This document shows positions 1-35,954 of a stretch of 35,954 nt of DNA, one piece after another. The notes below the pieces were generated by a model. That model was not told the origin of the DNA, made no database searches, and was given only the letters and a program-made list of their open reading frames with translations. Source of the stretch: Enterococcus pallens ATCC BAA-351 (lineage in GTDB: Bacteria; Bacillota; Bacilli; Lactobacillales; Enterococcaceae). Location: assembly GCF_000407485.1 (NCBI RefSeq), contig NZ_ASWD01000010.1:1-35954 (forward strand), in the 5' to 3' direction. The first letter of the stretch is position 1. The number at the start of each line of letters is the position of its first letter. The position numbers were made by a program, and so were the translations under genes.

Positions 1-1
1 A

Positions 2-37
2 CCAGCCGATGAAGAGTTAAAAACGAGCATAGACTAA
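2..37 (+). CDS. C-terminal tail of a gene cut by the window edge
   Basis: The first bases read as an open frame ending PADEELKTSID and a TAA stop. The remaining part would lie outside the window, so the product cannot be named. The charged tail and the following rightward gene on the same strand fit the end of an upstream gene, but 11 codons are too few to prove coding. Confidence 0.3.
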   Translation, partial: PADEELKTSID

Positions 38-127
38 TTCATTCTATCAAATTGTCTGTTTGCGAAGTTTTGTAGGAGCCTTTAAGGACACTAAAGTATA
101 GAACACTAATTAGAAAGGAAAAAATAT

Positions 128-460
128 ATGAGTATGGTTATAGCAGCCTATGATAGCGAACAAGTTCATACAGATTATATTGCGAGTATAGAGATTCCGT
201 CATCTCATTTTGAAGAGATAGAATATTTTTTTAGTCTTATTAGCTTGAATAGAGACTTGGAAAAAAATAAAGCATTATTCTCTAAAGATGTGGTGGCTTT
301 AGGCTTAGATTTATACGACGGTTTCCAGTCAAAAGAAAATATTTCTCTATTAGCAAGTAATTTAAGTTGTGACAATGAGTTTGACCAAAAAATGAAGAAA
401 TATTTAGAAGCGATTGTGATAGGAGCAGAAAGTGAATATCTTTTGTTTAGCTACAGCTAA
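128..460 (+). CDS. hypothetical acidic protein, 110 aa
   Basis: I do not recognise a family. The ATG at 128 is preceded by AGAAAGGAAAA, a good Shine-Dalgarno region, and codon use is typical of the neighbours. The protein is acidic and apparently soluble, with no signal peptide or membrane segment, and ends in an aromatic-rich tail (LLFSYS). It lies in front of a small membrane protein and the large conjugation operon and reads in the same direction, so it may be an accessory or regulatory plasmid gene; that is only positional inference. The same frame stays open for 34 codons after its stop (see 461-565). Confidence 0.65.
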   Translation: MSMVIAAYDSEQVHTDYIASIEIPSSHFEEIEYFFSLISLNRDLEKNKALFSKDVVALGLDLYDGFQSKENISLLASNLSCDNEFDQKMKKYLEAIVIGAESEYLLFSYS

Positions 461-565
461 ATAAATCTCTATCGGGGGGATCATAATCTAATTAAGATTA
501 TTGATCAGCAGCTGCCAGTTGAAGGAAGTATCGTGACATTAATTAACAAGAAAACATCTTCTTAA
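461..565 (+). other. open stretch in frame after a stop, with a palindrome; possible decayed gene end
   Basis: Directly after the TAA at 458-460 the same frame stays open for 34 codons to a TAA at 563-565 and reads like protein (contains DHNLIKIIDQQLPVEG). It contains a GGGGGG tract at 474-479 and an inverted repeat, ATAATCT/AAGATTAT, around 483-502. Either the upstream gene gained a stop, or this is regulatory DNA before the membrane protein. No convincing start codon sits at a useful distance from the G tract. Confidence 0.3.
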
Positions 566-578
566 AGGAATGGTAATA

Positions 579-887
579 ATGGATTTAATGGGTTATCTGG
601 AACCAAAAATAATTTACTTGTTTGTTGCCAGTTTAGGTATCTTTGAGATCATATTGTTTGGAGCAATGAGTTTTTATGATTCATTGGCGGATAATAGTTT
701 TTTAAAATGGTTAATTCCAGTGATAATACTTGCAGTACTTGCAATAGGATTAACGTTGCTACCGATAGTTTTAAATCACAAGAATTGGCTGATTCTACTT
801 TTGCCCATAATTATTTTACCAATTACTCTAACAATAGTCGTCGAGGTGATCAAAAAATATTCAATAAAGAATAAAAGGCATAAGTGA
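579..887 (+). CDS. small integral membrane protein, 102 aa
   Basis: The frame is open from an ATG at 570, but AAAGGA at 564-569 abuts that codon and lies 9 bases before the ATG at 579, so 579 (MDLMGYL...) is preferred. The protein has three hydrophobic segments: about residues 8-27, 40-60 and 66-88, with a basic tail (KKYSIKNKRHK) expected in the cytoplasm. I recognise no family. Its position just before the secreted cell-wall hydrolase of the transfer operon suggests an envelope role, but no function can be assigned from the sequence. Confidence 0.65.
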   Translation: MDLMGYLEPKIIYLFVASLGIFEIILFGAMSFYDSLADNSFLKWLIPVIILAVLAIGLTLLPIVLNHKNWLILLLPIIILPITLTIVVEVIKKYSIKNKRHK

Positions 888-921
888 TTTCACTCATGCT
901 AGTTAAAACAAGAAAGGACGA

Positions 922-2304
922 ATGCAGTTGAAAAAAATATCTAAGCTTATCACCGCTTTGTTGCTGTCTTTCCAAGCGTTCTCTAGCTTGCCTATAAATG
1001 TTCTAGCAGAGGAACAGCCACAAAAAGAATCAATTGAACAGGTAGAAAAGCACGCAGAAGAGAACGAAGCCACTAAGACGACGGGAACTAGCGAAACAAG
1101 CAGCACCACTGAAAGCAGTATGTCTAGCAGTGAATCAAGTACCAGCTCTAGCAGCTCCACTAAGGAATCCTCTACTAGCACAAGTACAACAAGCAGCAGT
1201 GAGACGATAACGACCAGCAGCAGCCAAACAATCGCTAGTTCAGAAGAGCCTAAAGCAGATGATCCAGCCCCTCAGACAACAGAACCAACGAATGAACCAC
1301 AGGTAGAAACACCAGCGCCAAAAACAGAGGTAGCAGCAGCCGCCGCCGCTCCAATCGAACGCTTGGTACCAGATAGTCATGTGATTGCAGACGGTTCGAT
1401 TCACTTTGAAAAAAACGAATCGGTGGAAAGTTTTATTCGCAAAATTGGCGAACCTGCACGAAAAATAGGACAGGAAAAAGATTTGTATGCGTCAGTCATG
1501 ATCGCACAAGCGATTTTAGAGTCTGCTTCGGGATCAAGTGAATTAGCCCAGGCACCAAACTATAACCTGTTTGGAATTAAAGGCACACACAACGGAAAAA
1601 GCGTCTCATTTGCGACACAGGAGGATTTAGGCAACGGGAATCTATATGCTACCCAAGCAGGATTCCGAGTATATGAGAACTACGAGGATTGCTTTAATGA
1701 CTATGCTACTTTGCTAAAAGAAGGATTGACAGGAAACAGTCATTTTTACCAGGGTGTTTGGAAGGAAAATGCAAAAACTTATCAGGAAGCAACCGACTAT
1801 TTAACAGGGCGGTATGCGACAGATACGCAATATAATCAAAAGCTAAACGGGCTGATAGAAACGTATGAGCTAACCGAGTACGACAAGGCAGTAGAAGGCG
1901 TTGAGATCAGCGCTACAGGTTTTGCGGTGCCCGTAAAAAATTATGCTATTAGTAGTCCTTTTGGTTTGAGAGGTGGGGAATTCCACAGGGGCTTAGACAT
2001 GGCAGCAGCCCAGGGCGAACCTATTTATGCGAGTAAATCCGGTACGGTTTTAAAAGCAGAGTATCATTACAGCTGGGGAAATTATGTTGTGATTGAACAC
2101 AACGGCGGTATGACGACCTTATATGCACACCAATCGGAATACCTGGTCAAACCTGGTGATCAAGTAGAACAAGGACAATTAATTGGTTATGTTGGAAGTA
2201 CCGGTAATAGTACCGGCAGCCACCTACACCTTGAAATGTGCCAGGATACTAGTTTGTCACAAAGTAAATTGTTAGACCCACACAAGGTTCTATTCGGTAA
2301 CTAA
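922..2304 (+). CDS. secreted two-domain peptidoglycan hydrolase (glucosaminidase + M23 peptidase)
   Basis: Predicted to cut both glycan strands and peptide cross-links of the cell wall. Residues 1-29 form a signal peptide (cleavage likely at VLA|EE). Residues about 40-145 are a Ser/Thr/Glu/Pro-rich linker. Residues about 155-325 match the glucosaminidase family, with QAILESASGSS placing the likely catalytic Glu at 200 and the motif NYNLFGIKG. Residues about 335-455 are an M23/LytM zinc peptidase: H355 and D359 in HRGLDM and H434-x-H436 in HLHLE are the expected ligands, all present. The start ATG follows AGAAAGGA. It is the first large gene of the transfer block, so it probably opens the wall for the secretion channel (VirB1-like role), in addition to the membrane-bound hydrolase at 9294. 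It has no LPxTG, so it is secreted or held by charge. Confidence 0.9.
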   Translation: MQLKKISKLITALLLSFQAFSSLPINVLAEEQPQKESIEQVEKHAEENEATKTTGTSETSSTTESSMSSSESSTSSSSSTKESSTSTSTTSSSETITTSSSQTIASSEEPKADDPAPQTTEPTNEPQVETPAPKTEVAAAAAAPIERLVPDSHVIADGSIHFEKNESVESFIRKIGEPARKIGQEKDLYASVMIAQAILESASGSSELAQAPNYNLFGIKGTHNGKSVSFATQEDLGNGNLYATQAGFRVYENYEDCFNDYATLLKEGLTGNSHFYQGVWKENAKTYQEATDYLTGRYATDTQYNQKLNGLIETYELTEYDKAVEGVEISATGFAVPVKNYAISSPFGLRGGEFHRGLDMAAAQGEPIYASKSGTVLKAEYHYSWGNYVVIEHNGGMTTLYAHQSEYLVKPGDQVEQGQLIGYVGSTGNSTGSHLHLEMCQDTSLSQSKLLDPHKVLFGN

Positions 2305-2351
2305 CATTGAATCAAACAACGATAAAAAGCATCATTATACGTATGTGAAAG

Positions 2352-2389
2352 ACACTCGATCAGTAAGCGCTGATGGGGTGTTTTTTTTT
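2352..2389 (+). terminator. Rho-independent terminator directly in front of the next ribosome site
   Basis: ACACTCGATCAG (2352-2363) pairs with CTGATGGGGTGT (2370-2381) with one G-T pair and one mismatch, around TAAGCG, followed by T9 (2381-2389). The next gene's TTAGGAGGTG begins only bases later. It would reduce transcription from the hydrolase gene into the secretion operon, or be bypassed under control. Confidence 0.75.
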
Positions 2390-2405
2390 GTTAGGAGGTG
2401 AAAAG

Positions 2406-2750
2406 ATGATTCAAAAAATGGAGGTAGAGCAAGCTACAACGCTTTTTTTAGTATTAGAAAAGAAGTCAGTAAATTTGCTGTTTGATAACAAGGGCTACCT
2501 GTTAAAAATTGGTATCAACGTAAACAAATTTGTTGAACTAACCGAAAATAAATCAGTTACAGAAGATTCAATTTTTCATGTAAAAGACATTGTTTTATTA
2601 ACAATGAACAATCATAAAACACGCATTCCGGTTAAAGCCCATGGGAACCGAGGTACCTGGCATAAAGATAAAGTATTTCAAAAAAATGGCTTTTTCTTTG
2701 AAGTAGAAAAGGGGGTGAAAATTCATACGTCCGATTTACGTTACCGCTAA
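2406..2750 (+). CDS. hypothetical protein, 114 aa, before the pcfB-like gene
   Basis: The frame is open from 2373, but that start lies inside the terminator; the ATG at 2406 has TTAGGAGGTG at the right distance, so the protein begins MIQKMEVEQ. It is basic, soluble, without signal peptide or membrane segment, and appears to be a beta-rich small domain (LLFDNKGYLLKIGINVNKF; VEKGVKIHTSDLRYR end). I do not recognise a family. Thirty-five bases separate it from the DUF3801 gene, and it is probably co-transcribed with it, which points to an accessory role at the cytoplasmic side of the transfer machinery, perhaps in substrate docking. This is inference from position. Confidence 0.7.
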   Translation: MIQKMEVEQATTLFLVLEKKSVNLLFDNKGYLLKIGINVNKFVELTENKSVTEDSIFHVKDIVLLTMNNHKTRIPVKAHGNRGTWHKDKVFQKNGFFFEVEKGVKIHTSDLRYR

Positions 2751-2785
2751 TCTTCGTCTAAACAAAAAATAATAGGAGGATCAAT

Positions 2786-3487
2786 ATGGCAGTAAATGAT
2801 GAAAAGGTTGTAGAAGTGATCATGCGGTCAGAAAAAGATATGTTTCGCTTACTCACTAAAGCAATGATGGCTGTAACGAAACAATCGACTCATACAACCT
2901 TAAAAGGAATCAAAGTAATACAAAACACCGGACAACAACGATTTACAAATCTAAGGAAACAAAACGCAACCCTGGAGCACGTCGATGTCAATCAGGAGGA
3001 TTTAGCGGCAATCAAAGCAGAATTGAAGCGGTATAAGGTAGATTTTGCTATCGAACACAATCAGGAAACCGATAAAACTCATGTTTTCTTTAAAGCACAG
3101 GATAGAGATATCATCAATCTTGCGTTAGAAAACGTCTTGATCAAGTTCAACGCTGATAAAACCATCGAGCAGGAGCAGCCAACGAAAGACGCTGCACAGG
3201 AACAGAACCAAGAAAAGAATCAGGATCAAGAAAAGAATAAAAATCAGGAACAAAAACAAGTAGAAAATCAGGATCAAGAAAAGGAAAAAACGCCACCTAC
3301 CAAGGAAAAAACAGATGCTGATCGGACACGAGAGACGCAGCAGCCGAAAGATCAACAGGTGGAAAAGAAAAAAGAGTCACTTACAAAGAAGCTGGATAAG
3401 TTTCAGGAAGAAGCGGACAAAATCAATAAGGATCGCAAAAAAGAATTATCAAAAAACAAAACGAAAACGAAAGGTAAAGAACGATGA
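2786..3487 (+). CDS. PcfB-like conjugation accessory protein (DUF3801 family)
   Basis: Residues 1 to about 120 look like the DUF3801 domain of pCF10 PcfB, a cytoplasmic protein that helps bring the relaxosome to the coupling ATPase. Seen here: HTTLKGIKVIQNTGQQRF and an alternating helix/strand pattern up to about 120. Residues about 125-233 are a Gln/Lys/Glu-rich low-complexity tail (repeated NQ.DQEK.K), ending in a basic segment FQEEADKINKDRKKE that resembles the tail of the ArdC-like protein (FQEKADSINQVRKKD), suggesting a shared docking or interaction motif. The start has AATAGGAGGATCAAT. The stop overlaps the start of the VirD4 gene (ATGA, 3484-3487), the same pcfB-pcfC order as in pCF10, which supports the call. 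Confidence 0.85.
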   Translation: MAVNDEKVVEVIMRSEKDMFRLLTKAMMAVTKQSTHTTLKGIKVIQNTGQQRFTNLRKQNATLEHVDVNQEDLAAIKAELKRYKVDFAIEHNQETDKTHVFFKAQDRDIINLALENVLIKFNADKTIEQEQPTKDAAQEQNQEKNQDQEKNKNQEQKQVENQDQEKEKTPPTKEKTDADRTRETQQPKDQQVEKKKESLTKKLDKFQEEADKINKDRKKELSKNKTKTKGKER

Positions 3488-5397
3488 AAATAAAGCTCTC
3501 TTCGTTTGCTGTAGCGCTCTTGGTCACATTAGTAACATTCTATATTGCTGCACGTTCAGCGCTGATCTATGGAGTGTTGAAAGCGACAAATGGTGATACT
3601 TTTGTTGCTGCTATTTCTGAAACCATGAACCAGCTGCTTCCAAGTCTAAAAGCGACACCTTTCTACTTCGATTTCACGCAGCAATCTCTTTACTTCGGCG
3701 GTGCCTGTGCGCTGCTGGTATTCATGATCTTTATGTACCAGCTGACGAATTACAAAAACTACCGGCACGGGGAAGAATACGGCAGCGCTAAGTGGGCGGA
3801 TAAATCAGAGATTAAACCATACGTTGACAAAGAAGCAGATGGAAATATGCTTTTTACCGCGACTGAAAGCAAGACGATAAAAACGCAGCTGAAAGGTAGA
3901 AAGAGAAAGTACGAACGTAATAATAATGTGGTAGTGATTGGTGGATCAGGATCAGGTAAAACACGAAATTATGTAATACCTAATCTGTTACAGATGCACA
4001 GCAGCTATGTAGTGACAGACTCTAAGGGGGCAATTTTAAGAGACACTGGCCAATTATTTAAAGAAGCCGGTTATAAAATCAAGGTCTACGATTTAGTCAA
4101 TCGGATAAATACCGACGGGTATAATTGTTTTCATTATATTGAAGATGAAGATGACATTCTTGAGACGGTAGCCAATTTAATGGCGAATACCTCTGATCCT
4201 AATCAAAAAGGTGGGGACAAATTTTGGGAAGACGCACAAAGATTATTTCTTTGTGCTATTTTTCATTTACTTTTACTGGACGGAAGTCCCGAAGAACAAA
4301 ACATGACGATGGTTAACGAATTGAGAAGACGAAACAAAGTAAAAGATGATGATGAGGACTATGTGTCAGGACTTGATTTGCTCTTTAAAGATGTAGAAGA
4401 ACGACACGGCGATTGTTTTGCAGTTCGACAATACGAAAACTTCAAACAAGCAGCAGGGAAAACAGCTAAAAGTATTTTGATCAGCTTAGGTGTAAGAATG
4501 ATGCCATTTGACGTACCAAGTGTAGAACGGATAACCAAGATTGATACATTAGAATTAGACAAACTCGGAGATACCAAAACGATTCTTTATCTAGTATTGC
4601 CGGATTCAGACTCACCATTCAATTTTATTGTGAGCATGGTTTATCAGCAGATGTTTAAAATTTTGAAGAATAAAGCTGACAACTTCTACGGTGGTATGTT
4701 GCCTGTGCCTGTTCGGGCAATTATGGACGAGTTCGCAAATATTGGTCAAATTCCTAATGTTCATACCGAGATATCAGTTGTTCGAAGTCGGGGAATATCT
4801 ATTGAACCTATTCTGCAAGACTTAACTCAAATTAGTAAAAAACTTTATAAAGATACTTGGGGAGCAATCGTGGGAAACTGCGATTCCTTTTTGTTTTTAG
4901 GAGGAAACGAGGAAAAGACAAATGAATATATTTCTAAACGTTTAGGTAAAGAAACAATTGACTTACTCAATACAAACGAAACAAGAGGGCAGTCAGGATC
5001 GTGGACAAAGCAGCATTCAAAAACTGGTAGAGACTTGCTTTCTCCTGATGAAGTAGGAAGATTGGACAACTCAAAGTGTATTTTTATGTTGCGTGGGACA
5101 AACCCTTTTTTCTCAGACAAATTAGATGTAACGAAACATAGACGATACAAGGAACTTGAAAATACTAAAGGGAAATTTGTTTTTGAGCGTATACACCAAA
5201 ATTCGAAGGCAGAAGATCCGTCTCATTTATCCCCCGAACAGGATCAACTACGTTCACCAGACGAACAGGAAAAAGAACTAGATGAATTTTTAGCGAATAC
5301 AGCGGTTGAAACATTAGAAATATACGAAGAATTCGACCAGCTGCTTGATGAAGAACTTGAAACAATTGAGATTACAGAAATCGAAAGTGAGGAATAG
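3484..5397 (+). CDS. VirD4/TraG/PcfC type IV coupling ATPase
   Basis: Inner-membrane ATPase that receives the relaxase-DNA complex and passes it to the secretion channel. Two N-terminal membrane segments (about 5-29 and 68-88) precede the conserved TraG start HGEEYGSAKWA. Walker A is GGSGSGKT at 153-160 and Walker B is DEFAN at 415-419; VVTDSKGAIL and VLPDSDS are further family motifs. At 637 aa it has the normal length for Gram-positive VirD4 proteins. The C-terminus from about 565 is very acidic (QDQLRSPDEQEKELDEFL and a Glu-rich tail), a likely docking arm. Its start overlaps the PcfB-like stop by four bases, implying coupled translation; the next gene starts 5 bases after its stop. Confidence 0.95.
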   Translation: MKIKLSSFAVALLVTLVTFYIAARSALIYGVLKATNGDTFVAAISETMNQLLPSLKATPFYFDFTQQSLYFGGACALLVFMIFMYQLTNYKNYRHGEEYGSAKWADKSEIKPYVDKEADGNMLFTATESKTIKTQLKGRKRKYERNNNVVVIGGSGSGKTRNYVIPNLLQMHSSYVVTDSKGAILRDTGQLFKEAGYKIKVYDLVNRINTDGYNCFHYIEDEDDILETVANLMANTSDPNQKGGDKFWEDAQRLFLCAIFHLLLLDGSPEEQNMTMVNELRRRNKVKDDDEDYVSGLDLLFKDVEERHGDCFAVRQYENFKQAAGKTAKSILISLGVRMMPFDVPSVERITKIDTLELDKLGDTKTILYLVLPDSDSPFNFIVSMVYQQMFKILKNKADNFYGGMLPVPVRAIMDEFANIGQIPNVHTEISVVRSRGISIEPILQDLTQISKKLYKDTWGAIVGNCDSFLFLGGNEEKTNEYISKRLGKETIDLLNTNETRGQSGSWTKQHSKTGRDLLSPDEVGRLDNSKCIFMLRGTNPFFSDKLDVTKHRRYKELENTKGKFVFERIHQNSKAEDPSHLSPEQDQLRSPDEQEKELDEFLANTAVETLEIYEEFDQLLDEELETIEITEIESEE

Positions 5398-5401
5398 AAG
5401 A

Positions 5402-5608
5402 ATGGGTTTATTTAATCAGATTATAGCATTAATTACACAGTTTGCGAAGATTGGGGGCGGTTTGTGGCTTTTGTGGGGAGCGGTTGTAGCTGGCGGAGGT
5501 ATGAAAGATCATAACGGACCTCAGATGCAGTCAGGTATTTGGCAGATTGCAGGCGGGGGCTTAATTTTGGGAGCAGCAGCACTGTTTTCTTCAATCTCTG
5601 GTTTGTAG
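5402..5608 (+). CDS. Maff2/VirB2-like small membrane protein of the T4SS, 68 aa
   Basis: The protein begins MGLFNQIIALITQF and has two hydrophobic segments separated by a hydrophilic hairpin (about 18-34 and 46-66, loop MKDHNGPQMQSGIWQ). The loop and glycine-rich second helix (GIWQIAGGGLILGAAAL) resemble the Maff2 family found beside VirB6 genes in Gram-positive conjugative elements, comparable in place and form with pCF10 PrgF and VirB2-type subunits. The same frame is open further upstream inside virD4, but ATG 5402 has GAGG from the end of virD4 and lies 5 bases after its stop. A pilus or channel subunit role is inferred; no pilus is known for these systems. Confidence 0.75.
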   Translation: MGLFNQIIALITQFAKIGGGLWLLWGAVVAGGGMKDHNGPQMQSGIWQIAGGGLILGAAALFSSISGL

Positions 5609-5636
5609 ATACAAAAACCAATCAGGAGGGAAATAA

Positions 5637-6491
5637 ATGGATGCAGCACTAGAATTTTTACTCACTTGGATTATAAAAGTGATTAGTTTCAGCACCAATA
5701 ATAGCCATTTAACAGCTTCTTTAAGCGGTTTTAGTCCAGCTTTATATAAGTACGCAAACTTAATATTAGATAGTGTCATGAAGCCCATCGGTTACAATAT
5801 TTTAGCGCTTTTTATCGTGTATGAGTTACAACGGATAGCACTGAAAGTTGAAAGTTCTTCTGGTGGATCGCCGCATTTAGGTTTTGAAATGGTGATGAAG
5901 TCTATTATAAAAGTAGCTTTTTGCAAGATTGCAATGGACAAAATTAATGTAATTATGGGGGCTATTGTTGGAGTCACAACCTATATGACGAAAGAAATTG
6001 AAGCACTTAATTTTGACAGTTCCCAGGTTGAAAAGGCGCTTGATGTGAAGGAAATTTTAAAGCCGTTAGCAAAGGAAGGAACAACCACAAAAATGGGAAT
6101 TTTTATCTTGCTTGTGATGGCGCTACTAGTCACGATTGGATCGGTCATCATTGTGCAGGCAATTGTCAGCATGAGGTTTGTTGAAATGTATGCGTATCTA
6201 TCTGTATCGCCTATTCCGATAGCAACATTTCCGAGTGATGAATTCTCGAACATTGGGAAAAACTTTTTAAAGCTGTTTTCTGCGAGTGCCTTGCAGGGAA
6301 CCCTCATATTCATAACGATGCAAATGTATCCGTTCCTGTTGGCTACGGTGTTTAAAGATATTGCAAATGGCGGTTCAGGCACTGAGGTATTTTTAAACTC
6401 ATTGATTGGCATACTGGCAAATAGTGTCATTTTAGTGTTTGCAGTAATGGCAACCGGACGCTGGGCGAAGTCAATTACCAATGCGATGTAG
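5637..6491 (+). CDS. VirB6/PrgH-like polytopic channel protein
   Basis: Predicted inner-membrane core of the DNA translocation channel. The 284-residue protein has about six hydrophobic stretches, including one near 45-62 (YNILALFIVYEL), one near 155-180 (GIFILLVMALLVTIGSVIIV) and others near 215-235 and 255-275. The central region carries the amphipathic segment typical of the VirB6/TrbL-like family of Gram-positive systems (RFVEMYAYLSVSPIPIATF), which I recognise from PrgH-like proteins. AGGAGGG precedes the ATG. It sits between the Maff2-like gene and the PrgI gene, the pCF10 order prgF-H-I-J. Low sequence conservation is normal for VirB6, so context carries much of the call. Confidence 0.85.
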   Translation: MDAALEFLLTWIIKVISFSTNNSHLTASLSGFSPALYKYANLILDSVMKPIGYNILALFIVYELQRIALKVESSSGGSPHLGFEMVMKSIIKVAFCKIAMDKINVIMGAIVGVTTYMTKEIEALNFDSSQVEKALDVKEILKPLAKEGTTTKMGIFILLVMALLVTIGSVIIVQAIVSMRFVEMYAYLSVSPIPIATFPSDEFSNIGKNFLKLFSASALQGTLIFITMQMYPFLLATVFKDIANGGSGTEVFLNSLIGILANSVILVFAVMATGRWAKSITNAM

Positions 6492-6505
6492 GAGGTGGAG
6501 AGTAG

Positions 6506-6877
6506 ATGGCAATAAAAGTGAAAGTACCAAAAGAAATCAAAGAATACCGTGAGCGTATTATCGCTGGTATGGGGTGGCGGCAACTAGCAGCTACCGCCGT
6601 TTCTCTTTCCGTAACTGGTGTTTTGGTATATTTTGGTCACTTCAAAAAAGGCATTGAAGTTAATACGCTAGGTAATGTGGTTATTCTGACTGCTATGCCG
6701 CCGATGGCTTTTGGTTTCATAAAAGTAAAAGGAATGTATTTGGAACAGTATGCAAAAATCGTTTTGCGCTATTACAAAAAAGAAGCGATTCGACGCTTTC
6801 AAACGAATGAGAGGGTAAGTATGAATGTTCACACCAAAAAACGATTCGAACGGATCAAAGAAACTGAAAAAAGATAA
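6506..6877 (+). CDS. PrgI-family (VirB3-like) T4SS membrane protein
   Basis: The sequence KVKVPKEIKEYRERIIAGMGWRQLAATA is characteristic of the PrgI family, small proteins that accompany the VirB4 ATPase as VirB3 does in Gram-negative systems. Two hydrophobic segments (about 30-46 and 55-72) follow the amphipathic N-terminus; the C-terminus is basic. The length, 123 aa, is usual. TAGGAGGTGGAG gives a strong ribosome site. Its 3' end overlaps the VirB4 start by 53 bases in another frame, an unusually long overlap that would tie the two proteins' translation together. Confidence 0.9.
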   Translation: MAIKVKVPKEIKEYRERIIAGMGWRQLAATAVSLSVTGVLVYFGHFKKGIEVNTLGNVVILTAMPPMAFGFIKVKGMYLEQYAKIVLRYYKKEAIRRFQTNERVSMNVHTKKRFERIKETEKR

Positions 6878-9263
6878 AAATACTAAGAAGGTTCTAAAGG
6901 TTCTTAGTAAGCAAAAGAAAAAACGAGGGATACGGCAGCGAAGAAATGCCCCACCCAAAACGAGTCAACATACACTTGCCTATCGACGTATGTTAGAAGA
7001 CGGACTATGCGAAATTAGAGAAGGCGTGTACTCCAAGACGTTTAATTTCACAGATATAAATTATGCAACAGCTGGACAAGAAGAACAGGAAAATACCTTT
7101 AGTTCTTATTGTGAATTATTAAATAGTTGCGATGGTGAGACTAAGCTACAGCTTAATATCATCAATAAGAATAAAGACCGCAAAGAATTTGAGCAAGAAA
7201 TGAAGTACGAACTTCAAAATGATGGAAATGATGAATATAGAGAAGAAATGAATACGATTCTTCTAAATAAACTTGCAGCTGGAAATAGCAGCTTAGAGAA
7301 GAAAAAATATTTTACAGTTACTCAATCAGGAAATCAATTTGATCAAGTTAAAGCTTCATTGAATCGGTTGCAGGATGAATTGATCAGTCAATTTGAAGGT
7401 ATGGGATGCGAAACAAAAGAATTAACTGGACTTGATCGTCTTGAATTAGCCAACCAAATTCTGAGACCAGATACCAAATTACATTTTGATTATGAAGATT
7501 TATTATTTAGCAAATTGACAACCCATTCAGCGATTGCCCCAAACAGCTTTAATATGAAATATAAAAAGCATAGGTTTATGATGGGGGATCAATATGCGCA
7601 AGTTCTTTATTTGCGAAATTATCCACCAGAATTGTCTGATAAGCTGATAGCGGATATTACTGATATCCCTTCTAGTCTTGAAATTGCGGTACACATTGAG
7701 CCAATCAATCATTTAGATGCTCTTGAATTAGTCAAGAGAAAATTAACCTATATGGAATCGCAAAAAGTAGATGAACAAAAGAAGGCACTAAAATCGGGTT
7801 ATGATCCTGAAATGATTCCACCGGAGCTTAAACGCAGCTTACACGAAGCGGAGGATTTGTTGGATCAGATGCAGGAAGATAACGAAAAATTGTTCAATTT
7901 CACGTTCTTGGTTATGTTGGCTAATGAAAACGAGCAAGTACTTGATGATCTTATTGAGCAAGTGATGCAAACGGGACGAAAAAACAACTGTGAATTTGGC
8001 AAACTGGACTACATGCAAGAAGAAGGTTTAAATTCTATTTTGCCTTGGGGAGAAAATTTTGTACCAATTCAGCGAACACTAACTACAGCGAGTACAGCGG
8101 TTTTTATTCCTTTCACTGCTCAAGAATTGACACAAGAACATGGAAAGTACTACGGACTCAATGCTGTAACTAAAAATATCATAAGTCTGGATCGTAGAAT
8201 GTTGTCTGCCCCGAACGGATTCATATTTGGAAAATCCGGAAGTGGCAAATCCTTTGCGTCAAAAAAAGAAATAGTCAATATTTTGCTGAACGAACCGGAT
8301 GCAGAAGTTATTGTTATTGATCCTGAGCGAGAATACTCAATATTGGCTAACGAACTCAATGGTGAAATTATCCGTATTGCAGCAGGATCACCAAATCACA
8401 TCAATTTGTTTGATATTAATCAAAACTATGCCGATGATGATGATCCGGTGTCGTTGAAAACCGATTTTGCTCTGACCTTGTGTGATCTACTAGTTGGTGG
8501 CAAACTTGGCTTGAATGGTACACAAAAATCGTTAATTGATCGGGTTTGTTCCTTGATGTATCAAGAATACTTTGAGCGAGGTGGGGAAATGCCTACTTTT
8601 AAAGTATTCAGTGGTTTGTTGAAAGAGCAGCCGGAACCAGAAGCGAAGCAGCTTGCTTTGCAACTGGAATTATACACGGACGGATCGCTTTCGGTATTTT
8701 CTCATGAGACAAACGTAGACATCAATAATCGTTTTGTTGTATTCGATATCAAGGACTTAGGCAAGCAGCTTAAAACGATGGGTATGTTGACTGTGCTAGA
8801 CCAGGTTTGGAATAGGGCGACGAGAAATAGAAGTTTAGGAAAAAGAACCTATCTATACATTGATGAGATTCAACTGCTCGTAACGAATGAATATGCAGAA
8901 GCCTACTTCTTCGAACTATGGAGTCGTGCCCGTAAATGGGGAATTGTTCCAACGGGAATTACACAAAATGTCGCTACCATGCTTCTATCTGCCAATGTGG
9001 AACGTATGCTTTCTAACAGTGACTTTATCATGATGTTGAATCAATCAAAAACAGATCGTAGAAGGCTAGCAGATTTGTTACATTTGTCCGCTCGACAAGA
9101 GAGATATCTTACAAATGCAGCTGAGGGCGAAGGCTTACTTTGCGCTGGTAATGCGATAATTCCTTTCTACGATGATTTTCCTAAAGATACAAAGCTGTAC
9201 AAAATGATGTCCACAAAAATTGATGATGTCTACAAATATCAAAAAGAGGAAGAAGCTGGTTAG
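6825..9263 (+). CDS. VirB4/PrgJ-family T4SS ATPase
   Basis: Energy-supplying ATPase of the channel, peripheral to the membrane. Residues 1-55 are very basic (KKLKKDKNTKKVLKVL). The middle resembles the VirB4 N-terminal domain, with EMKYELQNDGNDEYREEMN and SQTKTDRR-like conserved patches of the PrgJ group (MMLNQSKTDRR near the end). Walker A is GKSGSGKS at 469-476, Walker B is YIDEIQ with D680 and E681, and GITQNV follows as the usual motif. Length 812 aa fits PrgJ. ATG 6825 lies 4 bases after another ATG of the overlapping prgI frame and has GAGAGGG upstream; a later start would remove only the basic leader. Confidence 0.95.
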   Translation: MFTPKNDSNGSKKLKKDKNTKKVLKVLSKQKKKRGIRQRRNAPPKTSQHTLAYRRMLEDGLCEIREGVYSKTFNFTDINYATAGQEEQENTFSSYCELLNSCDGETKLQLNIINKNKDRKEFEQEMKYELQNDGNDEYREEMNTILLNKLAAGNSSLEKKKYFTVTQSGNQFDQVKASLNRLQDELISQFEGMGCETKELTGLDRLELANQILRPDTKLHFDYEDLLFSKLTTHSAIAPNSFNMKYKKHRFMMGDQYAQVLYLRNYPPELSDKLIADITDIPSSLEIAVHIEPINHLDALELVKRKLTYMESQKVDEQKKALKSGYDPEMIPPELKRSLHEAEDLLDQMQEDNEKLFNFTFLVMLANENEQVLDDLIEQVMQTGRKNNCEFGKLDYMQEEGLNSILPWGENFVPIQRTLTTASTAVFIPFTAQELTQEHGKYYGLNAVTKNIISLDRRMLSAPNGFIFGKSGSGKSFASKKEIVNILLNEPDAEVIVIDPEREYSILANELNGEIIRIAAGSPNHINLFDINQNYADDDDPVSLKTDFALTLCDLLVGGKLGLNGTQKSLIDRVCSLMYQEYFERGGEMPTFKVFSGLLKEQPEPEAKQLALQLELYTDGSLSVFSHETNVDINNRFVVFDIKDLGKQLKTMGMLTVLDQVWNRATRNRSLGKRTYLYIDEIQLLVTNEYAEAYFFELWSRARKWGIVPTGITQNVATMLLSANVERMLSNSDFIMMLNQSKTDRRRLADLLHLSARQERYLTNAAEGEGLLCAGNAIIPFYDDFPKDTKLYKMMSTKIDDVYKYQKEEEAG

Positions 9264-9293
9264 CTCCCTCCTTTTTATTTTGGGGTGATGAAG

Positions 9294-11198
9294 ATGGTGA
9301 AAAATCATGCCGATAAAATTATACGTGCGCCGGATAAAAAGAGTAAAAGCTCCTACTTGTTAAGCCAGGCAACGGATCGACATAAAGGAAGAATTGTCAG
9401 TAAAGATCATTCAAACAAACAGATCAAAGGTTCAACTGATAAACGGATTAAAAAAGGCAAGAATCGCAATCTGATCACAGGTGAGGAAAAAGACCGAACA
9501 ACGTTAAAAAATAAGCAAAGAAGGTTACAAGACGAAAAAAGGGCAAAAGATAAAAGGCTTGGAACGAAACAAGATCAGGATTCGGCAAAAGGAGAGAAAA
9601 CATATAACTCTATTGATGCGTTAAAAAGAAACGAGCGCTTGAAGCAGCAGAGGGATAAAAAAGATAAGGAAGGGAAAGACAAAACAAGGGAGAGCGTAGG
9701 AGAGCGTACCGAAAGCGACAATGATTCTTCAAGTAACTTAGACAAGGAAACAACGGATCACGACAGCAGGTCAGCAGGGAAAAAGAGCAGTTTAAGCGGT
9801 AGAAGAAGCATACTTGATCGAACAGCAACCGTTGCGTTTGACGTTCTCACAGATGAAATGATGGACGCTGCGGGTGTGTCAGATAGCAACGGTGTTAGAG
9901 AAGCGAAGCAGCTACGACGAGGGGCTAAAAAAGGCGCTGCTGCGTATCGTAAAACAAGGTGGGGAATCACTCGTTTAAAGAAGACGTCACGGACTGTCAA
10001 ACAGTCAGCTACAAGAACAGTAGCGTATGCAAGAGCGCTCGCTTCTAAGCAAACTGTGAAGCTAATCGTTGCTAAAGCAGCTGCACCAGCTGCGGCAATT
10101 ATGATGATCTTAGCCTTAGCTGCTACTGTTGTTGCCGGAGCATCATTTTTAAGTTTCGGTACAGGTGATTGTGAGACGCAAGCCACTAGTACTAATATCA
10201 CCTCAAAAAGTCAGGAAGAAAACGCAAAAGCTATTTACGACTTTGTAATGACTAATGTTCCTGGTGCTACACCGCAAGGCGTTGTCGGAATGATCGGAAA
10301 CTTTCATCAGGAATCACAGATGGACCCAGCAGCAATTGAAGATCGTAGCAAACCCTTATCCGGACACGGAATTGCTCAATGGACGAGGGATCGTACAACG
10401 AATCTAAAGAATTTTGCGAAGGAAAAAGGGAAAGAGTGGTCAGATTTAGGTCTACAGTTAGACTTCTTACTGTATGAACTAAATGGATCTGAAAAAGCGT
10501 CAGTAGCAGCTTTAAAAATGACGAACGTAGAAGAAGCGACAGCAGCCTGGCAAACTCTTTTCGAGAGAGCCGGTGTCCCAGCAATGGGGAACCGCTTAGC
10601 ATTTGCGAACGAATGGTATGCAAAACTAAAAGATACTGATCCTATGTCGTCCTCTGCTATGTCAACGGCAGCTGATGGCGAGCTAGGATCGCTTCTCTGC
10701 GGTGAAGGTGGCGACGGCGGCGAAATTTTAGATGTAGCGAAAGGTTGGCTAGGTTGGTTCTACTATGTACAAGCTCACCCTTCGCCAGATTTAGGCGATT
10801 TAAACAATCCTAATAAAAGCGGTGGCACGGATTGCTCTGGCTTTGTATGGCTCGTGCTAAATAAGGCTGGTTACAATGTTCCGCCAGGTATGCAGTGGTA
10901 CACGGGATCGATGGCAAGTGATGCGAAAGGCAGCAAGCAATACTTGAAACAAATTAGCGAGAGTGAAGCAGAAGCAGGGGATATAGTGATCGTGAACCTG
11001 GGGGCTGGCTTATCAGACGATGGTCATACGGCTATTCTGGTAGAAAAATGGCATGGATTGGAAACAAAGATTATTGAAGAAGGTGGCGGCAAGGACAGTG
11101 TAAGCTACGGACAAGTGAATACGTCATTTGGCTATCTATTGAATGGTGGAGATGTAACGCTGGCACGTCCAATCAAAAAGGGGGCACCAGTAGATTAA
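9294..11198 (+). CDS. PrgK-like membrane-anchored peptidoglycan hydrolase (lysozyme-like + NlpC/P60-type domain)
   Basis: VirB1-type protein expected to open the wall at the channel. Residues 1-260 are Lys/Arg/Glu/Asp-rich, an unusually long charged cytoplasmic region. One membrane segment spans about 262-290. Residues about 309-425 match the phage-lysin type lysozyme domain: GMIGNFHQESQMDP, catalytic Glu likely E340, and HGIAQWTRDR. Residues about 476-620 are an NlpC/P60 or CHAP-type amidase: C514 in TDCSGFVW and H578 in DGHTAIL. The frame opens at a GTG (9285); ATG 9294 was chosen because GGGGTG lies 6 bases before it, while the earlier starts abut that site. Related pCF10 PrgK carries several hydrolase domains in one chain, and the position after virB4 is the same. 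Confidence 0.9.
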   Translation: MVKNHADKIIRAPDKKSKSSYLLSQATDRHKGRIVSKDHSNKQIKGSTDKRIKKGKNRNLITGEEKDRTTLKNKQRRLQDEKRAKDKRLGTKQDQDSAKGEKTYNSIDALKRNERLKQQRDKKDKEGKDKTRESVGERTESDNDSSSNLDKETTDHDSRSAGKKSSLSGRRSILDRTATVAFDVLTDEMMDAAGVSDSNGVREAKQLRRGAKKGAAAYRKTRWGITRLKKTSRTVKQSATRTVAYARALASKQTVKLIVAKAAAPAAAIMMILALAATVVAGASFLSFGTGDCETQATSTNITSKSQEENAKAIYDFVMTNVPGATPQGVVGMIGNFHQESQMDPAAIEDRSKPLSGHGIAQWTRDRTTNLKNFAKEKGKEWSDLGLQLDFLLYELNGSEKASVAALKMTNVEEATAAWQTLFERAGVPAMGNRLAFANEWYAKLKDTDPMSSSAMSTAADGELGSLLCGEGGDGGEILDVAKGWLGWFYYVQAHPSPDLGDLNNPNKSGGTDCSGFVWLVLNKAGYNVPPGMQWYTGSMASDAKGSKQYLKQISESEAEAGDIVIVNLGAGLSDDGHTAILVEKWHGLETKIIEEGGGKDSVSYGQVNTSFGYLLNGGDVTLARPIKKGAPVD

Positions 11199-11213
11199 AA
11201 AGGTGGTAGTAAA

Positions 11214-11870
11214 ATGTTAGACAAGCGAAAAATCATTACTATTTTTGGTGCAGTTCTATTTGTTGCAACTATGGCTTTTGGATTATTCAAATTCCAAAAA
11301 ACAATTGACTCACAAAAGCAACTGATCAGTAAGTTGTCAGAATCTAATCAAGAGTTAAACCAAGTAAACAAAGAGGTTCGAGGGAAATACACAAAGCTTG
11401 TAACACAGAATGCGGAAAGAAAGGGGGAAGAAAACGAAACGTTGCAGCCTGCTGATCCTATTGAGTCGGAAGAACCAGGCTACGAAGAGTTCGAGAAGAT
11501 TGTGAACACTACGTATCAAGAGCTTTACAACTATACTCCTGAAACATATGAGCAGCGCAAGGACAAGGTAAAAAACTATTTGTCTGATGATCTAATGAAG
11601 ACTTATTTTGGTAACAAGGGCACGTTCGGAGACGCTGCGAATAATGAATCGAAATTGACTAAAGCAAGTGTTTACCATGATGAAATGAAAGACAATCAGA
11701 TCCAAGGGATCGTTGTTGCACGTTATGAAAGTAGATATGTCAGTGAATATGCAAGTGGTGAGTTTTTCAAAGGAATGGAGCTTTACGAGATTACTTATGA
11801 TTCAGCAGAAAAGAAATTGACCCACATTCAAAGTTTAGGTAGTGGTTTCACAGGCGATATGCTGAACTAG
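11214..11870 (+). CDS. VirB8/PrgL-like single-pass T4SS protein
   Basis: A short cytoplasmic start (MLDKRK), one membrane segment (about 6-24), a coiled-coil stalk (about 28-65, SKLSESNQELNQVNKEV) and an extracellular domain from about 80. The latter (EFEKIVNTTYQELYNYTPET... MKTYFGN... IVVARYESRYVS... ELYEITYDSAEKKLTHI) has the helix-then-sheet pattern of NTF2-like VirB8 domains and resembles PrgL-type proteins. It would link the channel to the outer face of the membrane. Start ATG follows AAAGGTGGTAGTAAA, 16 bases after the hydrolase stop. Family assignment is by fold pattern and position, since identity in VirB8-like proteins is very low. A second candidate of the same type lies at 12904. 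Confidence 0.75.
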   Translation: MLDKRKIITIFGAVLFVATMAFGLFKFQKTIDSQKQLISKLSESNQELNQVNKEVRGKYTKLVTQNAERKGEENETLQPADPIESEEPGYEEFEKIVNTTYQELYNYTPETYEQRKDKVKNYLSDDLMKTYFGNKGTFGDAANNESKLTKASVYHDEMKDNQIQGIVVARYESRYVSEYASGEFFKGMELYEITYDSAEKKLTHIQSLGSGFTGDMLN

Positions 11871-11881
11871 GAGCGTGTTTG

Positions 11882-12244
11882 ATGAAGAAATCAAGTAAAT
11901 ATATCCTGATTGTCGTATGCAGTCTTATAACGGCAGCAAGCAGCTTAGTTGTTCATATGAGCTATACATTCCATCGTTCGATTTCTATTGAGCTTACAGC
12001 TGACAGCAACAAGACAATTTTCTTTTACCGTGATGATTGTTCAGATTGTAAGAAGGTTTTTCCTATTGTCTATTTTAATCGGATAAGTAACAAGAACGTT
12101 ATTCTTGTGAATATGAATAATCCTACAAATCGAAAGTATATAAGCAAATTCGAATTAAAGTCTGTCCCTACGTTTGCCAAAGGTGACAATCAGTATGTTG
12201 GAATCGACCAGGAACAAGTGAAAAAAATTTTAAGTAGTGAGTAG
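11882..12244 (+). CDS. membrane-anchored thioredoxin-like protein
   Basis: Residues about 8-27 form an N-terminal membrane anchor. The rest looks like a short thioredoxin fold: TIFFYRDDCSDCKKVFPIV, with the redox pair C53 and C56 (CSDC), then VILVNMNN and the cis-proline motif SVPTF. It probably acts outside the membrane as an oxidoreductase for transfer proteins, for example for disulfides in the secreted hydrolases or VirB8-like proteins. Thioredoxin-like genes are common in Gram-positive transfer operons. The frame starts with a TTG at 11879, but ATG 11882 is correctly spaced from AGGAG at 11869-11873, which overlaps the previous stop. The CSDC active site is unusual for the family, so the redox potential cannot be guessed. 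Confidence 0.8.
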   Translation: MKKSSKYILIVVCSLITAASSLVVHMSYTFHRSISIELTADSNKTIFFYRDDCSDCKKVFPIVYFNRISNKNVILVNMNNPTNRKYISKFELKSVPTFAKGDNQYVGIDQEQVKKILSSE

Positions 12245-12252
12245 GTGAAAGT

Positions 12253-12507
12253 ATGGCAAAAAAAACAGTTGAAGAACGAATTAGTAAAAAGAAAACAGAA
12301 ATTGAACAGCTGCAAAAGCGTATTGATGCTGATAACCAAAAATTGAAAAAACTAAAGGGAGAGTTAGAAGTTCTTGAGACAAGTCAAGTGATGACAATAC
12401 TTGAAGACTTCAAAATGTCTCCCGATGAACTAAGAAGTCTTTTAAGGACACAATCATATTCAGCCTTGAAAAACGCTAATACTCAGGTACAATCAAGTCA
12501 ACAATAA
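12253..12507 (+). CDS. DUF4315-like coiled-coil protein, 84 aa
   Basis: The sequence is a heptad-rich helix (EERISKKKTEIEQLQKRIDA to about residue 45) followed by a short helical tail containing MSPDELRSLL. This layout, including the final PDEL motif, matches the DUF4315 family found in Gram-positive conjugative elements. The function of the family is not known. It has no membrane segment and may be a cytoplasmic scaffold that binds other transfer proteins. GTAGGTGAAAGT supplies the ribosome site, and the gene is 8 bases from the thioredoxin-like gene, so it belongs to the same operon. Confidence 0.75.
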   Translation: MAKKTVEERISKKKTEIEQLQKRIDADNQKLKKLKGELEVLETSQVMTILEDFKMSPDELRSLLRTQSYSALKNANTQVQSSQQ

Positions 12508-12524
12508 AGTGAGGAGTTGGCTCA

Positions 12525-12884
12525 TTGATCTGTCTGAGACGTACTATATCCGTATTAATTGCAATCCCTTGTTTACTAATAGGGATTGTGTGTTGGCTAG
12601 TTGGCTTAATTTTTACACTTGCAGGAGTAATTATCAAAAAAATAGGATCATGCTTTTTAGGAGTGTTCTCGCTCGGCGTCATATGTGTGATTGGTTTTTC
12701 AATTCATGAATTATTATCACCTCATACGACTGATGATATGCATGCGATATTTTCAACTATAGGTATTTCTTTAGTAATAATGCTGGCAGTTATTTTTACA
12801 GTTATCTTAGCTGGCAGTGTAAGCATAGTCTTAGTCAAATTGAGTGGTGAGATAATCAGATTACCCAAAAAATTCTGGTACTAA
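12525..12884 (+). CDS. polytopic membrane protein of the transfer operon, TTG start
   Basis: 119 residues with about four hydrophobic segments (7-24, 27-40, 41-60 and 78-105) and a basic C-terminus (RLPKKFWY). No family was recognised. The start is a TTG at 12525, supported by GAGGAG at 12511-12516; no ATG lies near. It stands between the DUF4315-like and second VirB8-like genes without gaps that would allow a separate promoter. It may help assemble the channel in the membrane, but the sequence gives no direct evidence of function. Confidence 0.7.
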   Translation: MICLRRTISVLIAIPCLLIGIVCWLVGLIFTLAGVIIKKIGSCFLGVFSLGVICVIGFSIHELLSPHTTDDMHAIFSTIGISLVIMLAVIFTVILAGSVSIVLVKLSGEIIRLPKKFWY

Positions 12885-12903
12885 TAAGGGAGGTGAAAAT
12901 CTA

Positions 12904-13698
12904 TTGTTCAACAGAAAAAAGTCGTACATGACATTCACGCTGCAAGAAGGGATTTCCTTTCCCCAAGAAGCAATAGAATTATACGAAGCCCTTGCTTTAA
13001 TTGAGCAGGAAAACAAGAAATTACTCGATTCCGGAAATCAAGGTACGGTACAGATCACCCTCTATAACAAAAAGAGACAGATCCAATTGCGGCAAGTTTT
13101 ATCTTTGCCAATCAACAATAAAATTGAGGAAGAAATTGCTCGTTTAATTGATGCAGCAGAAACAACCAATCAACCACAGAAGAAGCAGACGAATTTTAAA
13201 AAAAATTCCGCTGCTTCTTTTTTGTCCAATCGTGGGAAATTATTTAACGTGCTAACCGTGATAAACACGTTTGCAGCTGCTGCAATGATTTTGCTTTTCT
13301 TGTTTAACGACACAAGTAAACCAAACATTCAAACTACTAGCAGTAAAAGTGAATTGACTATTGAAGAAGTTGAGAATTATCAGAATGATCGGCAAGGTAT
13401 TGATTTACTAAGCCGCTTTTTTTTACCTAACTACTATTCGGGAAACAAAGAAAATATCCGAAACTTTTTAGACAACCAAACGTTCAAAAAGTCTGAGGTG
13501 ACAAACGGGCAAGTGCAATCAGTTCTTGCAGAAAAGTTAGTAAAGAAGGGAGACAAATACCAGGTTTCTTATGTGCTGCTTGTTCAAGATGATCAGCAAA
13601 AAAGAAACGTCCGGATCACGTATACGGTAAAAAAGGACAAAGACGCAAAGTATAAATATTTGATTATTACGGAACCAAAAGAAAGCGAATATCCATAA
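12904..13698 (+). CDS. second VirB8/TcpC-like single-pass T4SS protein, TTG start
   Basis: An N-terminal cytoplasmic domain (about 1-100; FTLQEGISFPQEAIELYEAL) is followed by one membrane segment (about 116-136, LFNVLTVINTFAAAAMILLF) and an outer domain of about 110 residues. The outer part (QGIDLLSRFFLPNYYSGNKE... NGQVQSVLAEKLVKKG... NVRITYTVKKD) fits the NTF2-like fold of TcpC/VirB8-type proteins. The start is TTG at 12904 after GGGAGGTGAAAA, an excellent ribosome site. Together with the gene at 11214, the operon seems to encode two VirB8-like subunits, as some Gram-positive systems do. Family placement is based on layout rather than strong identity. Confidence 0.7.
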   Translation: MFNRKKSYMTFTLQEGISFPQEAIELYEALALIEQENKKLLDSGNQGTVQITLYNKKRQIQLRQVLSLPINNKIEEEIARLIDAAETTNQPQKKQTNFKKNSAASFLSNRGKLFNVLTVINTFAAAAMILLFLFNDTSKPNIQTTSSKSELTIEEVENYQNDRQGIDLLSRFFLPNYYSGNKENIRNFLDNQTFKKSEVTNGQVQSVLAEKLVKKGDKYQVSYVLLVQDDQQKRNVRITYTVKKDKDAKYKYLIITEPKESEYP

Positions 13699-13726
13699 AT
13701 CTATTCAGAAAAGGAAGATGAATACA

Positions 13727-14536
13727 ATGAAAAAAATCTTAGTCGTAACCTTGTTTAGCACTTTAATACTAGGAACGTCGGGAGTAACAAGTTTTGCAGC
13801 AGAAGTACAACAGGATCAACCGATAGCTATAGTGCCATTTGAAATTACTGATCCGACTGATCCTTCTGTTCCACCAACGCCCGATCCTGATCCAAACCCA
13901 ACACCAGACCCTGATCCAAATCCTGATCCGAATCCTACGCCGGACCCTGATCCCGATCCTGATCCAAATCCAACACCGGACCCTGATCCCGATCCTGATC
14001 CAGGTCCAACACCAGACCCTGATCCCGATCCTGATCCAGGTCCAACGCCAAACCCTGATCCCGATCCTGATCCGAGTCCAACGCCCGATCCTGATCCGAC
14101 GCCTAAACCTGATCCGACACCAACACCAAAGCCAGATCCAAAACCAGATCCAAAACCTGATCCAACACCGACACCAGGTGACCAAAATGGAAACAAGGGA
14201 AATCAAACAGCTAACAATCCAACACCGTCGCCTGTAAATACCAATCCGACACCCCAAGCACCTGTATTAACAAGCGGAAATCAAACAGTAATTGCAACCG
14301 TAGACGGGAATCCTATTGTGCTGCAAGCCGACGGATCAACTAAAACAGTAACGCCTGAGACAATCGGAGCTAGGGTTCAAAAAGATGGATCACTCGTGAT
14401 CAAAGACAAAGAAGGAAATGAGAAAGTTTTACCTAAAACTGGTGAGAAAACTAGCGGTGCATTAACAACGTTGGGAATGATGATTGTCAGTTTATTTGCG
14501 TTCATTTTGAAACAGAGAAAGGAAGTTTCTGAGTAA
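13727..14536 (+). CDS. LPxTG-anchored Asp-Pro-repeat surface protein, 269 aa
   Basis: Residues 1-25 are a signal peptide ending TSFAAEV. About residues 50-150 are a run of Pro-Asp/Pro-Asn/Pro-Thr dipeptides, expected to be a stiff, extended, negatively charged stalk. A compact region follows (about 170-230; QTVIATVDGNPIVLQADGS). LPKTG at 235-239, a hydrophobic segment and KQRKE form a complete sortase anchor. The frame also offers ATG 13718, but AAGGAAG abuts it and is about 10 bases before ATG 13727. It is the last gene of the secretion operon and could span the wall near the channel or promote cell contact. The sortase at 34853 or a chromosomal sortase A could attach it. Confidence 0.85.
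   Translation: MKKILVVTLFSTLILGTSGVTSFAAEVQQDQPIAIVPFEITDPTDPSVPPTPDPDPNPTPDPDPNPDPNPTPDPDPDPDPNPTPDPDPDPDPGPTPDPDPDPDPGPTPNPDPDPDPSPTPDPDPTPKPDPTPTPKPDPKPDPKPDPTPTPGDQNGNKGNQTANNPTPSPVNTNPTPQAPVLTSGNQTVIATVDGNPIVLQADGSTKTVTPETIGARVQKDGSLVIKDKEGNEKVLPKTGEKTSGALTTLGMMIVSLFAFILKQRKEVSE
13934..14077 (+). repeat. four 36-bp tandem repeats coding the Asp-Pro stalk
   Basis: Four consecutive units of 36 bases begin at 13934, 13970, 14006 and 14042, each containing CCCTGATCCCGATCCTGATC with few changes. They code for PTPDPDPDPDPG-like units. The high similarity at DNA level suggests recent duplication and likely length variation between strains. Shorter GATCC-based repeats extend on both sides. Confidence 0.85.
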
Positions 14537-14572
14537 TGAGTGACTTAGGAATTATCCAGAAAGGAGAAGTTC

Positions 14573-15634
14573 ATGAACGCTGAAAAATCGAATAAAAGTA
14601 AAGAGTTATTGCAGCAAGCAGAAGAGGGAATTAAACAGTTTTTAGAGTCAGATAAGTACAAAGATTTTCTAAAAACGATGTCTCAATTTCACCGGTATAG
14701 TGTAAATAATACGATACTAATCTTTATGCAAAAGCCTGATGCTAGTCATGTTGCAGGCTATCAATCCTGGAAGAAAAAGTTTAATCGTCAAGTTAATAAA
14801 GGCGAAAAATCTATCAAGATCATAGGCGGCAGAGAGTATAAACGAAAAGTCGAAGAAATCGAAAATGGTGTGAAAGTAGAAAAAGAAGTTAAAGGTATTA
14901 GCTTCTTTCCCGTTTCAGTATTTGACGTAAGTCAAACAACCGGTGATCCACTACCCAAGTTGGTCAATGAGTTGCAGCAAGATGTGTCTGACTACAAGAA
15001 TTTGTATCATGCGATTAAGGAAAGTACCGACTTTGACGTATCCTTTGATGATATAAAGTCTGGCGCTAAAGGCTACTGTCGTCCATTAGATAATCAAATT
15101 GTAATCAACAAAGGTATGAGTCAATCACAGACAATCAAGACATTGATACATGAGATCACTCATGCTGATTTACATGCTGACGAATTCAAAAATAATGATG
15201 TAGAAAGGACGACTAAAGAGTCCAAAGAAGTAGAAGCAGAGAGTACAGCTTTTGTCGTTTGCGAACATTATGGAATCGACACGAAAGATTATAGTTTCCC
15301 TTATCTAGCAGCTTGGTCAAGCTCAAAAGAGCTTGAAGAATTGAAGGCTAGTTTTGAAAAAATTCAAAAACAAGCCGATAGTCTAATTCAAAGAATTGAC
15401 ACCAATTTGGAATCAATCCTCAAAGAAAAAGAATTAGAAGTGACGCAGGAAAAAGAGCAGGATTTGAAAGATGTTAAAGTACCGGATATTAGCAAAATGC
15501 CTTTAAGTGAACGGCTAAATTACTTTCAAGAGAAAGCCGATTCGATAAACCAAGTAAGAAAAAAAGACCAAGTTCTTCAGAATCATATTTCCCATTCAGA
15601 GAAAAAAGAAAAGAACAAAGAAGCAGCAAAATAG
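14573..15634 (+). CDS. ArdC-like antirestriction protein (ssDNA-binding + zincin)
   Basis: Expected to protect incoming plasmid DNA from the recipient's restriction enzymes. Residues about 15-130 resemble the ArdC N-terminal single-stranded-DNA-binding domain (QFHRYSVNNTILIFMQKPDASHV... GYQSWKK... VFDVSQT). Residues about 150-265 form a zincin-like metalloprotease: H193-E-I-T-H197 with downstream EVEAESTAFVVCEHYG supplying a further ligand. The tail (about 270-353) is coiled coil and basic, with FQEKADSINQVRKKD, close to the tail of the PcfB-like protein. GAAAGGAGAAGTTC precedes ATG 14573. ArdC genes usually sit close to oriT so they enter the recipient early; the probable oriT lies about 600 bases downstream, which agrees. 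Confidence 0.85.
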   Translation: MNAEKSNKSKELLQQAEEGIKQFLESDKYKDFLKTMSQFHRYSVNNTILIFMQKPDASHVAGYQSWKKKFNRQVNKGEKSIKIIGGREYKRKVEEIENGVKVEKEVKGISFFPVSVFDVSQTTGDPLPKLVNELQQDVSDYKNLYHAIKESTDFDVSFDDIKSGAKGYCRPLDNQIVINKGMSQSQTIKTLIHEITHADLHADEFKNNDVERTTKESKEVEAESTAFVVCEHYGIDTKDYSFPYLAAWSSSKELEELKASFEKIQKQADSLIQRIDTNLESILKEKELEVTQEKEQDLKDVKVPDISKMPLSERLNYFQEKADSINQVRKKDQVLQNHISHSEKKEKNKEAAK

Positions 15635-15720
15635 GCGATTTTGAAGAAGAACAATTAGCTGCTATTTCCGAGAAACCCAAAATAATATTTTTAAATCCGG
15701 CACTACTATTAGGTGAATTT

Positions 15721-15849
15721 ATGTGCCAGATAATGGTCATTCAACAGCAGCAAGAAAATGAGTATAGAAAAAAACTATTCGTTCAGGAAGCAGCTGCTTA
15801 CGAAGAAAAGAAGCTGCTAGAATATTACAGGGAGGAAAGGCAATTATGA
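15721..15849 (+). CDS. small hypothetical protein, 42 aa, translationally coupled
   Basis: ATG 15721 follows TTAGGTGAATTT and the frame (MCQIMVIQQQQENEYRKKLF...) ends in TGA at 15847-15849, overlapping the next gene's ATG by the pattern ATGA. The product is a Gln/Glu/Lys-rich helix. The frame is also open and protein-like upstream to about 15631 (GDFEEEQLAAISEKPK... NPALLLGEF) but has no normal start codon there, so the gene may once have been longer or may be reached by a frameshift from the ArdC gene. No family recognised. Confidence 0.5.
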   Translation: MCQIMVIQQQQENEYRKKLFVQEAAAYEEKKLLEYYREERQL

Positions 15850-16112
15850 AAGTGAGTTTTACACAGCACGAGGTTGAAATTATTAGCAGCCACCTATCAC
15901 TAGCAAAGGAAAAAACAAAAGCAAGCGTGGCGCAAGAAGTCGAAAACATGGTTTCGCTGCTGCAAAGCGAACAAGGCAAACAGTATATTGAAGATGATGA
16001 ACAGCGAGCCTATACGCTTGATCAGTACAAATCGACAGCTGAAAAATTAGCAGAAGTAACAGAAGACGAATTCCAAAAGATTGATCTTTCGTCAGCAGAT
16101 ATGCTGAGGTAA
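15846..16112 (+). CDS. hypothetical protein, 88 aa, downstream of the ArdC-like gene
   Basis: Begins MKVSFTQHEVEIISSHLSLA and is mostly helical and acidic, ending QKIDLSSADMLR. The ribosome site AGGGAGGAAAGG lies inside the preceding small gene, and the start overlaps that gene's stop, so translation is coupled. No signal peptide, membrane segment or known motif was found. It is the last gene before a hairpin and terminator and therefore closes the ArdC transcription unit. Because genes here enter the recipient early or belong to the DNA-processing set, a role in DNA handling is possible but unproven. Confidence 0.65.
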   Translation: MKVSFTQHEVEIISSHLSLAKEKTKASVAQEVENMVSLLQSEQGKQYIEDDEQRAYTLDQYKSTAEKLAEVTEDEFQKIDLSSADMLR

Positions 16113-16130
16113 AAAGAAAAATCACGGGGT

Positions 16131-16191
16131 TTGGGGCGAAGCCCCAAGTATAAAAAAGAAGAGAAGCCAAACCGCTCTCTTCTTTTTTTTT
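16131..16191 (+). terminator. hairpin pair and terminator closing the ArdC unit
   Basis: TTGGGGC-GAA-GCCCCAA (16131-16147) is a perfect 7-bp hairpin. Then AGAAGAGAAGC (16157-16167) pairs, with one bulge, with GCTCTCTTCT (16174-16183), followed by a long T run to 16191. The second element is a classical Rho-independent terminator. The GGGGC hairpin just before it may assist or belong to the transfer origin. Confidence 0.75.
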
Positions 16192-16195
16192 ATGT

Positions 16196-16479
16196 AAGAT
16201 GGTACCATCTTGCAAATCTTGCTATAAGACTTCCTGCCCAAAAACGGCAGGAAGTCCACAGCAAGTTTGATCACTATTGAAAATAGAAAAGAGCAGACAC
16301 CTTACTTTTTTCTTTCGCAGAAAAAAGTAACAAAAAAGAACTCTCACACTCGCCGTGTGGGGGCGTGCCAAACGAATGGAGATTCGTTCAGCAAGCTGGT
16401 AGCGTGAGGGGGCTTGTTTTTAGCCGTCAATTCCTTAAATTCCTTCCCTACGTTCAGTCAGACATTTACCATTGACGGC
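16196..16479. other. probable origin of transfer (oriT): hairpin-rich non-coding region before mobC
   Basis: This gene-free stretch (16113-16532) holds a dense series of inverted repeats: a 16-bp palindrome AAGATGGTACCATCTT (16196-16211); GACTTCCTGCC/GGCAGGAAGTC (16228-16256, 7-base loop); TTACTTTTTTCT/AGAAAAAAGTAA (16302-16330, 5-base loop); CACAC/GTGTG (16345-16359); AACGAAT/ATTCGTT (16371-16388); CAAGC/GCTTG followed by T5 (16392-16421); and GCCGTCAAT/ATTGACGGC (16423-16479). Position directly before mobC and the relaxase is the usual place of oriT in this family. The most oriT-like part is about 16300-16400. The nick site itself cannot be identified by eye. Confidence 0.6.
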
Positions 16480-16532
16480 ACGTCGTAATTACTTCTTTTT
16501 GAAAATAGTTTAATCCGTTAGAAGGTGATACA

Positions 16533-16979
16533 TTGGAGAATCAAGTTGAAAATATACCGGAATTCAATCAGTTAATCATGCAAAAAACGTCCGATGAAGT
16601 TTTAGAAATTGCGAATACGTATGATGATTCAATACGCAGCATTCAAAAAAAATTTAGAGTTTCGGAACGAGAAAACTTTCTGATTCAATATAAAATGAAC
16701 TTATCCAACACGAGAAATTTCACACATTATGCTTGCCGGATGTGTCTTTCTGGAATGACCGTTACAACAGATTTTTCAGACTTACGAGCGTTAACCAGTG
16801 AATTAGGTAGGATAGGGAACAATATAAACCAACTGGCACACAAAGCAAACATGACCAATAACATTGAAAAGGACGATTTCCAATCTTTGAAAAATGAATA
16901 TGATCAGCTGGCAAAATTGGTTAGTGAAGCGTTATTGTACAAGTTGAAACGTGCAAGAGATTTTCAGAGGTACGTTTAG
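16533..16979 (+). CDS. MobC/PcfF-like relaxosome accessory protein, TTG start
   Basis: DNA-binding protein expected to bind oriT and help the relaxase nick. The motif LTSELGRIGNNINQLAHKAN (about 88-107) is the hallmark of the MobC relaxosome family, and the first half (VSERENFLIQYKMNLSN) is compatible with a ribbon-helix-helix domain. No ATG is available near the ribosome site; TTG 16533 with AGAAGGTGATACA upstream is the clear start. The 148-residue length is normal. Its stop codon shares one base with the relaxase GTG (TAGTG, 16977-16981), so the two are translated together. Confidence 0.9.
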   Translation: MENQVENIPEFNQLIMQKTSDEVLEIANTYDDSIRSIQKKFRVSERENFLIQYKMNLSNTRNFTHYACRMCLSGMTVTTDFSDLRALTSELGRIGNNINQLAHKANMTNNIEKDDFQSLKNEYDQLAKLVSEALLYKLKRARDFQRYV

Positions 16980-19276
16980 TGGCAGTCACGACAATTCATC
17001 AGATAAAAAGTACGCTGAAAAAAGCGTTAGACTATATACAAAATCCTGAAAAAACTGACGAGGGATTGCTAGTTAGCAGTTACAATTGTGAAGCTACGCT
17101 TGCCGAAGTAGAAATGGAAATCACACGACAATACGCAAGAGAAGTGAAAGGCGATTATCGAAAGACAGGCGGCAGCGAAGTATTAGCTCACCACCTCATT
17201 CAGAGCTTTTCACCGGAGGATGATGTTTCGCCGGAGCTGGCTCATGAGATCGGAAAGCAGCTTGTAGATGAACTGCTTGGAGGAAAATTCGAATATGTGA
17301 TTTCGACACACGTTGATAAAGATCACATTCACAATCACATCATTTTTAACAGCGTATCCTTTTACGACTTGAAAAAATTTAGAAGTCAGCCTTATAGGAC
17401 AGCAAATCAAATTTTAGAGATCAGCAATCGCCTATGTGCGGAAAATGATTTGTCTATCGCTCCACGCAAGCAGCAGCTGCGCAACTCCTATAAAAACTAT
17501 TCAAGATACAAAAAGAATTCAACGTTTAGGGCTGAGATCAGAAAACGATTAAACATGATTCTTGATGAATCTGTTTCTATGGAAGAATTCAAATCTAAAG
17601 CAGCTGAGCTAAAAATAGACGTTGACGATTCCGGCAAACACATTACTTATTTTTTAGCTGGTGAAGGTCAGAAGCGCAAGACACGAGGAAACAAACTTGA
17701 TGATTTAGAAACGTACACGGAAAAAGGAATTCAAGAACGGGTTGAAGAAAATAAAATCCTTGTCACGCAACTTGAAAAAGCAATCGAGGAATCTTTCTCC
17801 ACCAGCGATAATTTGGAAGATTTTCAGTTTAATTTGCGACAAGATCACGGGATAACTTTTAAAGAGCATAAAAAATTTGGAGTAGTGTTCCAGTTTGATG
17901 ATGTGAATCGTTCGAGTTTAAAAGAGCGAATACTTCCCGATAGTTATCATATTGAAAATCTGAACGGCAACTTTAGAACTGATTACGATTTTTCACAAGA
18001 GAACAGCCTAGAGCCGATTAGCGAACGTTACCGACAACAAGAAAAAAGTAAGATTGAGAATCAAGAAACCCCTATCGTTTTACTTGATGAACAAATCGAG
18101 AAAGTAACCAAAGAAGGTCTACTAATTAATTTAGAATCGCCCGATGCGAACGGTTATATCTTTATCAATAGTAACTTTGTTGATGTAGACAAAACCACCG
18201 GAGACTATACTATTTGGATCGGTGACAAATTTGATTACACGGTTAGGGATCAAAGCGGCGAGGTTTCGGAAAACTACACCTTAAAAGGTGAGGGACTTAT
18301 TCGAGGGCTAGAGTTGGCAAAAGGGATAGAACCGCTGCCGATTTACGTGCATAGCAAGTATATAAAAAGCATTAGTGAACGTGGGCTTTCGCTATCAATG
18401 CCGGACAAAGGGATCGAACGGCTTTTCATTCCTAAAGAGTATGTGGAATATGATCAGATTAGCAAGAATTGCACAGTGAGGATCGGTGAAAATTGGAATT
18501 ACTATGGCAAGCCGACTTTAAAAGAGAATGCGACACAAGAGCAAATAAGGAACAATGCAGCGGTACGTTTTAAAGGTCAAGACGTGATCAGCGAGCTTCA
18601 AAAAGAAAGTAAATATTTGGACGTTCTTATTCAACCAAAAATGAATATGCTACGACATAGAATGCAAAAAATGCACACGTCGGCTTTAGTAGAGACACTA
18701 AATACTTTCAGAGAAGAAAAGATCGAGAAGCCGTCTGATTTAGCTCAAAAGCTTGCAGCGGTTCATAGAGAAAAGGCAGCTGCACAAACGAAGATCGATG
18801 AGATAGAAAAGAAGATCACCAATTATAACAACGTCGCCAAGCTGCTGGTAACTTACGAAAAGTACTTACCAATCGTTAAAGAGATCGACGGTGCCGGATT
18901 TTTGCAAAAAACAAAGTTAGAAAAGCAATATGAGTCGGAGCTGCGGCAATTTAATTTAGCAGAAAAAAAACTCACTGCTACAAATAATTTGAGAATGGAT
19001 ATGCCGAAAGAAAAGATTATTGCGCTTGCTAAAAATCAAGAGCAGCAAAAAAAGCGTCTGATCGACAGCTTTAAATACTATGAGCAGCAGCTTGAAAAAC
19101 TAGAAGATGCGAGATTAGTTCTTGAAGAAGTAACTGGAGATCAGTTAGAAGCAGCAGCTTATGAATACTCAGAGATTGAATCGCTAAGTGATCGCTTAGA
19201 TACATTAGAAAACGAAGCAAAGCAGGAAAATGACGAAAGAGAAGTACAAGAAAAAAGGAATGATCGAGAGAGATAA
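16979..19276 (+). CDS. MOBP-family relaxase (conjugative nickase), GTG start
   Basis: Cuts oriT and stays bound to the 5' end of the transferred strand. The first 200 residues match the relaxase/mobilisation nuclease domain: Y19 in LDYIQNPEKT is the likely nucleophile, and the metal-binding histidine motif is H111-VDKD-H116-I-H118-N-H120. ETYTEKGIQERVEENK and later regions are moderately conserved linker. The last 200 residues are coiled coil (FREEKIEKPSDLAQKLAAVH..., QEQQKKRLIDSFKYYEQQ), likely used for docking on the PcfB/VirD4 proteins. Length 765 aa is slightly long for the group. GTG 16979 overlaps the mobC stop and has CAGAGG upstream. Confidence 0.95.
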   Translation: MAVTTIHQIKSTLKKALDYIQNPEKTDEGLLVSSYNCEATLAEVEMEITRQYAREVKGDYRKTGGSEVLAHHLIQSFSPEDDVSPELAHEIGKQLVDELLGGKFEYVISTHVDKDHIHNHIIFNSVSFYDLKKFRSQPYRTANQILEISNRLCAENDLSIAPRKQQLRNSYKNYSRYKKNSTFRAEIRKRLNMILDESVSMEEFKSKAAELKIDVDDSGKHITYFLAGEGQKRKTRGNKLDDLETYTEKGIQERVEENKILVTQLEKAIEESFSTSDNLEDFQFNLRQDHGITFKEHKKFGVVFQFDDVNRSSLKERILPDSYHIENLNGNFRTDYDFSQENSLEPISERYRQQEKSKIENQETPIVLLDEQIEKVTKEGLLINLESPDANGYIFINSNFVDVDKTTGDYTIWIGDKFDYTVRDQSGEVSENYTLKGEGLIRGLELAKGIEPLPIYVHSKYIKSISERGLSLSMPDKGIERLFIPKEYVEYDQISKNCTVRIGENWNYYGKPTLKENATQEQIRNNAAVRFKGQDVISELQKESKYLDVLIQPKMNMLRHRMQKMHTSALVETLNTFREEKIEKPSDLAQKLAAVHREKAAAQTKIDEIEKKITNYNNVAKLLVTYEKYLPIVKEIDGAGFLQKTKLEKQYESELRQFNLAEKKLTATNNLRMDMPKEKIIALAKNQEQQKKRLIDSFKYYEQQLEKLEDARLVLEEVTGDQLEAAAYEYSEIESLSDRLDTLENEAKQENDEREVQEKRNDRER

Positions 19277-19281
19277 TAGAT

Positions 19282-19338
19282 ACGCCTTAGCGTGTGAGTA
19301 TGCTGCGTTGACACCAGCGGCTGTGATCCTTTTATCAC
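19282..19338. repeat. degenerate copy of the MTTA hairpin array
   Basis: ACGC-CTTA-GCGT (19282-19293) is a hairpin with the CTTA tetraloop, followed by GTGAG, an imperfect GCTG/CAGC hairpin and GTGAT/ATCAC (19323-19338). Order and spacer sequence resemble the longer array at 22499-22610 (there CGC-ATTA-GCG, then TGTGAG). It lies between the relaxase and ssb genes and may be a structured RNA or a DNA-level signal. Confidence 0.5.
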
Positions 19339-19386
19339 GACCATTGAAATTAAAAGATTACTGTTTTATCTAGTTAGGAGGAAATC

Positions 19387-19698
19387 ATGATTAATAATGT
19401 TGTTCTTGTCGGTAGGCTAACCAAAGAGCCGGATATGAAATATTTACCTAACGGTGATCCTGTAACCACGTTTATAATTGCTGTAAACCGTAACTTTAAA
19501 AATCAAAGCGGAGACCGTGACGCCGATTTTATTAACTGTATTATTTGGCGTAATAAGGCAGTAAACTTTGCTGATTTATGCAAGAAAGGAACGTTGATCG
19601 GGATCACTGGGAGGATTCAAACACGAAACTATGAGAACAAAGAAGGACAAAGAGTCTATGTAACCGAGGTTGTTGCTGATGGGTTTCAGCTTCTTTAG
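19387..19698 (+). CDS. ssb: short single-stranded DNA-binding protein
   Basis: OB-fold SSB that would cover single-stranded plasmid DNA during transfer and replication. [41 protein letters not shown] and [21 protein letters not shown] are core SSB motifs. The protein stops at residue 103, directly after the OB core (VVADGFQLL), so the flexible linker and the acidic C-terminal tip (usually ending DDxPF), which recruits partner proteins, are missing. TTAGGAGGAAATC gives a strong start. It stands alone between the relaxase gene and the inverted-repeat cassette. It may be a natural tail-less plasmid SSB or a truncated one; a possible tail-like remnant lies at 22382-22462. Confidence 0.9.
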
Positions 19699-19704
19699 CA
19701 ATAA

Positions 19705-19747
19705 ACACGAACGAAATAGCGACCTGGCACAAGCCGGTAGGCAGTAA
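19705..19747 (+). repeat. divergent third copy of the 51-bp repeat
   Basis: CACGAACGAA at the left, GACCTGG, CCGG and GCAGTAAA in the same order and spacing as in the 51-bp element that follows at 19750. It contains its own small hairpin (CTGGC-ACAA-GCCGG). It shows that the element exists as a tandem, diverged pair next to ssb. Confidence 0.5.
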
Positions 19748-19749
19748 AT

Positions 19750-19800
19750 CACGAACAAACGTCTGACCAGGATCACCGGATCTTGCAGTAAAAACCGAAC
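19750..19800 (+). repeat. 51-bp inverted repeat, left arm (partner 22315-22365)
   Basis: Begins CACGAACAAACGTCTGACC and has the invariant core CAGGATCACCGGATCTTGCA. The reverse complement occurs at 22315-22365 with 46 of 51 positions identical by eye, including 24 in a row. The two arms face each other across about 2.5 kb holding HigBA, two unknown genes, a serine recombinase and the type I toxin locus. Confidence 0.85.
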
Positions 19801-19881
19801 GCGGCTTAAAGACACTTATTGGATATAAAAATCGCAAATGAAATAAGTGGAAAACCAGCAGCTATAAACTAGACCCAATAA

Positions 19882-19919
19882 ACAAAAATGCTCCCCAGCG
19901 GTATCGGATGCTGGGGAGC
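19882..19919 (-). terminator. terminator of the leftward higBA unit
   Basis: GCTCCCCAGC (19890-19899) and GCTGGGGAGC (19910-19919) form a perfect 10-bp stem. Read leftwards it is followed by ATTTTTG, so it ends the higB-higA transcript shortly after the higA stop. Confidence 0.85.
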
Positions 19920-19925
19920 TGCTGC

Positions 19926-20204
19926 TTATTTGAATCCGATTGTTACTTCCTTGCCGACACTTGTTGCAATCTCGTAGAGTACGTTAAAGCTGACGTTCAT
20001 TGATCCATTCTCGATTCGTGCTATCGTACTTTGCGGCTTTCCTACCTTTTCAGCTAGTTCACGTTGTGTCATGCCTAATTCGTCTCTTAATTGAGCGACA
20101 GCAACAGCGACATTAAGTCTTTGTTTTTCTTTTTCAAACTCTGCCGCAAACTGAGGGCTGCTTGCCTTTTTCCGTGCAATTAAATCATTGATGCTGCTTG
20201 TCAT
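19926..20204 (-). CDS. higA: HigA-type antitoxin, XRE family
   Basis: Antitoxin and transcriptional repressor. Residues about 32-85 are a Cro/C1-type helix-turn-helix: LRDELGMTQRELAEKVGKPQ with STIARIENGSMNVSFNVLYE. The N-terminus (SPQFAAEFEKEKQRLNVAV) resembles antitoxins of the HigBA/Gp49 group. It follows the toxin gene, overlapping its end by four bases (20201-20204), which is the usual toxin-first order of HigBA. It should bind and neutralise the toxin and repress the promoter at 20567-20595, which carries a GATAGC/GCTATC palindrome. Confidence 0.9.
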   Translation of the reverse strand: MTSSINDLIARKKASSPQFAAEFEKEKQRLNVAVAVAQLRDELGMTQRELAEKVGKPQSTIARIENGSMNVSFNVLYEIATSVGKEVTIGFK

Positions 20205-20560
20205 TTTAATTCCCCTTTCGCATATTGCTCTCTGATCCGTTTAGCGTGTTCAATCTCTTTTCTAGGTGTCTTCTGCGTCTTCTTAGTAAATCCGTGAGTG
20301 ATCAGGTACTTATTTCCTACTTTTTGGAAATAAATAGCTCGTTGAATGTTATTTCCAACCTTAGAACGCAACTCGTAAAGGTTAGTATCTAATTTTTTAA
20401 CCCACTCCATTCGTTGTGCAACAAGCAATCCAAGCTCTTGTGTTGATTCAATTGTCGCCAGCAGCTTACTAGAATCTTTGCTTGGTAGCGATTCAAGAAA
20501 TTCAACGAATTCACTAGTACCGTCCGGTCTTTCTATAAAACGAAACTCTGGTTTTTCCAT
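20201..20560 (-). CDS. higB: HigB/RelE-type toxin (Gp49-like), probably leaderless
   Basis: Predicted mRNA-cleaving toxin acting at ribosomes. EFRFIERPDGTSEFVEFLES, WVKKLDTNLYELRSKVGNNI and RAIYFQKVGNKYLITHGFTKKTQ match the phage-derived Gp49-like/HigB branch of the RelE superfamily, with the basic and aromatic residues in the C-terminal strands (R93-like KTPRKEIEHAKRI helix at the end). Length 119 aa is typical. The start ATG has no ribosome site: the promoter's predicted first base falls on or next to the ATG, so the mRNA may be leaderless. With HigA it stabilises the plasmid by killing or arresting plasmid-free cells. Confidence 0.9.
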   Translation of the reverse strand: MEKPEFRFIERPDGTSEFVEFLESLPSKDSSKLLATIESTQELGLLVAQRMEWVKKLDTNLYELRSKVGNNIQRAIYFQKVGNKYLITHGFTKKTQKTPRKEIEHAKRIREQYAKGELK

Positions 20561-20566
20561 ATACTT

Positions 20567-20595
20567 ATGATAGCATACACGCTATCAAAAATCAA
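20567..20595 (-). promoter_or_regulatory. higBA promoter with palindromic operator
   Basis: On the minus strand TTGATT (20595-20590), a 17-base spacer and TATCAT (20572-20567). The palindrome GATAGC-GTGTAT-GCTATC (20569-20586) fills the spacer and touches the -10 box, the expected position for autorepression by HigA. Transcription should begin at about 20560, the A of the higB start codon. Confidence 0.7.
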
Positions 20596-20783
20596 ACTAA
20601 CCTATTCTTTTTTTGAGGTTCTATGTAATATTTTTTTTCTTGATGCCCTATTGCTAAATCAATGTAAAATTGAAAGCAGTCTTCCCCTACTTCGTTAACG
20701 GCGTTGGGTCCAAAATCCCAAAGCGAGTCAATCAAGTCATTGAGAGAAATTAAGTGAAATTCATATTGTCTTATTAGGTTCAT
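20592..20783 (-). CDS. hypothetical protein, 63 aa
   Basis: Starts MNLIRQYEFHLISLNDLIDS and is acidic in the middle (FGPNAVNEVGEDCFQFYIDL) and basic at the end (YYIEPQKKNRLV). The ribosome site AAAGGGG lies inside the preceding gene, whose end it overlaps by 23 bases in another frame, so the two are one unit. It ends just upstream of the higBA promoter and points towards it. I recognise no family. The position in a recombinase/toxin cassette would fit an orphan defence, immunity or toxin-antitoxin gene, but nothing in the sequence proves this. Confidence 0.55.
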   Translation of the reverse strand: MNLIRQYEFHLISLNDLIDSLWDFGPNAVNEVGEDCFQFYIDLAIGHQEKKYYIEPQKKNRLV

Positions 20784-21066
20784 TAAATTGTACCCCTTTA
20801 TACTTGTATAGATAGTATTTTTGATCTTTTTTGAAACTGATATTTATTTTGCATTCTTCTATTTCAAAGCAAAAGTAAATGTCGTTCTGCTTCCTTTTAG
20901 TTAGCGCTGCTGGTATTGAAAAGTGTGTCCGGTTATGCTTTATCATTAAGAATAGTACGTCCTCTTTGATTGCATAGAAAGGAATATCGGTATCAACGTA
21001 CTTATGAAAATCTACTATTAACTGGTCGTGCGGTTCTTTGATTCGACGTCTATAAATTTCAAACAT
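20761..21066 (-). CDS. hypothetical protein, 101 aa, divergent from the recombinase
   Basis: MFEIYRRRIKEPHDQLIVDF... appears soluble and beta-rich with many Lys, Phe and Tyr residues (DQKYYLYKYKGVQF). No known family was recognised. The start has CTAGGAGGTGTTTC, one of the best ribosome sites in the window, and a promoter is visible upstream (21099-21127), so the gene is very likely real. It is transcribed away from the serine recombinase, with the direct-repeat region 21137-21219 between them, and is overlapped at its end by a 63-residue gene. The pair resembles a two-gene cargo module of unknown function. Confidence 0.65.
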   Translation of the reverse strand: MFEIYRRRIKEPHDQLIVDFHKYVDTDIPFYAIKEDVLFLMIKHNRTHFSIPAALTKRKQNDIYFCFEIEECKINISFKKDQKYYLYKYKGVQFNEPNKTI

Positions 21067-21098
21067 GAAACACCTCCTAGAACATACGTTCGGATAAA

Positions 21099-21127
21099 TT
21101 TAATCATGTCTCACCTGCTCTTGTCAA
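21099..21127 (-). promoter_or_regulatory. leftward promoter of the two unknown cassette genes
   Basis: On the minus strand TTGACA (21127-21122), a perfect -35 hexamer, is 17 bases from ATTAAA (21104-21099), a moderate -10. The ribosome site GGAGGTG of the 101-residue gene follows within about 30 bases. Confidence 0.65.
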
Positions 21128-21136
21128 TTATTAAAC

Positions 21137-21219
21137 CAAACTGTATTTTTAGGGTGTCCCCTTACCGAACACTTTGGACTTGTTGCTATTGCTGAAATCA
21201 AACTGTATGATTAGGGTGT
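21137..21219 (+). repeat. pair of 21-bp direct repeats, candidate resolvase-binding (res) sites
   Basis: CAAACTGTATTTTTAGGGTGT (split here as CAAACTGTAT + TTTTAGGGTGT, 21137-21157) recurs at 21199-21219 with two changes (GA for TT). The copies are 62 bp apart, directly before the serine recombinase, and the second covers its -10 box. GTGTCC...GAACAC between them adds dyad symmetry. This is how resolvase genes carry their own recombination and autoregulation site. Confidence 0.65.
21183..21211 (+). promoter_or_regulatory. promoter of the serine recombinase
   Basis: TTGCTA (21183-21188), a 17-base spacer and TATGAT (21206-21211). The -10 box lies in the second 21-bp direct repeat, so bound recombinase would block its own promoter. 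Confidence 0.6.
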
Positions 21220-21250
21220 ATATTAATTATTTCAGGATGAGGTGGATTTA

Positions 21251-21862
21251 ATGCGAGTTGCTTATGCTAGAGTCTCAACGACTGAGCAGAATTTAGATAG
21301 ACAAATCGAAACACTTAAAAGCTTTGGTGCCGAAAAAATATTTATTGAAAAGAAATCCGGTGCGAATTTAAAAGACCGACCTGTTTTGCAGGAAGCCTTA
21401 GACTTTCTTAGGGAGAAAGATATTTTCATGGTCGAAGCGTTAGACCGGTTAGGCAGGAATTATGATGAGATTGTCACTACAGTAAACTATCTAAAAGAAA
21501 AAGATGTCAATTTTATCATTACCAGCTTACCTATCATGCAGGAAGCTATTGGCAACCCTCTTCTTGATCGGTTCGTTAAAGATTTATTGATTCAGCTATT
21601 AGCTATGATAGCCGAGCATGAAAGGATAGAATCACGGCGACGTCAAGCGCAAGGAATAGCCGTAGCAAAGTCCAAGGGCGTTTACAAAGGAAGACCACTC
21701 CTTTACTCACCCAATGCAAAAGACCCGCAAAAACGGGTCATTTATCGTGCAATTGTCGCTGAATTAGAGAAAGGTGTAGCTATTGCAAAAATTGCTAAAG
21801 AGTACAATATAACAAGGCAGACAGTTTATCGTATTAAAGACGATATTTCAGGATCAGAATAG
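21251..21862 (+). CDS. small serine recombinase (resolvase/invertase family)
   Basis: [20 protein letters not shown] gives the catalytic Ser at position 9 and the usual start of Tn3/beta-type recombinases. [36 protein letters not shown] and GRP are conserved; the C-terminal helix-turn-helix ([20 protein letters not shown]) completes a normal 203-residue enzyme. The frame opens with a GTG at 21242, but ATG 21251 has GAGGTG six bases before it. It probably resolves plasmid multimers or cointegrates at the repeats 21137-21219. Because the whole cassette is bounded by 51-bp inverted repeats, an invertase role is a second possibility. Confidence 0.95.
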
Positions 21863-21878
21863 AAATTTTAGCGAAGAA

Positions 21879-21887
21879 TGCTATAAT
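21879..21887 (+). promoter_or_regulatory. extended -10 promoter of the type I toxin
   Basis: TGCTATAAT is a perfect extended -10; no good -35 is needed or seen. The transcript would begin near 21894 and contain the GACGGTGGCTA segment that pairs with the 3' end of the message. Confidence 0.7.
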
Positions 21888-21992
21888 GAATGCAAGACAG
21901 TAAAAGTTTTTTCTAATGACGGTGGCTATCCATTCGAAAGTGAGGTGATGCGTATGTGCGTATCCCAAGAATCTGTAGAAAGGAGATGCCTT

Positions 21993-22097
21993 TTGTCTGT
22001 GGAAGCAGCGTTAGGATTAATGATCAGTTTCGGTTCTCTAATCGCAACTATCATTTTCGGAATCCTGACAATCAGCAAAAACGACAAAAAAAAATAA
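21993..22097 (+). CDS. holin-like type I toxin, 34 aa, TTG start
   Basis: MSVEAALGLMISFGSLIATI... with one hydrophobic helix (about 5-27) and a Lys-rich tail (KNDKKK) is typical of the holin-like toxin family (Hol_Tox) of Gram-positive type I toxin-antitoxin loci; such peptides damage the membrane. TTG 21993 has AAAGGAG seven bases upstream. The same frame is open from ATG 21948 and 21954 behind GAGGTG, which would add 13-15 residues (MCVSQESVERRCL), so the longer form is an alternative. GACGGTGGCTA (21918-21928) is complementary to TAGCCGCCGTC (22146-22156) with one wobble, so the full message can fold 5' to 3' and hide its ribosome sites. An antisense RNA is encoded opposite its 3' part. 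Confidence 0.8.
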   Translation: MSVEAALGLMISFGSLIATIIFGILTISKNDKKK

Positions 22098-22206
22098 CCG
22101 TCACTTTTAGCAGGGAGACGATTATTTCTTTATAAGTAATTATCCTAGCCGCCGTCTTTAGCGGTGCTGTCCCAAAGGGAGGTTGTTAGCGCAACTTCCC
22201 TTTTCG
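22087..22206 (-). ncRNA. antisense antitoxin RNA of the holin-like toxin
   Basis: A minus-strand promoter TGCTATAAT corresponds to 22220-22212. Transcription from about 22205 runs leftwards over the toxin's 3' region and meets a terminator: ATAATCGTC (complement of 22121-22129 region) pairs with GACGGTTAT, followed by nine U residues that are the complement of the toxin's AAA-AAA-AAA lysine codons. The RNA would be about 120 nt and overlap the toxin mRNA tail, the arrangement of known type I modules. Ends are inferred from promoter and terminator only. Confidence 0.7.
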
Positions 22207-22208
22207 TA
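22174..22208 (+). terminator. terminator of the toxin message
   Basis: AAAGGGAGGTTG (22174-22185) pairs with CAACTTCCCTTT (22192-22203) with one wobble, loop TTAGCG, then a T-rich stretch. It ends the toxin mRNA and lies inside the 5' end of the antisense RNA, where it forms the reverse hairpin. Confidence 0.8.
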
Positions 22209-22226
22209 TTTATTATAGCATACTTC

Positions 22227-22241
22227 GTAACAAATTGTTAC
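22227..22241. promoter_or_regulatory. 15-bp palindrome over the antisense promoter
   Basis: GTAACAA-A-TTGTTAC is perfect and sits at about the -35 position of the minus-strand antisense promoter. It could bind a dimeric regulator or simply be chance; no matching copy was seen elsewhere in the window. Confidence 0.4.
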
Positions 22242-22314
22242 TCGGAAACTGTGTCCCATGACATAGACTTATAAAGTGACTATCTGTAACATTTTCTGCC
22301 TAACCTATAGTAAA

Positions 22315-22365
22315 GTTCGTTTTTTGCTGCAAGATCCGGTGATCCTGGTCGGACATTCGTTCGTG
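22315..22365 (-). repeat. 51-bp inverted repeat, right arm (partner 19750-19800)
   Basis: Reverse complement of the element beside ssb, with the core CTGCAAGATCCGGTGATCCT. It marks the right edge of the HigBA-recombinase-toxin cassette. Non-coding DNA follows to the hairpin array. Confidence 0.85.
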
Positions 22366-22381
22366 TTTTTGATATAAATGA

Positions 22382-22462
22382 TCAGCTGCAATAGATCCAT
22401 TTGCTGGTGCTGGTGGCTATAAAGGCGAACATTTACCAATTGCTGCTAACAATAAGAAGTGA
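22382..22462 (+). pseudogene. possible coding remnant resembling an SSB-type tail
   Basis: Between stops the frame reads SAAIDPFAGAGGYKGEHLPI then AANNKK. DPFAG is reminiscent of linker and tail segments of Firmicutes SSBs, and the ssb gene at the other inverted repeat lacks its tail. There is no start codon or ribosome site. The resemblance is weak and may be chance. Confidence 0.2.
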
Positions 22463-22728
22463 TCAGCTCTCCTACCTTGCTAAATACAACTTAAGTAAAA
22501 CCGCATTAGCGTGTGAGACTGCTGCATTAGTAGCAGTCGAGAGTTTGCATTAGCAAACGGCTGTGAGGGTTCACCTTAGTGATACCCGAGAGCGAGCCTT
22601 AGCTGCGGTTCCCTTCACTGTATTAAAATATCACGATACTACAATATTGTGATATCACGATATGATAAAAGCTATTTATATCTATTATCATATTTATCTT
22701 TTATTTAGTCAGCTCCCCTACCCTGCTA
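22460..22728 (+). repeat. direct repeat bracketing the hairpin array
   Basis: CAGCTCTCCTACCTTGCTAA (22464-22483) recurs with two changes as CAGCTCCCCTACCCTGCTAA (22709-22728). TGATCAGCT also occurs at 22379 and 22460. These copies flank the hairpin array and the first iteron group and suggest a duplicated segment or binding site. Confidence 0.6.
22499..22610. other. array of five hairpins with MTTA tetraloops
   Basis: Five consecutive hairpins with 3-9 bp arms: CGC/GCG (22502-22511), GACTGCTGC/GTAGCAGTC (22517-22538), GTTTGC/GCAAAC (22543-22558), GGGTTCAC/GTGATACCC with one bulge (22567-22587) and AGC/GCT (22595-22604). The loops are ATTA, ATTA, ATTA, CTTA, CTTA, always closed by C-G. The spacers alternate TGTGAG, CGAGAG, TGTGAG, CGAGAG (overlapping stem ends). 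AACCGCA (22499-22505) and TGCGGTT (22604-22610) can close the whole as an outer stem, in competition with the end hairpins. No open frame fits. It is a structured RNA or a protein-binding DNA array; strand unknown. Confidence 0.7.
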
Positions 22729-22819
22729 ATTAGTTAGAACATAAATACCGTAACACATGATCAAGTTTTTAAGCTGTTAGTATATTGTAATATTGCGATA
22801 TCGTGATACTACAATATAA
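22627..22819. repeat. centromere-like iterons, upstream groups 1 and 2
   Basis: Two clusters (22627-22665 and 22781-22819) of short dyads such as ATATCACGATA, ATATTGTGATAT, ATATTGCGATAT and ATATCGTGATA, separated by about 115 bases. Together with the groups at 22908, 23064 and beyond the par genes they form a parS-like centromere for the ParA system at 23136. CTACAATAT occurs in both clusters. Confidence 0.75.
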
Positions 22820-22907
22820 CACTGAGACAATCTCACTCGTATACCTTTGTCATACACAACTGTGACTTTCGTATCCGCTATACTTTTAGCTGATTCTATA
22901 TTTCATT

Positions 22908-22945
22908 GTATTGTTATATCACAATATTGCAATGCTGTGATATAC
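22908..22945. repeat. centromere-like iterons, group 3
   Basis: ATTGTTATATCACAATATTG followed by CAATGCTGTGATATAC: dyads of the same ATATCACRATAT type as the other groups, with more divergence. The stretch between this group and parA (22946-23063) shows no gene; a gene-free A+T-rich region is usual for a par locus. Confidence 0.65.
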
Positions 22946-23063
22946 TCAATTTTCGGTATAGTTATCGCCTTATTCTTGGTTCAGTAACCAGTTCTTAGTT
23001 TGATTAGAATATATTTCGTATGCAATATTAATATGCCAATCCTTTCGCAAATCCAAATTCCAT

Positions 23064-23117
23064 CTTGCAATATCGTGATATCGTGATATACTTATATCGT
23101 GATTTAACAATATTGCA
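23064..23117 (+). promoter_or_regulatory. parA promoter overlapped by iterons
   Basis: TTGCAA (23065-23070), a 16-base spacer and TATACT (23087-23092). The spacer consists of two ATATCGTGAT units and another unit follows (23093-23104), then AACAATATTGCAA. A protein bound to the iterons would cover the promoter, so the par operon is probably autoregulated by its small partner protein. Confidence 0.75.
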
Positions 23118-23135
23118 AATGTAGGAGGTTTAAGA

Positions 23136-23918
23136 ATGGCTAGAACTATATCTATTGCGAATCAAAAGGGTGGCGCATCAAAAACTACAACAACTGTAAA
23201 TTTTGCAGCAGTCCTATCTTTTGTTCTAGGTAAGAAAATTTTATTAATCGACAGTGATCCACAAGGAAACTTAACAGATCACTTGGGCTTTGATATCGAT
23301 GACACCGATCAACCAACTATCTACGAAGTATTAAAAGGTGAGGTCGATGTTAAAGATGCAATTTTAGACTACAAAGGAATTGATGTTCTTCCTGCGGATA
23401 TTGCCCTTTCTTCTGCTGAAAGAGAATTTACACAGGTCGGCAGCGAGCACAGACTTAAGAAAGCATTGCAACCTGTAATGGATGATTACGATTTTATTCT
23501 CATTGACACACCACCTTCATTGGGGATTCTCACTGTTAATGCTTTTACTGTTAGTGACGAAATTATCGTTCCTGTTGAAGCTGCTTATTTCTCACTAAAA
23601 GGCTTAGTAAAATTAAATGAGACAATCGAAACCGTTAAAGAGTTTACGAATAACCATTTAATTGTTCGTGGTGTGCTTTTCACTAAATTTAATGAGAAAT
23701 ATAATATTTCAAAAGAAATGGTGTCTTCAGCCGAACAGATTTCGCAAGTTATCAATGCACCTATTTTTGATACGAGAATAAGAAGAACAGTCAAAGTCGA
23801 TGAAAGCCAGGCAGCTGGTGTGGATTTACTTAGCTATCACGATGCTTCAACAGCTGAGGAGGACTATAAAGCTTTCGCTAAAGAATACTTAGAAAAGATA
23901 GGTGAGATAGATGGCTAA
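23136..23918 (+). CDS. parA: ParA-type plasmid partition ATPase
   Basis: Walker-type ATPase that moves plasmid copies apart at cell division. The deviant Walker A is K11-GGASKTTT (NQKGGASKTTTTVNFA), Walker A' is LIDSDPQGN and Walker B is FILIDTPPSLG. At 260 aa without an N-terminal helix-turn-helix it belongs to the short (type Ib/Soj-like) group, which normally works with a small partner that also regulates the operon. AGGAGGTTTAAG precedes the ATG. The gene for the partner overlaps its end by eight bases, and matching iterons lie on both sides. Confidence 0.95.
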   Translation: MARTISIANQKGGASKTTTTVNFAAVLSFVLGKKILLIDSDPQGNLTDHLGFDIDDTDQPTIYEVLKGEVDVKDAILDYKGIDVLPADIALSSAEREFTQVGSEHRLKKALQPVMDDYDFILIDTPPSLGILTVNAFTVSDEIIVPVEAAYFSLKGLVKLNETIETVKEFTNNHLIVRGVLFTKFNEKYNISKEMVSSAEQISQVINAPIFDTRIRRTVKVDESQAAGVDLLSYHDASTAEEDYKAFAKEYLEKIGEIDG

Positions 23919-24252
23919 AAATCAGGAAACTAGGAGTCGTGATACTGTTGCACGATTATTAGGTACTAATACTAAAGAAAAAGCTTCTACTGTCAAAGAA
24001 GCGCCGGAACCGAGTTTTGATCCTAACAAAAAAAATATTTCTTCATTGATTAAGAAGCAAGGGAATAGTATGAGGAAAGCCGATAGCATACGTTTAAACC
24101 CTATTCTTCAATCAGCATTAATTTATTGGACAACGATCGGGGACGCTTCAAAGAGCAAACCGGATATCGTTGAGGAAGCTTTGCTAAAAGCAATTCCAGA
24201 AGAATATCTGATAGAAGGATACAACTTAGCAAAGAGACAAAATAAAATTTAA
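23911..24252 (+). CDS. small centromere-binding partition protein (ParB-like, RHH type)
   Basis: 113 residues. The N-terminal half is flexible and charged (RSRDTVARLLGTNTKEKAST), where short ParB partners carry their ParA-stimulating Arg/Lys residues. The C-terminal half (ADSIRLNPILQSALIYWTTI... SKPDIVEEALLKAIPEEY) has the strand-helix-helix pattern of a ribbon-helix-helix DNA-binding domain. This corresponds to proteins such as PrgO or ParG-like partners by layout; identity was not checked. The start lies inside the end of parA with AGGTGAG upstream. It should bind the ATATCRYGATAT iterons, link them to ParA and repress the par promoter. Confidence 0.8.
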   Translation: MAKNQETRSRDTVARLLGTNTKEKASTVKEAPEPSFDPNKKNISSLIKKQGNSMRKADSIRLNPILQSALIYWTTIGDASKSKPDIVEEALLKAIPEEYLIEGYNLAKRQNKI

Positions 24253-24259
24253 TAGACGA

Positions 24260-24295
24260 AATATCACGATATTGCGATATCGTGATATTTTTTTT
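24260..24295 (+). terminator. par operon terminator built from centromere repeats
   Basis: AATATCACGATAT (24260-24272) and ATATCGTGATATT (24277-24289) are perfectly complementary with loop TGCG, followed by eight T residues. The arms are the same motif as the upstream iterons, so one sequence can serve as transcription terminator and as a binding site of the partition protein. Confidence 0.85.
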
Positions 24296-24336
24296 GCCAA
24301 ATGTTGCTATATCAAGCATAAATCGAACAAATTGAT

Positions 24337-24388
24337 CATATCGTAATGTTGCAATATCACGATATTGTGATATAATAATATTGTAATA
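24337..24388. repeat. centromere-like iterons downstream of parAB
   Basis: CATATCGTAATGTTGCAATA, then TCACGATATTGTGATATAAT and AATATTGTAATA: same dyads as upstream of parA, now between the par terminator and repA. The rest of the gap (24389-24559) contains the hairpin ATCTTT/AAAGAT near 24456-24474 and presumably the repA promoter, which I could not place with certainty. Confidence 0.7.
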
Positions 24389-24559
24389 CACTAATAAGTC
24401 TTGTAACCCTTGATATGATGCGGTTTGCTTTACTATTACAATTCGTGTAAACTATCTTTGATAATAGAAAGATGCTGATTAGTTACTGCAATAATTGCGG
24501 CAATTAAGAATGAAAAACCTAGACTGATCAATTATCTTTTTTGAAAGAGGTATATCCTA

Positions 24560-25618
24560 ATGAGTGAGTTTAAATATTTTAAGTTAGATAGAGTATACAA
24601 TGAGTTGTACTACCAATTCCCAAAAGTTCTCTTAGTAAGCGAGACTTATAAACATTTAGATAGTGATGCAAAAATAGCCTACATGCTTTTTAAATCCAGA
24701 CTAGAATTTGCCGCAAAAAAGAAGCAGGTTGACGAAGAAGGAAATGTCTATTTTACGTTTACACTTGCTGAGCAGCAAAAGATGTTGCAGCGTGGAAAGC
24801 AAAAAGTTCTAAATATCCACGCCCAATTGGAAAAGGCAAATCTGCTTCAAAAGAAAAGTGGCGGTTTTAACAAAGCTGCTGGAAAGAAAAACCCTACTCG
24901 CCTTTACTTAGCCGAGTTAGAAGTAACAGAAAACGACATTTACTTAGTTGAGGAGATCGACCGGACAGGGGACGAGCAGCAAGAAAACGTTGATTTACCG
25001 CATGGTATGAAATTCATACCTAGGGAAGACGAAGAAAAAAACGCTGAAACCCTTGCGGCTCATGATGGTATGAATTTCATACCTACCTCAAACGTTGATT
25101 TACCGCATGGTATGAAAAACGGACAAGAACTATATAATAATAACTTAAACAATAAAGACACTAAAAGACTCTCAAAAGACGAGGAAAAATCCTTACAGGA
25201 TAAATTGCTGTTAGAAGATTTTGCAGAATCCATGATCGCTGGAAATAAGACGTTTCTACCAAGCAAAGTTTTAACACTGCTCGCTTCATTTTCGCATGGA
25301 GAGTTTGAGACAGCAGCTAATTACATGAAGGCGATTCATAATGCAAAAGCGAATGCTGAAAAGCTAGAGGATTACCATTTCATGTATGAGGATGTAGAGG
25401 AAAAATATGGAATCGACATTGATAACTTGATCTATTTCAAAACTAAGAAAGCGATATTCAAAGAAAAGGATGAAAAAATACGGAACATGGATAACCTCAT
25501 TTTCCGTTACCTCACTGATTTGTTTCAAGATATTATCCGGCAAATCAAAGCAACCGAGGAAGCACCGGCGGCACCAGAGGTTGAGGTATCGCTGCACAAC
25601 TGGTTAGAAGGCGACTAG
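24560..25618 (+). CDS. repA: RepA_N-family replication initiator
   Basis: Initiates theta replication. FKYFKLDRVYNELYYQFPKV, SDAKIAYMLFKSRLEFA and GKQKVLNIHAQLEKANLLQ (about 3-105) are the conserved N-terminal winged-helix domain of RepA_N initiators of enterococcal, staphylococcal and lactobacillus plasmids. A variable middle (about 135-215) contains DNA repeats that look like the origin. The C-terminal domain (about 215-352) is helical (SKVLTLLASFSHGEFETAAN... NLIFRYLTDLFQDIIRQI) and, as known for the family, host-specific. 352 aa is normal. AAAGAGGT precedes ATG 24560. Confidence 0.95.
   Translation: MSEFKYFKLDRVYNELYYQFPKVLLVSETYKHLDSDAKIAYMLFKSRLEFAAKKKQVDEEGNVYFTFTLAEQQKMLQRGKQKVLNIHAQLEKANLLQKKSGGFNKAAGKKNPTRLYLAELEVTENDIYLVEEIDRTGDEQQENVDLPHGMKFIPREDEEKNAETLAAHDGMNFIPTSNVDLPHGMKNGQELYNNNLNNKDTKRLSKDEEKSLQDKLLLEDFAESMIAGNKTFLPSKVLTLLASFSHGEFETAANYMKAIHNAKANAEKLEDYHFMYEDVEEKYGIDIDNLIYFKTKKAIFKEKDEKIRNMDNLIFRYLTDLFQDIIRQIKATEEAPAAPEVEVSLHNWLEGD
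24985..25117 (+). other. probable replication origin inside repA (iterons and palindromes)
   Basis: A perfect 28-bp repeat (AAACGTTGATTTACC + GCATGGTATGAAA) occurs at 24985-25012 and 25090-25117. Two palindromes, GGTATGAAATTCATACC (25004-25020) and GGTATGAATTTCATACC (25067-25083), overlap and separate the copies; GGTATGA thus occurs three times. RepA_N plasmids are known to carry oriV in the variable middle of repA, and this is exactly that place. The protein tolerates the repeats as VDLPHGMK. Confidence 0.85.
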
Positions 25619-25637
25619 AAACTAGGGGGCTAAACAA

Positions 25638-25835
25638 ATGGAAATGACAATACTAGAACAAACGTTATCGTTACGAGCGCTAAATACGGAGCTTGAAAAA
25701 ATCAAGGTGAACCGGATGAACGCAAAGGCGGACCCGATGCCAGCTAACGCAGCAATCCTAGAAATCTATGATCAGCAGATTGCAGCCCTGGAACAAGTGA
25801 TTGACCGCATAAAGAATGCAAAAGTTACCGGATAA
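25638..25835 (+). CDS. small coiled-coil hypothetical protein, 65 aa
   Basis: MEMTILEQTLSLRALNTELE then a helix-rich sequence with IYDQQIAALEQVIDRIKNAK, without membrane segment or known domain. It begins 19 bases after repA with AGGGGGC as ribosome site (ATG 25644 is an alternative start) and ends just before the long non-coding region. Small helical genes after repA occur on RepA_N plasmids and may influence copy number, but I cannot name the family. Confidence 0.6.
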   Translation: MEMTILEQTLSLRALNTELEKIKVNRMNAKADPMPANAAILEIYDQQIAALEQVIDRIKNAKVTG

Positions 25836-25865
25836 GTCTCTACCATTCGATAAGCGGTGTAGAAT

Positions 25866-25921
25866 ATTTGTATACAAATATGCGAACAAGTGTTTGCAAA
25901 GCGTTAGAAAGATGCTATACT
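25866..25921 (+). promoter_or_regulatory. strong promoter with palindromic operator and no gene downstream
   Basis: TTGCAA (25894-25899), 16 bases, TATACT (25916-25921) with TGC extension: the same hexamers and spacing as the parA promoter. Upstream lies a perfect 14-bp palindrome ATTTGTATACAAAT (25866-25879), and GCGAACA-AG-TGTTTGC (25882-25897) overlaps the -35 box. A regulated RNA should start near 25928, yet no open frame of usable size follows for 900 bases. Confidence 0.65.
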
Positions 25922-25978
25922 ATTTTTAAGGAAATTAGCGCTATCTCCTGTAATATTATTTCAATCAATAATACGATG

Positions 25979-26011
25979 TCAAAATCGACCGTTTTTTCAT
26001 CAAAATCGACC
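25979..26011 (+). repeat. direct repeat TCAAAATCGACC (two copies; third near 28601)
   Basis: TCAAAATCGACC at 25979-25990 and 26000-26011, 21 bp apart (two helix turns). A third, TCAGAATCGACC, at 28601-28612 lies upstream of the promoter of the surface operon. Spacing suits tandem binding of a dimeric regulator such as an OmpR-type protein. Confidence 0.55.
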
Positions 26012-26120
26012 TTTTCGATTAATAACAAATAAATATGTATTCTTTTTTTAAAAACGTTATTCTTTGCAGTTTCGCTTTATTTTACATGAATATAAATAAC
26101 GCAATATTGTTTGCTGTTAT

Positions 26121-26149
26121 TTGATCACATTAAGAATTGATGATAAAAT
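26121..26149 (+). promoter_or_regulatory. second rightward promoter in the non-coding region
   Basis: TTGATC (26121-26126), 17-base spacer, TAAAAT (26144-26149). The transcript would start near 26156 with CCGCGG and reach the ribosome-like site at 26183, then run over the minus-strand small RNA to the terminator at 26607. Confidence 0.5.
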
Positions 26150-26182
26150 GAGTGGACAAACCGCGGTTAGTTTAGATATGCC

Positions 26183-26222
26183 AAGGAGGGTGAAAATTAA
26201 AAAAAAACAGAAAGATATATAA
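26183..26222 (+). other. strong ribosome site followed only by a ten-codon frame
   Basis: AAGGAGGGTG (26183-26192) is nearly perfect, but the frame behind it (GTG 26190, MKIKKKQKDI, TAA 26220-26222) has ten codons and the GTG overlaps the ribosome site; an ATT at 26196 would be better spaced. It could be a leader peptide, an intact micro-protein or what is left of a lost gene. Confidence 0.35.
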
Positions 26223-26325
26223 AAATGTCAGTTTGATTTTAATAAAAGAAAAGTAATGTCATTTATATTCGTAGAAAACATGCTTGACGATTATTTGATT
26301 CGGCGGTATGCTTGATGCGAATTAG

Positions 26326-26346
26326 TTTCCGCTTCATTTGCGGAAA
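26326..26346. other. hairpin beside the small-RNA end
   Basis: TTTCCGC (26326-26332) and GCGGAAA (26340-26346), perfect 7-bp stem with 7-base loop, lies 18 bases beyond the predicted 3' end of the minus-strand RNA. ATGCTTGA occurs twice just before it (26279 and 26308 region). No T-run follows on either strand, so it is not a terminator by itself. Confidence 0.45.
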
Positions 26347-26363
26347 TAGGGCAAGTGAAACAT

Positions 26364-26477
26364 AAAAAACCGAAAGGCACAGCAAATATGGAGTTGGTAG
26401 CTCCATGAAACAAATGCTGTTCGCAATAGTATCAGTATTGCGTTAACCCTTCGGCGGCTATGGATTGCTCCACGCCA
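26364..26477 (-). ncRNA. predicted structured small RNA, about 114 nt
   Basis: Minus-strand -10 TATAAT (26489-26484) predicts a start at about 26477. The RNA begins with a hairpin: GGCG...CGCC with TGGA-GCAA-TCCA inside (26476-26453). Then CCGAAGGG (26454-26447) pairs with CCTTTCGG (26377-26370), one wobble, and encloses two hairpins: CGCAATA/TATTGCG (26442-26422) and ACAGCA/TGCTGT with ATGGAG/CTCCAT inside (26420-26379). Six U residues (26369-26364) follow the closing helix, so it also acts as terminator. Promoter, compact fold and U-tract together strongly suggest a discrete RNA. It matches no family I can recall; a copy-control, antitoxin or regulatory role is open. Two bases of the first hairpin and of the closing helix compete. 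Confidence 0.65.
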
Positions 26478-26606
26478 ATTGTCATTATACCAAAGTTTAG
26501 GTGAAATAGTGAGAAGAACCTTTTTTCAGTGTGCCTTTTATGGCTAAATTTCTCTTAAATGTAGGATGTAATGCAGAAAAGCGTGGCGATTGTAATCGTA
26601 GTTGTT

Positions 26607-26662
26607 CGAAAAGAGGGGGGACGTGGTATATAACTACGTCCCCCCTCTTTTCGTTTTTTTTT
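26607..26662 (+). terminator. very strong terminator with 18-bp perfect stem
   Basis: CGAAAAGAGGGGGGACGT (26607-26624) and ACGTCCCCCCTCTTTTCG (26636-26653) are perfectly complementary, followed by nine T residues. No gene on the plus strand ends near it: the last one stopped at 25835. It therefore terminates a non-coding transcript (promoters at 25894 or 26121) or insulates the downstream gene. On the other strand it has no U-run. Confidence 0.9.
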
Positions 26663-26700
26663 GGAAACTAGTTCACCTAGGTTGAAACTACGTAGTGAAA

Positions 26701-26777
26701 CTGATTAGCTTGTCAATCAGTAACGCTACTATAGGCAAAATGGTACTTTAAAAGCGTGATTGGGTCAATATATGACC
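26701..26777. promoter_or_regulatory. inverted repeats upstream of the 26842 gene
   Basis: CTGATT/AATCAG (26701-26720) and GGTCA-ATATA-TGACC (26763-26777) are dyads in the leader region; GAAACTA-like repeats occur three times between 26665 and 26702, one inside the palindrome ACTACGTAGT. They are good operator candidates for the following gene; a promoter could not be placed with confidence. Confidence 0.45.
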
Positions 26778-26841
26778 GCTTAATAACAAGTGTTTTTCAT
26801 AAAGCTTTATCACTAAAAAGGATTTGAAGGGAGCGGAAAGA

Positions 26842-27189
26842 ATGATCACTCGGAAAATTAGTATTGAAGATATTGGCTATTATGGCTGCCGAGTTACTGT
26901 TTTTGACGAGCTAAAACAATCAATTGATTTAGGTGATCGAAAACAGAAACGCTGGTTTACTGCACACTATCGGATCAAAGGGTTGCAGGCAGAACGTCTG
27001 CAAGAACATTATGTTGCTAAAAAAAAGCAGGTAGTGGTAACTGAAACAGTCTCAATAAAAGAAATCTATCCAAGGATTAAACATGTTAACGATGCGGATG
27101 GGGTGCTGATTGCTCGAAGAATTGCGCCTAATCGACCACTACTGGTTACAGCAAAAGGCATGAGTAAATTTTTAGTCATGGAACAGTAA
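26842..27189 (+). CDS. hypothetical basic protein, 115 aa
   Basis: MITRKISIEDIGYYGCRVTV... looks like a small beta-rich domain with many basic residues (RKQKRWFTAHYRIKGLQAER; AKKKQVVVTETVSIKEIYPR). No membrane segment or signal. The open frame begins with a TTG at 26824, but ATG 26842 has GGGAG eight bases upstream. It stands alone between a very strong terminator and the large RNA candidate at 27200, only 10 bases after its stop. The basic charge fits nucleic-acid binding, and a link with the RNA elements on both sides is possible, but this is inference. I recognise no family. Confidence 0.65.
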   Translation: MITRKISIEDIGYYGCRVTVFDELKQSIDLGDRKQKRWFTAHYRIKGLQAERLQEHYVAKKKQVVVTETVSIKEIYPRIKHVNDADGVLIARRIAPNRPLLVTAKGMSKFLVMEQ

Positions 27190-27199
27190 ATAATTCAAT

Positions 27200-27709
27200 A
27201 CTTCTCTTTTTTCGCTTGCTTGAAAATGTTGTGGATCAAGCAAGTAACTTGAAGAGTCAGCGGCAGCAGCTAGTAAGGCTATAAGTTGTCAAAGTCTTGG
27301 CGAATGAGTCGAGAACCTGGGCAGCTTTTGATAGGTGGTATCAGAAAAGATTGGTCACACTAAGCGAACACTAATTGTGAAAGTTGATGAAATGAATGGC
27401 TGCACTAAAAGTAGTCAGTAAACAATCAAGGGCATTGTTTGAAGAAGCAATCAATAGCACCTAGGGGTATCAGAGCAGCTACTAAGGTTCCTAGGTTTTG
27501 ACGCACACTTGGAGAAAGACCAAGCTGGCTTTTCGTAATGGGGAAGCGCATAAGCAGTAATGCTATGTCGTGAGCTGCAATACATATAGGCACTTGCCTT
27601 TTCGGGAACGAATCGGCATTTACCGCTGTCTATTAGAGTTTCTGGTTACGGACGCTATAAACCAGTCGGGTAAGGTGATTACTTTTTTAGTAAGCGAAAA
27701 AAGAGAAGT
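27200..27709 (+). ncRNA. large structured RNA candidate, about 510 nt (ROOL-like)
   Basis: An 18-bp perfect inverted repeat, ACTTCTCTTTTTTCGCTT (27200-27217) and its complement (27692-27709), brackets a gene-free stretch full of local helices: CTTGCTTGA/TCAAGCAAG (27215-27244), AACAAT/ATTGTT (27421-27439), ACCTAGG/CCTAGGT (27459-27496), CTTGG/CCAAG (27508-27524), a hairpin with GTAA (GNRA) loop (27549-27567) and CTGGTT/AACCAG (27642-27665). The GNRA loop is valid only in the plus orientation. Size, closing helix and setting on a Lactobacillales plasmid resemble ROOL, a class of large ornate RNAs (about 500-600 nt) known from Firmicutes phages and plasmids, including a lactobacillus megaplasmid. 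I cannot check the consensus, and a clear promoter was not found. Confidence 0.6.
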
Positions 27710-27776
27710 TATTAAACAGTGAGTGGAGTATATTCTTTGCTGCATGAATTGTAAGTATAGAAGGAGGAATGGATCT

Positions 27777-28370
27777 GTGAAGATTTTAGTGTTAACAAAA
27801 AATGTACTTGCTGAAAAGGAAATACAGCAGCAATTGCAAGAGTTGGATCACGAGGTTTTTTGTTCAAGTAGCCTGTTTTACAAATTGATGAACGGGCAGG
27901 AAATCAAGGCTATTGAATACATCTTTGATACAGTGATACCAGGAGTCACAATCACCAATTTAGAAGTAGAAAAGCTTGGAGAATTGATTGGTGGGATACA
28001 GCTGGAACAAGTGCCTATTGGACTATCGAAGGATCAGCTAAGGGAAAAATTGTATTTAGCCGAAAAAGAGGCAAAAGCTGGTCAAGCAGATGAATCAGCA
28101 GAACAAACAGAATTAGTTCAAGATCGATTCATGAAACATTTAAGTAAAAATGAAAGTATCTTGTTTCAATTGCTCTTAGCCAATAAAGGAGTACCTGTTT
28201 CACGAGAAGAAAGTTGTCGGGTATTGTGGGAGTGTGAGCCGACAAACTCTTGTTTGTCACAACTTTCTTCTCTGAGCAAACGTCTGCGACAGAAAGCAGA
28301 TGAATGTAAGGTTGGTTATTCTATTCAATCGTTGTGGGGTAAAGGCTACGTGCTGAATGCACACCGATGA
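27777..28370 (+). CDS. OmpR-type winged-helix regulator, 197 aa
   Basis: Residues about 1-95 resemble a degenerate receiver domain: it opens MKILVLTKNVLAEKEIQQQL and lacks the usual acidic pocket and phospho-Asp, so it is probably not phosphorylated. Residues about 115-197 are an OmpR/PhoB-type winged helix (FMKHLSKNESILFQLLLANK... VSREESCRVLWE... LSSLSKRLRQKADECKVGYS then IQSLWGKGYVL). The frame is open from 27723, but GTG 27777 has AAGGAGGA nine bases before it and starts the domain naturally. It lies before the surface-protein operon and may control it through the TCARAATCGACC repeats. Related regulators of this form precede adhesin genes in enterococci and streptococci. Confidence 0.85.
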   Translation: MKILVLTKNVLAEKEIQQQLQELDHEVFCSSSLFYKLMNGQEIKAIEYIFDTVIPGVTITNLEVEKLGELIGGIQLEQVPIGLSKDQLREKLYLAEKEAKAGQADESAEQTELVQDRFMKHLSKNESILFQLLLANKGVPVSREESCRVLWECEPTNSCLSQLSSLSKRLRQKADECKVGYSIQSLWGKGYVLNAHR

Positions 28371-28419
28371 AAAGTTAGAGTAACGAGGGGACACCTACTA
28401 TTAAAAGGGGGCACACCAA

Positions 28420-28590
28420 TTGCCTACGAATAAACCAAGAATCAAATTGGCATTGTCAGAAGATTGTCTAAAAAAATTAGACTGGTTGGTTGAGGAGCGT
28501 CAAAAGAAGACAACTAAAAAAGTCTATCCTTGCAAAATTGTTCAGGAATTAATCAACAACGAGTATACGATTCGGCAAGCGTTCAAATAG
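28420..28590 (+). CDS. small RHH-like protein, 56 aa, TTG start
   Basis: MPTNKPRIKLALSEDCLKKL... begins with a beta strand followed by two helices (KKLDWLVEERQKKT; CKIVQELINNEYTIRQAF), the layout of a CopG/Arc ribbon-helix-helix repressor. TTG 28420 is placed by the GGGGG at 28407-28411, nine bases upstream. GGGGACACC and GGGGGCACACC are a direct repeat in its leader. It lies between the winged-helix regulator and the surface operon, so it could be a second regulator of that operon or of plasmid functions. A shorter frame or a non-coding stretch cannot be ruled out. Confidence 0.6.
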   Translation: MPTNKPRIKLALSEDCLKKLDWLVEERQKKTTKKVYPCKIVQELINNEYTIRQAFK

Positions 28591-28600
28591 TATGAAATTG

Positions 28601-28672
28601 TCAGAATCGACCGTTATTCAATCATAATCAGTATGAATCGCTAATTGAAATAGTATATACTTTATGTAATGT
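28601..28672 (+). promoter_or_regulatory. promoter region of the surface-protein operon
   Basis: TTGAAA (28645-28650), 16 bases, TAATGT (28667-28672); TATACT at 28656-28661 is an alternative -10. Upstream, TCAGAATCGACCGTT (28601) matches the repeated TCAAAATCGACC motif at 25979 and 26000, a candidate operator about 45 bases before the -35 box. Confidence 0.5.
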
Positions 28673-28695
28673 TCTCAATTTGGAGGAGATAATTT

Positions 28696-30282
28696 ATGGA
28701 AAAGAAACGGTACAAAATGTACAAAAAAGGGAAGACTTGGTTAGTAGCGCCTATTGTATTTTTCGGGCTTCTAGGCGTTGGCGGTTTAGCGGTTCAGGAA
28801 CAAACAGTTCATGCGGCAGAAGCAACAGTAGAAGAGCCAATTGTAGAAACACCGCCCGCTGGTGCAACAGAAATTATAGGCTCGCACGAAGGTGCTGGCG
28901 AAATAGTTACAGAGGACTCCAAGGAAACAGTTCTGCCAGAAACACCAGTAACAGAACAACCAACTGTAGAAACACCTGCTCCGGAGGAAACTACAGAGGA
29001 AGTACCAAAAAATGAACAAGAGATTCCTCAGACAGAGGACAAGAAGGAAGAAACGGTCGATCCCACTACTGTTGATGAATCGACTGAAAAAGCTCCAGAT
29101 ACTACTGTAGAAGAAAATGAAGTTCCTGTTGAGAAAGATAAAAGTGATACAGCGAATAAGCCATCAGAAAGTAAAGAAATTTCTGATAAAACGACTGTAA
29201 ACCCATCTACAAGCAACACGAAGCCGGCAGCAACTCCAGCAGTAAAAGCGGCAGCTCAAGCATCAGTGGTACCTAAGGCAACTCCGAAAGCCGAAGCGAC
29301 AATTCCAATTTATCGAGTGTACAACCCGAACTCTGGCGAACATCTACATACGATGAATGGGAACGAAAAAGACTTTTTGGTAAGACTTGGCTGGCGTTAT
29401 GAAGGTATTAGTATGCGTGTCCTTGGATCTGGTAGAGAATTGTTCCGAGTGTATAATCCGAATTCTGGTGAGCATTTCTTTACATTAAATGGAGCTGAAC
29501 GAGATCAACTCAAATCAGTTGGCTGGCGTTATGAGGGGATTGCCTGGCATACACCTTGGTCGGGATTACCAATGTATCGAGTGTATAATCCTAATACAAG
29601 AGGTGCAGGCGCACATCATTACACAATGGATGCTAATGAACGAGATTCTTTAACTCGTGCTGGCTGGCGCTATGAAGGTATTTCTTGGCATACACTAGGA
29701 GGGGCACAACCGATTGCTCCAGTGGAACGAATTTTATCCGTTCCATATGTCAGTCAATATGCTCCAGTGTTCAGTCCTTGGGGCTGTGCAGGTGCTGCAA
29801 TGACTATGTTGCTACGATACAAAGGAGCCAATGTTGATTTGAAATATGTTCAGGATAATTTACCAATGTATCCAGGTGATAAAGGCGGGCAAAAAGGAAA
29901 CGTATATACTGGTGCAGGTTTCGGCTGGGTAATCACGCCAGGATCATTAACAAATTATGCTAAACGATGGTATGGCAATGTATCTAATATTACTGGATCA
30001 ACAACTCAATCAATTGTAGATCGAATTATAGGTGGCAATCCAGTGCTTTACTATGGTTATTCTTCTTATCAAAAGCAGGGAGACACTGTACGCAACCATT
30101 GTAAGGTAATTGCTGGGTATAAAGATAATAAATTTTTAGTGCTTGATCCTTTGTACTACAGCTCAGGTTCTGGAGCTGGAACAGGCGGAAAGAATATGGC
30201 ATATGATCGTGGTGCGACAGCTTGGGTATCCATTACAGACTTTGTAAAAGAGTGGGACGGAAGAGCGATCGGGATTAAATAG
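28696..30282 (+). CDS. secreted C39-like peptidase with DUF5648 repeats and KxYKxGKxW signal
   Basis: The N-terminus holds a KxYKxGKxW-type signal (K7-M-Y9-K10-K-G12-K13-T-W15) with cleavage near VHAA41. Residues about 42-200 are a Glu/Pro/Thr-rich linker. Three repeats of about 45 residues (203-335; IYRVYNPNSGEHLHT... GWRYEGI) belong to the DUF5648 type, probably wall- or carbohydrate-binding. Residues about 340-525 are a C39-like cysteine peptidase: C364 in WGCAGAAM, H468 in RNHCKVIAGY and D484 in LVLDP complete the triad. No LPxTG is present. It may cut peptides or peptidoglycan at the surface. GGAGGAG precedes ATG 28696. It is followed after 16 bases by a protein with the same repeats. 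Confidence 0.85.
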   Translation: MEKKRYKMYKKGKTWLVAPIVFFGLLGVGGLAVQEQTVHAAEATVEEPIVETPPAGATEIIGSHEGAGEIVTEDSKETVLPETPVTEQPTVETPAPEETTEEVPKNEQEIPQTEDKKEETVDPTTVDESTEKAPDTTVEENEVPVEKDKSDTANKPSESKEISDKTTVNPSTSNTKPAATPAVKAAAQASVVPKATPKAEATIPIYRVYNPNSGEHLHTMNGNEKDFLVRLGWRYEGISMRVLGSGRELFRVYNPNSGEHFFTLNGAERDQLKSVGWRYEGIAWHTPWSGLPMYRVYNPNTRGAGAHHYTMDANERDSLTRAGWRYEGISWHTLGGAQPIAPVERILSVPYVSQYAPVFSPWGCAGAAMTMLLRYKGANVDLKYVQDNLPMYPGDKGGQKGNVYTGAGFGWVITPGSLTNYAKRWYGNVSNITGSTTQSIVDRIIGGNPVLYYGYSSYQKQGDTVRNHCKVIAGYKDNKFLVLDPLYYSSGSGAGTGGKNMAYDRGATAWVSITDFVKEWDGRAIGIK

Positions 30283-30298
30283 AAAAGGAGAAAATGAA

Positions 30299-31024
30299 AT
30301 GAAAAAATTGAGATTAGGTAAAATAATTTTTGGTTTGGCAGCGACAGCAGTTGTAAGTGGTGCAGCATTAGTAAGCGCAGAGGGAGCAGATGCAGCAACT
30401 CTTTATCGTGCCTACAACCCGAATACTGGAGAGCATTTGTACACCGCAAACGGGAACGAGATTCCGTTCGTTGTTAGTGCCGGTTGGAAAAATGAAGGGA
30501 CAGCATGGGAAGTGCCATCCAAAGGTACTCCGGTGTATAGAGTGTTCAACCCAAACAATGGTGGAGATCACCACTACACGTTAAACTACAACGAAGTAAC
30601 TAATCTGCAAAATGCCGGTTGGAAATATGAAGGCATAGCATGGCAAAGCGGCGGTTCTACTCCGGTTCACCGACTGTATAACCCGAATGAAAAAACAGGA
30701 ACCCACCATTTCACGATGGATGCAAATGAAAAAGATGCCTTAGTTAAGGCAGGCTGGAAATACGAAGGCGTTGCAATGTTCAGCGGTAGTGATCAACCCA
30801 CCACTTCTACGACACCAACGGAGCCATCAAAACCAAAAGACCCAACGATTGTTAGTGGCTGGGTAGGAAATACCGGAAAAGTATTCCAAACTTATTCAGA
30901 AGCAAATCAATACGGTAGAGCAGAGTGTTTGAAAGAGGGAAGCCAATATTCTAGATGGGTAAATATTACTATCGTATATTCTGATGGAAGTGAAAAATAC
31001 TCAGTATCTCTTTACGAAGAATAA
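30299..31024 (+). CDS. secreted DUF5648-repeat protein, 241 aa
   Basis: Signal peptide at 1-32 (VVSGAALVSAEGADA). Three DUF5648 repeats (about 33-165) repeat the pattern YRxYNPNTGEHLYT... GWKNEG and end GWKYEGV. A Thr/Pro linker (about 172-190) leads to a C-terminal domain of about 55 residues with aromatic and Tyr-rich strands (VSGWVGNTGKVFQTYSEANQ... SDGSEKYSVSLYEE) that I do not recognise. There is no catalytic domain and no sortase motif. AAGGAG precedes ATG 30299, and the gene directly follows the peptidase, so the pair is one operon and probably arose by repeat sharing or gene duplication. A surface-binding partner of the peptidase is a reasonable guess. Confidence 0.8.
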   Translation: MKKLRLGKIIFGLAATAVVSGAALVSAEGADAATLYRAYNPNTGEHLYTANGNEIPFVVSAGWKNEGTAWEVPSKGTPVYRVFNPNNGGDHHYTLNYNEVTNLQNAGWKYEGIAWQSGGSTPVHRLYNPNEKTGTHHFTMDANEKDALVKAGWKYEGVAMFSGSDQPTTSTTPTEPSKPKDPTIVSGWVGNTGKVFQTYSEANQYGRAECLKEGSQYSRWVNITIVYSDGSEKYSVSLYEE

Positions 31025-31048
31025 AACTAAATAAGATTGATGATAGGA

Positions 31049-31078
31049 GACCAAGAATATTGATTCTTGGTCTTTTTT
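31049..31078 (+). terminator. terminator of the DUF5648 operon
   Basis: GACCAAGAAT (31049-31058) and ATTCTTGGTC (31063-31072) form a perfect 10-bp stem with loop ATTG and are followed by T6. Confidence 0.9.
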
Positions 31079-31097
31079 GTTGTTAGGAGAAAAATAC

Positions 31098-31130
31098 ATG
31101 GGAGATAAAATTCGTATACGATCACCGTAA
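31098..31130 (+). CDS. possible ten-codon leader peptide
   Basis: TTAGGAG and ATG 31098 (MGDKIRIRSP, TAA) lie between two terminators and before the adhesin gene. The spacing is ideal and the frame contains the palindrome TCGTATACGA. It may be a leader whose translation controls the terminator at 31154-31183, or a chance frame. Confidence 0.4.
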   Translation: MGDKIRIRSP

Positions 31131-31153
31131 TGTAAATCGGTACAATTGTCAGG

Positions 31154-31183
31154 TGGAAGGAACTGTCTTTCCATCTTTTTTTT
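31154..31183 (+). terminator. terminator or attenuator before the adhesin
   Basis: TGGAAGG (31154-31160) pairs with CTTTCCA (31167-31173) with one wobble around AACTGT, followed by TCTTTTTTTT. It lies only 27 bases before the adhesin start and would stop transcription from upstream, so the adhesin needs a promoter between or regulated read-through. Confidence 0.7.
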
Positions 31184-31210
31184 ATTTTGAGAGATAAGGA
31201 GATAATAATT

Positions 31211-34200
31211 ATGAATAAATTGAAAAAGCTTGCGGCTTCCCTTATGCTATTGTTCACTTTGAGTGGGCAAATCGCACCCACCGTCCAAGTATTTGCGGAA
31301 GAAGCAAGTAAAACAGAGATTTCAAGCAGTAGCATTGCTGAAAAAGAGGAGAAGGAAACCAAAACAATTAAAGAAACGTCTCCAACTAAAGAAGCGACTG
31401 AAAGTGTGTCTACAGATGAAGACGTAAATAGTGAGAAGCCGGAAATAGGTGAAAGTCAAAATTCTAACGATAGTCCAAAGATAGAAGAACCCGAAAAAGT
31501 TGAAAAAATGGAAGAACAAAAAGATGTAAATGAACAGCTAGCTAGTGTTTTGAAAGAATATGGTTATTACATGACAACTGATGGTAGATTCCTGTCATCA
31601 ACGAAAGAGAGTGTACGTGATAACTGGACTGAGTTTTTAGCAAAAGTTCAGGGATTACAATCAGAAAATCGAATGGCTAGACAAGCATTGTCTATTGTTC
31701 CTTTTGCTGGAACAACTATCTTCGTAGACCAAAATTATTCAATTCCAACAGCATCTTGGGACTATTCAAATGGTATTCATGATCAGGGATTTTATGCAAA
31801 ACGTGATGCAGCGGGTAATATTTTATGGTGTGTCGCACCAGGTAATCCGTTGAATTTTGGACCAAACGATGGTTTTACACCAGAAGAACGGAATCAACAA
31901 AATTTAGTGATTGCTAGTTTAATTGCCTATTGGGGATATGAAACTCAGCCATCAGTTGAGAATGCTTTTTATACGGAACGTCATATTCAAAATATGGGTG
32001 CTGGGGTAGAGTCAAGTAATATTCAAGACCCATCGGGTAGAGTCAGTCAAGCAGGATTTAATGCCTGGGTACAAGAAACAAATCGCAAAATCAATTCTTA
32101 TTTAACAAAACCAAGTTTTAACAATAATAGCTATACCATGAAAAAAGGGGAAACTCTTAGAATTGATGATACAAACAGTTCTTTATGGGCATACAAAGTT
32201 GCTACCAACAGTGCAAATCTTAATGTTTCAACGGATGGAAATACGCTTGTATTAAAGGCGACAGGTGATGTAAAAGACGGATCAATTCAACTGGAATACA
32301 ATGTACCCGATTCTTATAAAGGTGCTACTTTAGTTTATCGCCACCCTTATTCCCAAGAGTTGTTACATTGTTCAATCAGTGATCCCAACATTACTAGACT
32401 AAATATAAAAATCCAAAAAGAAGGGAATTTATTACTAAAGAAAGTCGATGATACAGGAAAAGCTATTGCAGGTGCTGATTTTAATTTAATTGCTGATGGG
32501 AAAACAACGAAAGCGACAACTAATACCAATGGTGAGTTATCAACACCAAATTATAATGTAGGAACTGTTGTACAATTTGAAGAAACGAAAGCTCCAGCTG
32601 GACACTACATTGATCCTGCAACATCTAAAGGGTCAGTGACCATCAAAGAGGGGACAAATACAATCAAAGTTACGAATCCTCGTTTTGCTAACTTAACTCT
32701 TATCAAGAAAAATGATAAAGGTTTGAACTTGGAAGGTGTTAAATTCAAATTAAATTATGACGGTAAAGTTCATGAAGTAAATTCTGACAAGGATGGAAAA
32801 ATAGTCGTCAAAAGTTTGAAAGCTGGGACAAAAGTAGATTGGGAAGAAACAGCAACTATCGAAGGTCACTATATTGATCCAGCAACCTCTAAGGGGTCTA
32901 TTACGGTTAAATCCGGTGAAAATACGATTGATGTAACGAACCCACGCTATGCGAATCTAACGTTGCACAAGGTTAATGACAAAGGTGAAGATATGGAAGG
33001 TGTTGTCTTCAAGTTTAAAGCCGGAGATAAAGAATTCGAAAAGAAAACCGATAAAAAAGGAAACATCACGTTCATTAATGAATTCAAAAATGGTACGGTT
33101 GTGGCATATGAAGAAATTACAACACTAAAAGGTCATTATATTGATCCAGCAACCTCTAAAGGCTCGATCACTGTCAAATCAGGAGATAATGCAATTAAAG
33201 TGAAAAACCCATGCCTGGACTTCTCAATTTCTTCTCAGGCAAGCAACAAAGATGGTGCTAAATTTGTGAATCCTGCTAAAGGACAACCTTTGAAGGACGA
33301 AGTAAAAATCGAAGCAAAAAGTGCACCAGTTGGCGCAAAATTACGCTTAACGTCTAACTTTGTTGAATTTGGTACAGGAAAAGCCCTATCTGAACAGGAT
33401 ATGAAGACGGTTGAAGAATTTGAGATCCCAGAAGGACATTCAACGTTTGTTCATACGATCAATAATGAATTTGATGCAACTAACTTAAATGGTAAAAAAG
33501 GCGTGTATACACAAATTCTTGACTACTTCAATCCTTCTACCAACGAATGGGAAGAAGTCGCACGAGCAGATGATGTAAACGACGAAAATGAAGCGATTCA
33601 AATTGTAGAGCCGAAAGTCAAAACGAAACTCTTCTTCTACGATCACAAAGAAAACGAAGTAAAATTGACCGATCCACTTTCTAAAGTGAAAGGGTATGAT
33701 TTAGTAGAGTATGAAAACCTAATTTCAGGGGAGACATACACCTTTGACTTAACGATGATGGTTCCAAGTGGTGAAAAATTTGTTGATCCATTAGGTAAAG
33801 AAGTAAAAGGTCAAATCGTTATTGTTGCTGGAGTAGATGGAGAAATCACATCAACAATGGATGCACAAGAATACTACAACAAAAAAGCAAAAGAAGATGC
33901 GGATAAGGACACTGACAAGGAAGGCGAGAAAGACACCGACAAAGAAGTACCAAAAGAAACTGACCAGAAAGACAACAAAGAAGCAGATAAGACACCGGAC
34001 AAAGACACTGGAAAAGATACAGATAAGGAAGGGCAAGAACCGCAAGAGGTTCAAACTGACTTTTCTGACGTCAAGCCAGTTACTTTAGTTAACGGATCTG
34101 TGAAGGTTCCTTTTGAAATTAATCTATCTGAAATGGCTGGGAAAGCAGTTGTCGCATATGAAGTATTATCAACGAATGATACACCAGTTACTGATCATAA

Positions 34201-34777
34201 AGACCCTAACAACAAAGACCAAACGGGTCACATTCGGAATCCCAAGCTGAACACAAAAGCTCTTGTGAATGGTAAAAAAGAAATTACCGAAGAAGGTAAA
34301 CTTGTCCTAGAAGATGAAGTAGAATATTTTGATTTGACCCCAGGTGTTGAATACGAACAAGACCTTGTATGGATGGTTAAAAATACCGGTGAAGCTCTGA
34401 AACTGAAAGAAAAAGAGGTTACCGGAACAATCAAATTTACACCAGAAAATGAAAGTGGCAAAGTTACCGTTAAAGTAGAAATTAACGGAAATGATTTATT
34501 TGAAAAATACGGTGATTTGGTTGATTTAGTTGCTTTTGAAACAACTAAACGTGACGGTGAAGTGATTACTGAGCATAAAAACATTAATGACATTGGTCAA
34601 ACGGTCCGAATCATTAGACCAGCAACACCAGTAGTACCAAAGACAGTAAAAACATTGCCGCAAACAGGAGGAACACTAGGCAACTCAGCAACTTGGATCT
34701 TCTTAGCTCTTGTCTTAGTGACAGGCGCTATTTTTGTTTTTATCGCAAAAAATAAAAATAAGGAAGAAAGCCAATAA
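31211..34777 (+). CDS. LPQTG-anchored adhesin with thioester-like, CnaB and VaFE domains, 1188 aa
   Basis: The frame opens with a TTG at 31187, but ATG 31211 has AAGGAG and starts the signal peptide (1-29, VQVFA|EE). Residues about 30-105 are a charged linker. About 165-330 look like a thioester domain: C207 in LWCVAPG and Q260 in ERHIQNM are the likely Cys-Gln pair for covalent attachment. Three repeats of about 92 residues (397-668) are CnaB/prealbumin-like with Lys...Glu pairs (LLKKVD; FEET, WEET), typical of isopeptide-stabilised stalks. About 670-1135 are VaFE-type domains (VVAYEVL..., DLVAFETT..., GHIRNP, TVRIIRP) thought to form Thr-Gln ester bonds, with a Lys/Asp-rich insert at 897-946. 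LPQTG lies at 1149-1153, followed by membrane segment and KNKNKEESQ tail. Probably promotes donor-recipient contact. Confidence 0.9.
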   Translation: MNKLKKLAASLMLLFTLSGQIAPTVQVFAEEASKTEISSSSIAEKEEKETKTIKETSPTKEATESVSTDEDVNSEKPEIGESQNSNDSPKIEEPEKVEKMEEQKDVNEQLASVLKEYGYYMTTDGRFLSSTKESVRDNWTEFLAKVQGLQSENRMARQALSIVPFAGTTIFVDQNYSIPTASWDYSNGIHDQGFYAKRDAAGNILWCVAPGNPLNFGPNDGFTPEERNQQNLVIASLIAYWGYETQPSVENAFYTERHIQNMGAGVESSNIQDPSGRVSQAGFNAWVQETNRKINSYLTKPSFNNNSYTMKKGETLRIDDTNSSLWAYKVATNSANLNVSTDGNTLVLKATGDVKDGSIQLEYNVPDSYKGATLVYRHPYSQELLHCSISDPNITRLNIKIQKEGNLLLKKVDDTGKAIAGADFNLIADGKTTKATTNTNGELSTPNYNVGTVVQFEETKAPAGHYIDPATSKGSVTIKEGTNTIKVTNPRFANLTLIKKNDKGLNLEGVKFKLNYDGKVHEVNSDKDGKIVVKSLKAGTKVDWEETATIEGHYIDPATSKGSITVKSGENTIDVTNPRYANLTLHKVNDKGEDMEGVVFKFKAGDKEFEKKTDKKGNITFINEFKNGTVVAYEEITTLKGHYIDPATSKGSITVKSGDNAIKVKNPCLDFSISSQASNKDGAKFVNPAKGQPLKDEVKIEAKSAPVGAKLRLTSNFVEFGTGKALSEQDMKTVEEFEIPEGHSTFVHTINNEFDATNLNGKKGVYTQILDYFNPSTNEWEEVARADDVNDENEAIQIVEPKVKTKLFFYDHKENEVKLTDPLSKVKGYDLVEYENLISGETYTFDLTMMVPSGEKFVDPLGKEVKGQIVIVAGVDGEITSTMDAQEYYNKKAKEDADKDTDKEGEKDTDKEVPKETDQKDNKEADKTPDKDTGKDTDKEGQEPQEVQTDFSDVKPVTLVNGSVKVPFEINLSEMAGKAVVAYEVLSTNDTPVTDHKDPNNKDQTGHIRNPKLNTKALVNGKKEITEEGKLVLEDEVEYFDLTPGVEYEQDLVWMVKNTGEALKLKEKEVTGTIKFTPENESGKVTVKVEINGNDLFEKYGDLVDLVAFETTKRDGEVITEHKNINDIGQTVRIIRPATPVVPKTVKTLPQTGGTLGNSATWIFLALVLVTGAIFVFIAKNKNKEESQ

Positions 34778-34788
34778 GCTTTTTTGAT

Positions 34789-34821
34789 TTAAGCGTCCTT
34801 TAAACAGGGCGCTTAATTCTT
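34789..34821 (+). terminator. hairpin terminator after the adhesin
   Basis: TTAAGCGTCC (34789-34798) pairs with GGGCGCTTAA (34807-34816) with one wobble; ATTCTT follows. The short T-run makes it moderate, allowing some expression of the sortase from the adhesin message. Confidence 0.6.
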
Positions 34822-34852
34822 ATGTGTCTAGTTGTTTTCAAAGGAGGTCGTC

Positions 34853-35836
34853 GTGAAAAAAATTGTTAAGGTATTGCCTGCGGTATGGCTGCTTTTAGGA
34901 ATGCTGACGGCAGGAGCTGGTTATTATGGGTATCGTCTGTTGCTTAATGATCCAAGCGACACTCAACAACAGACACACCGAATATTAGAGCCAGCAGAGA
35001 CAGACGAACAGCGCAACAAAAAAAATAAGCAAGCAACGTTTGATCCTAACGCTATTACACCCGTGACACCAGGTGATTACGCAGAAGCACAGCTGCATTA
35101 TGAAACGATTGTTGATCAGTATGGCGTAGGAGCGATTTATATCCCTAGTGCTGAGCTTAAAACGAAGATTTTAGCAGGTTTATCGAATCAGAACTTAATG
35201 GTAGGCGTAGGTACCTATCGAGAGGATCAAAAGTTAGGCGTAGGAAATTATGCCGTGTTTGCACACAACTTAGTCCAGGGTGGCGGAGCGTTGGGAAGAT
35301 TATCCAATGCAGCAATGGATTCTACTATCTATGCGACCGATTTTTCACGTATTTACGAATACAAGGTGATTCTTAATCAAGTGGTCGATCAGACAAGGGG
35401 AGATTTACTTGACGAGCCGACAGATTCACCCAAACCAGTGATCACTCTTATACGCTGCGAGGGCGGATTAAATACGACTAAGCGAGCAGCCGTACAAGGA
35501 GAATTTATCGGGATGTATGCTGCTAAATATGCTGACAAATCAGTACAAGAAGGTTTAGGGCTAATCCATCAGGTAACACCAGCTGCAACAGAACGAGCGG
35601 CAGAGAATGGTTCAGAAGAACAAGAAACAAGTACCACAACAACAGCGGATTTGAATCAGTCGTCTAAGCAGCCGCTTAATCGAACAAGATATAGCTGGCT
35701 GCAACGTGGTTGTATTCGTATGTTCCAGGTTATCTCTAACGATGATGTATTTTTAGTTGGAGTGATTACTTATGCGTTAGTTATGCTTTATTTGACCGCA
35801 ATTAATATAAAAACAACGAAAAACGGAGGAAACTAA
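34853..35836 (+). CDS. sortase family transpeptidase with two membrane segments
   Basis: Anchors LPxTG proteins to the wall. An N-terminal membrane segment (about 8-24) precedes the catalytic domain (about 80-230): H138 in VFAHN, C202 in TLIRCEGG and Arg in TKRAAVQGEF form the sortase triad. The signature TLIRC departs from the common TLxTC by Arg for Thr. A second membrane segment lies at about 295-318 (FLVGVITYALVMLYLTAI), a feature of class C (pilus) sortases, but the lid and other class C marks are not clear, so the class is left open. GTG 34853 was chosen with AAAGGAGGT upstream; the frame continues upstream without a better start. It follows the adhesin and is its natural partner. Confidence 0.9.
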   Translation: MKKIVKVLPAVWLLLGMLTAGAGYYGYRLLLNDPSDTQQQTHRILEPAETDEQRNKKNKQATFDPNAITPVTPGDYAEAQLHYETIVDQYGVGAIYIPSAELKTKILAGLSNQNLMVGVGTYREDQKLGVGNYAVFAHNLVQGGGALGRLSNAAMDSTIYATDFSRIYEYKVILNQVVDQTRGDLLDEPTDSPKPVITLIRCEGGLNTTKRAAVQGEFIGMYAAKYADKSVQEGLGLIHQVTPAATERAAENGSEEQETSTTTTADLNQSSKQPLNRTRYSWLQRGCIRMFQVISNDDVFLVGVITYALVMLYLTAINIKTTKNGGN

Positions 35837-35838
35837 TC

Positions 35839-35954
35839 ATGGGAATTCTTTTGGCATTTGCGTGTGGGACATGGTTTGGTTTTGTAATAATGGCAATACT
35901 TGCTGCTGGAAAGATTGATGATATGCAATCTGGCAGGGATAAAGTTCTAATTCA
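35839..35954 (+). CDS. small membrane protein (DUF3789-like), cut by the window end
   Basis: MGILLAFACGTWFGFVIMAI... then a short polar tail (KIDDMQSGRDKVLI) up to the last base. One membrane segment (about 3-24) with a short charged cytoplasmic end resembles DUF3789-type proteins of conjugative elements, whose role is not known. GGAGG nine bases before ATG 35839 supports the start, 2 bases after the sortase stop. It continues past the window. Confidence 0.6.
   Translation, partial: MGILLAFACGTWFGFVIMAILAAGKIDDMQSGRDKVLI

Follow-up and report, generated by a model that had tools for sequence, protein, structure and literature searches.

The locus considered here raises the question of what is carried by some 510 bases without a plausible gene, closed by an inverted repeat, on an enterococcal plasmid. 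The window, meaning the whole stretch of DNA that was analyzed, is the entire contig NZ_ASWD01000010.1 (35,954 bases) of Enterococcus pallens ATCC BAA-351, and since an open frame of 50 residues spans the contig ends (window 35954 to 1) the plasmid is probably circular and complete. Its genes, most of them plus-strand, include those for type IV secretion, a relaxase, ParA, RepA_N, a sortase and surface proteins, and it looks conjugative, as an earlier note on this DNA had it. The RepA_N replication initiator gene (24560..25618, plus strand; Pfam RepA_N E 5e-25) lies upstream of a small gene, traE (26842..27189, plus strand), which encodes 115 aa from an ATG and is listed from a TTG at 26824 as 121 aa. 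The stretch in question starts 10 nt after the traE stop codon; a winged-helix gene (27723-28370) lies directly 3' of it, and a long co-directional run of surface, type IV secretion and relaxase genes lies downstream. The earlier note had taken the stretch for a ROOL-like ornate RNA, and the patterns described below point instead to an RNA that belongs with traE.

A structured RNA on the plus strand

The 510 nt at 27200..27709 (plus strand) are a real, conserved and highly structured non-coding RNA, far beyond what chance would produce and with limits correct to a few bases; the inverted repeat, the fold, covariation and the balance of G-U over A-C pairs all mark it, and it is proposed below to be an antitermination RNA of conAn2 type. 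No open reading frame of at least 60 aa in the ORF list overlaps 27200-27709, and the longest plus-strand open frame inside it is 49 aa from stop to stop, in keeping with the first impression of a stretch free of genes. The perfect inverted repeat of 18 bp said to close it is present, as the core of a longer one that extends to 27 positions with 89% complementarity, or 26 of 27 paired when G-U is counted; it was the sole inverted repeat reported in 26800-28200 by a repeat search with a seed of 9 and a length of at least 12. Its 5' arm (27200..27226) and 3' arm (27683..27709), both on the plus strand, form a closing helix in which 15 of the 27 pairs are changed on both sides.

Folding was better than in dinucleotide shuffles on either strand (z -4.0 for the plus strand and z -6.1 for the minus, with 0 of 100 shuffles as good in each case), so that folding energy by itself decides neither strand nor function. 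The strand is given by comparison of relatives, for which 15 sequences including that of the window, 507-580 nt long, were aligned over 641 columns. At the 75 pairs first predicted, counted in 10 of these sequences after five near-duplicates were dropped, there were 622 Watson-Crick, 90 G-U, 8 A-C and 21 other cells, and since an A-C cell is a G-U seen from the other strand, the plus strand is the folding strand. RNAalifold on all 15 sequences gave -79.5 for plus and -54.8 for minus.

The consensus consists of the closing helix and eight others, seven of which have changes on both sides. In this nine-helix structure of 71 pairs, 96.5% of cells are standard pairs, a share that falls to 45-50% on sliding the partners by 1-3 columns, although the structure was derived from the same 15 sequences and so has an advantage over its slid versions. 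Changes on both sides of a pair are the stronger evidence, and these were found at 44 of the 71 pairs (7-13 in the slid versions), many of them common to relatives and so representing fewer events than cells. The covariation score was reached by none of 500 shuffles and the number of pair types by one of 500; covariation among homologues, which the earlier note had named as a check, is therefore present.

Among the individual helices, all on the plus strand, core hairpin I (27459..27496) has its stem at 27459-27467/27488-27496 and a conserved loop, AUCAGAGCAGCUACUAAGG, with 8 of 9 stem pairs changed on both sides and 99.3% of cells paired. A second hairpin at 27529..27546 (stem 27529-27534/27541-27546) has the conserved GUAAUG as its loop and shows changes on both sides in 5 of its 6 pairs, and the helix 27586-27591/27628-27633, spanning 27586..27633, is paired in 100% of cells with 4 of 6 pairs so changed. 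Core hairpin II (27629..27671) has its stem at 27642-27647/27660-27665 and a pseudoknot at 27637-27639/27654-27656, and it is common to the RNAs of pCF10, pLS20 and Listeria plasmids. In a set of 22 sequences that takes in pCF10, pTEF2 and pLS20, 96.3% of its cells pair against 34-51% in slid versions, a comparison that favors the structure as it was drawn from the sequences counted. Changes on both sides affect five of the six stem pairs and one of the three pseudoknot pairs; of 21 distinct rows, 16 have A-U at the varying pseudoknot pair, 4 have G-C, and in 1 the pair is broken. A covariance model built on enterococcal-type hairpin II sequences (R1) scores the window's copy at 57.3 bits, the window sequence being part of its training set.

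A pattern for hairpin II, written after looking at the sequences, was found with its stem in 36 of 45 regions downstream of TraE-family genes, a set that includes near-duplicates and two regions behind the first of two tandem TraE copies; in its strict form it was missing from the other 9. In single-base shuffles of the 45 regions over 20 rounds it appeared in a mean of 0.2 and a maximum of 2 of 45, and the other shuffle controls, for the closing helix and for the Bacillus and Listeria layout, were likewise single-base, with 6 and 10 rounds. With one match tallied for each of the 36 regions, the X-Y pair of the pseudoknot was A-U in 22 and G-C in 14, and never A-C or G-U, though the pattern permits both. 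The G-C form is common to close relatives and so reflects few events, to which the occurrence of both forms inside single Listeria RNAs adds another.

An alternative explanation could be a DNA element such as an origin, centromere or oriT, with inverted repeats acting as DNA, since repA is nearby and both strands fold well. This would not account for the conserved loop sequences, nor for the absence of hairpin II from the reverse strand of all 45 regions (0/45), and as an identity for the feature it was ruled out by the asymmetry of 90 G-U against 8 A-C cells; we regard it as extremely improbable.

When the whole window was scanned with cmscan at gathering thresholds, RF01691 and RF01492 alone were matched, both away from the RNA, and permissive scans to E = 10 over the RNA stretch gave two weak miRNA models far below their cut-offs. 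ROOL and GOLLD were absent from both searches and were ruled out on that ground, so that the identity proposed in the earlier note, and the covariance-model check that it had suggested, came out negative. Scans of nine homologous loci, 7 kb of pLS20 and 6 kb of pCF10 returned Anti-Q alone, on the other strand and outside the RNA; Anti-Q RNA is thus matched in pheromone plasmids and, in contrast, not in the window. The RNA represents a family absent from Rfam.

Three features elsewhere in the window may be recorded here. The Bacillus-plasmid RNA RF01691 (16414-16479, minus strand, 51 bits) stands shortly ahead of genes leading into the relaxase. The match to the Listeria sRNA rli28 (RF01492; 21872-22068, plus strand), at 46.8 bits barely above its cut-off of 45, comes after an open reading frame judged by eye to be recombinase-like. 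At 19926-20560 (minus strand) two small overlapping open reading frames of the ORF list resemble, by eye, a HigB/RelE-type toxin and an HTH antitoxin.

ROOL RNAs have a long closing helix, and the window's RNA shares that feature and their length class, with GOLLD, at about 500 nt. A free-standing ornate RNA of ROOL or GOLLD type, assembling into multimers, is nevertheless hardly credible here given the lack of any ROOL or GOLLD match to E 10, of a terminator-like site of its own, and the presence of a constant partner gene. The candidate of a free-standing sRNA was rejected as well, there being no plus-strand terminator-like site at the RNA 3' end. That absence, together with a position between a TraE- or PrgR-type gene and further plasmid genes, indicates that the RNA is apparently not free-standing.

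Association with a TraE-family gene

The basic protein noted upstream of the RNA is a member of the TraE family (NCBIfam NF041439 TraE_Enteroc, E 5.3e-37 and 126.3 bits against a curated cut-off of 100), homologous to PrgR of pCF10 and ConAn1 of pLS20. Other routes to its nature gave little: PHROGs held no family for TraE, ConAn1 or PrgR, a profile search of solved structures with TraE gave a best E of 1.4 and nothing usable, single-sequence AlphaFold2 gave a mean pLDDT of 34, and viral_contigs searched with two TraE proteins contained no relatives.

Of 72,556 plasmid records, 610 (609 from Enterococcus) carry relatives of the RNA by blastn, and 622 were found by tblastn with TraE, the two lists being close in total. 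Among the RNA-bearing plasmid rows listed, many are from human isolates. An R1 search of 103 genomes of the family found 31 places in 25 genomes, and TraE_Enteroc occurred in 23; both were present in 19, R1 alone in 6 and TraE alone in 4 (hypergeometric P 5e-12). At 28 of 30 fetched hairpin II loci, with ORFs up to 1,200 nt away examined, a TraE-family ORF was positioned 124-546 nt upstream on the same strand, the exceptions being L087 and L096. Since 21 of these 30 loci had contributed to the profile of the protein or to the model of the RNA, the figure of 7 of 9 among loci used for neither is also given. More widely, among 395 genomes of the order 21 had TraE_Enteroc, 18 of these belonging to the same family, R1 matched 1 of 299 genomes of the class, which was the window's own, and a search with the TraE alignment found 2 of 398 genomes, the window's own and one of the same family. 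The window's genome carries a second, diverged unit of TraE gene and RNA on contig C9 (56095-56957, minus strand).

An iterated TraE profile brought in relatives from loci of other genera, with bases 3' of the gene conserved within groups and partly between groups. From 65 profile matches, after removal of those that agreed over their first 300 bases or had less than 500 bases of sequence, 36 downstream entries were obtained, and in 11 of the 36 the closing helix was not recognized. Of the 11, two lie behind the leading copy of a tandem TraE pair, and six (L024, L026, L027, L028, L032 and L043) keep hairpin II and, by eye, hairpin I. Two tandem TraE-family genes stand ahead of one RNA in L020 and L021.

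Two records named as Listeria phages, OR847180 (L006) and OR849540, one of them from wastewater, carry an RNA like that of the window. In L006 a TraE protein is encoded as well, and the score of hairpin II is like that of the E. faecium form, an indication that this record is enterococcal plasmid DNA.

Gene order was repeated among plasmids. On E. faecium plasmids it is repA, traE and the RNA, then DUF5406 or hypothetical genes, a sortase and surface genes, and repA is a frequent neighbor upstream of traE, being found there in L004, L005, L013, L014, L053, L056, L057 and L059. In the annotated loci that were read, the gene on one side of the RNA is of TraE or PrgR type, and on the other side are genes for surface proteins or other plasmid genes. 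It could be supposed from the RNA's end immediately preceding the winged-helix open reading frame at 27723 that the RNA is a cis leader, like a riboswitch or attenuator, of that next gene alone. The next gene, however, varies (DUF5406, SEC10/PgrA surface exclusion, hypothetical proteins) while RNA and TraE-family gene stay paired, and no terminator-like site is found at the RNA 3' end, making such a leader very unlikely. Thus of the two neighbors pointed out in the earlier note, the basic protein is the constant partner of the RNA, and the winged-helix regulator is not.

Pheromone plasmids, pLS20 and a proposed antitermination role

The same arrangement was found in the pheromone plasmids. In a pAD1-type plasmid the order is traB, traC-like, traA, iad, traE, the RNA and surface exclusion. 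TraE1 of pAD1 belongs to the same family as the window's protein, and has been called the key positive regulator of that plasmid (PMC10740520). PrgR of pCF10 (8745-9125) matched the TraE profile at 33 bits in a two-sequence database; as hmmsearch E-values here refer to very small databases, bits are the better measure, at 33-35 for ConAn1 and PrgR and 12-51 among six Bacillus and Listeria proteins. After the prgR stop codon, pCF10 9134-9570 is closed by a helix with 33 of 35 pairs, and hairpin II at 9467-9509 scored 37 bits with R1, pCF10 being outside the training set.

The annotated prgS open reading frame (9176-9397 in pCF10, L062) lies within the RNA behind prgR. A diverged PrgR-type E. 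faecium plasmid (L075; 39.5% by tblastn and not reported by the TraE profile) keeps the RNA, with 35 of 36 closing pairs and hairpin II at 39 bits, and does not keep the prgS frame. For this reason, although on the basis of one diverged relative, prgS is probably not a protein gene but part of the RNA; an annotated protein gene is thereby suggested to be non-coding.

In pLS20, ORF28 is identified as ConAn1 and called an anti-termination factor (PMC11730352). The conAn system is described as an RNA, conAn2, that exerts antitermination and a processivity factor, ConAn1, loaded only on polymerases from the main conjugation promoter, with read-through of more than 20 terminators (PMC8955417). By our own assignment ConAn1 is taken to be the 172-aa open reading frame at 2564-3082 of the pLS20 record, the first plus-strand one annotated after a helix-turn-helix gene. 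This protein matched the TraE profile at 34.7 bits, was aligned to that profile (PrgR included) by hhalign with 97.1% and E 6.3e-11, and among 18,950 NCBIfam models had TraE_Enteroc as its sole family up to E 0.1, at E 3.4e-4, a match below that family's own cut-off. Eleven nt past its stop, 3094-3373 (280 nt) is closed by 25 of 25 pairs and contains hairpin II, the bare pattern of which occurs once in 50 kb of pLS20 with 0.04 expected. The same layout was seen in B. velezensis (L070), B. altitudinis (L072) and Listeria (L073 and L074), while in L071 hairpin II is present, the gene is shorter and the closing helix was not found. In each of the Listeria RNAs hairpin II occurs in two copies, as AGG/GCC (G-C) and AGA/GCU (A-U), at 4320 and 4574 in L073 and at 4312 and 4542 in L074. 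R1, built on enterococcal-type hairpins, gave no significant score on the Bacillus and Listeria RNAs, pLS20 included, and the link between the RNAs therefore rests on motif, place and partner. No enterococcal conAn RNA was seen in the titles and abstract openings searched, a body of literature that lay apart from the original conAn paper (10.1093/nar/gkab360).

Taken together, the homology of the proteins, the likeness of the RNAs, their shared order and their shared place are best explained by an antitermination role, and traE with the RNA that follows it would very probably be a bipartite processive antitermination system of conAn type heading the conjugation operon. The structure and strand of the RNA, its association with the TraE gene, the homology to ConAn1 and the layout and hairpin common to the RNAs are directly supported by the data. 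Antitermination by the window's copy, and the molecular contacts involved, we infer by analogy. TraE, as a processivity protein like ConAn1, would join the complex and keep it modified over long distances, and the modified polymerase would then pass intrinsic terminators in the downstream same-strand surface-protein and transfer genes round the plasmid, with polymerases that start elsewhere expected to stop at them.

Candidate terminators of this kind are present between co-directional genes, among those for surface proteins. Plus-strand terminator-like hairpins with a 14-bp stem (31045..31076) and with an 11-bp stem followed by TTTTTTTT (31151..31176) each lie between two co-directional downstream genes, and another with an 11-bp stem (34789..34816, plus strand) lies between adhesin and sortase genes; these are what an antitermination system would need to pass. 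Terminator-like sites in 1-20000, where the type IV secretion genes are located, numbered 20 on both strands, hardly above the 14.5 of shuffles. A strong intrinsic terminator (26607..26653, plus strand; 21-bp stem, 9-T tail) stands upstream of traE, and could be either a leader attenuator or the terminator at the end of the unit. The related contig L052 retains its stem via one-sided changes of G-U type. Strong terminators upstream of traE or prgR occur also in L012, L054, L060 and pCF10, which fits attenuation as described for pAD1; in the same scan none with a stem of at least 14 was found upstream of traE in L004, L005, L013, L014, L053, L056 and L057. pLS20 reportedly has a long-stem resistant terminator at the operon end, and the one at 26607-26653 may similarly mark an operon end or may be an attenuator.

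According to the title of a report by Chung and Dunny in 1992, positive control in pCF10 is said to be cis-acting, orientation-dependent and exerted over a long distance, and the mechanism of such control is unexplained in the literature examined. These three properties necessarily follow if a factor is loaded on polymerase via its own nascent RNA, and the window-type RNA being the cis-acting, orientation-dependent element of pheromone plasmids could explain this behavior. It is possible, as was once proposed for the QL RNA of pCF10, that the RNA works post-transcriptionally with the ribosome, turning on translation of transfer genes: rRNA-like helices are mentioned for the pCF10 intergenic region (PMC8265641), and a review refers to both transcription and translation (PMC6540685). 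However, the RNA studied here lies downstream of both QL and the intergenic region, which are situated between prgQ and prgR. The homology to ConAn1 speaks for the elongation complex, antitermination being reported for the conAn system, and action in cis with orientation dependence, going by that 1992 title, suits a polymerase-bound factor better. A ribosomal route thus seems unlikely.

Under antitermination, a joint reading that we consider likely is that pheromone plasmids and enterococcal RepA_N plasmids run their transfer operons via one RNA-plus-protein processive antiterminator. TraE1 and PrgR would then be factors of the elongation complex and not classical activators, prgS would be part of the RNA and no gene, the RNA would be the cis-acting, orientation-dependent element working over more than 10 kb, and the pseudoknotted hairpin II would be the active core, common to Bacillus and Listeria plasmids. 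With its defined core and constant protein partner, the conserved RNA opens the question of this control to test by a simple reporter.

Comparison with known systems

Among RNAs of similar role, EAR is represented in Rfam. EAR, of the eps operons of bacilli, and put, of phage HK022, are described as RNAs that modify the elongation complex of a long operon (PMC8955417). Action on the elongation complex is what is proposed for the window's RNA, which differs in matching no Rfam family and in having a protein partner. The canT RNA of Tn916 is reported to bring about processive antitermination of conjugation genes (PMC11658703), and is like the proposal for the window in being an RNA that serves antitermination of such genes, the likeness being one of role.

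The closest parallel in layout is conAn of pLS20, where, as in the window, a gene for a homologous protein is followed by a long closing helix with a pseudoknotted hairpin II at the start of the conjugation array. There are differences, in that the window RNA has 510 nt and that of pLS20 280 nt, hairpin I is conserved among the window's relatives but not recognized in pLS20, TraE has 115 aa and is without the C-terminal part of the 172-aa ConAn1, and the window, unlike pLS20, is a RepA_N plasmid of Enterococcaceae. The host range of the conAn parts is reported to differ (PMC8955417).

The TraE1 region of pAD1-type plasmids and the prgR-prgS region of pCF10 are like the window in having a TraE or PrgR gene, then the RNA, then surface-exclusion and adhesin genes. 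TraE1 and PrgR are known positive regulators, and the RNA as a second part of their systems is the proposal of the present work.
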